In this document: positions 1-64,000 of the stretch, piece by piece | Numbering within the stretch: position 1 is the first letter of the stretch | Layout of the letters: the number at the start of each line of letters is the position of its first letter | Origin: Skermania sp. ID1734 | Lineage (GTDB): Bacteria > Actinomycetota > Actinomycetes > Mycobacteriales > Mycobacteriaceae | Assembly: GCF_007489285.1 (NCBI RefSeq) | Contig: NZ_VLIY01000001.1 | Span: 1 to 64,000, forward strand | DNA: 64,000 nt | Direction of reading: 5' to 3' | Program-made: the position numbers and the translations under genes | Notes under the pieces: model-generated | Database searches by the model: none | Told to the model about the DNA's origin: nothing | The model's input: only the letters and a program-made list of their open reading frames with translations

Positions 1-299
1 ACTGTCGCACAACGGTTTACACGGATCGATGGGACGTGTCGGTGCGTGCGGCGACAACGCCGCCATGGAATCGTTTTTCGCCCTTCTGCAACGCAACGTG
101 CTCGACCGGCAGCGCTGGTCAACTCGAGCCGAACTTCGCCTGGCGATCGTGTCCTGGATCGAGCGGACCTACCACCGACGCCGTAGGCAACGCGCGCTGG
201 GCAGGCTCACCCCGATAGAGTTCGAACTGCTCCACACAGCAGTCGCAACCGCGGCCTGAAATTCACACCCCGCGAGCCAACTGAACTCGGGGCAGTCCC
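1..299 (+). mobile_element. Right end of an IS3-family insertion sequence (truncated by window edge)
   Basis: The coding remnant at the left edge is the C-terminus of an IS3-type transposase. About 30 bp after its stop codon there is a sequence rich in GGGGCAGTCC, which resembles the terminal repeat of actinobacterial IS3 elements. The exact end near position 299 is inferred, because the left end and the target duplication lie outside the window. Confidence 0.5.
2..259 (+). CDS. IS3-family transposase OrfB, C-terminal fragment (partial)
   Basis: The frame is open from the window edge to the stop at 259, so the start lies upstream. The peptide contains the typical end of the DDE integrase core of IS3 OrfB proteins: CGDNAAMESFFALLQ carries the catalytic Glu, followed by WIERTYHRRRRQRALG and LTPIEFE, which matches the usual NxxRxHxxLGxxTPxxFE ending. 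The product would cut and join the ends of its own element. Only the last ~85 residues are visible, so activity cannot be judged. It marks a mobile-element boundary next to the accessory region to its right. Confidence 0.85.
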   Translation: MSHNGLHGSMGRVGACGDNAAMESFFALLQRNVLDRQRWSTRAELRLAIVSWIERTYHRRRRQRALGRLTPIEFELLHTAVATAA

Positions 300-331
300 A
301 ACTATTACCGCTGAGGAAGAGAGGCGGAGAG

Positions 332-724
332 ATGACGTATCAAACGCAGTTTGCTCAACCGCAGTTCGCCAATCCGATCAAGTACCGCAATCCCATACTC
401 ACCTGGTTCGTTTGGCCGTTGATCACGCTCGGCATTTACCACCTCGTTTGGTATTACAAGATCCACCGGGAGATGCGCGACAGGACCGGTGACCCGAACG
501 CTCCGGTTGCCGGTCCGATGTTGGTCATGCTCTTTCTCGGCTGGACGTTCATCGCGCCGCTGATCAGCTATTACCGGACCGGGAACCGAATCAAGACCAC
601 GCAAGCCCAGGTAGGCGTCCAGCCGACTTGCAGTCCCATCATCGGCCTCCTGCTGTTCTTCGTATTCGGCCTGAGTGTTCTCTACTACCAAATCGAGCTG
701 AACAAGATCGCCGCCCCGCACTGA
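332..724 (+). CDS. DUF4234-type small membrane protein
   Basis: A 130-aa protein with an N-terminal hydrophilic stretch (to ~residue 18) and about three hydrophobic segments (~residues 24-42, 68-86 and 104-122). The first segment contains TLGIYHLVWYYK, the signature of the DUF4234 family, and it is followed by a charged IHREMRD loop. It is probably an inner-membrane protein of unknown function. The ATG at 332 follows a purine-rich GGAAGAGAGGCGGAGAG stretch that can serve as ribosome binding site. It converges with the next gene, leaving a 7-bp gap. Confidence 0.75.
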   Translation: MTYQTQFAQPQFANPIKYRNPILTWFVWPLITLGIYHLVWYYKIHREMRDRTGDPNAPVAGPMLVMLFLGWTFIAPLISYYRTGNRIKTTQAQVGVQPTCSPIIGLLLFFVFGLSVLYYQIELNKIAAPH

Positions 725-731
725 GAGCAAG

Positions 732-1493
732 TCAGAACTTCGCGCGGGCCAAGAACCGTTGCAGCGCAGCCACATCGCCGTCGACGGCGACCTCGTCGGG
801 CATCCGGCGACCCCATAGAAACAGCAGCAGATCAGACGCGGTGGCGGTGACCACGGCGTCGACCCGACCCGAAATCCGCGTCACCGCACCCTCACCCGCG
901 CGCACGGTCCATTCGTCGCGACCATCGCTCGCACGCAGGCAAACCCTTTGCGCCGTACCGCCCAGGTCATGTGACAGTGCGGGTAGCACGTCGTCGATGA
1001 ACTCGTCGATCCCGTCGACAGCAAGCATCCGGTCGATAGGATCGTTGCGCGCCACAGCGTTCGCGGCATCCCAGCCATGCACCGCGGTTTCCTGCGCCAC
1101 TCTGCGGCGTATGAAACCCACATCCTTACGGCGCCCCCACGTCCACGCGGGAGCGTCGGGAGCGAGACCCTCCAGGACCTCGGCCGTGACATCCACACCA
1201 TGACCAAACCACGCAACCAGGTCACCGTCAGACGGGCGGTCGGGCTCAGTCCAGGCGTCCGGACCGTCCAACTCTCCACGCGCCACCATCCGCCAGAACA
1301 GATGCACGATCCCGACGTGCCACACCAGGTCAGAGACGTTCCAACCGGGGCAGGATGGCACAACGCGGTCGAGGCTATCGACGGCAACGTTGATGATCCG
1401 GTGACCGTCGCGACGCACAGCGGCGATGTGGCCATCCGGGTCCATGGCAGGCCATGCTATCCCGCCGATTTCAGCGTCGACCGTTTTTGTCAT
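732..1493 (-). CDS. Maleylpyruvate-isomerase-family mycothiol-dependent protein
   Basis: A 253-aa protein of the DinB-like four-helix family that uses mycothiol in actinobacteria. Visible landmarks are VPSCPGWNVSDLVWHVGIVH (residues ~46-65; the first metal-ligand His is in this helix) and RRVAQETAVHGWDA (~130-143; the second conserved His), followed by a C-terminal domain ending with VDGDVAALQRFLARAKF. The substrate is unknown; family members are thiol-dependent isomerases or transferases. The ATG at 1493 sits directly after a G-run. The Met at 1445 (MDPDGHI) is an alternative start that fits the family N-terminus. Confidence 0.8.
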   Translation of the reverse strand: MTKTVDAEIGGIAWPAMDPDGHIAAVRRDGHRIINVAVDSLDRVVPSCPGWNVSDLVWHVGIVHLFWRMVARGELDGPDAWTEPDRPSDGDLVAWFGHGVDVTAEVLEGLAPDAPAWTWGRRKDVGFIRRRVAQETAVHGWDAANAVARNDPIDRMLAVDGIDEFIDDVLPALSHDLGGTAQRVCLRASDGRDEWTVRAGEGAVTRISGRVDAVVTATASDLLLFLWGRRMPDEVAVDGDVAALQRFLARAKF

Positions 1494-1575
1494 ACCCCCC
1501 AGATACCGTGATGGTTGCGGGTAGAGCCAGGGGGACGGCTCCCCGATCAGCTTCCATCAACAGTGAGGAGCCCCG

Positions 1576-2784
1576 ATGACCAACGCGTTCGATTTCGACG
1601 CTTCCGTCGAGCAGGCCTGGGTCGCCTTCCGCGGTCGACTCGCCGATGACCTGGCCGAGTTGCAAAAGGGCGGTGATCTGGTCCTCGAACTGCCAGGCGA
1701 TCAGTCAGGCGCCGTCCGCTTCAAGGTCACCGGCGCCAACCGGCTGCGGTGCGAAGTCTGGCCCGCCCATCCGCTGTCGCAGCGCCCGCTCGACGGCGCG
1801 GCACTCGACAGGCTCATCGAGCTCGGTTGGCGCCCTCGCCGGTCGGGACTCTACGTCTTGGAAGTCGGCCGACGGTGGGTCGACAAGATGGCAGCTGCCG
1901 CCGTCATCTTGATGCGCGAGCTCTGGAATGTTCCGCACCCCACGTTTATCGACGACGGGAAAATCGAGCCGCCGGCAGAGCCGTCGCTGCAGGTGACGAC
2001 CGTTGCCGAGAACCGCGACCACCTGATGTCGTTGGTGCACAGCGCTCTTCAGGAGTTGGTGTGCGACCCACTCAACATCGACGAGGATGGCGACATTCGG
2101 TTCGACATCGGCGGCATACCGTCGTGGCTTCGGGTACGCGGCGACGAGCCGACCATCGAGTTCTTCGCCATGCTTTCGAACGACGCCACCGATCCGGCAT
2201 GCGTGTGCCCGGTCATCATGGAGCACAGTCGGCAGTGGCCGGACGTCAAGCTATTACAAATAGGCGAAAGCGTGTACGCCGTCCTTCGCCTGGCGTCCGC
2301 CGTGTTCGCCGCGAAGAATCTGCAACTGGCACTCGAAGATTGGCTGTCGTTTATGGGCGGCGGCGCTCCGGCCATCGTCAAGGACCTCGCCGAGCGCCCA
2401 ACCATCGCCGAGCTCGACGACCACGACGAAAACCCGGAAAAGCAGACCTCACTTCCGCCCGCGTTGAGCTGTCTGTTGCAGCTCGACCTGGAAGGCGGCA
2501 GTCTCAGCGCGCGCGAGGTCGCCACTATTTGTGAGCACAGCCGCGACGGCATTCTGGAATACATCCGGATCTGCTCCGAGCAAGAGCTGTCGTGGCTCCG
2601 ATCGGCCGATGAAGCTGAGGGACTCGGCGACCACGAGGAGGCCGCGGCATGCCAGCACGAGGCACGGGCGTGGAAGCGAACCACGGCGAGCTTGCGTGCG
2701 GCGCTGCGGGTGGTCGTCCTACCTGAAAAGAAACATCGCGGTGCGAACACGAACGAGTCGAGGCGGGCGTCAAACGGCCGGTAA
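1576..2784 (+). CDS. TY-Chap-like protein, three-domain paralogue 1
   Basis: A 402-aa soluble protein. It begins with FDFDASVEQAWVAFRGRLADDL, continues with NRLRCEVWPAHPLS, LGWRPRRSG and ELWNVPHPTF, and ends with a helical C-terminal domain (~300-390) containing VATICEHSRDGILEYIRIC and GDHEEAAACQHEARAW. The same blocks recur in the genes at 60919 and, without the C-terminal domain, at 12265. The N-terminal fold looks like the T3SS/YbjN-like chaperone (TY-Chap) superfamily known from actinobacteria; this is recalled rather than searched. The function is unknown. The ATG at 1576 has TGAGGAG five bases upstream. Its 3' end overlaps the convergent AddA-like gene by 15 bp. Confidence 0.6.
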   Translation: MTNAFDFDASVEQAWVAFRGRLADDLAELQKGGDLVLELPGDQSGAVRFKVTGANRLRCEVWPAHPLSQRPLDGAALDRLIELGWRPRRSGLYVLEVGRRWVDKMAAAAVILMRELWNVPHPTFIDDGKIEPPAEPSLQVTTVAENRDHLMSLVHSALQELVCDPLNIDEDGDIRFDIGGIPSWLRVRGDEPTIEFFAMLSNDATDPACVCPVIMEHSRQWPDVKLLQIGESVYAVLRLASAVFAAKNLQLALEDWLSFMGGGAPAIVKDLAERPTIAELDDHDENPEKQTSLPPALSCLLQLDLEGGSLSAREVATICEHSRDGILEYIRICSEQELSWLRSADEAEGLGDHEEAAACQHEARAWKRTTASLRAALRVVVLPEKKHRGANTNESRRASNGR

Positions 2785-5700
2785 GGTCCTCTCCCGCACT
2801 ACCGCACCGTCGACGCGACAGAACACCAGCACCAACCGACTCACCGTCTCCCCCGCAACTTGGCGGAGCAGGTCGGCGTAGACAGACAACTGGGTCCAGT
2901 ACTCCGCGAGAGTCCCAGCCGACACTCCGACGTCGGTCTTGTAGTCGATGATCACGAGCGATCCGTCGTCCTCGCGATACACCAGGTCGGCGATCCCCTC
3001 CACGACCTGAGTACCGTCGGGCGACATGCCGGCCAACGGTATCTCCTGCCAATGCTCCCGCGCTGCAGCACGTTTGACCGGTTCGGACTCGAAAGCAGAC
3101 CGAGCGAGCGCCACAAACCGGTCGACATCGGACAGCCCCGCAGACATCGCCGCATGCCGCGCGACGGCTTCGAAATCCGCACGCTTCAAGCCCTCTTCCA
3201 AGACCGCGTGCAATGCCGTCCCTAGATCGGTTCCGCTGTCAATCCCACCGACACCGGCTGGAACCACCTCATCGCCGACCGCCACCTCGTACTCCCCGCC
3301 ACCGCCGTGCGCAATCCGCGTCGCCGAAACTGTCGCCGCCACCGACGACGCCGAGGACACCAGAGCCGTCTCGGCCTGCCATGCCTCCCAAGGCAGCAAC
3401 TCGACACCGCTCGCAGCCGGATCTTCGACCGGCACCGGATCGATCAACTCCGGCGGCTGGTTCACCACGCCAACGAGCCCATCAGCCAACAACTTTCCCC
3501 AGCAATCGCGGGACGCCTGATACCCCGACACAGCGAGGAACGACTCTGCGCGGGTACACGCCACGTACAGCAGTCGGATCCGTTCGGCTTCGATGTGCTG
3601 CTTCTCCACATCGAAAACGTCTCGGTACGCCATCGACTTCACTGTCCGACACAGGTTTACGTGCATGGCACCCGTCTCATCCCAGAGCACCGGGTCAGCG
3701 GTATTGCGGAACCCACCGCTCATTCCAGCGAGAATCACCATAGGGAACTGCAGACCCTTCGCGGCGTGAATGGTCATGATTCGCACGGCGTTGACGCCAA
3801 TTTCCGGCAGCACCGCCTCGGCGACGCGCGCGTTCTCGTCCTCCTGCGCGGACGCCCAGTCGAGGTAGTCGCGCAGGTCGCCGCGATCCTCCTGGTACCA
3901 CGCGTGCGCCTGGTCGATGACAAACCGCAACCGCCGCCACACATCGCGGTGCCGCGGCGAGTCCATCGACACTTCGAAGACGCGACGATCGGTCGCCAAT
4001 CGACTCAGCAGCGCACCCGGGTTCATCTCCCCCAGTTCCAACCAGAGCGACCGCAGATATGCCAGCGCCGCGGCGACCGCAGAGTCACCCAGCCCGGCGG
4101 GCGGTTCGGCGAAGATGGACCACTGACCGCCACCCGACTTCCAGCGCAGTAGGTCATCGTCGCCGCATCCGAACAGCGGCGTCCGCAGGCTGGCAACGAG
4201 CACGCCCTCGTCAGCCGTATTGGCCAGTGCCCGACAGGTAACCAGCAGGTCGTGGACCTCCTGGGTCGAATACACCAGCGATGAAGCCTCGGAACGAAAT
4301 TCGATCCGGGCGGCGTCCAACGCCTTCTCCAGAAACGGCAGGACCGCACGGGACGGAATCAGAATGCAAATGTCACTCAGCTTCATCGGTACGTGGTCGA
4401 ACGAGGGCGTCTCCTTGCGCCAACCACGCTTCAGCGCCGTCGCGATGACCTTTGCGACATCGCGCGCCTCGCGGGCCCGCAGCGCTTCCGCGGGCGTCAA
4501 CGAATCCTCGTCCGCAACGGGCTCGTCGTCGCAGAACACGAACGGTCCAGGACCCCAGTCTTGTCCGTCCCAATCAGGCCTGCCCGGGTCTGGATCGAGC
4601 GGGGTGTATTCCGGCTGAATGTGCCGCTGCGGCTGCACTAGAGCACCGAAAACTTCGTTCACCCAGTCGATGACCGGACGGGTAGAGCGAAAGTTCGTGG
4701 TCAGGTTGACGATATCGGCGGCGTCGGCGCGTTCCCGCGCTGCCATGTACGACGCGATGTCCGCGCGACGGAAGCGGTATATCGACTGCTTCGGATCACC
4801 GACCGTGAACAATCGGCCCGCAACATCCGCCACGATCATCCGGGCGATCTCGAGTTGCAGCGGATCGGTGTCCTGAAATTCATCGAGCATGATCCGCTGA
4901 TACGAATCATGCACGGCCGCAGCGACATGTGGATCTTGCAGTGCGTCGCGAGCGCACACCAACAGATCGTGAAATTCGAGCTCGCCGCTGTGGCGTCGCT
5001 CCCGCGCTTCGGCCACGATTACGCGAGACATGTGGTGCACCACGATCATCAGCGCCGAGGCGACGTATTCGTCGCGAACCTCGCACGCCAGCAGCTTCAG
5101 CTTCTTGATCGACTCCTTGATTTCTTGGACCCGCCCGGAGCCGCCCGTCCAGGACGCTGCCTTGCCGCCGCTACCAGGTCCAGGGCACTCCTCGACGAGG
5201 CTCAACCACACGTCCGACGCGGTGGCGTCGACGAAGTTCCGATGCCAGTCCCGAACCTTGTCGAGCTGGTCCACGAGCTTGTCCGCGTGATCCAGGCAGT
5301 CCTCACGCGCCTGCGCGATCGCTGCGGCCGCGGCGCTAACCTCATTGAAGCGTGCGCGCACCAGCGTCGGCGGTTCACAACCCACGTCGAGGCGGTCCCA
5401 ATGCCGGTCCAGCGCATCGGCAAGGCCGCGCACCTGCTCCAGCGATGCACCCGCAGCCACCACGATCCGCATGGCCTCGCCCAGTCCGGTCGGCGCGGTC
5501 GCCGCATCGGAGAAAAGCTCGGTGCGGATCCGCCGCCACCGCCGCTCGAACGACAGTTGCGACCCCATCGCATCGACCACCGAAATACGCGGCGGCACAC
5601 CCGCTTCCAGTGGATGCTCGCTGATTATCCGTGCCGCGAAGGCATGCAGCGTGCCGATCGCCGCAGTGTCGACCTGCGCCAGCACCGCCGGACCGGCATC

Positions 5701-5919
5701 AGCCAGGGCTGCACGGACGCGTTCCCGCAATTCCGCGGCGGCCTTCTCGGTGAACGTGATTGCCGCAATCTGGTCGAGCTCGACACCGTCGTGCAGAACG
5801 AGGTGGCGAATGCGCTCGACCAGCGAATGGGTCTTCCCGCTGCCTGCACCCGCTTCGACGAAAAGCGAGGTCGCCGAGTCGGTTCTGATCCGGTCACGAC
5901 TCTCGGCATCAGTCAGCAT
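2770..5919 (-). CDS. AddA/RecB-like UvrD-family helicase with C-terminal RecB nuclease domain
   Basis: A 1049-aa ATP-dependent helicase-nuclease. Motifs in order: Walker A EAGAGSGKT (~residues 22-30), AAITFTEKAAAELRERV (Ia), DEFQDTDPLQ (Walker B, ~345), GDPKQSIYRFRRAD, TTNFRS, MTIHAAKGLQFP (V) and LLYVACTRA (VI). A C-terminal PD-(D/E)XK nuclease follows, with GTALHAVLEEG, GIADLVY and IIDYKTD (~990). It would unwind and degrade duplex ends, as AddA does in double-strand-break repair. The ATG at 5919 is preferred over upstream starts because it overlaps the preceding AddB-like gene by 11 bp. It is the last gene of a three-gene operon with the genes at 5909 and 8689. It may serve recombination or anti-DNA defence. 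Confidence 0.88.
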   Translation of the reverse strand: MLTDAESRDRIRTDSATSLFVEAGAGSGKTHSLVERIRHLVLHDGVELDQIAAITFTEKAAAELRERVRAALADAGPAVLAQVDTAAIGTLHAFAARIISEHPLEAGVPPRISVVDAMGSQLSFERRWRRIRTELFSDAATAPTGLGEAMRIVVAAGASLEQVRGLADALDRHWDRLDVGCEPPTLVRARFNEVSAAAAAIAQAREDCLDHADKLVDQLDKVRDWHRNFVDATASDVWLSLVEECPGPGSGGKAASWTGGSGRVQEIKESIKKLKLLACEVRDEYVASALMIVVHHMSRVIVAEARERRHSGELEFHDLLVCARDALQDPHVAAAVHDSYQRIMLDEFQDTDPLQLEIARMIVADVAGRLFTVGDPKQSIYRFRRADIASYMAARERADAADIVNLTTNFRSTRPVIDWVNEVFGALVQPQRHIQPEYTPLDPDPGRPDWDGQDWGPGPFVFCDDEPVADEDSLTPAEALRAREARDVAKVIATALKRGWRKETPSFDHVPMKLSDICILIPSRAVLPFLEKALDAARIEFRSEASSLVYSTQEVHDLLVTCRALANTADEGVLVASLRTPLFGCGDDDLLRWKSGGGQWSIFAEPPAGLGDSAVAAALAYLRSLWLELGEMNPGALLSRLATDRRVFEVSMDSPRHRDVWRRLRFVIDQAHAWYQEDRGDLRDYLDWASAQEDENARVAEAVLPEIGVNAVRIMTIHAAKGLQFPMVILAGMSGGFRNTADPVLWDETGAMHVNLCRTVKSMAYRDVFDVEKQHIEAERIRLLYVACTRAESFLAVSGYQASRDCWGKLLADGLVGVVNQPPELIDPVPVEDPAASGVELLPWEAWQAETALVSSASSVAATVSATRIAHGGGGEYEVAVGDEVVPAGVGGIDSGTDLGTALHAVLEEGLKRADFEAVARHAAMSAGLSDVDRFVALARSAFESEPVKRAAAREHWQEIPLAGMSPDGTQVVEGIADLVYREDDGSLVIIDYKTDVGVSAGTLAEYWTQLSVYADLLRQVAGETVSRLVLVFCRVDGAVVRERTLPAV

Positions 5920-8692
5920 GGGCACCCCCGTTCCGGGTGGCGACGAGGTCGGCAAGCTCGGGCACATGCTCCAGCGCGCCCCAGGCCCGCTCGAGTCCTG
6001 GGCGGCCGATCAGGCCGAGCAGGTCGTCAGGCCACTCGTTGTCCGGCGGCATCGGCGGGAAGTAGCCGGCGTTGATCATCCGGTGCACGATGGTGACGTC
6101 CTTGCGCAGCACATCGATCACCGCGTCGGTGACGGTGTAACCGACGATTTCCCACTTCGCTTTCGAGCTGATGAACCAGTAGCGCGCCTCGACCTGGGCG
6201 CCGCCGAGGGATCGCGCGAAGAGCCCATAGACGGGCAATTGCAGTTTGCGGCCGCTCCCGGTGGGGTTCGCCAAGGTTTGATCCTTGTAAGAGTTGGCTT
6301 TTCCGGTCTTGTAATCGGTGACGCGGATTCTGCCGTCATGGTGGCGGTCGATTCGGTCGACCTTGCCGGTGAACCGCACAGCCGTGTCTCCGAGGTCGAT
6401 TTCGACGTCGTCGAATCCTCGCTCGGCGCTATCGGGACTCCAGCCGTCGTCGTGATCATCGTTGTCACACGCGAACCATTCGACGAGGTCGCGCCTGATT
6501 ATCTCGCTGTCCTTCTCCCACAACTGGGGCAGCCAACCGGGCGCGGCGAGTCGTGCGCTGCGCAGGACGTCGTCGGCGTGTTCGAGCAGTCGGCTTAGCG
6601 AGCGACGCTGCCCGCCAATGCATTCGATCACGAACAACTCGAGGATTTTGTGGACCAAGTTTCCGCGGGTGAGCGCATCGACCGCGGTCGCGGTGTCCGG
6701 ATCGGGCAGACAGTCGGCACGCAGGATGCGACGAACGAAGAACAGGTAGGGACAGGTCAGCCACTCTTCGAGCCTGGTGGGCGACACCGGGCTGGTGAAG
6801 AAGGTGATCAAATCTTCTGCGTCGGAAACGTTGCCGTTGAATCGGGTGAACCTGCCGTTGAGCCGGTCGCTGCGCAGGCGCATTCCAAGGCGAATGATTG
6901 CGTCATCAAGACGTCCCTGACGCTTGTCGGCCGATAGCTGCGCGAGGGCCCGCATACGCCATTCGGTTCCGGTGGCCGGCGTTATTCCGAGCCGGAGATC
7001 CGGCTTTTGCACTGCCGCATCGAATGATTCGACAGCCACGATCGTGTCGGCCGCTTGGGTGTCCTGGTGCCAGGACGTGATGCCGACCGGTCGTCCCGCC
7101 AAGCGTTCCAGCGTTGGCATCACCCAGCGCGACGGAACCTTCTCGGCGCCGCCACGCAGACTGCCGCGCGGGAAGGCCAGCACTCGTTCACGGCCGCTAC
7201 CCAGGGTGAGCTGGAGCCGACGGTGCTGAAGTCGAATGTCGTCGGCCAATGCCCACCCTGTCAATCGACCGGGAAGTAAGGGGTCTTCGCGGTGCGGCGC
7301 GGGAACAATGCCTTCCGCTGCACCGAGGATGATGCTGACGTCGAGGTCGCGTCCGACTCCAGCACTGATGGGCCCGAACGATATTCCGGCGCCGAAGGTT
7401 CCCACCGACCCACTGCTCGCTTCGATTCGCACGGTCATGGCCTCGCTGATCGCGCGGATGGTCGGGTCGGGTGCCACTCCGTCCATGTGCGTTAGCTCGG
7501 ATGCCATTCGGCGCAAGGTCGTGACATCAGGTCGCTCAACGAAATACCGGTCAATGATCGCAACGAGGCGCTCGGATGCTTCGGCCCAGTCCGAAACGGC
7601 ACCGAGTCCACGGAGGTCCTTCGCGAGTGTTCGCACGAAGTCATGCAGACCCTGCGCCGTCGGGTAAGAGGCGTGCTCGGTTGGGATCTCGTCGAGCAGA
7701 AGCCAATCCGAGCCGCCGACGATGGGACATTCTCGGCGGGTGAGACGCTCGATCTTGTGCTGAGACAGCTTGTTACCGCTGCTGTCGGCGCACCGGACCG
7801 ACCGTTCCGCGAGAATCGCCAACAATTCCCGTCGCGGCATCTGCTCTGGGTCGAGCGCCAGCAGACGCAGCAATGACCTGGCCGCGGGCCGGTCGATGAG
7901 TGAATGAGTTTGGGGACCCGCAATTTCGAACCCGGCGTTGGCAAAGTGCTCGTGGATGAGGTGCAGGTAGGGGTCTTCGCCGCCGTAGAAAACCCCGATG
8001 CGATGTCCGGGGACACCACTGGCCAGGTGGGAACGGATGAGGCGAACAATGGCACGGACCTCGTCGTCGGCGTCCGAGGCGTGCACAACTATGGTGCCGG
8101 TGGCATCATCTGTGACGTCGACGGTTTCACCGGCGCGCTGCAGCGCTGAAAGGAATTGTGATTCGGCGTCATTGGCCGGGACGGGCTGGAAAACGATGAC
8201 TGAGCCCAGTTTTCCGATGCGGCTCGTCGCGGCCGCGTACGCCTCATGGGCGAGGAAGTAGCGCGAACGCTGGGAGTCGACGACTGCCTGGTGAACTCGC
8301 AGCATGTCGGCAACCAACGGCGTCGGGTCGGACATCGCGGGATGAGCAAGTGAACACAAGGCGAGCGAGGCACCGGCCAGTGCTCGCGAGGTGATCGACT
8401 GGTCGGCGACGTCGACAAACTCTCCTGGCTCGTCGGCCAGAATGCGTTGGACGGCGGCCTCGAGCAGTGGGTACGGCAGCGCGGTTCGCGGCGCCAATGC
8501 CGGTGCGGCCAGATAGTCGACGGCTTGCGCGACGGTGAGTACTCGGGTGTTGGCGACGCCGTCGCGGCGCGCGAGGTAGCGCAGCACGTCCCGGGCGGCG
8601 CCGAAGCTGGGCACGATGACGGTGACCAACGACAGCGGTTTGCCGTCCTTGGCGCGGACGACGGCGTCGGCCAAACGTTCGTAGGCCGTCAT
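5909..8692 (-). CDS. AddB-like PD-(D/E)XK nuclease / inactivated helicase
   Basis: A 927-aa protein. The N-terminus (LVTVIVPSFGAARDVLRYLA) is like the degenerate helicase half of AddB, without a convincing Walker A loop. The C-terminus carries a RecB-type nuclease: LEEWLTCPYLFFVRRIL, GNLVHKILELF (~705), VRFTGKVDRID (~776) and RVTDYKTGKAN (~791). It lacks an obvious four-cysteine iron-sulphur set. It would form a two-subunit helicase-nuclease with the downstream AddA-like product. The ATG at 8692 overlaps the stop of the upstream NERD gene (ATGA), which fixes the start and implies translational coupling. Longer upstream reading has arginine-rich shadow sequence. Confidence 0.82.
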   Translation of the reverse strand: MTAYERLADAVVRAKDGKPLSLVTVIVPSFGAARDVLRYLARRDGVANTRVLTVAQAVDYLAAPALAPRTALPYPLLEAAVQRILADEPGEFVDVADQSITSRALAGASLALCSLAHPAMSDPTPLVADMLRVHQAVVDSQRSRYFLAHEAYAAATSRIGKLGSVIVFQPVPANDAESQFLSALQRAGETVDVTDDATGTIVVHASDADDEVRAIVRLIRSHLASGVPGHRIGVFYGGEDPYLHLIHEHFANAGFEIAGPQTHSLIDRPAARSLLRLLALDPEQMPRRELLAILAERSVRCADSSGNKLSQHKIERLTRRECPIVGGSDWLLLDEIPTEHASYPTAQGLHDFVRTLAKDLRGLGAVSDWAEASERLVAIIDRYFVERPDVTTLRRMASELTHMDGVAPDPTIRAISEAMTVRIEASSGSVGTFGAGISFGPISAGVGRDLDVSIILGAAEGIVPAPHREDPLLPGRLTGWALADDIRLQHRRLQLTLGSGRERVLAFPRGSLRGGAEKVPSRWVMPTLERLAGRPVGITSWHQDTQAADTIVAVESFDAAVQKPDLRLGITPATGTEWRMRALAQLSADKRQGRLDDAIIRLGMRLRSDRLNGRFTRFNGNVSDAEDLITFFTSPVSPTRLEEWLTCPYLFFVRRILRADCLPDPDTATAVDALTRGNLVHKILELFVIECIGGQRRSLSRLLEHADDVLRSARLAAPGWLPQLWEKDSEIIRRDLVEWFACDNDDHDDGWSPDSAERGFDDVEIDLGDTAVRFTGKVDRIDRHHDGRIRVTDYKTGKANSYKDQTLANPTGSGRKLQLPVYGLFARSLGGAQVEARYWFISSKAKWEIVGYTVTDAVIDVLRKDVTIVHRMINAGYFPPMPPDNEWPDDLLGLIGRPGLERAWGALEHVPELADLVATRNGGAHAD

Positions 8693-10362
8693 GCGTCGGT
8701 CTCCGAAAGACCAAGCCGGCGGGATAGTTCCGGTCCCCCAACCGCACGGATGAAGTCTGGGTCGCCGCAGACGACCAGTCGGTCGCGCGCGCGGGACAGA
8801 CCGACGTAGAGCCGTTCGCGGGAACGCTCGTGCGGCGCAGTCTCGTTGACGGCGACGACCACCGCTCGGCGCTCCAATCCCTTGAAGCCGAGCACATGCC
8901 CGTAGAAGACCTGGTCGGTATCCCAAAAACTGGACCAGTACGCCTGGTGGCCGTCTTGCTGGCGAGCGACCTGCTCGGGATGTCGACTACCGGTGGTCAA
9001 GAGTGCGACATCCTCAGGGCGCCAGCCTTCTTCGAGGAGTGCCTCGACCTGGTCATCGGCGGCGTTCAGCGCGTCGGATGTGGCAACGAAGGTGACCTCC
9101 GGTCCGTCGCCGCCGAGCAGACGCATGCGCTGGCCGACGAGCGGAGTGAATGCGTTGGCGATCTGGCGAGTGTTGCGCAGATTGGTATCGAGCGCGAGTG
9201 GTACCAGCGGGATGGGCGGCGTTCCGTGGCGGTCGAATACGCGCTGACCCTCGTCGCTGAAAACGTAGATGCCGCCCGTGTTCTCGTCGACGAGCGCGGT
9301 CAGTACCGGCTCCCACCAGTCGTCGGCGAAGTCCTGTGCCTCGTCCACGACGATCGAATCGAAACGCTGACCGGTAGGCAGTGCGGCCGCCAGCTCGGCC
9401 ATTTGGTGCGGCAGATCGTGCTCCCAGAACTTGATGGTGTCGGCGGTGCGCAGCGCTTCGTCGGGGCTCTTGTCGGCGCCCCACTTGACGCCGAGGGTGT
9501 GGAATTCGCCGACGTAGGCCGGTCGTTCCTTGCGCGGCCAGCCTGCGGTGAGGCGAGACAGGTAGGACGCGAGGCCGTGCGAGTAGCAGATGAGCGCGAC
9601 GCGTTGCCCGGCTTTGGCGAGCCGGCGGGCCTGCTCCGTGGCGAGGAAAGTCTTGCCGCTGCCGGCGCCACCGCGGACCTCGACGCGCTGCAGAAGTTTG
9701 ATCGCGTCGAGAATGACCGCCTGCTGTTGGGTGAGCGCATCGGCGGCGTTCTCGTTTTCCAGCGCGCGGGCCACGACGTCGCGCTGCGGCAGACCCCGAC
9801 CGCCGAGGACGGTTCGCAGCTGGTCGATTCCTGTTGCGTCGAGAAGTGGCCGGTTCAGCTGCTGATCAGTGAGGACCGAGCGCAGCAGTTTGGCGATGTG
9901 CGGGAGCTGGGTGCGGTCGATGACCTTCCAGCGGGGGCATTCGGGAAGCGCAAAATCGTCCGAGATTTCGGTGTTGGGCAGTACCACCACGTGGTCCCAA
10001 CGGATGCGGCCCTTTGTCCAGCGCGGGTCGGCCTCGACGAAGCTCCTTAGCGCATAGCAGCATTCGCGGGCCTGGCGAACCGGGTCGATGACGACCTGTC
10101 TCCCCCGGCGGGTTTGGCACCAGGTGTTGCCGTCATGCCAAACCTCGCCACCCTTGACCTCGACGCAGACGATGCCCGCGCCCTCGATGGCGACGACGAA
10201 ATCGGCCTCGTGGTCCTTGAGATGATCGGTCACGCGTTGGCCGGCGACGACGAAGTCATGGGCGGTCAGTTGGGTGGACAGCGCCTGCCACACCTGCTTC
10301 TCCGCCGCGCTACCGAATCGGGCGTTCGGTGGGTGCAGGGTGGGGGTGGGACGGGGAGGCAT
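8689..10362 (-). CDS. NERD-domain superfamily I helicase
   Basis: A 557-aa protein. An N-terminal NERD (nuclease-related) domain spans about residues 10-130 (FGSAAEKQVWQAL, then HEADFVVAIEGAGIVCVEVKGG with the D...ExK-type core). An SF1 helicase-like ATPase follows: RGGAGSGKTFLATEQ (~230-245), IVVDEAQDF (~335), LDTNLRNTRQIA, FKGLERRAVVVAV and LYVGLSRARDRLVV. It probably acts on DNA with the two downstream nuclease/helicase partners. It is first in the operon, and its ATG at 10362 follows a GGGGAGG ribosome binding site. NERD-helicases are common in plasmid and defence contexts, but the role here is inferred. Confidence 0.87.
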   Translation of the reverse strand: MPPRPTPTLHPPNARFGSAAEKQVWQALSTQLTAHDFVVAGQRVTDHLKDHEADFVVAIEGAGIVCVEVKGGEVWHDGNTWCQTRRGRQVVIDPVRQARECCYALRSFVEADPRWTKGRIRWDHVVVLPNTEISDDFALPECPRWKVIDRTQLPHIAKLLRSVLTDQQLNRPLLDATGIDQLRTVLGGRGLPQRDVVARALENENAADALTQQQAVILDAIKLLQRVEVRGGAGSGKTFLATEQARRLAKAGQRVALICYSHGLASYLSRLTAGWPRKERPAYVGEFHTLGVKWGADKSPDEALRTADTIKFWEHDLPHQMAELAAALPTGQRFDSIVVDEAQDFADDWWEPVLTALVDENTGGIYVFSDEGQRVFDRHGTPPIPLVPLALDTNLRNTRQIANAFTPLVGQRMRLLGGDGPEVTFVATSDALNAADDQVEALLEEGWRPEDVALLTTGSRHPEQVARQQDGHQAYWSSFWDTDQVFYGHVLGFKGLERRAVVVAVNETAPHERSRERLYVGLSRARDRLVVCGDPDFIRAVGGPELSRRLGLSETDA

Positions 10363-10549
10363 ACAAAGTGTTTAGCAGGGGGAAGGGGGTGGTGTCCGGG
10401 AAGTCGGGTTCGGTGCGCCTGTTGCGTTGCGCTTATGTGTATCTGCTGGTGGCGATTTCCGCAGGTAGACGCGTCTCTTCAGTTGCGCAGGTAGCTGTCT
10501 CGGAGGTTTACGGGAATTCCGTCGGGCGACAACGCAGAGAGCGGGCGAG

Positions 10550-11224
10550 TCAGACGTTCGCGCCTTTCTGCTTGCCCGTCATCCATAACAAGATGTCCAA
10601 CAGCCGGAGAGTCGAAATATCGTTGAGTTCCGGTGGCGCCGCGTTGCGTACCCAGTGAGCCAATGCGCGATCGTCTGCACGCAGCTGGTCGCGGAGCCAA
10701 TGCCAGCTGCCCTTGTGCGGTTGGCCCGTCACCCCGATAACGACCGAGTCCCACACCGGTAGCAGGTGGGGTCGCTTGCGAGCGAGGAGCTTGCTTGTAG
10801 TTGTCTGTCCCAACCCGGCGCCTTTCCGTGCGGAGCGGCCGCGGAAACGCAGGAGCTTCCAAAGCTGCGCTGCCGCTGAGTCGGGACCGATGAGCGCGTC
10901 GTCGGCGTCGGCAAGTTCGACGCCCATCGGAATCTCGGCAAACAGTTGTGAGCACTCGTCCCGGTCACGACCCAGCAGTCGGATTGCTGCCTGAGCAGGA
11001 ACGTTCACGCTGAGCATGCTTACCGCGACGAAATCGGAGGTCGTGAACTCGTTCGGACACTTGCGGTCATCTTCTAGGCGCTCGAAGACGGACCCGGTAA
11101 AGAGCGGAGCGCCTTGCGAGTCTTTGCTGAAGTAGCTTTCGAAAAGAGAACATGCTTCGTCAGTACGGCGGTTAGCGATCATTGGGGGCATAGCTCGCGA
11201 CTTAGGCACCCGACCAAATGTCAT
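10550..11224 (-). CDS. DUF6308-like protein
   Basis: A 224-aa soluble protein with no signal peptide or membrane segment. The recognisable part is the C-terminal half, GLGQTTTSKLLARKRPHLLPVWDSVV, followed by WHWLRDQL and STLRLLDILLWM. This resembles the actinobacterial DUF6308 family as remembered. The core resembles a helix-hairpin-helix-like DNA-binding segment, but no catalytic motif can be named. It lies alone between the NERD operon and the caspase-like gene, separated by 187 bp and 133 bp with nothing recognisable in those gaps. The function is unknown. Confidence 0.55.
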   Translation of the reverse strand: MTFGRVPKSRAMPPMIANRRTDEACSLFESYFSKDSQGAPLFTGSVFERLEDDRKCPNEFTTSDFVAVSMLSVNVPAQAAIRLLGRDRDECSQLFAEIPMGVELADADDALIGPDSAAAQLWKLLRFRGRSARKGAGLGQTTTSKLLARKRPHLLPVWDSVVIGVTGQPHKGSWHWLRDQLRADDRALAHWVRNAAPPELNDISTLRLLDILLWMTGKQKGANV

Positions 11225-11357
11225 ACTGCCTCATCTCATTCGTTTATCTTCGGACAGCGAAGTGATACCTGGTATTCGCGCGCGTGGACCGCAAAATCGC
11301 GACCCGCAATTGCCGTCGTCCTATCGCGAAAGAACTGCACGACTAGGGAGTCGAAGG

Positions 11358-11960
11358 TCAGCTAGCCGCCGCAGCGACAGCGATGGAACGCTCGGAAGCC
11401 CAATTGGCGTGCGCCATACGAAAGCCGAGTTTCGTTGTCAACTCGGGATATTCCTTCCGTAACCCCGTGTACGCGGCCTTCATGTTCCTGTAGGACACAA
11501 GTGCGGAAACAAGGAGCAGTTCGAAAGCAGCCGCTTCCACCCATCCCACCATTCGGGTGTAGCCAGCAATCGCTCTGGCGCCGGTGCGGCGACAGAAGCC
11601 GGTGAGGACGTCATCCTCAGCGGCTAGCACTTCGCAAGAGGCAAAGTAGAAGACTTTGCCCGTCCCGCGTCCATCAACAAGGTCTGCGAACTCGTCAAGA
11701 CTCACTCCAACATCGCCAATGTAGAAGGACTCAGCCGAGCCATGAAAACCCAAATAAATTAGGTCAAAGCCCTTCAGCTCCTTCCCGCCTAGCCACCTAT
11801 CCACATAGTGGTCGAGCTCAGCGCGGGTCCCGACGTCCCGGTGCACGAGACGAATCGTGTGGTTGTTTTCCAACAATCGCAGCGCCGTCTCGATACTGAG
11901 ACGACTCTCTAGAGATTGGTCCCAATCTCCCTCCAAACACAGAACGCCGGGACCTTTCAT
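11358..11960 (-). CDS. Small caspase/CHAT-like protein (DUF6642-like)
   Basis: A 200-aa protein. LIYLGFHGSAESFYIG (~residues 68-83) and VFYFASCEVL (~103-112) match the His and Cys catalytic motifs of the caspase-hemoglobinase fold (CHAT) peptidases: H in FHGS and C in ASCEV. The spacing of about 35 residues fits a compact CHAT core. The rest includes GARAIAGYTRMVGWVEAAAFELLL, typical of CHAT domains. It would be a cytoplasmic cysteine peptidase, possibly a defence effector, although an adjacent sensor is not obvious. The ATG at 11960 overlaps the stop (TGATG) of a possible 63-codon reading frame, suggesting translational coupling. Confidence 0.65.
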   Translation of the reverse strand: MKGPGVLCLEGDWDQSLESRLSIETALRLLENNHTIRLVHRDVGTRAELDHYVDRWLGGKELKGFDLIYLGFHGSAESFYIGDVGVSLDEFADLVDGRGTGKVFYFASCEVLAAEDDVLTGFCRRTGARAIAGYTRMVGWVEAAAFELLLVSALVSYRNMKAAYTGLRKEYPELTTKLGFRMAHANWASERSIAVAAAAS

Positions 11961-12151
11961 CAGTATCCCCTTTCCATTTGAAGATGGACTTGGCGTAGAG
12001 CGTTGAGCTCCGACTGCCCCCCAACCAACTTCAACGTCGAGCCACCGTCTAGAACCCCCGTCGTTGAGTACGACCTACCCAAGAGTGCGCCCGGGAAAAC
12101 GACAGGGCTCGGGATGCACGCGAAGTCACACAGTGCCGCAGACGCGATCAT
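11960..12151 (-). CDS. Possible small coupled protein upstream of the caspase-like gene
   Basis: A 63-codon frame whose TGA overlaps the ATG of the caspase-like gene. The peptide has a hydrophobic start and ends with LNALRQVHLQMERGY. Codon third positions are only moderately GC-rich. AAAGGGG inside its end can serve as the ribosome binding site for the downstream gene. It could be a real leader protein, or only the untranslated leader. No family is recognised. Confidence 0.3.
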   Translation of the reverse strand: MIASAALCDFACIPSPVVFPGALLGRSYSTTGVLDGGSTLKLVGGQSELNALRQVHLQMERGY

Positions 12152-12264
12152 TCGTTGTCGCGTGCTCGGAGGAACCTTGCAGGGAAAGTTTGTCGGTCCG
12201 TTCAGCTAACGTCATCGAACAGCTTGGGGATCGACCGTACGCGGACATCGACAGGAGGACGAAG
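11961..12264. promoter_or_regulatory. Divergent intergenic region
   Basis: About 300 bp separate the caspase-like gene from the divergent TY-Chap-like gene. Apart from the possible 63-codon minus-strand frame and an AGGAGG at 12253-12258 placed six bases before the ATG at 12265, no promoter, hairpin or RNA gene was recognised. Promoters for both directions must lie here. Confidence 0.35.
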
Positions 12265-13233
12265 ATGCCGAATCCATTCGAAGATTCCGCGGTCGCGTGG
12301 ATCGAAATGCGGCGCAACCTCGCCGACTACATCGACGGCATGCGCGACGGTGATGTGCTGCTGATCGAATACCGCCGAACCCGGTCGCCAGGCGGCGATT
12401 CCGCCTGTATTCAGTTCTACGCGTGGGGCGATGGGCTGATCCGATGCGAGGTGCCCTCGAACCGGTTCTTGAGTAAGGGGTTTCATACCGACGCAAGCGA
12501 ACTGGTATCCCGCGGCTGGAACGCCCCTAATACAGGCCGGAACGGATCGGCATCGTTCTACCTCGACCGCGGCCGTGGGCATTGCGATGAGCTGGCATCG
12601 AAAGCCGTTGCGTTACTACAGGAGCTGTGGGGAATACCGCACCCGGCACTGCTGGAGAGCGTGGTGCATGGGAGGCCCGAGACTGCGCCTTTTACGATCC
12701 GTCCGGCCGTCTCGTTTCCAGAATTGGAGATGAGTACGGCGGTGCGGCCGATCAGCGCGGCGCATCTGCGGCTGCTCGTCGAGGCAACGCTGGCGTCGGC
12801 TTTCGCCGATGCGGCAGAGCGCGATTCACATGGCGATGTGACAGTCGAACTTGGCGACGAATGGATCGACGTTTCCGTCGTTCTCCACGAACCCGTTGTC
12901 GAAGTCTGGGGCTTTATAGCGCGTCGCGTGCTGGATCGCGATGCGGCGATCGTGGAACTTGCAGAATGGAACCTCGAGAACATAGCCGTGGATGTGGAAG
13001 CCGAGGGCATCTATACGACGCTGCGGGTGGACGCGGATCCGTTTGTGCCGCGGCATCTTGTTAGTGCGGTGCATGAAATGGCGGACGTGCTGGGGACACT
13101 CGATCTCGGGTTGCCGGATCCGATTACGAAGCGACCCGTGCGGAAAGCGCAGAACAGAACCTCGAGACCGTTACGAGCTATGCAGATGCAGCTGTTCGCG
13201 CCGCCAGCGGAGCCGACGCTGTTCGACATTTGA
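12265..13233 (+). CDS. TY-Chap-like protein, shorter paralogue 2
   Basis: A 322-aa protein related to the products at 1576 and 60919. It starts PFEDSAVAWIEMRRNLADYI, has LIRCEVPSNRFLS, SRGWNAPNTG and LLQELWGIPHPALLE (~120-135), then a second domain with VTVELGDEWIDVSVVLHEPVVEVW. It lacks the helical third domain of the other two and ends in a basic tail. The start is fixed by AGGAGG six bases before the ATG; upstream in-frame sequence reads as non-coding. The function is unknown. It may be a chaperone-like or immunity-like protein, given the TY-Chap resemblance. Confidence 0.6.
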   Translation: MPNPFEDSAVAWIEMRRNLADYIDGMRDGDVLLIEYRRTRSPGGDSACIQFYAWGDGLIRCEVPSNRFLSKGFHTDASELVSRGWNAPNTGRNGSASFYLDRGRGHCDELASKAVALLQELWGIPHPALLESVVHGRPETAPFTIRPAVSFPELEMSTAVRPISAAHLRLLVEATLASAFADAAERDSHGDVTVELGDEWIDVSVVLHEPVVEVWGFIARRVLDRDAAIVELAEWNLENIAVDVEAEGIYTTLRVDADPFVPRHLVSAVHEMADVLGTLDLGLPDPITKRPVRKAQNRTSRPLRAMQMQLFAPPAEPTLFDI

Positions 13234-13373
13234 CACAAGCATATGGCGCCTAACGCCCCCGAGTCTTAGTCGGAGTCAGCACCGTTGACCCGCGGGATGA
13301 GTTTTTGTTCCTGAGTTTCCCCACTTTTGTATTCGAACATCCATATTCCGATGTCAAAGCGCCTTCCTGCAGG

Positions 13374-13997
13374 TCATCCGAACCGCCGCTTCATCTCACG
13401 GATAGCACCTTCAAATCGATCTCGACCTCCAGGCTGGTTGAGGCCTCGGTTGCCGCAATGCGGAATCTTCTGGCCCCCGAAGTCAAACAAATTCGCGCGC
13501 TGAATCGACGCACGACGCCAGCCGTCGCGCGCTGCATTTCCGAGGGGCAGTACCACGATCAGGTTCGGCAACATCTCGACAACCCGACGTGTCCATCGAG
13601 CACCTTCGGCCCGCTCGGCAGCGGACGAGCCGCCGTTCTTCGTGCCGGCAATCGGGAACGGGCAGACATTCCAATGGACCACATCGGACCAATCGATTTG
13701 GTACTTGGCGTAGGCCTCCCGGCAATTCTTTGCTGTCCAGTCGTTGTTCTCGAGACTCAATAGACCTGAGCCCGTACCCGCCTCAGCCTGCGAACTTGGG
13801 TTGTCTAGCAAGACAAGTGCTCGGGCGTGAATTCCTCCAACATCAGGATCGACGTACGGTACATGTCCGCGCGGCAGTCCGTAGGTATCCGCGATTTCGT
13901 CGGCAAGGTCGTTGAGCGGAGACACATGTGGCTCACGGATCCGCGCCATGCGGGCCGTCAAGACCGTCGGTATTGCGTTCTGACCAAGAATCGGCAT
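13374..13997 (-). CDS. Uracil-DNA-glycosylase-superfamily protein
   Basis: A 207-aa protein of the actinobacterial UDG-like type. HVPYVDPDVGGIHARALVLLDNPSSQAEAG (~45-74) contains the motif-1 region, with Asn-Pro-Ser-Ser where many UDGs have Gly-x-Asp-Pro-Gly. VVHWNVCPFPI (~105-115) is the strand plus Asn/Pro-rich loop, and IVVLPLGNAARDGW (~147-160) is near the C-terminal motif. It would remove uracil or another damaged or modified base from DNA. The ATG at 13997 has AAGGAAGGG upstream and lies 10 bp after the stop of the GmrSD-type gene, so both are probably co-transcribed. Catalytic competence cannot be judged. Confidence 0.72.
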   Translation of the reverse strand: MPILGQNAIPTVLTARMARIREPHVSPLNDLADEIADTYGLPRGHVPYVDPDVGGIHARALVLLDNPSSQAEAGTGSGLLSLENNDWTAKNCREAYAKYQIDWSDVVHWNVCPFPIAGTKNGGSSAAERAEGARWTRRVVEMLPNLIVVLPLGNAARDGWRRASIQRANLFDFGGQKIPHCGNRGLNQPGGRDRFEGAIREMKRRFG

Positions 13998-14007
13998 CGC
14001 CCTTCCT

Positions 14008-16257
14008 TTACTTTCGTCGTTCGATGGAGGGTAGAGGGCCTATCTCGCCGTCGGCCGGTACCGAGTTCTGGAACTCCGTGCGGACATCCCGCAGTCGTCG
14101 ACCATCGGTCACTGCCCAGAAATACCAACCGTTCGTGGCGTTCTTGCGCAAGGCGCAGCCGGCTGCGGACGGAGACGTATAACGCTTGCCGTCGAACTCG
14201 ATGGCACCGTCGGCGGTCAAGGTGGCCTCCTTGCCCTTGAAGTCTCGGTGGGTGGCCACGAGTTTGTCGCCTGCGGCGAGAAGTCCAGCTTCGATCAGGT
14301 GTTTCAACTCAACCCAGTCGCCTGCCTTGGTCTGCGGGTCAACGACCTTTCCGTAATGTCCCTCGGGGACTGGCCAAATCTCGAGGAGCTTATCGATCAG
14401 CTCGGTTGTCCGCTCGTCGATCAGCTCCTCATTCCACGCGCGTTGCTCGGTGCGCTTGATGACCCGCCCAGTGACGGTGATCGTGTTGTGGTCCAACAAC
14501 GCAGCGCGTTTTGCCGACCACGGCCCGTTGGAAACCTTGGCGTTGAGCGACTTCGTCAGCAGCGTCAAGTTACCGAGACGGTGGACGCGCGCCTGCCGGG
14601 CTTCAGCCTCATCGGGAGTCTCCACGGGCCAGGTGTCCTTCCAATTCCGTGGCAGCAGGTGTTCGATCGGGTAGCCGTTGCGCTCGATCTGCGGTTGCCT
14701 TGTCTCGGCGCGATAGTGATCCTCGATCGCTTCCAAGAACATCCGCAGCCGCCCACGCGGGAACCGTGAGTAGGCGGCCTCGGTGGCCAACGTAAGCCGA
14801 ATCTCCTCGTCTCCTGGCCAGTAGGTGCTGGTGACATTCAACCGCGCAAGGTGACGGGTGACTCGTTCCACCAACTCACCGGCAGGTGCGGCGGAGTTAG
14901 CAGCGATGAGGTCGGCAACGATTCGGCCGAGGTCGCTGCCGGACAGGCGGAGAAGCTGGCGGCGTACCACCCAGCTCTCGGCCGCTCGAATGATCCTTGC
15001 ATTGGACTCCTGTGGAAGGTTCCTGCCTGGCTCATGCAGCCAGATGAGCATGGGTTTGAGGACTTCAACCCCGCTTGCCTGCATCCGGTACACGCACATC
15101 TCAGCTGCATCGAGACTTCCGCCGCGCCGGGCAGCGGCCTCGGTCCAAGCTTCGTAGAGTCGAGCCTGCTGTTTGATGATGGGCAGCAGGTCGGTCATCT
15201 TGCGACCGGACTCCAGCACGACGTAGGACTTGAAGCGGTTGAACGTTGCCTGCGGGCTGACTTCCTCTCCCGTACGCGCTATCAGCCACTGGTTCAGGAA
15301 CAGCGAGCTTCGACTGACGTAGTTGCGTCCCACGCTCACTTGATGGTTCCAGAACTTGGTTTCGAACGGCCAGTCCTCACGGTAGGCCTTCGCCGTGTCG
15401 CCGCCCTCTGCCTCGAGGCGTTGAAACACGAAGTTGCGCACCAGGTCAGCAGCGGTGAGCGGTGTGCCGCGTGCGTTGAGGGTCTCGAAGATCTCCTGGG
15501 AATTCTCCGCTGCATCCAACTCGATGGTGATCAGCTGAAGCCCGTCGAGAAGGACGCTAGTGAGGTGGTCCGCCTTGATGGCGTACTCCTGCGACTCCGG
15601 CGCACCCAGCCACTGCTCGACCACCATAGAGAAGTAGGCGTGCGCTGCGGCGATCTGCGAGTCGGAGTGAGTCAAGTCGGCGTGGTCGACCGGCGGCTCG
15701 GCAGACATCACCTCGTCGAACGCATCCCGGTCCTGGTTGAGATGGCGAACCTTCAGTCGGCTCTCACCAACTTCGACATAGATTTCGTCGTTGTGCGTAA
15801 GGCGTTCGAGCCGACCGGACAGTCGCGCATGGCCCGACTCCGTGAGGAGAGCACACGTTGCGTCGGCCAGGATTTGCAAAGTCGTCAGACGCTGCTGGCC
15901 GTCAATCACGTTCCAGGTCGTGAGCCGCTTGCTCTGCGCCTCATGAGACTGAAGAACCACTGCGCCGAGGAAGTGCGTAGCGTTCAAGCGCGGTTCGGCG
16001 ATTCGCAACTCAGTGATGCCGCGAATGTCCTTCCAGAGCGGTTCCCACTGTTCAACTTCCTTCCAAACATAAGGGCGCTGGAACAGTGGGATCACGAAGT
16101 GCTGCGGGAGGTTGAACAGCTGCAAAGGTGTCCGCTTGAAGGTTTCACGCCCCGATCCTTGCGTATCCGACCGACAGAATCGGGCGGTGTCGCCTGCCGG
16201 CCTGATGCGACCGGAGTTTTGCCGGAAGTAGGGGCCAGTTAGTTCCGTTCGAACCAC
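14008..16257 (-). CDS. GmrSD-type DUF262/DUF1524 nuclease with C-terminal RAMA-like domain
   Basis: A single-chain type IV-like restriction enzyme of up to 749 aa. The N-terminal DUF262 (GmrS/ParB-like NTPase) shows FQRPYVWKEVEQW (~58-70) and NVIDGQQRLTTLQ (~112-124). The C-terminal DUF1524 HNH nuclease shows IEHLLPRNW (~528) and HRLGNLTLLTKSLNAKVSNG. The last ~80 residues (LIEAGLL...GDKL through YTSPSAAGCALRKNATNGWYFW) look like a RAMA/DUF4357 modified-base reader. Members such as GmrSD and BrxU cut modified phage DNA. The GTG at 16257 is an uncertain start; no good ribosome binding site is visible and no ATG lies nearby in frame. The gene is upstream of the UDG-like gene and downstream of the 428-aa gene. 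Confidence 0.88.
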   Translation of the reverse strand: MVRTELTGPYFRQNSGRIRPAGDTARFCRSDTQGSGRETFKRTPLQLFNLPQHFVIPLFQRPYVWKEVEQWEPLWKDIRGITELRIAEPRLNATHFLGAVVLQSHEAQSKRLTTWNVIDGQQRLTTLQILADATCALLTESGHARLSGRLERLTHNDEIYVEVGESRLKVRHLNQDRDAFDEVMSAEPPVDHADLTHSDSQIAAAHAYFSMVVEQWLGAPESQEYAIKADHLTSVLLDGLQLITIELDAAENSQEIFETLNARGTPLTAADLVRNFVFQRLEAEGGDTAKAYREDWPFETKFWNHQVSVGRNYVSRSSLFLNQWLIARTGEEVSPQATFNRFKSYVVLESGRKMTDLLPIIKQQARLYEAWTEAAARRGGSLDAAEMCVYRMQASGVEVLKPMLIWLHEPGRNLPQESNARIIRAAESWVVRRQLLRLSGSDLGRIVADLIAANSAAPAGELVERVTRHLARLNVTSTYWPGDEEIRLTLATEAAYSRFPRGRLRMFLEAIEDHYRAETRQPQIERNGYPIEHLLPRNWKDTWPVETPDEAEARQARVHRLGNLTLLTKSLNAKVSNGPWSAKRAALLDHNTITVTGRVIKRTEQRAWNEELIDERTTELIDKLLEIWPVPEGHYGKVVDPQTKAGDWVELKHLIEAGLLAAGDKLVATHRDFKGKEATLTADGAIEFDGKRYTSPSAAGCALRKNATNGWYFWAVTDGRRLRDVRTEFQNSVPADGEIGPLPSIERRK

Positions 16258-16326
16258 CGCACAGAACCGTGCATTTCGAAGTGAGCATTCTGGTTGGAGG
16301 CGGGTCCGCTGACAGGACTAGGCCGA

Positions 16327-17613
16327 TCAGCCCGCAGTCTCGCCGCGAACTGATGGATCGGGATTCTGTTCCGCCGACGGCTCCTCGTGAGAACTGCCGT
16401 CAGTGTCCGAGTTTGGCTCAACAAATCGAGCCAGGCCGGCGATGCCTCGCGCCGCCTGTTGCCGACTTGATTTCGTGATCGCGCGTGTGCGTTCCCGCGC
16501 GACCGCATAAGCGTCCTTGAGGCGCGCATTCTCTGTGTTGCTCCATGACTCAATCTGGAGCGCTCGGGCTTCCACAAAATGGTCGAGGGCCTCGGTCAAG
16601 GGCACACGGTACCTATCGAACGCCCTTCCGGAGAACACGCGGTGTACTTCAGAAATCCGAAGAGCTGCATGTCGGTCAAGTAACCGCCTGAGAGTCTCCG
16701 CGAGCTCTCGGTCAGCCTCAGCGTGCTCCTTCAGCGTTGAGCGCGCGCTGTCGACGGCCTGGTGAAGGTACTGCGGTTCAGTAGATCGGATACGCTCCAG
16801 ACGAAGTCGTTGCCAAATGTAGAGCGACTGCTGTGCAATGAGCAGCAGACTGAGCGTCTCTCTGAGCCTGCCCTTCTTTACAGCCGCCTTGAGTTGCTCC
16901 GCGCGCTCGTCCGCGGTGTCTTGTGGGTTGAGCTGCGTAACGACTTGCATTGCGTGAAAACGAAGTCTCTCCACACCGACTTCAAGATCGGCACCGAGCG
17001 AAGCAATACTCGACCAATCTGTGTCAGTCAGAACGTTGCCGTCCGAAACGTCCTTCAACCTCCGCTGCAGAATTCGTCGGTGACCATAGACGTCGCCGAG
17101 ACGTTGGGCAGACGCGAGTCGTAGGACGTCGTCGACTTTGTCTTCGATTTGGTCAAGCCGGGCCTCGATCAGCTGCGTCTGCTGGGCCAAAGCTGCCTCG
17201 ACCGCCAGCATCGCCACCGCGAATGGGCCGCCTGCCACCGACTGCGGGAGAATTTGCGGATTCGACAGTATTCGCCCACTCGAAGCGCTGCGTGTCGTTG
17301 CGTGGTACGTGACGACCGTACCTGGCGCTGGCCGTGGACTATTTTCACTCCATAGCCCGTCCCCTGCGAGGTATCGCGAAATCGGCCGCGCCCGGCGAAG
17401 CGCGGACGAGCCAATCCCCTGTGCCGCAATTCCGATTCGCTGATCAGGTACAACGAGAGCGGCGCCCGGTTGAATTATCGCCCACTTCTTCTCGAACTCC
17501 TCTATGACAGTCTCGTCGCCGATTAAGAGCGCACCGAATTCATCAGCCACCACCGCTAACTCACGCTCTTGAGTTATGGATTCTGACGGCTCCGAAATGT
17601 CTTGTGAACGCAT
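16327..17613 (-). CDS. Unknown 428-aa helical protein with a hydrophobic segment
   Basis: No family is recognised. The N-terminal third is acidic and mixed (~1-120). A short hydrophobic, alanine-rich segment (GGPFAVAMLAVEAALAQQ, ~127-144) is followed by an amphipathic or coiled-coil stretch (QLIEARLDQIEDKVDDVLRLA) and a long helical C-terminal half, ending in a disordered Ser/Glu-rich tail. The arrangement resembles proteins that associate with membranes, but no pore domain can be named. The ATG at 17613 follows GGGAGGACC; the GTG at 17616 is equally possible. It is 69 bp upstream of the GmrSD-type gene in the same direction, so it may be the first gene of that operon. Confidence 0.6.
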   Translation of the reverse strand: MRSQDISEPSESITQERELAVVADEFGALLIGDETVIEEFEKKWAIIQPGAALVVPDQRIGIAAQGIGSSALRRARPISRYLAGDGLWSENSPRPAPGTVVTYHATTRSASSGRILSNPQILPQSVAGGPFAVAMLAVEAALAQQTQLIEARLDQIEDKVDDVLRLASAQRLGDVYGHRRILQRRLKDVSDGNVLTDTDWSSIASLGADLEVGVERLRFHAMQVVTQLNPQDTADERAEQLKAAVKKGRLRETLSLLLIAQQSLYIWQRLRLERIRSTEPQYLHQAVDSARSTLKEHAEADRELAETLRRLLDRHAALRISEVHRVFSGRAFDRYRVPLTEALDHFVEARALQIESWSNTENARLKDAYAVARERTRAITKSSRQQAARGIAGLARFVEPNSDTDGSSHEEPSAEQNPDPSVRGETAG

Positions 17614-17870
17614 CACGGTCCTCCCTCTGCAGCGCGACGCTCGCCACGATCACCATACGTCGATCTGAAGGACGCGCCTTGAACCACCATCGTTGGCAGC
17701 CGAGCGTCGGCACAGGTTCGACCAGGGCGCGCGTGGCCCCGGGTGGCAGAAAACGCGGCGGGTCGTCCCCGACGATTGTTCACGACACTATCCGTCGGCG
17801 TTGAGCCAATCGGCGTACCTGGAACCGCGCACCCTTCAGCGTCGATCGTTTGCATCGCTACAGTCCACTC

Positions 17871-18203
17871 ATGGCACGTGTCCGTTCTCTCCAGCCCGGA
17901 ACCCAGTCGATTCGGCCCCATGCGAGTGAAGTCGACTGTTTTTACAACGTGATTGATGAAGGTGGTAAGCGCCTCCTCCACCTGTCGACATTCGGATCCG
18001 ACCTCCGCAAATCCGTGCCGAAGAGCAGCCAGTCCATTCAGATCGACGCAGAGCTGGCGCATCAACTAATCGACCTTCTCCGGCAAACATTTCCGGACGT
18101 TACAGGAACGCGGACACCAACCCATGTCGACATCTCTTCTCAACCGGCGCCCATTTATGAATCGATTCGCGCAGAACTGTCAAATGAAAAGTCATCCGAG
18201 TAG
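17871..18203 (+). CDS. Small conserved protein of defence-island type (sometimes mislabelled formyltransferase)
   Basis: A 110-aa protein. The core EVDCFYNVIDEGGKRLLHLSTFGSDLR (~20-46), followed by KSSQSIQIDAELAHQLIDLL, matches a small family that I remember as common beside restriction and defence genes and often carrying a misleading methionyl-tRNA-formyltransferase label. It has no catalytic motif and no membrane segment. The ATG at 17871 was chosen because family members begin near here with MARV-type starts. Its 3' end overlaps the convergent 1638-aa helicase gene by 12 bp. Confidence 0.5.
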   Translation: MARVRSLQPGTQSIRPHASEVDCFYNVIDEGGKRLLHLSTFGSDLRKSVPKSSQSIQIDAELAHQLIDLLRQTFPDVTGTRTPTHVDISSQPAPIYESIRAELSNEKSSE

Positions 18204-21200
18204 CTCTCGCAGCCGTTCCAAAGCGTTCGCCTCGTGGGCAATCACCACGGTGTAGCCCTCGTTCTCCAGTTCAACTTGATCTCCGGCGCCCAGGTACTCG
18301 ACAAGAATCACTCGCTGGTCAGGCCAGACTGCATCGATTGGCCAGTTCGAGCTGCCAACGTCAATCCCAATCTCGGGCTCCGGAAAGCCTTGATTCACAA
18401 CGGCATGCAATAGCTCGCGCACGATAGGCGGTGCTTCAGTCGCATCCACAGCGTGGTCTCTGCCCGCGTCGACGACCTGCAACTCTTGGAAGATGCTCAA
18501 CGCTCCCCCGCGCGAGAGTTGATCGTGGAATCGCGCGTTTCGATACGTACGAAGACAGCCGTAGCACGATGTCTCCAAACCACATTCGCAGCTACGCACA
18601 CGCGTCTCAGCGGCCTGAAGCACGACCTTGAGTTCCTCCGCGATTCGCTTGGCAGCGCCCGCCCCGGCCGGGACGGTGTCGAACAGGACGATGCTGCGTC
18701 TGCCGTTCGCACTCCACGACAATGCTCCGTCAATATCGTCGCGACTGATCTCCAGGCTCTCGGAGGCACCTTCCAGCAAGGCGTACAACACTGAAAGCCA
18801 TTTCGACTCCACAGCTTTGTCGTAGCGGATGTCACTGAAGGTGAACTCGGCCACATCCGTTTGGTACCTGTGCGCAAGTGATACCGCGCGCTGCGGGCCC
18901 TCACACTGGTGCCCGGTCTGCGGGTGGCTGTGCGCACGACGAACGGCACTGCTGGCCCGCTCTGCCCATCCACACCAGTCACAGATGCGGAAGCCACGCC
19001 CATCGCCATCAGAAATCACTACCAGCTTTGCTCGCGTACCTGCTCGGGCGGAAACTTCGATCCCACCTGCCGATTGCCACGTGAACGTGTCAATCTCATC
19101 GCCGACGTCCTCAACGTAGCTGGCCCCGTGCCATTTTCGCTCCGGCAGGGCAATGCCTACATCCTTGGGCTCGCGATCTGCGATGAACCCGAACTCGGGG
19201 ACGACCATCGTCCGAATCGCTCCGAACTGTTCATTGCAAGTGGGGCAAACCGCAAGCGCATCGAGCTCGTGTCCGCATTCGAATCTCGTGCAATTGCTGC
19301 AGACGCGGTACTTGAAGTTCGGCAGCTCGCGCTTCGGGAGCTTGTGCAATCCCGTCGATGTCCACAGCTTGCCACCGGCAACGATCTGGTTACCTGGCGC
19401 ATAGTCGTAAATCGCCTGACTGAGATCTCGCGATAGATCCAGTTTGGCTCCTAACGGCTCTCCACTATGCATGGTTCTGAGTTCCACCACATCGACCGGA
19501 AACCCATACTTAGGCAAGACATTCTGGTTAGCCAAATAGCCGATCAACTGCCGCTCCTCGATGGTGCGTAGCGTTCGCTGCAGGCGGCCGGCGAGGCCAA
19601 ACTTCTTCTCCTTCACCGCTTCGTCCATGAGCCCGGCGAAGATCGAGACATCCTCCTGAACGTCTTGCTCGGCTCTGCGCAGTAAGCGGTCGAGTTCTGC
19701 GACCCATGCGCCAGTCTCGACACCGATCTCACGCTGTACCGGTTGCGGTAGCACCGCTCGTAGTGCGGCGTCGACCACCGGCGGAACGGGAGTCAGGAAT
19801 GACCGCACCGCCGAGGCTGGCGATGCACCGTTCGGTCCCGGACTGAAAAATTCGCCTGCGTTGCTCCATTGCTGTCCGAATGTCTCGTAAGAATGACGAA
19901 AGAAGGCAGCTAGCGCGATCGAGTGTGCGTGTCTGCGGCCAATTCTCTCGTTGTCCACCGGCACCCACGGTATCCGCATGTGGCCGGCGATCATCGATTC
20001 AGGGTTCTGGAACTTTGCCAAATCGTGAGAACTGCGCTTCGCATAGGTCAAAACCAATGCAGCGGAATCCGCACGACGACCAGCGCGGCCGGCTCGCTGC
20101 ACGTAGTTCGCAGTTTTCGGTGGCATATTCCGAAGCACCACGGATTGGAGCGCACCCACATCAACACCTAATTCGAATGTCGTCGAACACGACAAGACAT
20201 TGATCTTGCCGGCGACGAACTCGCGCTGAATCCGTGCGGCTTCTTGCGAATCCCACTGCGCTGTGTGCTCTTTCGCGCTTAGTGGTGCCGGATGGAACGT
20301 TCTATACATGCTTCGGTAGTGATTCGTGTCGGCCGCGAGATCCGGCACCAAGAAGGCCACGAGGGTGCCCGAACATACGATGTTGGGGCAGACACCGCGG
20401 ACGTTGAATGCGCTTATCTGCCGGCAGGTATCGCAGCGGTACCAGTCGGAATTCCGGCCGTTGGTGACGACGAGGCGCTTGTGATCGAGCTGGTATACGT
20501 CGGACGCGAACTTGTCGGATTCCAGGGCGAAGAAACCACATTCGGATAGGAACCGCCAGCAGGTGTCCAGCACCTTCTCTGCCGGCACGGAACCGTCCAC
20601 CGCCCGTAGCACCTTCTCGAGGAACCTCATTCTGTTGTTTGTGGTGCCCGGGCGCCCGCTTGGGCACCAACTAATGATCTTCTTCGCTCTGTCGGATTCG
20701 AGTCGGCGGATTCGGATACGTGCATTCCGCGGTTCGAAACGCTCACCCTTGATATCGACTTCGTCAAGAAGGTTGACTGCACCTTGCAGTCGTACCGACT
20801 TGGCAAGTTCGTCCAGCAGATCCCACACTTCGGCCGAGCTCAATCCAATCTGCTCGAAACCTCGCGGAATCGGCTGAGCCCGTGACCGATCGAGCGAAAC
20901 CCGCATGAGGCCCAACCCTTCCAGCGACTGGCGCTGTTCCATGGTCATCAGCTCACTCATGACCCACTCGTTGGACTCCTTCTCCATTGCGACGATTCCC
21001 GCGTCAACGGGAAAGTGCTGTGCATCCTTTGCCTTCCGGCGCGCTACGAGCGCCAAGTCCTCGACCGTCAGTTCCTCGTCTGTGTACTTCCGGTCCTGCA
21101 GCGCCATCATCAGGTAACGTCGTTCGAGAACTCGCCGGTAGGTTCGATCGAGGTATGGGGCGGCGAATGCGGCCGCCTGCCGCGAGTCCGAAAACATCAG

Positions 21201-23108
21201 CAGTTTCCGCCCTTCACCCACTTCCAGTCCAGCCTCGCCGCCCGCCTTGGGAAGTTGTTGATAGAGCGCAGTGGTAATTACCGCCGGCGCCGCGTTCACA
21301 TCTGTCCGCAACCGACGAATGACTTGGCGCGACCGGGCCCCACATTCGGTGCAGGTGCTCATGACTCGGTTGGGCGACTTGTGCTCTCGTACGCGTCGAA
21401 TCTGACCGCCCGGGCAGTTGGGATTCGGACAAGTCTGCAAATCAGGGCCGCCCAGACATCCGCATCCGGTGCACAGGTGACGAACCAGCGGATCGTCTTT
21501 CGCCTTCTCTTCAGATAGCGTGTCTTCGTCCTCATCCAGGAGGATGTCTGCCTCGGAGTCAGTGAGAACCAACCACTTCACGGACGCATCGTTCTTGATC
21601 GACGGCCGAAAGTACTGGGTTCCCTTGATCGTCTGCACATCCCCGGCGAGATGCACCGCGCCGCAACGAGTGCAGGTTCCGAACTCGAATACCGCCCGCC
21701 CTGTTGTCGGGTCGACCTCATGTCGCGCCAGCATGATCGTCGGTCCGTTGTCGCTGAAACTGACGAACGCTCCTTCTGTGGCACGGACGAACATGTGGTA
21801 CCTCGCCGAGAGCACCGGGTTGCCCGAGCTGTCGTAAACCTTGCTACCTAAGTACACCAGCGCTTCCAGCTTCGCGCCGGCATCGGGATCGTTGGCATAC
21901 AAGATCTTTTCGAGCTGGGTGACCTCCATCGGGCGTCGTTCAGCGCCTGCTGCTGTTTCTTGAAAGAGCAGCTGCCGAAGCTGCACCACGTGTCGCTCGG
22001 CCAACAGGGCATCAGCAGCATCGCCCAGCGGGGAGTATGTCGCCAGATCGTCGAGGCAGGCTCCGGGACTGGCCCAGATAAGTAGCTGGTCATCGGTCAT
22101 CTGCCAGGTCGATTTGGTACATTGAGCGACCCGAGTTGCTCGCACGAGGTCCTGTTGATCTGAGTTGTCGCTGTACTCGAAGGGTACGTCGAACAGGTTG
22201 CGGGCAAAGGTCATTGCATCTTCCGGATCACCATCGAGAGACGCCGACGTTGCAATGCACTGGAGCCGCGAACCGGAGGCAACCCGTTGACGTAGCCGCC
22301 GCAGCAGCATGGAGACCTCTGAGCCTTGTGCCCCGTCGTACACGTGGGCTTCATCCAGGGCAATGAATCTCCACGTTTTCCCGCATGGTCCATCGAAAAG
22401 GTCTATGTCCTTGGGACGCAGCAGGAGATACTCGAGCATCGCGTAATTAGTGAGGAGGATGTGCGGCGGCGTGCTTCGCATCTCCTCGCGGCTGATCAGT
22501 TCGTTTGGCAGACGCGACTGTCCCGGATTCGTCTCGCGGAACTGCGCTTCCGCATCCCGAATCTGCTCCCTTGTCTCACCTGTGTAACGACCGAAGGTGA
22601 TCTCCGGCATGGTTTCAAGTACTTCCCGCAGCCTCCCGAGCTGATCATTTGCCAGGGCGTTCATCGGATACAGCAGCAGCGCCCGCACGCCTGGCCCCAA
22701 TGTGCCGTTGGCATCTTCGGCTACAAGGGAATTCAAAATCGGATATAGGAAGCTCTCGGTCTTCCCCGAACCGGTTCCCGTACTGACCACGAGATTGCGC
22801 CCGGCCAAGATCTTTCTGATCGCCGCTTCCTGGTGCTGATACAGCGGGCGGTCGACATCGGTCCCGATGCGGAGAAACCCTCGATGCAACACACCTTCGT
22901 CCACGAGCTTCCGCACGCTGAGCCCAGGTGCATACGGTGGCGTGAGCTCGAGTAACGGCCCTTTTGTGAGTGCAGTCGTTTGGTCGACAACCGCCTCGAA
23001 AGCCGCCGCCATCGTCGGTTCGCGGGGTGCCACAAGTGTTTTCAGGTAGCGCTTATAGGTTTCTTCGACCTTTTGGCCGGCCGCTAGCGGATCAAGGATG
23101 TTGATCAC
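18192..23108 (-). CDS. DEAD/DEAH-box helicase with DUF1998 (MrfA/DruE-like), 1638 aa
   Basis: A very large SF2 helicase. Landmarks: LYQHQEAAIRKIL (Q-like motif), STGTGSGKTESFLYP (Walker A, ~107), LLLYPMNALANDQ, LLTNYAMLEYLLLRP, ALDEAHVYDGAQG (Walker B, ~250), FELGVDVGALQSVVL and QRAGRAGRRAD (motif VI, ~1003). Several CxxC pairs follow (CTRCGAVH, CTGCGC, CPNPNCPGG, CTECGAR). The C-terminal DUF1998 has VLFDTVPAGAGAA and the cysteine cluster CECGLETSCYGCLRTYRN (~1500). It resembles MrfA, and the DUF1998 helicases of Druantia (DruE) and DISARM. The GTG start at 23108 overlaps the stop of the upstream 1137-aa gene (GTGA), so the two are one operon. Confidence 0.85.
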   Translation of the reverse strand: MINILDPLAAGQKVEETYKRYLKTLVAPREPTMAAAFEAVVDQTTALTKGPLLELTPPYAPGLSVRKLVDEGVLHRGFLRIGTDVDRPLYQHQEAAIRKILAGRNLVVSTGTGSGKTESFLYPILNSLVAEDANGTLGPGVRALLLYPMNALANDQLGRLREVLETMPEITFGRYTGETREQIRDAEAQFRETNPGQSRLPNELISREEMRSTPPHILLTNYAMLEYLLLRPKDIDLFDGPCGKTWRFIALDEAHVYDGAQGSEVSMLLRRLRQRVASGSRLQCIATSASLDGDPEDAMTFARNLFDVPFEYSDNSDQQDLVRATRVAQCTKSTWQMTDDQLLIWASPGACLDDLATYSPLGDAADALLAERHVVQLRQLLFQETAAGAERRPMEVTQLEKILYANDPDAGAKLEALVYLGSKVYDSSGNPVLSARYHMFVRATEGAFVSFSDNGPTIMLARHEVDPTTGRAVFEFGTCTRCGAVHLAGDVQTIKGTQYFRPSIKNDASVKWLVLTDSEADILLDEDEDTLSEEKAKDDPLVRHLCTGCGCLGGPDLQTCPNPNCPGGQIRRVREHKSPNRVMSTCTECGARSRQVIRRLRTDVNAAPAVITTALYQQLPKAGGEAGLEVGEGRKLLMFSDSRQAAAFAAPYLDRTYRRVLERRYLMMALQDRKYTDEELTVEDLALVARRKAKDAQHFPVDAGIVAMEKESNEWVMSELMTMEQRQSLEGLGLMRVSLDRSRAQPIPRGFEQIGLSSAEVWDLLDELAKSVRLQGAVNLLDEVDIKGERFEPRNARIRIRRLESDRAKKIISWCPSGRPGTTNNRMRFLEKVLRAVDGSVPAEKVLDTCWRFLSECGFFALESDKFASDVYQLDHKRLVVTNGRNSDWYRCDTCRQISAFNVRGVCPNIVCSGTLVAFLVPDLAADTNHYRSMYRTFHPAPLSAKEHTAQWDSQEAARIQREFVAGKINVLSCSTTFELGVDVGALQSVVLRNMPPKTANYVQRAGRAGRRADSAALVLTYAKRSSHDLAKFQNPESMIAGHMRIPWVPVDNERIGRRHAHSIALAAFFRHSYETFGQQWSNAGEFFSPGPNGASPASAVRSFLTPVPPVVDAALRAVLPQPVQREIGVETGAWVAELDRLLRRAEQDVQEDVSIFAGLMDEAVKEKKFGLAGRLQRTLRTIEERQLIGYLANQNVLPKYGFPVDVVELRTMHSGEPLGAKLDLSRDLSQAIYDYAPGNQIVAGGKLWTSTGLHKLPKRELPNFKYRVCSNCTRFECGHELDALAVCPTCNEQFGAIRTMVVPEFGFIADREPKDVGIALPERKWHGASYVEDVGDEIDTFTWQSAGGIEVSARAGTRAKLVVISDGDGRGFRICDWCGWAERASSAVRRAHSHPQTGHQCEGPQRAVSLAHRYQTDVAEFTFSDIRYDKAVESKWLSVLYALLEGASESLEISRDDIDGALSWSANGRRSIVLFDTVPAGAGAAKRIAEELKVVLQAAETRVRSCECGLETSCYGCLRTYRNARFHDQLSRGGALSIFQELQVVDAGRDHAVDATEAPPIVRELLHAVVNQGFPEPEIGIDVGSSNWPIDAVWPDQRVILVEYLGAGDQVELENEGYTVVIAHEANALERLRELLG

Positions 23109-26100
23109 GAGATTTCTCCGATCAGGTCGCCGTATACGGCATGGGTCACGAGCGCTTCGGCAATCAACAAGTCAGTGAAGACGAGCTTCGGCGCCAACTC
23201 CGCCATCCGGGCCCAGGCCTCCATGACGTCGGTGGTCAGTCCCGCGTGCCGCACCATTCCATGCGCGTCGAGTCTCGCTAGCACCGCCAACGTGAGCGAC
23301 TGCAGCGACATCAGCATCCACGGGTTTGTGACAGTATCGACTCCCGTGAGGGCCTCGTTTCTCGCAGCAATGACATTGTGTAAGTCCCGACCGGCCCGCT
23401 TGACCTTTTCGAGAGATCTCAGCGTAGCTGCGGTGAACTCCGCGGACCACCCACGTCGCATCCACTCGCTGCGACTGTGGAAGGCGTCGACGTTTCCGCT
23501 GACCCGTGTGTCGAGGTCAAGGTAACCCGCGGGAACAAGGCGAAAACTCTCAAAGATCCTCTCTACCTGCGCAGGTGGGAGCGCGTGTAGCCTTTCGACA
23601 TTCTTATCGAAGAGCCCGTAGTTCAGGTCCCGCGCTTTTCCTACTCGCAGAACGTCTATGAGCAAGTCACCCCCTTTATCGGCGAGATAAGTGATCGACT
23701 CGCGGCGCTCCTCCGCGACCTGTGACCTGCGCTTGTAAAGCGATGGGAGGTCGGCGATTTCCACCATGCATCCAACCCAGGGATTGGTGTGCAGTTCGTT
23801 GTCGGTGAAATCGGCGGCGAAGCTTTGGTTGACAAGACCGCATCGGATCAGCAGTGTCGCCATCTGGTTCATGGGAATGGTGCTGTCGCCCAACAACTCC
23901 AAGGCCGACCTTGGATTGGCTTGCAGGCTCCCGGTGAGGGCACCGCGCAGTTGTTGCGTGTCGACGTCTTCGGAATCGAACGGCAGACGCGCCAGCGCGG
24001 CCCATACCTCCGGAACCGTGACGTCCGCGGCGGGCGCTGCCCCTTCTCCGGCGAGAAATCGCGACAGGGATTGCCTAGCATAGTTGGGATCAGGGACCCA
24101 ACCGGGTTGATCAACTCGCCACGCCGATGAGTCAGGCCAACCCGGAGGGGTGATCGTGGTCCACGGGTCGTCGACAAATACCTCTATGAGTAGTGGTCCG
24201 GCATTTATGAGGTCATCAGGCAATGCAACCTTCGACCCGGTGATGGCAATGGTCGCTGGAGTCCGCCACGGCGCAGTAGTCGGCCAGACCCATGCTGCGA
24301 TGTCCTGTCCGGGCGCAAGTCCGTCGAAGACGAGTTGTTCGGCTTCAATTGCAATGGATCGACACAGACGGGCCTTCTGCACGTGCACAAGGGCAACGGT
24401 GGTGAGTTTGCCGTGGGTATCGGTGAGGCGCGCGACGATTCGGCCTTCGCCCTTCCTTTGTGCAGCATCGGCAAACTTGCGTGTCGTGGACTGAAAGGTG
24501 TTCTCAGCGAGCACTTCTGGCTCGATCACCTGGAGTGTCCGGCCGCCCGCCTCGACCAACGCAAAATCGACGCGCTGCGCCGCCGGGACCCGCGCGGCGA
24601 TGACCAGATGGTCGTCGAGCTCGAATGGGCTCAGGACCTGCGGCTTGGTCCGCCACCTGGCCGGCTTGCCTGGCGCGTCCACTCGCATCTCGATGTGTGG
24701 AGGCGTTACGACGAGTTTGAAGCGCCTACTACCGGAGCTGACCTCGACCGGCAACTCCCTGTCGGTCGCGGCGAACGTCAGCAACGAGCGATCGACCTGC
24801 AGCAGACCGTCGGACCGGATTTGCGCTGTGACCGGCAATAACCCTGCTGCCACCGGGAACCGGAAATCGCGGTCGAAAGCGACCGATAGACCTTCAGCAA
24901 GATAGATCTGCTGGCGTAGATCACCGCCAAGTGGACCTGCAATGACGATCTCGTAGAGGCCGATCAACCCCCGACTTGCCCCGTCGAACGGGTCGATCAC
25001 CGTCGGGTCGTTGGTAGCGGTCTGAATCCGGTCGATGAACCATTCGCGATCTCCGCTGCGTCGAACGCGTACCCGCCAATCCATTGGATGGCCTGCCGGG
25101 TGCGCGGGTAACGACACCGTTGGCCGCTTCGCGTACACCTTCATTCCGCGCACCGTCCGTAGCCCGACTACCGGCTCGCTCGGTTCGAACGTTGGGCTGG
25201 CGGTGGTTCGGACACCGCGTGCTGCACCAGTCCGATTCTCTCCACGCGCAAACTGGATCGATTGCTGAGAACTCAAGTCGATGTGGGCGGCCAACCATCC
25301 GCGCCAGCCCACCGGAGTTGACGGTTCGACGAGAGGAGCGATTGGCTGCTGGTTGATGGGGTCCAACAATTCCCCGTCGTAGGGATAGACCGCCAGAATG
25401 GTGCCCTGCGGCAGAGCCGCGGTACGAGGAATCTGTCGTCCGTCTTCCACGAACAGCAGCAAAGGATCGTTCTTGTCCACCACCGGCAGAGTGACGACCG
25501 TGCCGCTTGCACGATGCTCGACCAACACCTCGCGAACCGGCGCCGCCACCGGCACGACCGTGGGTGGATGCGCGTCGCCGTCGACTCCCCAGCCTCGTTC
25601 TGCCCAGACTTCGCGGGTGTCGCCATCGAACGTGACGCGCCACGGCTCGCCCGCACCCGTCGCCGGGTACGGCAGTTCGACCTGAATCTGGTCATCGGTA
25701 ATCGAATACGCCAAGCGCGGTCTGCGGGCGCGTCGCATGCGGTGTCCGCCGGCGCGATCACTGCCAATCGGATTGTCACGCAGTTCATCGATCAGCGCGC
25801 CGAGCAGAAGTGTGGGCAGTCCGGTCGTCGATGTTTCCAGCTCGATCTCGTCCCACGAACCAGGATTTTCGACGACGTGATCGATAAACTCGACAATCCG
25901 GTCGAGCACGTCCAAGGCGAACTCGCCACCGAAATGGATGAAATTTCGGACGGGAACGTCGACGGCGTTCAAGCGATATTCCTTGCCGGGCTCGGTCAGC
26001 CATTCGACGATTGCTGCCGCCGAGTGCTCGCGACCCTCGACGAAGTGCTGCTCGATCACCTTGACCAGGTCGGGCAGGCAATGGCCGGGGATACCGGCGT

Positions 26101-26518
26101 GCATCGCCATCAGCCGGACGTAGTCCTTGTCAAGATTCGGAAACTGGGCCAGCTTGAATCGCCGCAGTAGCGGGGTCAGCTGCATCCGCAATGCGTTCTC
26201 GAACTGCTGGTCCCGCGGTATTCCAAGCTCGTCCCAGAAATCATCCCAGTACCGGCCCTGGTCGTACGCAAGACCTGCGTGACCTACCAAGATGGCAAGC
26301 GTCAACGCCGGGTATTTCTTGATTACCTCCGCAGGGGTGTAGCCGATGCGCAGCAGCTGGTCAGCCCGGCGGCCATAAAAGCCCTGCGCACGCCTGATCT
26401 CGTCCTCACTCAGATTGGCTTCCACGACCAACGACGAGCGCTCCAGCAGTTGCGCAACGCGGAACTCCTCGTCGCCGAGCCAGGTCGCCAAGAACGATCC
26501 ACCACTAACGCCCGACAT
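23105..26518 (-). CDS. Large defence-associated protein of unknown function, 1137 aa
   Basis: No enzyme motif was found. The helical N-terminal third includes YTPAEVIKKYPALTLAILVGHAGL, YDQGRYWDDFWDELGI (~84-99) and HAGIPGHCLPDLVKVIEQHF (~135-155). The middle third (~300-760) is rich in beta strands, with repeated R-V/R-L-V strand patterns suggesting Ig-like or jelly-roll modules. The last third is helical. I recall the Y-W-D and GIP-x-x-C-L-P signatures in large proteins next to DUF1998 helicases, but cannot name a family with certainty; DruH is a possibility. It is translationally coupled to the helicase at 18192. The ATG at 26518 follows GAGAGGGGA. A 125-bp divergent region separates it from the SNF2 gene. 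Confidence 0.6.
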   Translation of the reverse strand: MSGVSGGSFLATWLGDEEFRVAQLLERSSLVVEANLSEDEIRRAQGFYGRRADQLLRIGYTPAEVIKKYPALTLAILVGHAGLAYDQGRYWDDFWDELGIPRDQQFENALRMQLTPLLRRFKLAQFPNLDKDYVRLMAMHAGIPGHCLPDLVKVIEQHFVEGREHSAAAIVEWLTEPGKEYRLNAVDVPVRNFIHFGGEFALDVLDRIVEFIDHVVENPGSWDEIELETSTTGLPTLLLGALIDELRDNPIGSDRAGGHRMRRARRPRLAYSITDDQIQVELPYPATGAGEPWRVTFDGDTREVWAERGWGVDGDAHPPTVVPVAAPVREVLVEHRASGTVVTLPVVDKNDPLLLFVEDGRQIPRTAALPQGTILAVYPYDGELLDPINQQPIAPLVEPSTPVGWRGWLAAHIDLSSQQSIQFARGENRTGAARGVRTTASPTFEPSEPVVGLRTVRGMKVYAKRPTVSLPAHPAGHPMDWRVRVRRSGDREWFIDRIQTATNDPTVIDPFDGASRGLIGLYEIVIAGPLGGDLRQQIYLAEGLSVAFDRDFRFPVAAGLLPVTAQIRSDGLLQVDRSLLTFAATDRELPVEVSSGSRRFKLVVTPPHIEMRVDAPGKPARWRTKPQVLSPFELDDHLVIAARVPAAQRVDFALVEAGGRTLQVIEPEVLAENTFQSTTRKFADAAQRKGEGRIVARLTDTHGKLTTVALVHVQKARLCRSIAIEAEQLVFDGLAPGQDIAAWVWPTTAPWRTPATIAITGSKVALPDDLINAGPLLIEVFVDDPWTTITPPGWPDSSAWRVDQPGWVPDPNYARQSLSRFLAGEGAAPAADVTVPEVWAALARLPFDSEDVDTQQLRGALTGSLQANPRSALELLGDSTIPMNQMATLLIRCGLVNQSFAADFTDNELHTNPWVGCMVEIADLPSLYKRRSQVAEERRESITYLADKGGDLLIDVLRVGKARDLNYGLFDKNVERLHALPPAQVERIFESFRLVPAGYLDLDTRVSGNVDAFHSRSEWMRRGWSAEFTAATLRSLEKVKRAGRDLHNVIAARNEALTGVDTVTNPWMLMSLQSLTLAVLARLDAHGMVRHAGLTTDVMEAWARMAELAPKLVFTDLLIAEALVTHAVYGDLIGEIS

Positions 26519-26643
26519 TGAAGTCCCCTCTCTGTGCGATCTGAATCGAGCCGGTCAGACTCGCACACCCCACCGACAAGAACGCGCTGCGCGTTTTGTC
26601 GGATAACCTTCCCTCACCATTACCACTGCGAAAGGGTGGGGGG
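26519..26643. promoter_or_regulatory. Divergent promoter region between the two halves of the DISARM-like locus
   Basis: Only 125 bp separate the minus-strand 1137-aa gene from the plus-strand SNF2 gene, so both promoters should overlap here. A GAGAGGGGA ribosome binding site serves the minus gene and an AAAGGGTGGGGGG stretch serves the ATG at 26644. No clear operator palindrome was seen. Confidence 0.4.
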
Positions 26644-29538
26644 ATGACCGCAGTCTGTTCGGGGGCCGATCTGAATGTCGCGCCCGGCTCGATCATCGTG
26701 GTCCGCGACGAGGAATGGCTGGTCACGGCTGCTGAGCAGGGAACCGACGGCTGGCTGATTCGGGCTCGCGGCCTGTCGGAACTGGTCGCCGACACCACGG
26801 CGGCGTTCTACTCCACCCTCGATCACATCGAGGTACTCGATCCCGCACAGGCCGACGTCGTCAGTGATGATTCGCCCGGCTATCGCAAGTCGCGGCTGTG
26901 GTTGGAGGCGTTGCTGCGCAAGACTCCGTACCCGTATGGCGATCAGGCGGTGACAGTTTCCACCCGAATGCTTGCCGATTCACTCGGTTATCAGCGTGTA
27001 GCCGTTGCGAAAGCTCTTGACCCCCAGCACATCAGGCCCCGCATATTGATCGCCGATGCGGTTGGCTTGGGCAAGACCCTAGAGATTGGCATGATCCTCT
27101 CGGAGCTGGTTCGCCGGGGCCGGGGCGAGCGGATCCTGATCGTCACACCCAAGCACGTGCTTGAGCAGATGCAGCACGAGCTGTGGTGCAGGTTCGCACT
27201 GCCATTCGTGCGTCTCGATTCGGCCGGCATTCAAAAGGTCCGCCAGAAGCTGCCGGCCACACGCAACCCATTCACGTACTTCAAACGCGCGATCATCTCG
27301 ATCGACACCTTGAAGAGCCCTCGTTACAAGGCACACCTCGCGCGCCATCACTGGGATGCCGTGGTGATCGACGAGTCGCACAACCTCACCAACGTGGGTA
27401 CCCAAAACAATGAACTAGCTCGGCTGCTGGCGCCGAACACCGAAGCGCTGATCCTTGCCTCCGCGACGCCACACAACGGACGAGAGGAATCGTTCGCCGA
27501 GCTGCTGCGACTGCTCGATCCCACCGTGGTGAGGCCCGATGGGACCTTTACCAAGGACGATGTTGCTTCGCTGCTGATCCGACGGCACCGCCACCACCCC
27601 GAAGTCGCAGCTGAGGTAGGAAGTGACTGGGCGGAACGCGCCCAGCCCGTACACAAGCTGGTATTGCCTTCACCCGCAGAAGATGCGGTAGCACAGGAGC
27701 TTTCACAGACATGGCTGCACCCGGAATCGGGTCGGTCACCGTACTCGGGCAAGGCCGACCGGCTGTTTCCGTGGACGCTTGCGAAGGCCTTTCTCTCCTC
27801 CCCCGCCGCGCTGGCCGAATCGATCAAGCAACGACGCGCCAAACTCGCCGACAACGACCCTGCCGAACACCAGGAACTGCTGGCACTAGCCACCCTGGAT
27901 GAGCTCAACGCCAAAGCACTCGACGACCAGGCTGGCAAGTTTGCTGCGCTTGTCGAGCGACTGACCGAGATTGGCGTCGGACCGAAGACAGGCATGCGCG
28001 CAGTGGTGTTCGCAGAGCGCGTCGCCACTCTCAACTGGTTGCGGCAGCATCTGCCGCCCGCTCTTAAACTCAAGCAGGAAAACGTGGCGATGCTGCACGG
28101 CGGGCTTTCGGACGTCGAACAGCAGGAGATCGTGGACAGCTTCAAGCTGGAAACTTCTCCGATCCGGGTAGTGGTGACCGGCGACGTCGCCTCCGAAGGC
28201 GTCAACCTGCACGCGCAATGTCATCACCTCATCCACTACGACATTCCGTGGAGCCTGATCCGGATCGAGCAGCGCAACGGTCGCATCGATCGGTACGGGC
28301 AGAAGCATCCACCGGTGATCTCCTCGCTGATTCTGGAGCCGTCCGATCCGGACTTCTCCGGCGACCTGCGCGTGCTGTCACGGCTGCTGGAACGTGAGAA
28401 TAAGGCACACGAGACTCTGGGCGACGTGTCCTCGCTAATGGGCAAACACAGTGTCAGCGAGGAAGAGTCAGCGATCCGCGAGGTGCTCGCACGTAAGACC
28501 ACGCTCGACGAACAGGTTCGTGGTATCGAAGACATCGCGGCCGGCGACGATCTGGACGCGATATTCGCTCAGTTCGACCAGATGGAGAATGAGCCGGAAC
28601 CGTTACAGGAATCACCACGCGAGAGCCTTTACCCAGACGACATCACGTTCCTCGACGAAGCGTTGCGGGCCGCGTTCAACGACGTCCCACACGCACCGCT
28701 GGAGGACGGTGGCGTCGGATGGACCGTGCACGCCAACCATGCCATCGCCGAGCTCACTCCACCCAAGGACCTGCAACAGCGATTCGCGCAACTGCCGCAG
28801 AATTACCTGCAGTATGGTCGCGTTCGCGAGCGACTCGTACTCGCCACGTCAACTGCCGTTGGCAATGCCCAGCTGCGTGCAGCACGAGAAGGCAAAGGTA
28901 TCAACAAGACTACGTGGCCAGAGGCCCACTTCCTGGGTCCGTTGCACCCCGTGCTCGATTGGGCCAGTGACCGTGCACTCAGCGCGCTCGGGCGCAACCA
29001 AATCTTCGTTATCCGTGGCGATGTCGAGGCACCGCTGGTGCTGCTGATGGGAACGTTGATGAACAAACGCGGCCAATTGATCTCGCGGGTGTTCTCCACC
29101 GCCGAATTTCCAAATAGTGAGAAACCGACCTTCTGTCTCGTGGAACCGCTGGAAGATCTCGAATTTCTGATTACCGACACCGCTCTGCGACCGGGGTCAG
29201 CCAATCCTGGCCCGGTGACCGACGTGGCTAAGTACCGCGCGCTCGTTCCGGTGGCGGTGGAACACGGCCGCCAAACCATGCGCATGGTTTTGAACAGCCA
29301 AGAGCAAGCCGCCGAGGAGCGATTGGTGCGATGGCGGCGCAGGGCAGACCAGTGGCACGCCGACGCTGAACGCATGACAACGATTGGTAGCCAGAAATCG
29401 AGGGTACGCAAGCTTTCTCGCCGAATTGCCGAGGAGCAACGATTGGCGGAGTCGCTCGCGCCCACCCAGCAGTTGACCCGACCACTGCTGGTAATCGTGC
29501 CTTCGGATACGCCCGTCGAATACCGGAAGGAGCAGTGA
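26644..29538 (+). CDS. drmD: DISARM DrmD-type SNF2-like helicase
   Basis: A 964-aa SNF2-family ATPase. Landmarks: [19 protein letters not shown] (motif I, ~134-152), [17 protein letters not shown] (Ia), VVIDESHNL (DESH box, ~239), LASATPHNG (III), [35 protein letters not shown] (V) and [11 protein letters not shown] (VI, ~543). The N-terminal ~100 residues ([19 protein letters not shown]) and the length fit DrmD of class 1 DISARM, a translocase working with the adenine methyltransferase. ATG 26644 is preferred over the upstream one because of the purine-rich ribosome binding site directly before it. It ends one base before the GTG of the methyltransferase, so the two are tightly coupled. Confidence 0.82.
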
Positions 29539-29539
29539 C

Positions 29540-32500
29540 GTGCCGTCATTCGACTCGATCGTCATCGGCGAGGACTGGATCAGCGAGCACTACTTCACCA
29601 CCGATTCGGCCAAAGAGTCATTCCAAGGCAAGGTGATTGAGCTACGGAAGCAGTGGGACGGCGAAGCCAAGGAGGGCCGTGGCACCGTCCGGTCGGAGCT
29701 ACTGAGCGCGGGCCGCGAGCTGCAGGCCGCACTGGCCGGCTTGGCGGAGTACCCGGACATCGCCGCAGACGTACACGCCAGCGTTCGTGCCGCTTTCGGC
29801 TACCCGGGTGAGCTGACGACGTTCACCGCCGAGCGGGCCGGCGCTGAGCTGGAGATCCCGAACGCGCAACTGGTCGGCATGACGAGTGTGCTGTTCTTGC
29901 AGGCGGTTCCGGTCGAGTCGATTGAGGCTCTGCTCGATTCCTACACCGGCAGGCTGATCAAGCCAGCCACCGAGGAGGCCAACCCGATCGAGTCGGTTTC
30001 GAAGGTGGTGTCGGCGGCCTTTCGGTCGGACACGCCACCCGCCTTTGCGGTGGTGCAGGCAGGCCAGTGGCTGCTGTTGGCGGAGGCGGAGCGGTGGGCC
30101 GAGGGGCGATACCTGGCCGTCGACCTGTTGCTGGCGCTGGAACGACGAGACGAGTCGCGCGGCGGCGAGATCGACAGAGTGGCAGCTATCTTCGGTAAGC
30201 AAGCCCTTTTGCCGGACGCCGATGGCAACATCTGGTGGTCACGTGTGCTGGAGGAATCTGTCAAGCACACCGTTGGGGTGTCCAAGGATTTGCGCGAGGG
30301 CATCCGGCTGTCGATCGAGATCATCGCGAACGAGGTCGTACGCCGGCGGGCGAATCGCGGCCTGACGATGGACGGCGTCGACGGTCAAGATCTGGCGAAG
30401 CACGCACTGCGGTTCCTGTACCGGATTCTGTTTCTGTTGTACGCAGAGGCCTCCCCGGAGATGCGGGTGCTACCGGTTGGCGCGCCGGAGTACGGCGAAG
30501 GCTATGGCTTGGATCGGTTACGCGAGCTCGTGCTCACCGAACTCGTGTCGCCACAGGCCAAGAGCGGCACCCACCTGTACGAATCGCTGGCGACGCTATT
30601 CCGGTTGGTCGATCGCGGCCACACGCCGGCTCCGGCCGAAGACACAGTCGATAATCCGGCGCCCGGCCTGGAGTTCAACCCGCTGCGCGCGGACCTGTTC
30701 TCCCCCAAAGCAACTGCATTGATCGACGAAGTGCGCCTCGGTAATGAGGCTGTGCAGCGAGTGCTGGAACACCTGCTGCTGTCGAAGGAATCGAAGAGCC
30801 GCAAGGGATCTGATCGCGGCTTTATCTCCTACGCCGAGCTTGGTATCAATCAACTTGGAGCCGTCTATGAGGGCCTGATGTCCTACACCGGCTTCTTTGC
30901 CGAGGAGGACCTGTACGAGGTTGCAAAAAACGGCGACCCGGAGAAAGGCTCCTGGGTGGTACCGGTCGACCGCGCCGATCACCTTTCCGACAAGGACTTC
31001 GTCCGGCACGTCGATGAGGTGACCGGTGAGGAAAAGCCGGTGATTCATCACAAGGGCACGTTCGTGTTCCGGCTTGCTGGCCGGCAGCGCCAGCAATCGG
31101 CGTCCTATTACACGCCTGAGGTGTTGACCAAGTTCGTTGTGTCGCAGGCGCTCGAGGAACTGCTGGATCAGGACGGGACGTGGACGGCACCGGAGCAGAT
31201 TCTGGAGTTGACGATCTGTGAGCCCGCGCTCGGGTCGGGCGCCTTCGCCATCGAGGCGGTGCGCCAACTCGCCGCCGAGTACTTAAAGCGCCAGCAAGAT
31301 GATCTCGGAGAGCTGATCGACGCCGACCAGTATCCAATGGAGCTGCAAAAGGTGAAGGCGCACATAGCCTTGCACCAGGTGTATGGGGTGGACCTCAATG
31401 CCACTGCAGTCGAACTCGCGGAGATTTCACTGTGGTTGGACACGATGGTCGCCGGGCTGCAGGCCCCGTGGTTCGGATTGCATTTACGTCGAGGTAACTC
31501 GTTGATCGGTGCGCGGCGAGCGGCGTATACGCCGACATCGCTGGCGAGGAAGCAGTGGCTGACGGAAGTTCCGACGGACGTCCCACTTGGCGAGGAGATC
31601 GGCGCTGGAGTCCACCACTTCCTGCTGCCGTCGCAGGGTTGGGGCGCAGCGATCGATACCGCCGAGGCGAAGACATACGCGCCAGAGAAGCGCGAGCAGT
31701 TGCGCCTGTGGCGCAATGAGATTCGTAAGGCCCCCAGCAAATCGATCGTGAAACGGCTCGAAGCGATGGCTCAACGGGTCGAAATCTTGTGGGAGTTCAC
31801 GCTGCGCCGGTTGACGATCGCGGAGTCGGAGATCCGACGTGATATCGATCTGTGGGGATTGCAGCGCGAACAGCAGCCGCCGGTCGCTGTGACACGCGAG
31901 CAGATCGAGCAGGTGCTGCATGACAAAGACGGGGCATACCGTCGGTTGCGGCGCGTGATGGATGCGTGGTGCGCGATGTGGTTCTGGCCCTTGACGGTTG
32001 ATGTGCCTCCACCGGACTGGGACCAATGGATCGGTGGTCTCGAGGCCGTTCTCGGAGTGCCGCCTAAGGCGGGCAAGTTCGAGAAGTACGGCCAGACAAG
32101 CCTCGCCGCCGACATGAACTGGCAGGAGCTCGACGTCGCCGAGGATATGGATCGGACGTTCTCGCAAGCGAAGTCGATCGACTTGGCTGTCGACGCCTTC
32201 CCATGGTTGTCGGTTGCGGCTGAAATTGCTGAGTCTCAGGGCTTCTTTCATTGGGAACTCGACTTCGCGCCGGTATTCGCTCGCGGCGGGTTCGATCTAC
32301 AGGTCGGTAATCCGCCGTGGGTGCGGCCTCGCTCGGATGTTAGTGCGCTCCTCGCAGAAGGCGACCCGTGGTGGGAACTGGCGGTCAAGCCAACTCAAGG
32401 GCAAATCGCAACTAAGCGTGAAGCAACACTCGCAATACCCGGCATCCGCGAGCTGGTACTCCAGGGAGCCGTCGACGTTACATCGACCTCAGCCTTTACC

Positions 32501-33961
32501 GGTTCCCCGAGTGTGTATCCACTCCTGGCCGGACTTCAGCCAGACCTTTATCGATGCTTCATGCTGCAGACATGGCGGCACGCCAGACCAACAGGTTCGG
32601 TTGGTCTGATCCATCCGGAGACGCATTTCACCGATGAGAAGGCGGGAGTCCTGCGGAGAGCGACTTTTCGGACGTTGAGGCGGCACTGGCAGTTCATCAA
32701 TGAGCTTCAGCTGTTCTCCGAAATTGACCACCATGTCGGTTACGGCGTTCACGTTTACGGCAGCGAGCGGGGTGCGAGTTTCCGGCATGCGACGTCGCTG
32801 TACCACCCGGACACGGTTCTCCGGTCGCTCGAACACGATGGTTCCGGCGTTGAGCCCGGTTTGAAAGATGCCGACGGCAAATGGGACCTGCGACCACACG
32901 CCGGACGCATCATCACCGTCGACAAACACGTGCTCCAGTCCTGGAACGACATCCTCGAAGAAGGCCGCGTGCCCGTCGAACAGTCCCGCATGGTCTACAC
33001 CGTCAACCGATCCGTCGCCAGCGTGCTCGAAAAGCTCGCCGAAGCACCCAGAATCGGATCTCTCGGCCTGCAATTCAGTTCTGGCTGGCACGAGAAGAAC
33101 GACCGGACCAAGGGCTATTTCGAATCAGAGTGGGGTGTTCCTGAATCGTGGGATCAGGTCATTCTGCAGGGTCCGCACCTGCACGTCGCGACCCCGCTCT
33201 ACAAGTCACCGAACCCGACTATGCTGCACAACCAAGACTGGACCGCCACCGACTTCGAAACACTGGCCGAAGACGCCATCCCGGCAACGTCGTACAAACC
33301 CGCCGGCAGCCAAGCCCGTTACGACGCCGACTACACAACCTGGCGAATCAACGGCAACGAAATCCACGCACGGGATCACTATCGCCTGGCATGGCGATTC
33401 ATGGCTGCGAACACCGGCGAGCGGACCCTGATTGCTGCGATCATTCCGCCGGGCGCCGCGCACATCAATGGGATCAATTCGGCAGGCCTCTCGGAGAGCC
33501 GCGACCTAGCACTCATGTCAGCGGTGGCATCAGCGCTCGTGGTTGACTTCGCAGTACGCTCCGCCCCAAAAGCCGTGATCACGTCGGTGACCGTCAACCG
33601 ACTGCCACAGGTCACCTCTGAGGTCGTTCGTCCGCTTCTCGTCGAGCGAGCCCTGCGCCTCAACTGCATCACCAACGCCTACGCCGACCTCTGGCACGAC
33701 GTCATGGACACCCCCTGGACCTGGCACACCCCACACCGCAAACCCGAAGACCGCCGCCAAGCGCTCGTCGAAATCGACGCCCTCGTCGCACTCGGACTCA
33801 ACCTGACCGCCGATGAACTCTGCACCATCTACCGCACCCAGTTCCCCGTGCTCTACGGCTACGACCGCAAAGCCGGATTCGATCGCGAAGCAGCCCTGCG
33901 CACTGCGTACGCGCGATTCACGTCACTCTTCCGGGATGGCATTACGCAAAATGCGAGATAA
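29540..33961 (+). CDS. drmMI: DISARM DrmMI-type N6-adenine methyltransferase with switchable C-terminus
   Basis: A 1473-aa Eco57I/PglX-like methyltransferase. The N-terminal ~480 residues are helical. The catalytic part has [21 protein letters not shown] (~517), [15 protein letters not shown] (SAM-binding motif I, ~558-572), [20 protein letters not shown] and [13 protein letters not shown] (motif IV NPPW, ~917-929). Residues ~1017-1460 form the target-recognition region, and an inverted, divergent copy of exactly this part lies at 34924-36255. It would methylate host DNA at adenine to mark self, with DrmD as partner. The GTG at 29540 has AAGGAG nine bases upstream. The TAA overlaps the ATG of the next gene (TAATG). 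Confidence 0.87.
32589..32601. other. Putative left recombination (crossover) site
   Basis: CAACAGGTTCGGT at 32589-32601 is repeated exactly, in inverted orientation, at 36243-36255. It is the outermost shared sequence of the two arms; sequence outside it is unrelated. The reading frame is the same in both copies (…ACA GGT TCG…), so an exchange here keeps the methyltransferase open. Assignment as the actual crossover is inferred. Confidence 0.6.
32589..33920 (+). repeat. Left arm of 1332-bp inverted duplication (expressed specificity cassette)
   Basis: This stretch of the methyltransferase gene matches 34924-36255 in inverted orientation over exactly the same length (444 codons). The outer boundary begins CAACAGGTTCGGT and the inner boundary ends GCGCGATTCA in both copies. 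Long blocks are nearly identical in nucleotides. Differences concentrate in three patches at about 32640-32745, 33055-33135 and 33350-33650, which are the likely base-recognition segments. Confidence 0.92.
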
Positions 33962-34236
33962 TGACGTTTGGAGGTGGAGTTGTGCCGGATGCCAGAATCC
34001 CGCAGCGTTTTGCATATCTTTTCTGGAATGCCGACGTCGAGTGTCTCGATCCCGAGCGGGATGCTCGATATCTGGCTTCACGGCTCTTGATGTCGAACGA
34101 TGTCGCAGCGTGGGGTTGGGCGGCTGAAAATCTGCCAGCTGAGGCCTTGTTGTCGGTCGCGGCACTCCGTCACGCAACGCCAGAACGAATGGCGCTTGCC
34201 CGTAACCTCGCGGCATACCGATCGGCGGCGGCGTGA
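33961..34236 (+). CDS. Small DUF6922-like protein, partner of the nucleotidyltransferase
   Basis: A 91-aa protein. RFAYLFWNADVECLDPERDARYLASRLLMSNDVAAWGW (~16-53) matches the pattern of small FWD/FWN-type proteins (DUF6922-like) that precede AbiEii nucleotidyltransferases in many genomes. It is probably the antitoxin or accessory partner. The ATG at 33961 overlaps the TAA of the methyltransferase; an internal GTG seven codons in is an alternative. Its stop overlaps the GTG of the next gene. The gene lies in the ~1-kb spacer between the inverted arms, so it would flip with the switch. Confidence 0.6.
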   Translation: MTFGGGVVPDARIPQRFAYLFWNADVECLDPERDARYLASRLLMSNDVAAWGWAAENLPAEALLSVAALRHATPERMALARNLAAYRSAAA

Positions 34237-34877
34237 GCCAGCTGCCGGCTGAGCTGCGTACGCTGCTTCCCGAATCGACTATGTCGACCTGGGTCAAGGT
34301 CGCGCCGCTGGTGCCCGCGAACGGGTACCTCGTTGGTGGCACGGCGTTAACCGTGCACTTGCTGCACCGAGTCAGTCGCGACCTCGATTTCTTCATCCCG
34401 GAACCCTTTGATCCGGAGAGTCTCCTAGACACCTTGTCCGGAGCAGGATCCTTCACCCCGACTTTCCTCGACGAGGGAACACTGAATGGCATTCTCGACG
34501 AGACGAAGGTTCAATTCCTGGATGCGACCACGCAACACCTGCTTGCCCCGGTGCAGGAAATCGGAGGCATTCAGGTTGCGAGTCTTCAAGACGTATTTGC
34601 CACCAAACTGAAGGTCATTGCCGACCGGGGAGAACTTCGCGACTATTTCGATCTAATGATCGTCGAACAGAAAACAGACCTCCGCGCCGAGCAGGGGCTG
34701 GAGTTCTTTCTCGAGCGGTACCGCCCTCGTGTGCCGCAACAGGCCGTGGCGAGAATCGTCCTGGGATTGGGCTTCATGGACGATGTTGCCGACGATCCGA
34801 CCTTGCCGGCGAAACGCGAGCAGATCGAGGCATATTGGCAACGCCGTCAGCCAGATATCGCCCGGAACTGGCCGTAG
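34233..34877 (+). CDS. AbiEii-type nucleotidyltransferase (toxin-like)
   Basis: A 214-aa member of the AbiEii/MNT nucleotidyltransferase fold. GYLVGGTALTVHLLHRVSRDLDFF (~30-53) contains the GG/GS-x(n)-D-x-D nucleotide-binding and metal-ligand motif; LQDVFATKLKVIADRGELRDYFDL (~112-135) is the conserved KLxAixxRxxxRDxxDL helix. Type IV toxin-antitoxin toxins of this class transfer nucleotides to tRNA. The GTG at 34233 overlaps the stop of the DUF6922-like gene (GTGA), giving a bicistronic TA-like pair. It sits in the invertible spacer and converges with the silent cassette. Confidence 0.8.
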   Translation: MSQLPAELRTLLPESTMSTWVKVAPLVPANGYLVGGTALTVHLLHRVSRDLDFFIPEPFDPESLLDTLSGAGSFTPTFLDEGTLNGILDETKVQFLDATTQHLLAPVQEIGGIQVASLQDVFATKLKVIADRGELRDYFDLMIVEQKTDLRAEQGLEFFLERYRPRVPQQAVARIVLGLGFMDDVADDPTLPAKREQIEAYWQRRQPDIARNWP

Positions 34878-34923
34878 CGGATCCCGAGCAGAAGGCATAC
34901 TCGTCAGTTTCCTTGGGTGACAT

Positions 34924-36255
34924 TGAATCGCGCGTATGCGGTGCGCAGGGCTGCTTCGCGATCGAATCCGGCTTTGCGGTCGTAGCCGTAGAGCACGGGG
35001 AACTGGGTGCGGTAGATGGTGCAGAGTTCGTCGGCGGTGAGGCTCAACCCGAGTGCGACGAGTGCGTCGATCTCGACGAGTGCTTGGCGGCGGTCTTCGG
35101 GTTTGCGGAGCGGGGTGTGCCAGGTCCAGGGGGTGCCCATGACGTCGTGCCAGAGGTCGGCGTAGGCGTTGGTGATGCAGTTGAGACGCAGGGCGCGCTC
35201 GATCAGAAGCGGTCGGAGGACTGGGCTGATTACCAGCGGTAGCCGTGCGAAGGCGCGGAGGTAGATGTTGCTTGTAGGCGCCACTCGCACTGCGAAGTCG
35301 GCGATAAGCGATGAAACGTTGCCTGCCATGACTGCGAGATCTACGACCTCCGTCGTTGCTGCCGAGAATACGACGTTCACATGCGCCGTGCCTGGGGGGA
35401 TGATTGCGGGAATCAGGGTGCGTTCGCCGGTATTGGCCGCCATCGCTCGCCAGGAGACTCGATAGCAATCTCTAGCACGGACTTCTTCGCCGTTGATCCG
35501 CCAGGTTGTGTAGTCGGCGTCGTAACAAGCTTGGCTGCCGGCGGGTTTGTACGACGTTGCCGGGATGGCGTCTTCGGCCAGTGTTTCGAAGTCGGTGGCG
35601 GTCCAGTCCTGGTTGTGCAGCATGGTCGGGTTCGGTGACTTGTAGAGCGGGGTCGCGACGTGCAGGTGCGGACCCTGCAGAATGACCTGATCCCACGATT
35701 CAGGAACACCCCATCTCGACTCGAAGTAGCCCTTCTTTCGGTCGATCGACTCGTCCCAGCCACGCGAGAAGTTGAGATCGAGCGACCCGATTCGAGGGGC
35801 TTCGGCGAGCTTTTCGAGCACGCTGGCGACGGATCGGTTGACGGTGTAGACCATGCGGGACTGTTCGACGGGCACGCGGCCTTCTTCGAGAATGTCGTTC
35901 CAGGACTGGAGCACGTGTTTGTCGACGGTGATGATGCGCCCGGCGTGTGGTCGCAGGTCCCATTTGCCGTCGGCATCTTTCAAACCGGGCTCAACGCCGG
36001 AACCATCGTGTTCGAGCGACCGGAGAACCGTGTCCGGGTGGTACAGCGACGTCGCGTGCCGGAAACTCGGAGCCCGCTCGCTGCCGTAAACGTGAACGCC
36101 GTACGAAACCAGGTGGTGGATTTCGTCAAAGAGGCTGAGCTCGTTGATGAACTGCCAGTGACGCCTTAACCGGCGGTACGTTGCCGCCCGCAGCAGCCCT
36201 GCCTTCTCATCGGTGAAATGCGTCTCCGGATGGATTAGACCGACCGAACCTGTTG
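34924..36255 (-). repeat. Right arm of 1332-bp inverted duplication
   Basis: Partner of the repeat at 32589-33920, in opposite orientation and of identical length. The outer end (36243-36255) carries the same 13 bp as the left arm and the inner end (34924-34933) carries the same 10 bp. The spacer between the arms is 1003 bp. Confidence 0.92.
36243..36255. other. Putative right recombination (crossover) site
   Basis: Exact inverted copy of the 13 bp at 32589-32601. It lies immediately upstream of the tyrosine recombinase gene, whose possible TTG start at 36253 even overlaps it. Site-specific recombinase genes often lie beside their own site, which supports this reading. Confidence 0.6.
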
Positions 36256-36258
36256 ATT

Positions 36259-36275
36259 CCGCAACGGGATTGCGG
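36259..36275. other. Inverted repeat between the crossover site and the recombinase
   Basis: CCGCAA, a five-base spacer (CGGGA) and TTGCGG form a perfect 6-bp-arm palindrome three bases outside the inverted arm and 13 bp before the recombinase ATG at 36289. It may be a recombinase-binding or autoregulatory site; no equivalent is present outside the left arm. Confidence 0.35.
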
Positions 36276-36288
36276 TGAACAGTACGGA

Positions 36289-37131
36289 ATGACAAAACAA
36301 CTGATTAGCACTTCCTGGTCAACAGAGATCGACTCCTGGCGCATCGCCATGAACGGCATGCGCCTGTCTCCTCAGACAATCGACCTGCGCGTTTACCATC
36401 TTCGCCGGGTCGCAAGGGAACACTTGTCTGCCTCACCGTGGAGCCTCCAACCGTCCGACTTGCTCGATTGGATCGGACGCCAGGCGTGGCGGCGTGAAAC
36501 AGCTCGCGCCTTCCGTTCCTCGTTGCGCCGGTTCTGGGCCTGGGGTGTTGATACTGAGCGAACAAAACGGAATGTTGCCGATGTGCTACCGCGCATTCGG
36601 CCCGACCAACCTTGCGCGCGACCAGCAGACCCCGAAAGCGTCCAACGAGCGATCCGTATGGCGGACCTGCGAGTAGCGCTGATGCTGCGATTCGCAAACG
36701 ACCTCGGACTGAGGCGGGGCGAAGTCGCACAGATCCACACCAAGAATGATCTTGTGCATGACATCGCTGGGCCGTCGCTGCTGGTCCACGGCAAAGGGGC
36801 ACGCAACCGCGTCCTTCCGCTTCCCGACGATCTTGCCGAGGCGCTGAGCGCCGCGCCTGCGGGTTATCTCTTTCCGAGTCCGGCAGGTGGACACCTTTCA
36901 GCGCATTGGGTCGGGACGCTCGTAGCCCGAGCGCTGGCCGACGGCACGACAATGCATCAACTCCGACACCTGTGCGCGACGGAGGTGCACGAGGAGACCA
37001 GAGACCTGCGTCTCGTCCAGACATTGCTCGGCCACGCATCGATAGCAACGACTCAACGCTATGTGGCTAGCGATGACACCAAGATGCGTGAGGCGATTCG
37101 GGTCCGCTCACGACGATGGCGGACTTCCTGA
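36289..37131 (+). CDS. Tyrosine recombinase (XerC/phage-integrase family), probable specificity switch
   Basis: A 280-aa protein. The N-terminal SAM-like core-binding domain (~1-100) includes [19 protein letters not shown]. The catalytic domain has [11 protein letters not shown] (Arg I, ~140), [12 protein letters not shown] (Lys region), [12 protein letters not shown] (HxxR, ~222-226) and [16 protein letters not shown] (His III and nucleophile Tyr, ~247-258), so all active-site residues are present. ATG 36289 is preferred to an in-frame TTG at 36253 that lies inside the repeat. Its position 33 bp outside the inverted duplication suggests it inverts the segment. It could instead be a leftover integrase. 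Confidence 0.88.
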
Positions 37132-37286
37132 TATCCGAGTCCCATGGCTGACCCGATTAACTTCCTGTGCGGTGGCGATGAATTGAGGCCGCGCAACGCC
37201 CAATCGACCGTGAATGACGGCTCGCCCAGTAAGCCTCGATACGCTAGCTAACTGTCGTGTGCATCGAAGCGGTAGGAGGCGAGAGC

Positions 37287-40200
37287 ATGAGTGCGCTACT
37301 CCCAACCCTCCAGGCCAACAGCCTGCGCGAGGGCCTCACCGACTACCTCGCCACCACGTTCGCGCTGACCGACCCAGACGCCCAGGGCGCACTGACCGAC
37401 TTCATCGGTGACCTGGACAACGGCATGTTCAAGGGCCCCTACGTACGCTTGCGTCTGCCTTTCGCTCCGGCCCGCGCGAACTGGAGTGTGTATCTCGATT
37501 GGTGGCCAACAGGTTTCACACCTTACGGCCATCAAGCATGTGCCTTCGAGCGTCTTTCGACCAAACATCAAGACCGGCCGCAACCCACTCTCGTCACTAC
37601 CGGCACCGGCTCCGGTAAGACTGAGGCATTTCTCATCCCGATCCTCGACCACGTGCTGCGCGCGAAGAAGCGCGGCGTCACCGGGATGAAGGCGCTGATC
37701 CTCTACCCGATGAACGCACTCGCCAACGACCAAGCCGAACGCCTTGCCGAACTCATCACCAAACACCCTGAGCTCGGTGGGGTTTCCGCTGGCCTCTACA
37801 CCGGCGAGCAATCGTCCGGTGGCCGCACGCGGGTCAGCGCCGACGGCTTGATCACCGACCGCACGCTGATGCACGACGACCCGCCGGACATCTTGCTTAC
37901 CAACTACAAGATGCTCGACCATATGCTGCTGCATCCGGCGCGCGCGTCGATGTGGTGCCGCTCCGCCGATTCGCTGCAGTACGTGGTCCTCGATGAATTC
38001 CATACCTATGACGGAGCACAAGGCACCGACGTAGCGATGCTGCTGCGCCGCCTCGGTTTGACACTCAAGGCCAACTGGACATCGGCGTCGCCGGTCACCG
38101 TAGAAGAGCGCTCCCGGCCGCTGGGCAGAATCACTCCCGTTGCGACCTCGGCCACGCTCGGCTCGAAAGCCGACCCCGCCGCGATGCTAGACTTCGCCCG
38201 CACCGTCTTTGGTGAGGCCTTCGACGCCGACGCAGTGATTGGTGAAACCCGGCTCACCGCAGAGGAATGGCTCACCGCTCGAGCCACCACGCTCGACCAC
38301 GTCTATCGACCCCTCACCCCGACGACTAGCGAAGCGGTCGAAAGACTGGACCGCATCGCCCAATCGGCCGACAACGCCACGCTCGCTGCTGCCATCACAG
38401 CCGAAATATTCGAGCGCTCAGGTGGTCTCGACACCGATCGACGTCTGGGCACAGCTGACATCCGCGGCCTCGAGCCCACCGAGTTACTTAACCTGATCAA
38501 GGCGCATCCGCTCGTCAGCAGTCTTCTCGAGCACGCAGGCACTGCCATCTCGCTCGCCGACCTAGCCGACAACCTCTTTCCCCCGCCCGCGCTAGATCGC
38601 GATCCCCGAGTTGTACGTGCCGCGCAACAACGCTTCCTTGACTATCTCTTCGTACTGCTCTCGCACGTACGCACACAGGTTGGGAACACGGCGCTGAATG
38701 TCGATGTGCACCTGTGGATTAGGGAGCTCTCGCGCGTCGATCGGGCTGTCACCACAGCTACCACCTACCGCTGGGCAGACGACGGCACCCTCGAAGACGA
38801 CGAGTCCAACTATCTGCCCGCAGTCTACTGCCGGCACTGTGGCCGTTCAGGTTGGGGCGCACGTCTGGCGCCGACCGGGCACACACTCGACGTGACTGAC
38901 GAAGCCATCCGTGCCGATCATGCCTCAGGTGCGTCCCGGTTCCGGGCACTGATCTCCGCACCCGCCGAGGCACAAACAGTCGCTGACCACCCAGACCATG
39001 AGGTGGAGGGACTGTGCTGGTTCCGAATCGAAGACCGCGAGATATCCGATGTCGCACCGGGTCCCGAGAGCATCGAGATCCTCGAAGGTCGTGCACTGCC
39101 CGTCCTCATGCTCACCGGCCCAGCCGCAGAAGCGGATTCGAAGAATGACGTATGCCCGTCATGCCGAGTTGGCGACGGAATCCGCTTCCTCGGCAGTGCT
39201 GTCGCCACCCAACTTTCGGTCACTCTGTCGAACCTGTTCGGAGACGCTCGCCTCGATGCCGACGAAAAGAAGGCGTTGATGTTCACCGATAGCGTGCAAG
39301 ACGCCGCCCACCGTGCAGGCTTCGTACAAGCCCGCTCGCACAGCCTCAGCCTGCGCTCGACACTGCGCAGCGCGCTCGGTCCTGGTGAACTGACGCTGCC
39401 TGAGCTGTGCCAGACCGTCATCACTCGCGCTGGCGACGACCCGGTACGCCGCTACCACCTGCTGCCACCAGACCTGGCCGACCGCGACGAATTCGTCAGC
39501 TTCTGGAAGCCCGGCGCCCACCCCAGCACCCGACGCGCCGCCGAGCAACGCGCAAAGCGGCGGCTGCAGTTCGACATCGATCTCGAATTCGGATTGCAGT
39601 CCCGTGTCGGCCGCACCCTCGAACTCACCGGCAGCGTCGTCGCAGAGGTCTATCTCGGCGCATCCAAACGCGCGGAGCTGCTCGGCACCGCCGCGCTCGA
39701 CGCCACCGAGCATCAGATCAGTCTCACTGGAACCGACCCGAAAGCCATAAAGCGTTGGGTGCGCGGCACCGTCGAACGAGTACGCATCCGAGGCGCGATT
39801 CACCATGAATGGCTGCGCCGCTACCTCGAGAAGGACGCCAACCGTCGATGGATCTGGGGTGCCCGACCCAAAGGTGAAGGCATGCCCGCGTTTCCGAAGG
39901 GCCGACCCGCGCCGGCCTTTCCAGTAGTCGGATCTAGGACTGTTCCAGAAGGATTCGACACGATCACGGCGCCATCGTCCTGGTATGCGCAATGGGCGTC
40001 GCGATGCCTGAACGTTTCCCCATTCGAAGGCAGCTTCCTCGCCCGCTCACTGTTCACGATGCTGGCCGACAATCGAGTGCTCACCACGGTCACCACAGAA
40101 GGTGGCCTTACTGTCTACGGCCTACCCGAGACCGCAATACAAATCTGCGCGCCCACCGACACCGATCTCGACGACGGGAAGCATCTGCTGGTGTGTGAGG

Positions 40201-43200
40201 TGTGTCAAACTCCGACGCCAGGCAGCGCAACGGTGACAGACGAACTCGATGGCGCGCCTTGCCTGCTGGTGCGCTGCCCTGGCACCATCCATCGAGCGGC
40301 GAAACGCCAGAACTTCTATCGCAAGCTCTACGACTCATCGGAAATGAAGCGATTAGTCGCGCGCGAACACACCTCGCTGCTGCCGACGGAAACCCGCCTA
40401 CAGTACGAAACTGCGTTCAAACGCGGCGGCGCCGATCCCCAGGCACCTAATGTCCTGGTCGCTACCCCCACCCTCGAGATGGGAATCGACATCGGCGACC
40501 TGTCCGCCGTGATGCTCGGTTCCCTGCCGCGCACGGTTGCGTCGTATCTGCAGCGGGTCGGCCGGGCCGGGCGCCGCACCGGGAACTCGCTGGTGCTGGC
40601 CTACGTACGCGGGCGCGGTGAGCACCTACCGAAACTGTTCGATCCGACCTCGGTGATCCAGGGCGATGTCCGGCCGCCGGCAACCTTCCTCACCGCCGAG
40701 GAAATCCTGCAGCGCCAGTACATCGCGCACATCGTCGACCGGCTGGCCCGCGACCCGAACGTTCCAGCACCCCGCAATGCCCGCGCCGTGCTCGGCAGTC
40801 TTGACGAAGGCAGTTGGATGGCAGAGCTGCTGGAACTCGCCGAAAGCCACACCACCGAGTTCGTCGATGAGTTTCTCGCTCAATTCGACGGCGTGCTTGA
40901 TGAGACAACGCGGAACAACCTACGCGCGTGGGCGACACCGACCGACGAGTCGGAGAGTGGGCTGGCGAACCATCTGCGGGAGTCGGTCCATCGCTGGAAT
41001 CATGACCTGAACGAGCTCACGGCGCGGCGCAGCACTGTCGAGGCTGAAATGCCGGAGTTCGAAAAGCGCGCCCAGTCTCCCGCCGCCACTGACGACGACA
41101 AGCGCGATCTGCGCTTGGCTCAGGGCTCGCTGCGGCTGCTCGGCGGCCAGATACACGACCTCACCAACGACTACTGGATCAGCGTGCTGGAACGATATGG
41201 CGTACTACCCAACTACACCCTGCTCGACGACTCCGTAACCCTCGATGTCGGCATCACGTGGATCGACCCGGACACCAACCAGTACATGGGGGAAGCCACA
41301 AGCTACCGGCGCGGTTCCCGCGTGGCGCTCACCGAACTCGCGCCGGGGGCAACGTTCTACGCGCAAGGACTCGCGGCCAAGATCGATGCGATAGACCTCG
41401 GTGCCGGTGAATCCAATATCCAGACCTGGCGTCTGTGCCCACAGTGCGGATGGACCGCCATCACGGCAGCCGGTGAGGAACCACCGTCGATATCCGCCTG
41501 TCCACGCTGCCAAAACGGATCAATCGCTGACGTCAGCCAACAACTAAACGTGGTGGAGATGTCGCGGGTATCCGCCGAGATACGCCGAGACGAAGCCTCC
41601 ATCAACGACTCCCGCGATGACCGGCACAGGGAAGCGTTCACGGTCGTGACGGCGGCCGACCTCGACCGCGCCAATCTTGGTCGGTCCTGGATCGTCGACG
41701 GTTCCGAGTTCGGCGCAGATTACCTCCGCCGCATGGATATTCGCTGGCTCAATCTCGGTCGACGCACCTCCCAAGGCAGCCAGCGCATCATCGCCGGCCA
41801 CCAAAGCGCCACGGCACTCTTCCGGATTTGTGCATCGTGCGGGCAACTCGACCGAGCCGCGGGGCGCAACATTCGACATGAGCATCGCAGCTGGTGCCGA
41901 AACCGCAATTCCAGCAAGGAGATCGTCCGCGAAATCGCCTTGGCACGCACACTGCGCACTCAAGGAGTACTGCTGCACCTCCCGGCAGCTCTGGAATATG
42001 ACCCGTTTGCACACCCGAGCCTCAGCGCAGCGATCCTGCTTGGATTACGCGAGGTAATCGGCGGCTCCCCGGAACACCTGGATGTCGTCACCATCCCTGA
42101 TGCGCTACACGCGCCCAACCAGCGGGCCTTACTCATTCACGACACCGTGCCGGGTGGCACCGGCTACCTCGCCGAGTTCGCCGACCCGACAAAAGTCTGG
42201 AGTTTGCTTGCGGCGGCCCGAAAGATCGTGCACGAGTGCCCGTGCGCCGAGGAAGAACGCCTAGCCTGCCACCGCTGCCTACTGCCGTTCGCGCCGCCGT
42301 GGGAATTGGACAAGGTATCGCGCAGGACCGCCGGTAAAGCGCTAGACACCCTACTCGGCGTGAAACCAGACGCAGAACCGACACCAGGGATTTGGCTCGG
42401 GCGGGTCATCGAGAACGTCGTCGCCAAACCACAGATCGATCCCGAGTCCATGCTGGAGAAGGAGTTCTATCAGGCGTTCGTCGCGCGGTTGAAGGCCATG
42501 GGCGCCAGCGTGACGGAGAAACCAGGCACGTACGGGCCGTCGGCAACAATCGTTGTGCCTGGTAAGCGAATTCGACGTTGGAAGCTGACACCCCAGGTAC
42601 TGATGGGTGACACCAAACCGGACTTCGAGCTGACCACGGACGACCCGGAGATTCCTTCGATAGCCATTTACGCCGATGGCCGCCGATATCACGCAGTTGC
42701 CGGCTGCAACCGGATCGCCGATGACGCGCGCAAACGCGCAGATCTTCGCGCCAGCGGCCGACTCGTATGGTCATTCGGATTCGAAGATCTGCAACGTTTC
42801 AAATCGAACGAACGTCACCGTCCGCCGTGGCACGACGATCCTGCGATCACCAAAACCGTTGAGCTCGCGAAGCTCCGGCCAGCGTTAGTGCGCCTACTCG
42901 ACGCCGACCCGATCACGCAACTGATCGACCTCATCAGCGATCCCGACATTGAGGCCTGGCAAGCCGTCAGCCGCCACATTCCGATGATGTTCGTACGCAA
43001 CGGCAATCGCTTCCGAAGCGACGCAGACAGCCTTCCCGTTGCTGCCTATGCTGTATTCGACGGTGAGAAGCCTTTCACTACCAACGGGTCCGATATGTGT
43101 TGGTCCTACACCGACGCGTGCCTGGTCGTCACCGCTGCGATGCGGCCCGGTACTCACGAGATCAGCGCAGTTCTTGCAGTTGACGATCGCGACGAGCACG

Positions 43201-43619
43201 TCGAAGCTCACGACGGCAAAGCCTGGAAGGAATGGCTGCGACTGTCGAACTGGTTCGGCATTTGCGGGAGCCATATGGTCACTACCCACAGCCTGCTGTC
43301 GGACGGCGTCTTCACGCCTGAAGGACAGCCCAGCGTTGCTCTATCGCCCGAGTGGCAGGCGATCTTTGACGAGACTGTTTCCGATGGCGAAAAGGCGCTC
43401 GTCCTTGCCCTGGCCCGCGAGGGCGTTCATGTACCTACCCTCGGTTATGAAACTGACGACGGTGAAGTGATCGACCTCGCGTGGGCCGACTCGCGAGTGG
43501 GCGTCATTGTTGACGTGGAGTCGGACACCGCCCGCACACTGACCGAAGCAGGGTGGAGCCTGTGCCCGCCCGACGCGGAAGCCATCGTGGAAGCGTTGAA
43601 GAAGAACGGAGTGCAGTAG
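37287..43619 (+). CDS. Giant DEAD-like helicase with DUF1998 and embedded PD-(D/E)XK-like domain, 2110 aa
   Basis: An SF2 helicase. Landmarks: PYGHQACAFERLS, VTTGTGSGKTEAFLIP (Walker A, ~103), LILYPMNALANDQ, LLTNYKMLDHMLLHP, VVLDEFHTYDGAQG (Walker B as DEFH, ~234), TSATLGSKAD, TPTLEMGIDIGDLSAVML and QRVGRAGRRTG (~1087). Zinc-type pairs follow (CRHCGRSG, CPSCRVGDG, CPQCGW/CPRCQNG, CASCGQ). DUF1998 has LIHDTVPGGTGYL and CPCAEEERLACHRCLLPF (~1648). After it, PDFELTTDDPEIPSIAIYADG, YHA and KRADLRASGRLVWSFG (~1778-1830) look like a Vsr/DUF559-type nuclease fold. AGGAGG seven bases before the ATG at 37287 fixes the start. The stop overlaps the GTG of the next gene. Confidence 0.83.
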   Translation: MSALLPTLQANSLREGLTDYLATTFALTDPDAQGALTDFIGDLDNGMFKGPYVRLRLPFAPARANWSVYLDWWPTGFTPYGHQACAFERLSTKHQDRPQPTLVTTGTGSGKTEAFLIPILDHVLRAKKRGVTGMKALILYPMNALANDQAERLAELITKHPELGGVSAGLYTGEQSSGGRTRVSADGLITDRTLMHDDPPDILLTNYKMLDHMLLHPARASMWCRSADSLQYVVLDEFHTYDGAQGTDVAMLLRRLGLTLKANWTSASPVTVEERSRPLGRITPVATSATLGSKADPAAMLDFARTVFGEAFDADAVIGETRLTAEEWLTARATTLDHVYRPLTPTTSEAVERLDRIAQSADNATLAAAITAEIFERSGGLDTDRRLGTADIRGLEPTELLNLIKAHPLVSSLLEHAGTAISLADLADNLFPPPALDRDPRVVRAAQQRFLDYLFVLLSHVRTQVGNTALNVDVHLWIRELSRVDRAVTTATTYRWADDGTLEDDESNYLPAVYCRHCGRSGWGARLAPTGHTLDVTDEAIRADHASGASRFRALISAPAEAQTVADHPDHEVEGLCWFRIEDREISDVAPGPESIEILEGRALPVLMLTGPAAEADSKNDVCPSCRVGDGIRFLGSAVATQLSVTLSNLFGDARLDADEKKALMFTDSVQDAAHRAGFVQARSHSLSLRSTLRSALGPGELTLPELCQTVITRAGDDPVRRYHLLPPDLADRDEFVSFWKPGAHPSTRRAAEQRAKRRLQFDIDLEFGLQSRVGRTLELTGSVVAEVYLGASKRAELLGTAALDATEHQISLTGTDPKAIKRWVRGTVERVRIRGAIHHEWLRRYLEKDANRRWIWGARPKGEGMPAFPKGRPAPAFPVVGSRTVPEGFDTITAPSSWYAQWASRCLNVSPFEGSFLARSLFTMLADNRVLTTVTTEGGLTVYGLPETAIQICAPTDTDLDDGKHLLVCEVCQTPTPGSATVTDELDGAPCLLVRCPGTIHRAAKRQNFYRKLYDSSEMKRLVAREHTSLLPTETRLQYETAFKRGGADPQAPNVLVATPTLEMGIDIGDLSAVMLGSLPRTVASYLQRVGRAGRRTGNSLVLAYVRGRGEHLPKLFDPTSVIQGDVRPPATFLTAEEILQRQYIAHIVDRLARDPNVPAPRNARAVLGSLDEGSWMAELLELAESHTTEFVDEFLAQFDGVLDETTRNNLRAWATPTDESESGLANHLRESVHRWNHDLNELTARRSTVEAEMPEFEKRAQSPAATDDDKRDLRLAQGSLRLLGGQIHDLTNDYWISVLERYGVLPNYTLLDDSVTLDVGITWIDPDTNQYMGEATSYRRGSRVALTELAPGATFYAQGLAAKIDAIDLGAGESNIQTWRLCPQCGWTAITAAGEEPPSISACPRCQNGSIADVSQQLNVVEMSRVSAEIRRDEASINDSRDDRHREAFTVVTAADLDRANLGRSWIVDGSEFGADYLRRMDIRWLNLGRRTSQGSQRIIAGHQSATALFRICASCGQLDRAAGRNIRHEHRSWCRNRNSSKEIVREIALARTLRTQGVLLHLPAALEYDPFAHPSLSAAILLGLREVIGGSPEHLDVVTIPDALHAPNQRALLIHDTVPGGTGYLAEFADPTKVWSLLAAARKIVHECPCAEEERLACHRCLLPFAPPWELDKVSRRTAGKALDTLLGVKPDAEPTPGIWLGRVIENVVAKPQIDPESMLEKEFYQAFVARLKAMGASVTEKPGTYGPSATIVVPGKRIRRWKLTPQVLMGDTKPDFELTTDDPEIPSIAIYADGRRYHAVAGCNRIADDARKRADLRASGRLVWSFGFEDLQRFKSNERHRPPWHDDPAITKTVELAKLRPALVRLLDADPITQLIDLISDPDIEAWQAVSRHIPMMFVRNGNRFRSDADSLPVAAYAVFDGEKPFTTNGSDMCWSYTDACLVVTAAMRPGTHEISAVLAVDDRDEHVEAHDGKAWKEWLRLSNWFGICGSHMVTTHSLLSDGVFTPEGQPSVALSPEWQAIFDETVSDGEKALVLALAREGVHVPTLGYETDDGEVIDLAWADSRVGVIVDVESDTARTLTEAGWSLCPPDAEAIVEALKKNGVQ

Positions 43620-45844
43620 TGGCGAATTTGGTCATCGCGTCCAACCACAAAGCGATGAAGAAGCTCGAAGGCTCCGTGAAGAACAAGGTGTACGACTTCA
43701 TCGAGAAGTTGAGCACCGACCACACCGCCCCCGGACTACATATCGAGCCGCTGCACGCTGCCATCGACGGACGAGTGCGCACCGCCCGCGTCGATCTGCA
43801 TTACCGCGCCATTCTCTTTCAGATCGACGACAAAGACGGCGGGGAGCCGACCTTCATCTACATGGGAACGTGGAATCACGACGAGGCGATCAAACTCGCC
43901 GAAAAGTCGGTGCTGCGTGTGAATCCCGTCAACGGCGTCCTCGAAGGGATCGTCGGTGAACTCGAGGGCGACGGCGACCGCCGGAAGCGAGTCGTGGTTC
44001 CCGAGCACGGCAGAAGGCCTGAGGAAGAAAAGACGCCATACCTCATCGCTCTCGGCTTCACGTTCGAAGAACTCACCGAGCGGCTTGGACTCGATCCGCA
44101 GCTCGCCGAGCGGGCACTGGCTGCCGTCGACGAAGACGGGATCATCGAGGTCGCCGCCGATGGCGTGGGATGGCAAGGAACTGCGCTCCTCGACCTGGCG
44201 ACTGGACTGAGCATCGACAGCATCAGGGAGAAGCACGGCCTCACAGATGGGCCGGTCGATCCCACACTCGACGAGAACGAGCGGATTCTCCAGGCGCTCG
44301 ATCGGCCCGCGTCCAAAATGCAGTTCGCCTTTATCGAGGACAACGAGGAACTTAGGCGAGTCATCGAAGGTGGCGACTTTGCCGCGTGGCGCACGTTCCT
44401 GCATCCGGAACAACGCAAGTATGCCGACGGTAGCTGGAATGGTCCATTCCGCCTTTCCGGCGGTGCGGGCACGGGCAAGACAGTGGTCGCCATCCACCGT
44501 GCGCACCACCTGTCAAAGCAGAACCCGGACGCACGAATTGTGTTGACCACCTACAACAAAACACTTGCCGCCGACCTGGAGAATGCACTGCGGTCGCTGG
44601 ACCCTTCGATCACAATCGCGCAGAGACTTGGCGCGCCCGGCGTGTACGTGAAGGGTATCGACGCGCTAGCCAATGCAGTCATCGCTCAGGCTGGTGACTT
44701 GGATGAGGCCTGCCGATCAGTGCTGGGTACCTCCGCGGTCGAAGTAGGGCCACGACGTACACAGACCGATAAGGTGTGGCGCGATGTCGCGCAATCAACT
44801 GCCAGCGGCCTTGATTACCGGCTCGCCACCCCGGGATTTCTCGAGAACGAATACGTCGCCGTAGTTCTCGCAAATCGGATCACGACGCTCGAACAATACG
44901 CCAAGGTACCCAGGGCAGGACGCGGCGTGCGCCTCACTCGTCCGCAGCGGATTGCCGTCTGGAAGCTGGTCGAGGCTTTCCGACGGCAAAGCCGGATGGA
45001 CGGAACCCTCAGCTTTCCAGAAGTGTTAGCGCTAGCCGCCGAACACCTCCGGCTACGCAATGAGGCAGGCAAAAGCCACCTCGCCGATCACGTGATCGTC
45101 GACGAATCACAGGACCTGCATGCAACGCACTGGGCGTTGCTGCGCGCACTTGTCGCGGAGGGCCGCGATGACTTGTTCATCGCAGAAGATTCTCACCAAC
45201 GAATCTATGGGCAACCCGTGGTGCTGTCCCGCTTGGGAATCAAAATTGTCGGTCGGTCGCGACGGCTGACGTTGAATTACCGAACGACCGCCCAGAACCT
45301 GCATTTCGCGGTGAGCATACTGTCCGGCGCCGAATACCAGGACTTGCAGCAAGAGCCGGAATCAACAGCCGAGTATCGTTCAGCGCGGCTTGGCCCGAAC
45401 CCCCGGCTGGTCGAATGCTCCGCGGCTGCAGATGAACTCGACCGTGTAGCGGACCAAGTGAGAGGTTGGCTCGATGACGGCATCGATCCTTCGACCGTCG
45501 CCGTACTCACCCGCGGCCAGGACGACCGCAGCCGGTTCGTGCGAGCACTGGGCGAGCGAGGCATCGAGGCGCGCGCCCTCGACAGCAACAATGCAGCTTC
45601 CCCGGGCCACGTCCAGGTGCTCACGATGCACCGCTCAAAAGGCATGGAGTTCTCCCGCGTGATTCTCGCCGGCATCGACGACGCGCATCTGCCTTCCGTG
45701 CCGACGCTGCGAGCGGTACCAGAGGAAGAGAGGGCTGAAGCAATGCTGCGAGAGCGATCGCTGCTCTATGTCGCGGCTAGCCGAGCACGCGATGAACTGG
45801 TGGTGACATGGAGTGGCAAGCGGTCGGCGTTGTTGGGAGGGTGA
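43619..45844 (+). CDS. RelE/ParE-like domain fused to UvrD-family helicase
   Basis: A 741-aa protein. The first ~95 residues (ASNHKAMKKLEGSVKNKVYDFIEKL, then VRTARVDLHYRAILFQI and FIYMGTWNHDEAIKLAEK) have the pattern of RelE/ParE toxins, including the basic strand and a final helix with HDEAI. The remainder is an SF1 helicase: LSGGAGTGKTVVAIHRAHHL (~279), VIVDESQDL (~492), RLTLNYRTTAQN, VLTMHRSKGMEFSRVILAG (~668) and LLYVAASRARDELVV. It begins with GTG overlapping the TAG of the 2110-aa helicase gene, so both are co-translated. It probably processes nucleic acid with the helicase; whether the RelE-like part is an active ribonuclease is unknown. Confidence 0.8.
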   Translation: MANLVIASNHKAMKKLEGSVKNKVYDFIEKLSTDHTAPGLHIEPLHAAIDGRVRTARVDLHYRAILFQIDDKDGGEPTFIYMGTWNHDEAIKLAEKSVLRVNPVNGVLEGIVGELEGDGDRRKRVVVPEHGRRPEEEKTPYLIALGFTFEELTERLGLDPQLAERALAAVDEDGIIEVAADGVGWQGTALLDLATGLSIDSIREKHGLTDGPVDPTLDENERILQALDRPASKMQFAFIEDNEELRRVIEGGDFAAWRTFLHPEQRKYADGSWNGPFRLSGGAGTGKTVVAIHRAHHLSKQNPDARIVLTTYNKTLAADLENALRSLDPSITIAQRLGAPGVYVKGIDALANAVIAQAGDLDEACRSVLGTSAVEVGPRRTQTDKVWRDVAQSTASGLDYRLATPGFLENEYVAVVLANRITTLEQYAKVPRAGRGVRLTRPQRIAVWKLVEAFRRQSRMDGTLSFPEVLALAAEHLRLRNEAGKSHLADHVIVDESQDLHATHWALLRALVAEGRDDLFIAEDSHQRIYGQPVVLSRLGIKIVGRSRRLTLNYRTTAQNLHFAVSILSGAEYQDLQQEPESTAEYRSARLGPNPRLVECSAAADELDRVADQVRGWLDDGIDPSTVAVLTRGQDDRSRFVRALGERGIEARALDSNNAASPGHVQVLTMHRSKGMEFSRVILAGIDDAHLPSVPTLRAVPEEERAEAMLRERSLLYVAASRARDELVVTWSGKRSALLGG

Positions 45845-46097
45845 CCTGCCGGACGGGTCAATTCCCGGCGATGGATAGCACCGCAGGTTACCCACGGCCG
45901 TAGCATCGGGCGCTCTCCCGGGATCGCAATTGCCGATACGCTCTCATTCCACGGCTGAACCCTCGCGAAACTAGAAGCGCGAGTGCCCTCCTGACAGCAG
46001 TTAGTGCCGTCTTGTTGGACGGTCACCGCATTTTGGGGCCTACAATCTACCCATGTTGTTGATTACTCTGCATCGTTAATTCGCAAATTCACCGATT
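45845..46097. other. Intergenic region without recognised gene
   Basis: This 253-bp convergent gap between the RelE-UvrD gene and the GTPase-like gene is AT-richer toward its right end (TTAATTCGCAAATTCACC region). No gene, hairpin with T-tract or repeat was recognised. Confidence 0.4.
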
Positions 46098-48130
46098 TCA
46101 CACCAAAACAAAATTGCACTCAATTGATACCTCGGAAATAATGGTAGAAATCTCGTTCAACAGTCGATTGTCACCGCTGATCGATGTGGGCTCGGGGATT
46201 GGCGCGCCGCGGCGATAGACCTTGGCGACGATCGTGCGCGCTCTCTCCGCCGTTGATCCGGGGCCGCGCTTTTCGTATGCTTCACCCCACCCGTTGCGAC
46301 CTTCGTCCCTTATTCGTCGTTCAACGACCGGGTGAAGGCGTCGCGTGACAGCATTGAGTATCTCATCGATCCGCGCGGCAGCCACCTCGTAGGAGGGTTC
46401 GCCGCCCTTCCATGACTCAGGGTTTTGAAGAACTAGGTACAATTGTGTTTGTAGTTCATTTCTAAGACTGCTTACCGGCTTGAGATCGCCGTATTCGTCC
46501 TGCCAACCTTCAGCGTTCGGCTTAACGCCTTGATCCGCGTCCAGCGCACCGGTGGATATTGTGGAAGCGGCTCCAGACCGAAACAGCTTTTCCATTTTCT
46601 ATGGAATTCTTCGGCGGCGAGTTTAATAGCGACTTCAAGATTGGAGCGCTTGTACGTTGGGACACCATCCAATCCCTCGCAGCTTTCACCCCATCTGCTC
46701 AACTCATCAAGCAGCGAACTAAACTGACCGATCGTGCGAATATCTAACTTTCGACCATTGGATCGCAGCACTTTGTCGATACCCCCGACAAAATACCGAT
46801 GTTCTCGCATCTGGTCATCCAATGCACGCCTTGCCGAATTACCGAGTTCAGCGCCGATTGAATCCAGTACATTTTCTACCGATGCCCATACATGATTCTC
46901 GCTGTCACGAACCGTACGTAAGTTAGCACCCCTAACCTGGTCGAAATGGGTGAATACAACATGTAATTTACTGACATTTCCAGAAATTGCCATTTCTTTG
47001 AGTGCCGCCACAGGTGCCGCCTGCATCGGTTGCTTCGCATTGTCGACCAGTAGGACCCTGTCGACCTCATCGAGCAGCCGAGCAGTTGACGTCGAAAGAC
47101 TTCCGATCGAGGACGGCGTGTGTCCCAGTCCTTCACCGTCGATTAGTACGAGGCGCAACGACTCCGGATACCAGTCCGATTTAAAGGGGCCGCCCACCCG
47201 GATGCCGTTCACGAGCGGGGTCAACAGCCTGCCAAAGAGTAGAGCGTGGTTGCTGGAGAAGCGAGTAACCTTCTGTAAGAAATCGGCCCGATCCTTGGTC
47301 TCCCAGAACCAGGTGATAGGCCATCCATCGTCACCGCGACGAATGTAGCCGACCGGAATTGAATCGAATCGCTTCTCTAGCTGAGCGATCAAGATCTCGA
47401 TGATGTTTTCGAAGTCATTATGCTCGCGAACGTAACTATCAAGATTTTCTTCGATATAGTCGTCCAGCTCTGCTGGATCATCGCTGAATCCTACGAAGTG
47501 AGCCCGCATTTCCTTTTCGCAGTCAGCCGAAATAGATCGCAATGATCGAACTGCGCTAGATACGACATTCATTGACTCGCGGATATCTACAAACCCGTAG
47601 TCATCGGGATCTATTTCTTCCTCATCTTCGATGTCATCATCGAGCAAGTCGTCGTCGTCTGTCGCGGGCGGACGCCCTAAGACATACGAGAACCGGAAGC
47701 GCTGATTTACATGGTCCAGAAGTCGGCGCGTAAGGTCGTTGTCATCCCTGCCACTTACAGCAGCGAGCGCGGCGGCACACGCATTCTCACGCAGCAACTC
47801 TGCGACTTCGTCGCGTGGAATAAATGTCACCACGGAGGAGAATGCGTCGTTATCTGTCGTGATAATCTCGGTGTCCGCGACTGTTGTTTTCGCGGTGGAT
47901 GTAGAAGGAAACCTTTCCGTTTTCGGCTTGGTGCCGAGAAGTTGACGCACTACCGTCGTCTTGCCGGCACCCGTCGTCCCGAGGAGCAACACTGTTTGGT
48001 ATCCGTCGTCGCGCGTGGGCAGCGGCAACAGTACGTCGCGAAATTGACTGAAGCTTGACAAGCTTTCGGGTTCACCATTTCGCAATACCTCGTGCGAAAC
48101 TCGAACGTCAGTGTCGGTGTCAAGACTCAC
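46098..48130 (-). pseudogene. Large P-loop GTPase-like protein, apparently frameshifted
   Basis: The 5' frame (GTG 48130 to stop 46472) encodes 552 aa with TVLLLGTTGAGKTTVVRQLLG (G1, ~43-63), RLVLIDGEGLGHT (G3-like, ~327-339) and VVFTHFDQV (G4-like, ~388). An acidic insertion sits at ~155-175. Near 46507-46520 the sense passes to another frame: WTRIKALS is in the first frame and EGWQDEYGDLKPVSSLRNEL in the second, which continues open to 46098. The second frame alone adds ~135 residues that read as the natural C-terminus. This suggests a one-base loss, a sequencing error or, less likely, recoding. The protein looks like a dynamin- or septin-type ATP/GTPase found in defence islands. GGAG precedes the GTG start. 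Confidence 0.65.
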
Positions 48131-48649
48131 TCTTGCTCCATACTCGTCGCGAGCTGGGATCAGCCCTAACTGTCAAATACCAGTTGGAGAGTGGCCGACT
48201 GCGCTGTAGCACCACAACCTGGCGACCCCCATGTCCAGGCGACCGGCAGTCCATCGAGCAACTACCACCTGGTCGACTGACCAGAACTATCCGCACGATA
48301 CCGGCACGGCTCCTGACTGGGAAGGCTATGACGAGACTCCCAAAACGTGTCGGCGAAACGCGTGCGCGCCGGACCACCGTCCCGCGCGCAGAGTTGCATA
48401 CTCACGCCACATGCTTCGGTTTGGCTACAGTCTGCCGAAATACGCCACGTGTCTGCGTGCTCCCCTAATGTGTTTAGCCGAGGACACGCCTAATGTGTTT
48501 AGCCGAGGACACGACAGCCCGGCTGAGACCACCGACGCTGGCTGGCGCCGCAGCGGCGACTTACATCCGGCTTAGGCGTCCGGTCAGTAACACCGCCGGA
48601 ACATCGTGCAATTTATTGTTGGAAGGCTTTCTCATCGGCGGGGGGATTC
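48131..48649. promoter_or_regulatory. Divergent intergenic region with tandem repeat
   Basis: This 519-bp region lies between the GTPase-like gene (minus) and the 2001-aa gene (plus). It holds two head-to-tail copies of a 25-bp sequence (48464-48513) and no convincing reading frame. Promoters for both genes should lie here. It is less GC-rich near the GTG at 48650, which is preceded by GGCGGGGGGATTC. Confidence 0.4.
48464..48513. repeat. Two perfect tandem copies of a 25-bp unit
   Basis: Copies at 48464-48488 and 48489-48513 are identical; each begins CCTAATGTGTTTAGCCG and ends GGACACG. Possibilities are a regulator-binding direct repeat, or remnants of the end of an insertion sequence. There are no spacers, so it is not a CRISPR. 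Confidence 0.8.
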
Positions 48650-51600
48650 GTGGCAAGCAACACCGCGTGGCAGCTCTTCACTGCTGCGGAAGACGGCATC
48701 CGGATCGAGCTCCTCGCGCAGCGCGCCGTCAACCTGGCCCTGGCGCACAACAGAGTCCCGTTGATCGAGCGCCTGACCGTCACCAACACCTCGGACAGAT
48801 CTGCGGTCGACACGACGGTGTCTGTCGAACTGCGGGCCGGGACCGAGGAATTGGCGCCATGCTGGCGAGAAACCTACGACGGCGAGCTTGCAGCCGGCGA
48901 ATCGGCGAGCTGGTCCAATCTGCAGACCGTTCTTCCCGACCTGAGTTTGCTGAGCGCGCTTAACGAAAGCAGGCCGGCGAACATCGTCGTCACCGTTACG
49001 CGCCTCTGGGGACAGGCGGTCCGCCTAGTCGTTCCGATAGAAATCCTCGCCCATAACGAATGGTTCAACGCTCCTGTTTTCTATGACTCGTTGGCGGCCT
49101 TTGTCCAGCCCAATACCCGCGCGGTACAGGGAGTTCTGGCGACCGCATCAGACTTACTACGCACACAAACTGGCGACTCGTCGATTGGCGGTTATCAGTC
49201 CGGTCCGGAGCGCGCCGCCTACATCGCCGCAGCAATATATGAGTCGCTCCGCACGCACGACATCCGATACGTTTCCCCTCCACCGTCGTTCGAAGACACC
49301 GGTCAGAAGGTTCGCACCACCGCTGAGGTCCTCGACAGCCGCCTCGGAACCTGCATCGACCTATCAGTCACCTACGCAGCGTGCCTGGAGGCGGCCGGTT
49401 TACGTCCGTTGGTCTGGCTCACCAAGACTCACGCGTTCGCGGGATTCATGCGTGAAGATGCAGCCCTGCTGCACACATCGATGACCGAGCCGAATTCATT
49501 GATCAACCTTGTCGAGTCCAAGAGCGCAATACCGGTCGAGGCGATCTACTACGAAACAGACAGCGCCGGCACATTTTCCGCGGCCGTAGCGACAGGTGCT
49601 CGCCATATGCTCGAACCCGAGAACCTTCGCGCGGTGATCGATATATCCGCCGCGCGACGCGACGGCGTTCGCCCGCTTCCCACTACGGACGACGCCGAAA
49701 TAGCAAGCAGTGGTAGTGAAGGCGTGCCCGCTCAAATCACCGCTGACCGACTTGCGGTGCCCACGTTTCTGACAGCTGCCGCGTCCGACGATGCCGTACT
49801 CGACAACAGCGACAACGCACCGCTCCGAGTTCGCAAGTGGAAGCGTGCACTCCTCGACCTGAGCACCCGCAACCGGCTTCTGAATCTCCGGGAATCCGCC
49901 CAGGTCATTGAACTGCTAGTGCCTCCGGATGGCTTGAGCCATCTCGACAACTTGATCCACGCAGAGAAGTCGATCAGCATCGCTGCTGTCGACGATGTCG
50001 GGTCCTTACACGCGCTGCAAGGAGCAAGGTCAGCGCGCGATATCGATGGTGTCTCCCTGCTCAACTACCTCATCAAAGACCACACGATGTTCGCCTCGGT
50101 CAGCGAAGAGCGGTACCCAACGCGACTAAAAGGCCTGCAGCGCACAGCACGGACACTATTTGAAGAGACCGGCAGCTCCAACTTGTATCTGACGCTGGGC
50201 GCGTTGATTCACCGCACGTCTACAGGTCGTGACGCCCGGGCACCGCTGTTTCTCTTACCGATACGAATTGTCGGTGGTACTGGCCGGAGCAGGTTTCAAA
50301 TCTTGGTAGACACGGCGACCGTTGCGACGCCGAACTACTGCCTAGTGGAGTGGCTACGCGTCAAGCACAACGTGTCCGTCCCTGAGTTGGAGTCACCGCC
50401 ACTCGATGAGTCGGGTATCGACATCGAGAGCGCACTGCGCGGGATCCGAAAGGCGTTGCTGGCCAGTTCTCTCGATTTTCGGATCGACGAGATCGCAACT
50501 ATTGCTATCTGCCAGTTCAGCACCTTTGGAATGTGGCAGGACCTGCACCAGCATTGGGATGTGCTGAGCCAGAATCCACTCGTTGAGCACCTGACATTCC
50601 GCCCGGGCGAGAGCTTTATCGACCCGCAGATGCAGGCGGCCGAGAGCCTCGACGAAATCGAAGTTCAAGAATCTGAAGTGGTTGTACCAATCAGTGCGGA
50701 CGGTTCGCAGTTGCGCGCGGTGGCACTTGCTGCGGCCGGGCACACCTTTGTCCTCGAAGGACCTCCAGGAACCGGTAAATCACAGACGATCACAAATCTG
50801 ATCGCCTACGCGCTCAAGCAACGCAAAACAGTGCTCTTTGTGGCGGAAAAGCAGGCCGCACTCGAAGTGGTCAAACGTCGCCTCTCAAAGATCGGGCTTG
50901 CCAACTTCACGCTCGATTTGCACGGTAAGAATCAGACCCCAAGCGAGATTCGGGCGCAGCTCAAAGAGGCCATGGACCACCAGGCCCGCTATGCGGCCTA
51001 TGCCTGGGAGACGAAGCTTGCGGACTATAAATCTCGGTACGCTGCGCTGGAAACATATCCCGAAAAGATCCATTCGAAGAACCCACTTGGATTTTCGTTG
51101 TGGGCGGCCGCGGCAGCGCTCACGGACGATGACCGCTTGCAAGCACCTGTACCGCCGTCCTACGTAAAGGCGCCCGCGATTCCGCCTGATCAAATCCGCG
51201 AATCGCTACGCCAATTCGGCCGTGTCGCAAAATCTTTAGACCTGCGACCAGACAGCCCGTGGCTGATCGTCGGACGCGTGAACGTAACCGATGCGCCAGG
51301 CCTGGTCACGGCATGCAGGGCGCTGAGCAACGCGGTCGCCGCCGTATCATCGGACCGACAGGCGATCGCAATCGTCCATGAGTTGAGGACGCCAGAGCAA
51401 GTCGATGCGATGCTTGTTCAAGCCAAGCGGGAAGCCAACTGGCCAGTTATTGAAGCAGGGACGTTGCGCCACTTCGAATCAGCGCGCTGGCAAACCGATT
51501 TCGAGACTCTCGGCGCAGAAGTACGACAGCTACGTGATCACTGCCGGTCGCTCTATTCCGTATTCAATTCCCACTTCATAACTTACGGCAATAGTGACGC

Positions 51601-54600
51601 GCTGGTGCAGGAGGCGATCGCAGCCTCGCACGGACTGATCGGCAAAAAGAAGCGCAGTGAACGATTTTCGAGCCAGTTGGCGCCTGCCTTGCTTCCGGGA
51701 GTAAGTCTCACTCCCGAGGAAGCTCTACCGCTCTTACGCTCGATACCCGGAGCGAGAGCTCAGGCCATCCATGTCAAGCACCGAATGGCGCAACTGTTCG
51801 GCCCGTTCGCGTCGCCCATGTGGGATCCGCTGGCGCCTAATTCCATGCAGTTACTCGAGCCGGCACTTGACTACATAAATGCGACGGCAAAATTCACAAT
51901 AACGCACGTGTCCGAGTGGGCGACGCTTCGTAGGCATGGCCCCATTACGGCACCTGCAGGCAACGCCCTTGCGGGTCTGACCACCGCGTGGCGTGCGTGG
52001 CTTGGAGCTCTACAAACCGATGAGGATCAGCTTCCACACTGGCAGCGCGGTGCGCATTGGTTCGATGCCTGCCTCCGCGACCTGCCGGCGTGGACAGACG
52101 ATGCCGATCGGACGGGGATGGAGACAGCATTGCGCTGGTCGAGCGCAATGAACTACCTGAGCACTCTCCGCTCAGCCGGATTGACCGAATTTGCGTACGG
52201 GCTCATGTCCGGAAGTATTTCCGCCGCCGATGGGGAGACCGCGTTTCTTCGCGGCATCGCGGCCGCCTCCGTCGAGGAGCGCCGAAGAGCTAACGCCCTG
52301 GACTCGTTCGATGCCGAACTCCGGATCGGAGAGATCGACGACTTTGTCTCCGCTGCGGAGACATTGCGGACCGAGCAACACGCCGCTCTTCCGGCACAGC
52401 TCTTGGCGCGCCGAACCTTCCGTCCTGGCGCGTTCAAAGGCAAGTCCGGCACGCTACGTCGACTGCTGGAGGCTAAGCGCGGTGGTCTGACCTTTCGCAA
52501 TCTCATGGAGCAATATGCCGACGAGATTCTCGAAGCCACACCGTGCTTCTTTGTCAGCCCATCGTCGCTGGCTCAGTTCGTGCCGCCAGGATCCGCGCAG
52601 TTCGATCTTGTCGTGTTTGACGAGGCCTCACAGATCACTGTTGCGCAGGCGATCGGTGCCATTGGACGGGGCCGATCGACCGTTATCGTCGGCGATTCCC
52701 AGCAAATGCCGCCGACGGCTATCGGCCAGGTGTCTCTATCCGACGACAGTGACGACGATGAATCGACCGAAGTCGTTCCTGAGGACCTCGATAGCATCCT
52801 CACTGAATGTGTCGAGTCGCAGGTTCCGAGGATCTGGCTCTCCTGGCATTACCGCAGCCAGGATGAGGCGTTGATCGCTTTCTCCAACCATCACTACTAC
52901 GAAAACCGGCTAGCCAGTCTACCTTCACCCGGCGGTGACCCCAACGTTGGGATCGAGTGGCATCGAGTCAACGGGCATTTCAATCGTGAAGACCGCCGGC
53001 GCGACTACCGCACGAACCGCGTCGAGGCAGAAGCCATCGTTGCCGAAATTGAACGTCGAGTTGCGGATCCGGTATTGCGGTCGGAGAGCATCGGAGTGGT
53101 GACTTTCAATCAACCGCAGCAAGAACTGATTCTCAATCTCCTCGAAAGTGCCGGCAACACAAAAGTTTCCGATCTGCTCCGTCCGGATGCCGAGAACGGC
53201 ATCTTCGTAAAGAACCTTGAGAACGTACAAGGCGATGAACGCGATGTTGCCTTGTTCAGCACCGCCTTCTCGAAGCGGCCAGCTGATCCCAAGTTGCCAC
53301 TTAACTTCGGGCCACTCACCCGAACCGGCGGCGAAAAGCGTCTCAACGTCGCTGTCACACGGGCTCGGCGCAAGGTTGTCGTTTACTCGTCGTTCGACCC
53401 TGCGGACATCGATCTCACCCGCACCCGGTCGATCGGTATGGCGCACTTGCGAACATATCTAGAGGCGGCACAGCGAGGTGGCCTCACACATGAGGCGTCG
53501 AGTAAACAGCCGGAGCCCGACGGTATTCACGAGGCGATCGCACGAGCTCTCCAGCGGCGCGGATATGAAGTAGCAAGGGACTATGGACTTTCCGACTTCG
53601 TCGTCGACATCGCCGTCAAGAGGCCGGAATCGTCCCGCTGGCAGGTCGCCGTCATGACGGATGGCCCGCGCTGGGGCGAGCGTCCGACCGTCGCCGACCG
53701 CGATCTGACGCCACACTTACTGGAACCACTTATGAAGTGGGCCAGCGTTGTTCGAGTTTGGCTGCCGGGCTGGCTCGACCATTCTGATCGGGTACTTGAC
53801 CGAATCGACGAAGCTGTGCAACAAGCTGAGGCAAGGGAACACCAGCTCGCCGCAGAGCGTGCAGCGAGTGCTGCTGAGACGCAGAAAGAACAAGAATACG
53901 AAACCCCTGACACCAACGACGCTGACCCTCGCACACCGGCGCTGACCATCAGCGAGGCGGTCCCCGATGCACAGGCTGATGACTATTCACAGCTCCTGAC
54001 GCCGGAACCTGAACACGTGCTCGTTCGCGATGTCGCGACAGCAAGCGTCGAACGACTCGAAGGTACTGCGGTGCAGCCGCAACGAGACTGGCATGGTCGA
54101 GGCACGCCATTCCAGGAAGCGCCCTCGGATCTCCTCGGTGCACGCGACGATCTGGACCGTATCAATTCGCGCCTCGTGCGTCGCCAGATCGAGGAGGGCA
54201 TACGGCAGGCGATCGAGGCCGAAGGTCCGATTGCAGTAGATCGGCTGGCCAGATCTGTCGTTCGCCGTTTCGGTTGGAACCGCGCGAGCGATAGCCGGCA
54301 GGCGTTTGTACGCACACTCATTCCAAGTGAGTTGATTCGGCGCGGAGAGTTCGGCGATTTCGTGTGGCCGTCAGAACTGGATCCAGCTGACTGGAGAGGC
54401 TTTCGGACGACGCCAGAAGGAATCGTCCGACCGCTCCACGAGATCGCCCCGGAAGAGATCATCAACGCGATGTCCCATGTTTGTCGTCGCGGACTGGAGG
54501 ATCGCGAGGCCGTGATGCGTGAAACCTTGGCGGTATTCAACCAAAAGCGCCTCACAGCGCCAACGAAAGATCGACTCGACCGATGTATAGACCGCGCGCT

Positions 54601-54655
54601 ACAGACTGGCCGCCTCGTGTGGTCACAGGGTGTATACGTCGGCGGGCATGGTTAG
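48650..54655 (+). CDS. DUF4011-helicase-Vsr-DUF3320 defence protein (Hhe-like), 2001 aa
   Basis: Domain order: beta-rich N-terminus (~1-130); transglutaminase-like part with LGTCIDLSVTYAACLEAAGL (Cys ~234) and KTHAFAGF (His ~261); DUF4011 around LLDLSTRNRLLNLRES (~400); SF1 helicase with LEGPPGTGKSQTITNLI (~702), VVFDEASQITVAQAIG (~1321), GDSQQMPP and LNVAVTRARRKVVVYSS (~1564); Vsr/DUF559-like nuclease region (DGIHEAIARALQRRGYEVARD onward, ~1623-1725); C-terminal DUF3320 (VDRLARSVVRRFGW, ~1863). This is the layout of the single-gene Hhe defence type. The GTG at 48650 is the start. The region after ~1740 (TPDTNDADPRTPAL) is a disordered linker. Confidence 0.82.
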   Translation: MASNTAWQLFTAAEDGIRIELLAQRAVNLALAHNRVPLIERLTVTNTSDRSAVDTTVSVELRAGTEELAPCWRETYDGELAAGESASWSNLQTVLPDLSLLSALNESRPANIVVTVTRLWGQAVRLVVPIEILAHNEWFNAPVFYDSLAAFVQPNTRAVQGVLATASDLLRTQTGDSSIGGYQSGPERAAYIAAAIYESLRTHDIRYVSPPPSFEDTGQKVRTTAEVLDSRLGTCIDLSVTYAACLEAAGLRPLVWLTKTHAFAGFMREDAALLHTSMTEPNSLINLVESKSAIPVEAIYYETDSAGTFSAAVATGARHMLEPENLRAVIDISAARRDGVRPLPTTDDAEIASSGSEGVPAQITADRLAVPTFLTAAASDDAVLDNSDNAPLRVRKWKRALLDLSTRNRLLNLRESAQVIELLVPPDGLSHLDNLIHAEKSISIAAVDDVGSLHALQGARSARDIDGVSLLNYLIKDHTMFASVSEERYPTRLKGLQRTARTLFEETGSSNLYLTLGALIHRTSTGRDARAPLFLLPIRIVGGTGRSRFQILVDTATVATPNYCLVEWLRVKHNVSVPELESPPLDESGIDIESALRGIRKALLASSLDFRIDEIATIAICQFSTFGMWQDLHQHWDVLSQNPLVEHLTFRPGESFIDPQMQAAESLDEIEVQESEVVVPISADGSQLRAVALAAAGHTFVLEGPPGTGKSQTITNLIAYALKQRKTVLFVAEKQAALEVVKRRLSKIGLANFTLDLHGKNQTPSEIRAQLKEAMDHQARYAAYAWETKLADYKSRYAALETYPEKIHSKNPLGFSLWAAAAALTDDDRLQAPVPPSYVKAPAIPPDQIRESLRQFGRVAKSLDLRPDSPWLIVGRVNVTDAPGLVTACRALSNAVAAVSSDRQAIAIVHELRTPEQVDAMLVQAKREANWPVIEAGTLRHFESARWQTDFETLGAEVRQLRDHCRSLYSVFNSHFITYGNSDALVQEAIAASHGLIGKKKRSERFSSQLAPALLPGVSLTPEEALPLLRSIPGARAQAIHVKHRMAQLFGPFASPMWDPLAPNSMQLLEPALDYINATAKFTITHVSEWATLRRHGPITAPAGNALAGLTTAWRAWLGALQTDEDQLPHWQRGAHWFDACLRDLPAWTDDADRTGMETALRWSSAMNYLSTLRSAGLTEFAYGLMSGSISAADGETAFLRGIAAASVEERRRANALDSFDAELRIGEIDDFVSAAETLRTEQHAALPAQLLARRTFRPGAFKGKSGTLRRLLEAKRGGLTFRNLMEQYADEILEATPCFFVSPSSLAQFVPPGSAQFDLVVFDEASQITVAQAIGAIGRGRSTVIVGDSQQMPPTAIGQVSLSDDSDDDESTEVVPEDLDSILTECVESQVPRIWLSWHYRSQDEALIAFSNHHYYENRLASLPSPGGDPNVGIEWHRVNGHFNREDRRRDYRTNRVEAEAIVAEIERRVADPVLRSESIGVVTFNQPQQELILNLLESAGNTKVSDLLRPDAENGIFVKNLENVQGDERDVALFSTAFSKRPADPKLPLNFGPLTRTGGEKRLNVAVTRARRKVVVYSSFDPADIDLTRTRSIGMAHLRTYLEAAQRGGLTHEASSKQPEPDGIHEAIARALQRRGYEVARDYGLSDFVVDIAVKRPESSRWQVAVMTDGPRWGERPTVADRDLTPHLLEPLMKWASVVRVWLPGWLDHSDRVLDRIDEAVQQAEAREHQLAAERAASAAETQKEQEYETPDTNDADPRTPALTISEAVPDAQADDYSQLLTPEPEHVLVRDVATASVERLEGTAVQPQRDWHGRGTPFQEAPSDLLGARDDLDRINSRLVRRQIEEGIRQAIEAEGPIAVDRLARSVVRRFGWNRASDSRQAFVRTLIPSELIRRGEFGDFVWPSELDPADWRGFRTTPEGIVRPLHEIAPEEIINAMSHVCRRGLEDREAVMRETLAVFNQKRLTAPTKDRLDRCIDRALQTGRLVWSQGVYVGGHG

Positions 54656-54712
54656 CGGGAGTTCTGAAGTCCTCGCCTCTGCGGACGCGTTTGGTTCATG
54701 AAAGGAAGCGCC

Positions 54713-55105
54713 ATGCCAACTCCAGCCGAGCTGGTAGCCCGCCGCTTCATCGAAGCATTCGCCACACCCGATCTCGACACGATGCGGGAACTGCTGGACC
54801 CGGTGGCTCAGTGTGCCATCACGAACCCTGAAGGCGGCGTGGACGTCGTACTCGGTACGGAATACATCAGCCGCGTCGCGGCGATGGACGTGCCGTCTGC
54901 CAATCTCCGTCTCGATATCACTCAACTGACGCCGATCGAGCCGGGGCGGGTGATGGCGATGGTCGAGGTACACGCCGAGCGCGGCGAGCGAAAGTTGCAC
55001 AACCACGCGGCGCACTTGATCGACGTCGTCGACGGACGCATCACGCGAATATGGATGGTTGAGGCACTGCCTGCGGAAAGCGCAGCGTTCTGGTCACGCA
55101 GCTGA
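54713..55105 (+). CDS. SnoaL/NTF2-like family protein
   Basis: A 130-aa single-domain protein with the NTF2-like cone fold: an N-terminal helix pair (ELVARRFIEAFATPDLDTMRELLDP) followed by strands, with VMAMVEVHAERGERKLHNHAAHLIDVVDGRITRIWMVEA as the central sheet. Such proteins are polyketide-cyclase-like enzymes or ligand-binding proteins; the substrate cannot be predicted. The ATG at 54713 is favoured because AAAGGAAG lies just upstream; another in-frame ATG is at 54698. It starts 57 bp after the Hhe-like gene and converges with the next gene. Confidence 0.72.
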   Translation: MPTPAELVARRFIEAFATPDLDTMRELLDPVAQCAITNPEGGVDVVLGTEYISRVAAMDVPSANLRLDITQLTPIEPGRVMAMVEVHAERGERKLHNHAAHLIDVVDGRITRIWMVEALPAESAAFWSRS

Positions 55106-55109
55106 CCAC

Positions 55110-55751
55110 TCAGCGCGTGAACGTCACGTGCGTAACCCCGCTCGGCGTGGTCACCGACTCGACGGAAAACCGCTGCTCCAGCCCCTCGAGGCCATCCCAC
55201 AACCGCACCCCGCGCCCCAGCACGATCGGCACAACGACGACGTGCAGATGATCGATCAGGTCGGCCGCAAGGAACTCCCGGACAGTGCTCGGACCCCCGC
55301 CGATGCGCACGTCCAACCCGCCGGCCGCCTCCCGCGCCTGCTCCAGCGCCTCCTGCGGCGAGGCGTCGATGAAGTGAAACGTGGTGCCGCCCTTCATCTC
55401 GACTGAGGACCGCGGGTGATGAGTCAACACGAACACCGGCGTGTGGAACGGCGGATTATCACCCCACCAGCCGGCCCAGTCGTGATCCTCCCACGGCCCA
55501 CGCTGCGGGCCGAACTTGTTGCGGCCCATAATCTCCGCACCGATTCCGGGACCCCAGTTCGAGGCCAGCGCATTGTCGACGCCAGTGCCGCCACCCCCTT
55601 CTTCGTGCATGTCGCGAAACGTGCGTGTGTGAAAGAACCACTCCATCAGCCGCCCACCAGCGTGGCCGAAGGGCGCGTCGAGTGATTGGCCCTCCCCCGT
55701 GCTGAAACCGTCCAGCGACACGGCAAAGTTGTGCACCCGAACCTGCGACAT
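55110..55751 (-). CDS. Dihydrofolate-reductase-like (RibD C-terminal) family protein
   Basis: A 213-aa protein of the RibD_C/DHFR-like fold. It begins VRVHNFAVSLDGFSTGEGQSLD, has MGRNKFGPQRGPW (~80), VFVLTHHPRSSVEMKGGTTFHFID, a glycine-rich NADPH-binding loop IGGGPSTVREFLAADLIDHLHVVVVPIVLGRG (~148-180) and an end with VTHVTFTR. It is likely an NAD(P)H-dependent reductase of unknown substrate rather than true RibD or DHFR. The ATG at 55751 follows GGAGGCTCCT; the in-frame ATG ten codons upstream lacks such a site. Confidence 0.82.
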   Translation of the reverse strand: MSQVRVHNFAVSLDGFSTGEGQSLDAPFGHAGGRLMEWFFHTRTFRDMHEEGGGGTGVDNALASNWGPGIGAEIMGRNKFGPQRGPWEDHDWAGWWGDNPPFHTPVFVLTHHPRSSVEMKGGTTFHFIDASPQEALEQAREAAGGLDVRIGGGPSTVREFLAADLIDHLHVVVVPIVLGRGVRLWDGLEGLEQRFSVESVTTPSGVTHVTFTR

Positions 55752-55789
55752 AGGAGCCTCCGACCCACGAATCGTTTGCACCTCGCAGG

Positions 55790-57025
55790 CTACCCCGCCA
55801 ACTCCCGCACCTCTGCGGGCAACTCGTCATCGTCGGACTCGACCGTCAAATCGTCCTCGGTGAGCTGAGTGGCATTCTTGCCGCCCAAATACTGGGTCAG
55901 CCCGGACTTTTCGTAATGATCCTTGATCCGGTCGCTCATCAAGCCGATGTATTCGAGATTCGGAATCAGTCGCTCGAACATGATGCTGCGGAACTTCAGC
56001 ATGCTCGGCGAGCGCATCATCTCTTCATCCCACGTCTTCAGAGACACCTTGTGCGAGAACCATTCTTCATATACTTCCCGCATCTTGAATCGGTTGCGCA
56101 TGAGCAGCGCGACCTCGTAAGCCCAGTCCTCGCGCTCGCGCCGTTCCCGCTCCGAAATGTTCTTGGTGATGTGCTCTCGCAACGCCAGCACGCCGTAATG
56201 CACGTGCCGAGCCTCGTCCTGAATCACCATCTTGAGCAACTGTTTCAGCAGCGGCTCGCGGGTCTGCTGGAACATCGTCGTGAACGCACCGAGCGCGAGC
56301 CCTTCGATCATAATCTGCATGCCAAGGAATTTGATGTCCCAGCGACCATCGGTCATCAGGTCGTCGATGATGATGAACAAGTTGTCGTTGACCGTGTAGA
56401 TCTTCTCCAGCTTGGTATCGAGGTAACGCAGGAAAACCTCGAGGTGACGACCTTCGTCCATCACCTGTGTTGCGCCATACAGCTTTCCGTCCATCCACTG
56501 CACACACTCGGTGACCTGCGCGGCCGCGTACAACGCACCCTGCTCGCCGTGCATGAACTGGCTGAGCATCCATGCGGCCACGTCCCAGGTCAGCCGACGC
56601 TCCTCCAACGCAGTCAGCTTGACCCCGAACCCCTCGACGGCATCGAACGGCACGAAGCTGCGCGGCAAGATTTGCGCATCCGGATTGTCGGGCGAAACAT
56701 CGAGCCCCCACGGCAGATCGCCGTCACCATCCCACTGCTTCGACACCGCTCGCCGGTACAGCTCGTACATCTCGACGAAGTCGCCCTGGTAGCTCAGCGT
56801 GTAGTGCGCGCTGTGGTGGGCCTTCATGTCCACGTGATCGCCATGCTTGCCTTCGCCGAGCACCATTCCCCGCATCGCCGAAGGCGCCATGGAGGCCGCA
56901 ACTTTCGGGTTCTGCACCGACAGCATCGTGCCGACGTTGTCGAGGGTCTTGTGAATCTCGTTCTGCGCCTTGATCGGCAGTCCACGCAGCATGGTGTCGA
57001 CCGGGGCTTTCACCGGATTGCGCAT
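55790..57025 (-). CDS. Ferritin-like diiron oxygenase (AurF/R2-like)
   Basis: A 411-aa helical protein with carboxylate and histidine ligands in repeated ExxH-type motifs: SQFMHGEQGALYAA (~155-168), QVMDEGRHLEVFLRY (~185-199), MIEGLALGAFTTMF and QDEARHVHYGVLALREH (~275-291). The set of Glu/His ligands fits a diiron oxygenase or desaturase-like enzyme that activates oxygen. It ends in an acidic tail. Sixteen base pairs downstream of the ferredoxin reductase gene, it probably takes electrons from that reductase. The substrate is unknown; a fatty-acyl or amine substrate is possible. Confidence 0.75.
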   Translation of the reverse strand: MRNPVKAPVDTMLRGLPIKAQNEIHKTLDNVGTMLSVQNPKVAASMAPSAMRGMVLGEGKHGDHVDMKAHHSAHYTLSYQGDFVEMYELYRRAVSKQWDGDGDLPWGLDVSPDNPDAQILPRSFVPFDAVEGFGVKLTALEERRLTWDVAAWMLSQFMHGEQGALYAAAQVTECVQWMDGKLYGATQVMDEGRHLEVFLRYLDTKLEKIYTVNDNLFIIIDDLMTDGRWDIKFLGMQIMIEGLALGAFTTMFQQTREPLLKQLLKMVIQDEARHVHYGVLALREHITKNISERERREREDWAYEVALLMRNRFKMREVYEEWFSHKVSLKTWDEEMMRSPSMLKFRSIMFERLIPNLEYIGLMSDRIKDHYEKSGLTQYLGGKNATQLTEDDLTVESDDDELPAEVRELAG

Positions 57026-57041
57026 GACGCGCCTCCTTCAC

Positions 57042-58163
57042 TCAGGCGTCGAGGACGGCGCTCTCTTGGGCGTAGGCCGAACAGCTGAGGATGTAGCCGT
57101 CGGCGCGTTCTTGATCACTCAGGCAGTTCGGTTCATCGATCGTCACCGCGCCACGGATCACCCGGATCTTGCAGGCGGCGCAACCGCCGACCGTGCAACT
57201 GAAGTCGAGTCGCAGTCCGCTGCGCAGGCCGGCGTCGAGAATCGTTTCGCCCGGCCGCTGGGTGACCTTTCGGCCCGACGCTCGGAACTCCAGTGCCTGC
57301 GGTTCAGTGGGCACGGTGCAGGTGTGCTGCGGGGCGGCGTAAAACCGTTCGCGATGAATGCGGTCCGGCTCGATGGGTAGCGCCGCCGCGGTTGCGTCCA
57401 TCAATTCCATTGGCCCGCAGAGGAATACCTCCGTGCTTCGTTCTGGCGCCAGCAGCGCCGCGGCGCGCTGGCCGGTGAGTCGGCCCCGCTCCCCCGACCA
57501 GCCCGGCTCCGGCTGAGACAGCACGTGCACAACGCGCAACTGCGGGTGCTTGGCAACCAACGCCTGCAGGCGGCGAGCGAAGATGATTTCGGTTTGCCGC
57601 CGCGAGGCATACACCAACGAGATGTCCCGAGACGGTGACCGTCGAAGCGCCGTCTCGATCATGCTGATCACCGGGGTGATTCCACTACCGGCCGCCAGGA
57701 ACGCCAGCGGAACCGAATCATCCTGCGGCAGAGCAAAATCCCCAGACGGCCCCAACACGGTGTACTCGTACCCGACGGCCACACCGCGGTGCACGAAGCC
57801 GGAGACCTCGCCGCCGTCGATCGACTTGACCGTGCACGCCAGACGGTCCCCCTCGGCATCGCAGATCGAATACGCCCGTTTGATGGTGACGCCACCGATG
57901 TCGAAGCAGTGCGTAAGGTACTGCCCTGCCCGGAACTCGACAGGCCGCCCGTCTGTCGTTTCGAGTTCCAGCGTGACCGCATCGTCGGTCTCGCGGATGA
58001 CGTCCACCACGCGAACGTGACGCTGCACCAATGCGGTTGGTGACTGGCCCCAACGCTTGGACGGTCCGTTGGGTCGGGGAATCGTGATCGGATACGGCTT
58101 GCTCAGATTGAACGTGGCGATACGCGCTGCGAGTGATCGCGGCATGGTGACAAGGCTTGGCAT
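57042..58163 (-). CDS. Ferredoxin reductase with plant-type 2Fe-2S domain (oxygenase reductase)
   Basis: A 373-aa electron-transfer protein. The FAD domain has FRAGQYLTHCFDIGGVTIKRAYSIC (RxYS flavin motif, ~95-100 region). The NAD(P)H domain has PLAFLAAGSGITPVISMI (~165), LVYASRRQTEIIF and VFLCGPMELMDA. The C-terminal ferredoxin domain has SCTVGGCAACKIRV (CX4-5CX2C) and a fourth Cys in YILSCSAYA (~363). It should pass electrons from NAD(P)H to the adjacent diiron oxygenase. The ATG at 58163 faces a divergent TetR gene, with a perfect palindrome in between that probably controls this operon. Confidence 0.88.
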   Translation of the reverse strand: MPSLVTMPRSLAARIATFNLSKPYPITIPRPNGPSKRWGQSPTALVQRHVRVVDVIRETDDAVTLELETTDGRPVEFRAGQYLTHCFDIGGVTIKRAYSICDAEGDRLACTVKSIDGGEVSGFVHRGVAVGYEYTVLGPSGDFALPQDDSVPLAFLAAGSGITPVISMIETALRRSPSRDISLVYASRRQTEIIFARRLQALVAKHPQLRVVHVLSQPEPGWSGERGRLTGQRAAALLAPERSTEVFLCGPMELMDATAAALPIEPDRIHRERFYAAPQHTCTVPTEPQALEFRASGRKVTQRPGETILDAGLRSGLRLDFSCTVGGCAACKIRVIRGAVTIDEPNCLSDQERADGYILSCSAYAQESAVLDA

Positions 58164-58196
58164 CGCAGCCCCTGACCCACGTAGTAGGAACTCGAT

Positions 58197-58222
58197 CGTG
58201 CCAATAATCTAAAGTTGGCACG
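58197..58222. promoter_or_regulatory. Probable TetR operator (8-bp inverted repeat)
   Basis: CGTGCCAA (58197-58204), a 10-bp spacer and TTGGCACG (58215-58222) form a perfect inverted repeat in the 80-bp gap between the reductase and the TetR gene. Its position is typical for an operator shared by a TetR regulator and its divergent target operon. Confidence 0.65.
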
Positions 58223-58243
58223 GCGGCGTGTCAAGATATATGG

Positions 58244-58873
58244 GTGCCCCACGTCGTGCGCCCCTTTCGCGGCGTCAGCGCCGAGGAACGGCGAGAGCTC
58301 CGCCGCAATCAGTTGCTCGATGCTTGCCTGGACATCGTCAGCAGCGCCGGAATGGCGACAACGACCATCGAGGCGGTGAGCCGACAGGCCGGGCTGACCA
58401 AGCGGTACTTTTACGAAAGCTTCCGCACCCGCGACGCCCTCTTCGAAGCGTTGGCCGAACGGCTGATTACGGAGATCAACAGCGGGGTCCTCGACTCACT
58501 ATCGGACTCCGCATCGGAACTCGTCGATCGCGCGCGCAACGGCGTCGGCTGGGTCATCACGGTGCTCACCGACGACCCGCGCAAGGCGCGCTTCTTTACG
58601 GAACTGATCGGCAGCGAACTGCTCAAGGAGACCGTCGGCGGCGCCGAGCACACCCTTGCCCGACTGCTCACCGACCTGCTGCTGGCCGACAGCGACAGCA
58701 CCCAGGCGCAGCGCGACCGGCTGCAACTGGCCGCGCTTGTGATCGTTTCCGGCACGGCGCAGGCCGTCACCAGCTGGCTCGACGGCAAGCTCCCGGTCTC
58801 GCGGGAGGACCTGATCGAGGAAATCGCACAGATGTCAGTCGCCGCGGTACACACCGTGCGCAGCGACATATGA
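58244..58873 (+). CDS. TetR-family transcriptional regulator
   Basis: A 209-aa repressor. The N-terminal DNA-binding domain is clear: RRNQLLDACLDIVSSAGMATTTIEAVSRQAGLTKRYFYESFRTRDALFEAL (~19-68), with the helix-turn-helix at TTTIEAVSRQAGLTKRYFYESF. The C-terminal ligand domain (~80-205) is helical. The GTG at 58244 is 21 bp after the palindrome. It most likely represses the divergent reductase-diiron oxygenase operon and itself; the inducer is unknown. A long overlapping arginine-rich frame on the same strand is a shadow. Confidence 0.88.
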   Translation: MPHVVRPFRGVSAEERRELRRNQLLDACLDIVSSAGMATTTIEAVSRQAGLTKRYFYESFRTRDALFEALAERLITEINSGVLDSLSDSASELVDRARNGVGWVITVLTDDPRKARFFTELIGSELLKETVGGAEHTLARLLTDLLLADSDSTQAQRDRLQLAALVIVSGTAQAVTSWLDGKLPVSREDLIEEIAQMSVAAVHTVRSDI

Positions 58874-59139
58874 GCTAGTTGTGCATTCAATCGAAGTGGT
58901 TCTGCGCCAATCAGATCGGTCCTGAGCGGTTGCCTCGTCAGTAGACCAGTGCTAGACAAGATGGGTATCGGATGCGCCTCATCGGGGAAGCGCACCGAGT
59001 ATTCCGGCCCGCCCGCCTGGAGCGCTGACGAGCGCGAGGTTGCGGCAAAGACGCCGTGGGCTAAACGAAAACAGAAGGCACGCAGTGACCTTTACAAAGC
59101 AATTGCGTGTCTTTGATGGAGACCCTGGAGGTTCTCACC

Positions 59140-60504
59140 GTGGCGCCACTGCTCTCACCGACCGATCTGTTGTTTCAACTCGCCGAATCACCCACCCACC
59201 CAATGCATGTCGGTGGACTATTGATCTTCAGTCCACCCGATTCCGGGACCTTCGCGGAAGTCCACCGCGCACTCGATGCGGCCGTGTGTCGCAATCAGAT
59301 CGGCGATTTCCTGCGGCGCACCGCGCGACGATCAGCAGCAACCGCCGGACTCCTCGCGTGGCACGACCACGCGACCGCCGACGTCACGGAGCACGTCCAG
59401 CGCCACACGCTCGCGCCGGGAGCTGGCAGCACCGAACTCTTCGAACTCTGCTCGCAACTGCATGCGGCGCCACTCGACCGTGAGCGCCCGCTGTGGGAAA
59501 TGCATTTCATCGATGGCCTCGCGCATGACCGATTCGCCATTTACGCGAAGATCCATCACTCGCTCGCCGACGGCACCTCTGCGATCGCGCTGTTGCGGCG
59601 CGCGTTGTGCGAAAACCCCGATCGCCACGACATGCCGGCGCCGTGGGAGCCGATAGCCACAGCCGCCAAGCGCGCGAAGGCGGCGCTACCGGGCCTGGGA
59701 GCCATGGCCAACACGCTGGTCGACAGCGCCAAGATCTTGCCGGCAGTCGCCGACACCGTAACCCGAGCGGCGTTCGGGCGCGGCGGACCGCTGTCGATCT
59801 CAGCGCCGAAAACCCCGTTCAATCAGGACATTTCAACCGAGCGCGCGTTTGCCGCCCACTCCTGGCCGCTGGAGCGACTGCGCCTGGTCGCCAAAGCCAC
59901 CGATTGCACGGTGAACGACGTGGTGCTGGCCATGTGCTCGGGCGCGTTGCGCGGGTACCTGGAAGATTCGGGCGAACTGCCCGACGCCTCCCTAGTCGCG
60001 ATGGTGCCGGTGTCGCTGCGGGAACGCACCGATCAGGAGGCGGGTGGCAACAAGCTTGGCGTCGTCATGTGCAATCTCGGCACCAACCTTGACAACCCGC
60101 GGGCGCGGCTGGCCAAGGTGCACGGCTGCATGAACCAAGGCAAGGAGGTGATCGCTGGTCGTGGGCCAGTCCAGTTGCTGGTGACCAGCGCGCTTGGCAT
60201 CGCTGCCTTGGCACCCGGTGTGCTGCTGGGACGCGACATCCTGCCGCGACCGCCGTTCAATGTGGTGATCTCGAACGTGCCGGGGCCCGACCGGCCGCTC
60301 TACTGGAACGGCGCGCTGCTCGAGGAAGTGCACCCGCTGTCGATTCCGCTGCCCGGTCAGGCGTTGAACATCACCTGCACGAGCAATCACTACCAGATCA
60401 GCTTCGGCCTGACCGCCTGCCGCAAGGCGGTGCCGGATCCGCAGCGGATTCTCGACAAGCTCGATGTCGAACTGCGGCTGTTGGAGGCGGCGGCCGGAAT
60501 GTGA
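59140..60504 (+). CDS. WS/DGAT acyltransferase (wax ester / triacylglycerol synthase)
   Basis: A 454-aa enzyme that joins acyl-CoA to an alcohol or diacylglycerol to form storage lipid. Motifs: LLSPTDLLFQLAE at the start, ERPLWEMHFIDGL (PLW), KIHHSLADGTSAIALL (the HHSLADG active-site motif, ~130), NDVVLAMCSGALRGYL, GNKLGVVMCNLGT, and FNVVISNVPGPDRPLYWNG near the C-terminus. Mycobacteria carry many such genes (Tgs family). The GTG at 59140 is preferred because GGAGG lies eight bases upstream and the product then starts like family members; in-frame GTG 59107 is the alternative. Confidence 0.9.
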   Translation: MAPLLSPTDLLFQLAESPTHPMHVGGLLIFSPPDSGTFAEVHRALDAAVCRNQIGDFLRRTARRSAATAGLLAWHDHATADVTEHVQRHTLAPGAGSTELFELCSQLHAAPLDRERPLWEMHFIDGLAHDRFAIYAKIHHSLADGTSAIALLRRALCENPDRHDMPAPWEPIATAAKRAKAALPGLGAMANTLVDSAKILPAVADTVTRAAFGRGGPLSISAPKTPFNQDISTERAFAAHSWPLERLRLVAKATDCTVNDVVLAMCSGALRGYLEDSGELPDASLVAMVPVSLRERTDQEAGGNKLGVVMCNLGTNLDNPRARLAKVHGCMNQGKEVIAGRGPVQLLVTSALGIAALAPGVLLGRDILPRPPFNVVISNVPGPDRPLYWNGALLEEVHPLSIPLPGQALNITCTSNHYQISFGLTACRKAVPDPQRILDKLDVELRLLEAAAGM

Positions 60505-60511
60505 GGGCCGG

Positions 60512-60793
60512 TTACTTTTTGTCGAGGGCTCGGATCAGAAGGTCCTTGACTTCGGCGACGCTCTCCTCGATCGAGCGGACGCGGGCGTTCGTCTCGTCGA
60601 GCTTTGACCCGAGACTGTCGACACGGCCGTCGAGCCGATTCGACATGTTGTCCGTGCGCTGGTCCATGATGTCGAACCGCTCGCGCGTTTGCTGACTCAG
60701 CACATTGATCGATGCCAGTACGGCTTTGTAGTCAGCTCGCTCCGCTTCCAGAGCGGCGACTCGAGCCTCGAGTTCAGCAAGCGTTGCGGCCAT
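60512..60793 (-). CDS. Small coiled-coil protein
   Basis: A 93-aa protein, almost wholly heptad-patterned helix: ATLAELEARVAALEAERADYKAVL, then QTRERFDIMDQRTDNMSNRLDGRVDSLGSKLDETNARVRSIEESVAEVKDLLIRAL. It has no membrane segment and no catalytic motif. Such short coiled-coil proteins are frequent in mycobacteria; the function is unknown. The Met at 60793 is preferred to one ten codons upstream because the repeat starts there. It converges with the WS/DGAT gene. Confidence 0.65.
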   Translation of the reverse strand: MAATLAELEARVAALEAERADYKAVLASINVLSQQTRERFDIMDQRTDNMSNRLDGRVDSLGSKLDETNARVRSIEESVAEVKDLLIRALDKK

Positions 60794-60918
60794 GCAAGGC
60801 AGCCTACCGATCAGTCCCGACAAAATCGCGGCTGCGAAACCTGTCGGAGGTCTCCTCTAACGTCTCGCAGTGGGGGCGATCTCCCGGTGTGGCGGACTGG
60901 AGCAGACAGGGGTGGACG

Positions 60919-62058
60919 ATGTCGGAAGCGTTCGATTTCGATGCGGCGATCGATAGGGCTTGGGCGAAGTTTCGTTCGGCGCTTGCCGACCGGTTGCTTC
61001 AGATTCCGCGCGGTGAGTCGGTCCCACTCGGACCGTGGGATGATCCGGCCGCGGAATGGGAGGCCTCGAATCCGCCGCAGCTTCGAGTGGCAAAGAACGG
61101 GCGGCTGCGCTGCGAGGTGCCATGGGACTTCCACTTCACCGTGCCCGAGCGCAATCAAGCGCGACGGGAGGCGTTGCATGCGCTCGGCTGGCGTCAGCGG
61201 GCGTCCGGCAACCTCGTGCTGGAGGTGAGCCGGCGCGAACCGGACAAGCTCGCGGCGCTCGTGGTTCGGGCGCTCCGGGAGGTCTGGCAGGTTCCGCATC
61301 CGAGCTTTCTCGAACCGGCGGATAGCCCGATCGAGCCGGTGACGCATCTGGCTATCGAACCCATCGACCGCGCGCACCTGCAGTCGCTCGTCGACGCGGC
61401 GCTGGGAGAGCTGGTCCGCGCGCCGCTCGTCAAGGCCGAATGTGGCTGCATTCACTTCGAGCTGGGTGGAAGGGATTGCTGGCTCAAGGTGCTCGAGCAC
61501 GCGCCTACGGTCGAATTCTGCACGACGCTGGCCGAGCACATCGTCGACGCCGCGCGCACCGCGGCAATCATCGCTGAGGACCGGCCGCGCTCACGCGACG
61601 TCACGCTGGTCCGGTTCGAGGACTCGGTGATCGCGTCGCTACGGATGGAGGCGACCGCGTTTGCCGCGTGCAACCTCGCTGCGGCGATGACCAAATGGGC
61701 ACAGTTCATGAGTGAGGAGGCAGACGAACTCGTTCAACGCCTCGGCGGTGAAACCGACTCCGAGGAATTGCCGACCGAACTGACTTGCCTGCTGCAGCTC
61801 CAGTCGAGCGACTGCCCGCTGGACCCTGCCCAAGTCGCCGCAATCTGCAACGACGATCGGCGCGCCATCCTGCGATGCCTGCGGATCTGTGCCCAGCAGG
61901 AAGCCGCCTGGCAACAGCTGGCGACGGAAGCGTTCGACCGCGGTGATCACGAGGAAGCATCTGCCTGCGAAGGCGAAGCACGCGTTTGGGCGGAAACCAC
62001 AAACCAGCTGAAGGCGGCGCTGCGCCTAGTTGTGCTCGGCAAACGAAGGTCCGCCTGA
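60919..62058 (+). CDS. TY-Chap-like protein, three-domain paralogue 3
   Basis: A 379-aa protein. It starts EAFDFDAAIDRAWAKFRSALADRLL, then LRVAKNGRLRCEVPWDFHF, HALGWRQRASGNLVLEV and EVWQVPHPSFLEP (~125). The middle domain has HFELGGRDCWLKVLEHAPTVEF, and the helical C-terminus has VAAICNDDRRAILRCLRIC and GDHEEASACEGEARVWAETT. It aligns along its whole length with the gene at 1576 and partly with that at 12265. The ATG at 60919 is chosen because the family sequence begins there. The function is unknown. Confidence 0.6.
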   Translation: MSEAFDFDAAIDRAWAKFRSALADRLLQIPRGESVPLGPWDDPAAEWEASNPPQLRVAKNGRLRCEVPWDFHFTVPERNQARREALHALGWRQRASGNLVLEVSRREPDKLAALVVRALREVWQVPHPSFLEPADSPIEPVTHLAIEPIDRAHLQSLVDAALGELVRAPLVKAECGCIHFELGGRDCWLKVLEHAPTVEFCTTLAEHIVDAARTAAIIAEDRPRSRDVTLVRFEDSVIASLRMEATAFAACNLAAAMTKWAQFMSEEADELVQRLGGETDSEELPTELTCLLQLQSSDCPLDPAQVAAICNDDRRAILRCLRICAQQEAAWQQLATEAFDRGDHEEASACEGEARVWAETTNQLKAALRLVVLGKRRSA

Positions 62059-62516
62059 GCGAACCATGATCGAAAAGTCTTCCGCCGCAACACTACTGGC
62101 GGGTAGGAAGTGAAAGTGCAGGAAATCACAAACTTGCCTGGTCGCCGAAAAAAAGCTGGTCAGAGCAGATATTCAAGGCCGCAATTACCAATACCCAAGA
62201 GTAGGAACCGAGTTCACACATACTTCGATATGACACGGAGCCTCGCGATGCTGCACTCTGTGAGCCAACGCACTCTCCCGGCCTGCGCCGGGCGAGGTCA
62301 GCCGCACCGGAAACTCCTCGCTGACAGCGATGGGTGACGCGACACAACACCCAAGTGAGGTTCCGAGAGCAAGTGGCGGATGACACACTCGAATACGGGC
62401 CACGTCTGTTGATCGACAGGCGACCCCCTCGCGCTTGACCAAACAGGCGCACGCAGGGCGGTAACCACACCGCCGCAGATCGCGATATCGCGTATGTAAG
62501 GACGGGCAGCGAGACG
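62059..62516. promoter_or_regulatory. Intergenic region upstream of the carboxylase, with hairpins
   Basis: 458 bp without a convincing gene. CCCGGC/GCCGGG around a 4-base loop (62277-62292) could end transcription of the preceding gene, although no T-tract follows. GGCGGT/ACCGCC around a 6-base loop (62457-62474) and a 12-bp palindrome (62481-62492) lie just before the carboxylase start, where regulation would be expected. Confidence 0.4.
62481..62492. promoter_or_regulatory. Palindrome CGCGATATCGCG, possible operator
   Basis: A perfect 12-bp palindrome 24 bp upstream of the carboxylase ATG. It would overlap a promoter or the leader and may bind a dimeric repressor. It could also occur by chance in GC-rich DNA. 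Confidence 0.3.
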
Positions 62517-64000
62517 ATGTTCAAGCGGATTGCAGTAGTGAACCGCGGTGAGGCGGCAGTGCGCCTCATTCGCGCGGTACGAGAACTTAACGCCGAGCAT
62601 GACTACGGAATCCGCATCATCGCGCTACATACCGACGCTGAGCGCCGGGCCATGTTCGTCCGCCAAGCCGACGAGGGCGTCATCCTCCGGCGCGTCGGAT
62701 CGGTCAACCCGTACCTCAACCACGCCGAGCTGCGACGCGCGCTGATCGAAGCCCAGGCCGACGCCGTCTGGGTCGGCTGGGGATTCGTTGCCGAAGATCC
62801 CGCCTTCGCCGACTTGTGCGCGTCTCTCGACATCACCTTCATCGGCCCGTCATCGAAGGCTATGCGGCTGCTCGGCGACAAGGTCGAAGCCAAGTTGCTC
62901 GCCGAAAAGGTCGGCGTCCCGGTCGCGCCGTGGTCGGGCGGCCCGGTGGAAACGCGCGCGGACGCGCGCCGGCACGCACAGGCAATCGGCTACCCGCTGA
63001 TCATCAAGGCGCGCAGTGGCGGCGGCGGCCGCGGCATCCGCAAGGTCTACGCCGAGGACGAGCTGGAACTCGCGCTCGAACGCACTCAGGGCGAGGCCGA
63101 ACGCTCCTTCGGTGACCCGGTGGTCTTCATCGAACGACTGGTCACCGACGCCCGGCACGTCGAAGTTCAGGTCATCGCCGACGGCTACGGCAACGTATGG
63201 GCACCCGGTGTTCGTGACTGTTCGATCCAGCGCAAGAACCAGAAGGTGATCGAGGAATCGTCGTCTCCGGTGATGCGCAAGGACCAAGCCGATCACCTTC
63301 GGCAGGTCTCCGCCGACCTCGTCCGAGCCGCGGGCTACTGCGGCGCCGCCACGGTCGAATACCTCTACCAGCCCGACCAGCAGCTCTTCACCTTCCTCGA
63401 AGTGAACACCCGCCTGCAGGTCGAGCACCCGATCACCGAGGCGACCACCGGCCTGGACCTGGTCAAGCTGCAGATCCACGTGGCCAACGGGGGCAAGCTC
63501 GAGGGTGACTGCCCCGGCGAGTTCGGCCACGCGATCGAGGCGCGACTCAACGCCGAGGATGCCGACAACGGATTCGCGCCGGCGCCCGGCACCGTGCAGT
63601 ACCTGAAGTTCCCGCTCGGCTCCGGCCTGCGCGTGGACAGCGGCATCGCCCAGGGCGACGTCATTCCACCCGACTACGACTCGATGGTCGCCAAGATCAT
63701 CGCCTGGGGACGCGACCGCAACGAGGCCCTTGCCCGGTTGCGGACCGCGCTGAGGGAAACCACCGTGGTCCTCGATGGGGGCACCACCACCAAGTCCTTC
63801 CTGTTGAACCTGCTCGACCGCCCGGAGTTGATCTCCGGTGAGGCCGACACCGGATGGCTAGACCGCACCGGCGCCGGCACCGCCTCGGGACCGAGCAAGG
63901 TCGCCGATGTCGCCCTACTGGCGGCCGCGGTCGACAGCTACGACACCGAGGAGGCGCACGAGCGCACGGCGTTCTTGTCGTCGGCGCGTGGCGGCCGTCC
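62517..64000 (+). CDS. Biotin-dependent acyl-CoA carboxylase, biotin carboxylase domain (partial)
   Basis: Runs off the right edge after ~494 codons. The N-terminus FKRIAVVNRGEAAVRLIRAVREL and ALHTDAERRAMFVRQADEG form the biotin carboxylase N-domain; the ATP-grasp has IIKARSGGGGRGIRKV (~162), HVEVQVIADGYGNV, and FLEVNTRLQVEHPITE (~295), with ERLVTDARHVE in between. GHAIEARLNAEDADNGFAPAPGTV begins the C-terminal part. The ATG at 62517 fits. The N-terminus resembles the large single-chain (~1800-aa) long-chain acyl-CoA carboxylases of mycobacteria more than ordinary AccA, but the decisive part lies outside the window. Confidence 0.88.
   Translation, partial: MFKRIAVVNRGEAAVRLIRAVRELNAEHDYGIRIIALHTDAERRAMFVRQADEGVILRRVGSVNPYLNHAELRRALIEAQADAVWVGWGFVAEDPAFADLCASLDITFIGPSSKAMRLLGDKVEAKLLAEKVGVPVAPWSGGPVETRADARRHAQAIGYPLIIKARSGGGGRGIRKVYAEDELELALERTQGEAERSFGDPVVFIERLVTDARHVEVQVIADGYGNVWAPGVRDCSIQRKNQKVIEESSSPVMRKDQADHLRQVSADLVRAAGYCGAATVEYLYQPDQQLFTFLEVNTRLQVEHPITEATTGLDLVKLQIHVANGGKLEGDCPGEFGHAIEARLNAEDADNGFAPAPGTVQYLKFPLGSGLRVDSGIAQGDVIPPDYDSMVAKIIAWGRDRNEALARLRTALRETTVVLDGGTTTKSFLLNLLDRPELISGEADTGWLDRTGAGTASGPSKVADVALLAAAVDSYDTEEAHERTAFLSSARGGR

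Follow-up and report, generated by a model that had tools for sequence, protein, structure and literature searches.

A UDG-fold putative DNA glycosylase in a Skermania defence island and hints of its ties to HEL and RAMA proteins

Three closely spaced genes of the actinobacterium Skermania sp. ID1734 encode HEL, a protein of an unnamed family, a GmrSD-type nuclease that carries a RAMA domain, and a putative DNA glycosylase with a UDG fold. The natural fusions and gene neighbourhoods found among relatives hint that the repeated tie of the glycosylase is to HEL and RAMA, and not to the GmrSD nuclease that adjoins it here. We tentatively read the three genes as one cassette for modular base-excision defence, in which HEL would link the glycosylase to a reader or a nuclease, and we give this reading somewhat less than an even chance. 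We are more doubtful of a second proposal, that HEL may be the hub or adaptor of an undescribed modular defence family joining a glycosylase to a RAMA reader or a nuclease, and that a clade of UDG proteins with a D-N-P-S motif might thereby carry out reader-guided base excision of phage DNA.

The sequence analysed is a stretch of 64,000 nt (hereafter the window), comprising positions 1-64,000 of contig NZ_VLIY01000001.1 in assembly GCF_007489285.1. The host genome measures 5.12 Mb in 56 contigs and was the sole genome returned for its genus. The features that concern us are the following.

13374..13997, minus strand: UDG-fold putative DNA glycosylase, 207 aa (ORF, AF2 model, fold match, residue conservation)
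13998..14007, minus strand: 10-bp gap from the GmrSD stop codon (14010-14008) to the UDG ATG (sequence reading)
14007-14001, minus strand: Shine-Dalgarno-like AGGAAGG inside the 10-bp gap (sequence reading)
14008..16257, minus strand: type IV restriction nuclease GmrSD, 749 aa, with RAMA at the C-terminus (ORF, Pfam)
14068..14331, minus strand: RAMA domain, residues 643-730, putative modified-base reader (Pfam PF18755)
16327..17616, minus strand: HEL, 429 aa, unnamed family (ORF; fusions and neighbours in relatives)

The three genes in the ORF list, all on the minus strand, match those placed by an earlier sequence-only reading of this DNA, and the 10-bp spacing that it reported between the GmrSD and UDG genes is borne out by the sequence. 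The HEL ORF starts at 17616; position 17613, given earlier, is an ATG one codon in. The true start of the GmrSD gene is uncertain because the stretch in common with orthologues starts some 37 codons in, at about 16146. Promoter-like and terminator-like sites between 13200 and 18300 were no more numerous than in shuffled sequences.

Other defence-type genes in the window, recognized with Pfam, PADLOC and NCBIfam, encode two helicases, one DruE-like and one DrmD-like, a DUF4011/MTES_1575 protein and a methylase. The DruE-like helicase (PADLOC DruE1, E 3.1e-185) lies next to a directly upstream gene for a 1137-aa protein without a family match, and the two (18192-26518, minus strand) are possibly an incomplete or variant Druantia-like pair. 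The DrmD-like SNF2 helicase scored 323.6 bits, under the NCBIfam cut-off of 610; the next gene encodes a methylase of 1473 aa that Pfam matches to Eco57I and MmeI, and the two genes together span 26596-33961 on the plus strand. Three related genes for TY-Chap (YbjN-type chaperone) proteins are present, at 1576-2784, 12064-13233 and 60712-62058, the third assigned by BLAST only. A DUF6642 protein (11358-11960, minus strand; Pfam) has a counterpart found by BLAST at another locus (L099:4761-5384), where its gene and a distant UDG ORF overlap; its G-F-H-G and F-A-x-C stretches we take, by eye, to suggest a caspase-like dyad. DUF6308 proteins are encoded near HEL and GmrSD both in the window (10550-11224, minus strand) and in genome G185 (L092:5792-6460). 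A gene with weak AAA/STAND matches (46472-48130, minus strand) falls in a low-G+C stretch (52.6% over 46001-48000, vs about 60-62% on either side) that is perhaps a recent arrival.

The nuclease is the most readily classified of the three proteins. Pfam matched GmrSD_N to residues 46-278 (E 2.7e-37), GmrSD_C to residues 480-622 (E 7.4e-26) and RAMA (PF18755) to residues 643-730 (E 1.1e-18; 67.5 bits against a cut-off of 35.2), with DUF4357 overlapping RAMA in the same search. As the two GmrSD matches likewise exceed their curated cut-offs, the original description of a GmrSD-type nuclease with a RAMA-like reader holds for all three domains. Such a protein is predicted, probably, to cut chemically modified DNA. 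GmrSD-RAMA proteins at least 55% identical to it were found in 10 of 401 genomes of the family, the window included.

At the limits used, the 207-aa protein found no family match in Pfam, PADLOC or NCBIfam, and no PDB sequence matched it meaningfully; its profile (A2) retrieved no PDB chain at E ≤ 1. Its UDG-superfamily identity, proposed earlier, is instead borne out by the fold of an AF2 model built from 13 sequences (pLDDT 81.1, pTM 0.83). VIA-align matched this model to the family-4 UDG 4zbx with a Z of 14.6 (166 of 207 residues, 3.0 Å), to UdgX with a Z of 14.5 and to SMUG1 with Z of 11.3-12.3, and the best Foldseek E was 2.8e-4. The window protein, as modelled, thus has a UDG fold. Seven of its 10 best plasmid relatives are annotated as uracil-DNA glycosylase, and the other three have no listed gene.

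Residue conservation was examined in 46 distinct sequences, the window's included, after fragments of fewer than 140 residues and duplicates had been dropped. Residues W109, N110, P113, G76, N84 and D86 are invariant in all 46. The motifs of the window protein are D65-N66-P67-S68 (motif I), H108-W109-N110 and H180; motif I and H180 are kept in every one of the 34 sequences with at least 50% identity (window included), and the 12 distant sequences mostly have [KQR][DA]PG as motif I, with the His in seven. Polar residues stand in motifs I and II at the positions of the superfamily's catalytic residues, and we regard D-N-P-S as this clade's variant. N66, S68 and N110 presumably correspond to known UDG residues, a mapping made by motif and not by residue-level structural alignment. 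The motif I sequences of repair UDGs differ from D-N-P-S. Family-4 UDGs and UdgX have four Cys ligands that hold a 4Fe-4S cluster; the window protein has three Cys in total (92, 112 and 181) and therefore cannot hold a family-4 Fe-S cluster. If N110 reads the base, as the motif correspondence would have it, the substrate is more likely to be a uracil-type than a cytosine-type base. Removal of a non-standard base, uracil or a 5-substituted uracil, is the most likely putative activity.

HEL matched nothing in Pfam or PADLOC, and its sole NCBIfam match was to FliD at 15.9 bits, far under the cut-off of 580. The sequence-only reading had described an unknown helical protein with a hydrophobic segment. 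The lack of a known family stands, and the mostly helical character is a judgement by eye from the sequence; the segment makes no convincing membrane span, its best 19-residue Kyte-Doolittle mean being 1.62 vs a mean maximum of 1.43 in 200 shuffles. HEL as a membrane protein, for which this segment had made a candidate, is not supported. Relatives of HEL occur in 63 of the 401 family genomes. In four genomes of one genus HEL lies between a hisS-like gene and an MFS gene (Pfam was run for one of them), and in a second genus 18 of 18 genomes match the later part of HEL; HEL is therefore not a defence-only gene. Elsewhere it adjoins HNH-type genes, in L083 (Pfam HNH_2), in L090 and L077 (both by BLAST only) and on a plasmid (L116, annotated). 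It lies near GmrSD in three genomes (G185, G218 and G286), in G033 GmrSD-RAMA has a remnant of HEL upstream, and in G072 GmrSD has a distant HEL beside it.

The tie between UDG and HEL is plainest where the two are parts of one protein. On plasmid pR8L1 of Rhodococcus sp. 008 (L019), UDG, HEL and RAMA are encoded in one open frame; its RAMA scores 43.2 bits against the cut-off of 35.2, its UDG is 65% identical to that of the window, and in the gene table of the plasmid only HEL-RAMA is listed. The UDG part differs from that of locus L005 at 26, 17 and 118 first, second and third codon positions over 198 codons, and this excess of third-position changes is as expected for a conserved protein. 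Plasmid pLP1 carries a frameshifted copy of UDG-HEL-RAMA, 97.9% identical to that of pR8L1. Next to Tn7-like genes it has a further copy of HEL-RAMA, in which only the end of UDG is left; the pR8L1 and pLP1 copies were counted as one event. In genome G008 (L082) a single frame of 989 codons encodes a distant UDG together with HEL, and the UDGs of the two UDG-HEL fusions come from different subgroups. When genomes were searched by genus (18, 28 and 59 genomes), the only match to span both UDG and HEL was G008 itself. The HEL of genome G050 (L066) likewise has RAMA at its end (39.5 bits). Two other genomes, G136 and G287, have long open frames around UDG, which we did not count as fusions. The natural fusions support a link, of the kind proposed earlier, between glycosylase, RAMA reader and the third protein, HEL.

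Separate genes give a similar picture. UDG and HEL are divergent and 360 bp apart in G292, with an HNH gene after HEL, and in G044 HEL is directly followed by a 29-residue remnant of the UDG N-terminus (19.9 bits, E 1.2e-4). Among pairs that share a genome, the window's own left aside, two of 27 UDG/HEL pairs lie within 1 kb (0.010 expected) and four within 10 kb (0.095 expected), and two of eight HEL/GmrSD pairs are within 5 kb (0.014 expected). The expected numbers assume uniform gene placement and, for most genomes, a size of 5.5 Mb, and they ignore the clustering of defence genes, so that significance is overstated within defence islands; fusions in frame are independent of this null. The association is repeated and not general, since 27 of 29 HEL loci (L053-L081, flanks of about 1.5 kb) are without UDG, the other two having one intact UDG and one remnant. 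None of eight wider HEL regions (L090-L097) has UDG. An order-wide search yielded 39 HEL-bearing genomes among 387, and in the 20 loci kept (flanks again about 1.5 kb) UDG was found at G008 only and GmrSD at the window only, whose UDG lies outside these flanks; 18 loci had neither.

The commonest neighbour of UDG is another protein, C1, of 430 aa (L004:414-1706 and similar), which has one strongly hydrophobic segment (mean 2.2). In Gordonia and Williamsia loci its gene stands directly upstream of that for UDG, and in two Rhodococcus loci the two genes are divergent. It matched nothing in Pfam or NCBIfam, and its AF2 model is poor (pLDDT 54). HEL and C1 are alike in layout by eye, and we considered them as one family; profile-profile comparison gave this a probability of 0.2-1.9%, against 99% for a control of close and distant HEL, and kinship is therefore not claimed.

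The main rival to the cassette is that the three genes are independent neighbours, GmrSD-RAMA being an ordinary type IV enzyme and UDG a stand-alone defence or repair gene, juxtaposed by island turnover and at most co-transcribed. This is a serious contender, if itself a doubtful one, and it draws its strength from the gene-order comparison that had been proposed for the coupling of the glycosylase to GmrSD. The GmrSD-UDG order is not kept in relatives. None of 14 loci with a close UDG (Rhodococcus, Gordonia, Williamsia, Mycobacterium and Aldersonia) has an adjacent GmrSD; in one (L010, the same sequence as G274) a GmrSD gene is about 4 kb away. GmrSD is likewise absent from the flanks of all 29 best other UDG loci in the 401 family genomes (L024-L052; about 1.5 kb, shorter in L026 and L035), a set that overlaps the 14, so that the counts are not summed. 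No UDG lies within about 1.5 kb of the nine other close GmrSD-RAMA genes, and of the 10 UDG-GmrSD pairs that share a genome, the window's own left aside, only that in the genome of L010 falls within 10 kb (0.037 expected). Adjacency of GmrSD and UDG was thus seen in the window only, among the loci examined.

The same 29 flanks hold C1 upstream and co-directional in 11 cases (one frameshifted), divergent C1 in three, a C1 remnant in one and divergent HEL in one; 13 have none of HEL, C1 and GmrSD. On plasmids UDG is flanked by GIY-YIG (L017, L018) or by an SRAP peptidase (L020, a Dietzia plasmid), and IS elements are also among the neighbours of close relatives. The sequence-only reading had named a glycosylase found with many unrelated neighbours, and not with GmrSD homologues, as the observation that would tell against it; this is largely what we see. 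These varied neighbours, the many HEL loci without UDG and an island crowded with unrelated defence genes all favour independence. Against it stand the 10-bp gap between GmrSD and UDG, the separate ties of HEL to UDG by fusion and to GmrSD, and the UDG-HEL-RAMA and HEL-RAMA fusions.

It is unlikely that UDG is an accessory repair enzyme for uracil or 5-hydroxymethyluracil, serving actinobacterial plasmids and islands and having no antiphage role. The UDG fold, the invariant N110, which by motif would read the uracil face, and the annotation of relatives as uracil-DNA glycosylase are consistent with repair, as is the SRAP gene adjoining UDG in the Dietzia plasmid, SRAP being a family that handles abasic sites. 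A patchy spread (at E ≤ 1e-10, 83 of the 401 family genomes, of which 33 reach at least 50% identity, window included), the presence of relatives on plasmids and of the window gene in a defence island, and a motif I unlike those of repair UDGs argue the other way. Phage records gave no match to UDG at E ≤ 0.01, and 40 UDG and 12 HEL pattern matches in viral contigs held no relative by tblastn. Improbable, finally, is an obligate system in which modified phage DNA is recognised by GmrSD-RAMA, has the base excised by UDG and is cut by GmrSD at the abasic site or close to it: the operon-like spacing and the RAMA domain fused to UDG-HEL speak for it, but the lack of UDG beside the other close GmrSD-RAMA genes and of GmrSD at the 29 UDG loci leaves an obligate pair not supported.

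In the modular cassette that we prefer, UDG would hydrolyse a non-standard, uracil-type base from incoming DNA to leave abasic sites, and HEL could serve as a soluble scaffold or regulator gathering modules that excise bases, read them or cut DNA. RAMA would supply recognition of modified DNA, carried by GmrSD in the window and by the fused protein elsewhere. GmrSD, as a modification-dependent nuclease, could also cut DNA and would be one of several interchangeable partners of HEL, HNH nucleases being others. The earlier wording, that the proteins recognise, remove and cut, may still describe the outcome.

The obvious pairing of GmrSD with UDG is corrected by this analysis, in that the recurring link is to HEL and RAMA. 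The joining of glycosylase and reader through HEL, if true, would be a testable form of guided base excision; it would also point to actinobacterial phages carrying uracil-type modified DNA. Among the matches listed in literature searches on antiphage glycosylases, RAMA and GmrSD or type IV restriction, we found no description of a GmrSD-UDG pair or of a UDG-HEL-RAMA unit, for which HEL is nameless as a query.

Compared with known systems, the window UDG shares its fold with UdgX and family-4 UDG (Z 14.5-14.6) and differs from them in motif I and in having three Cys and no four-Cys Fe-S cluster. The nuclease has GmrSD_N and GmrSD_C in common with known GmrSD type IV restriction enzymes, and DUF4357 extensions have already been reported in GmrSD homologues, in a paper whose main text does not contain the word glycosylase (PMC4619093). 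Brig1, Brig2 and Brig3 are recently described antiphage DNA glycosylases (PMC13160076, preprint). Brig1, which acts on alpha-glucosyl-hmC, belongs to the UDG superfamily and has as its best DALI match the family-4 UDG of S. tokodaii (Z 9.2), whose Asn82 is replaced by Glu147 (PMC11078745). By fold and published description, the window UDG resembles Brig1 in its superfamily, in having this S. tokodaii UDG as its top match (Z 14.6, by another program) and in its setting in actinobacterial defence islands, and differs in having N110, matched by motif only, where Brig1 has Glu147; the parts of that account available to us mention neither HEL nor RAMA (PMC11078745). Brig3, likewise a glycosylase of the UDG superfamily, shares an operon with a partner, BapA, which is described as having two beta-barrels and glucosyl hydrolase activity and which broadens the action of Brig3; HEL, helical by eye, is set apart from BapA by description only, and no GmrSD-UDG pair is described in the portions of the preprint consulted (PMC13160076). 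UDG-type antiphage glycosylases and GmrSD proteins with DUF4357 extensions are thus already known, and in our reading the window cassette would be a variant of Brig-type glycosylase defence and type IV restriction.
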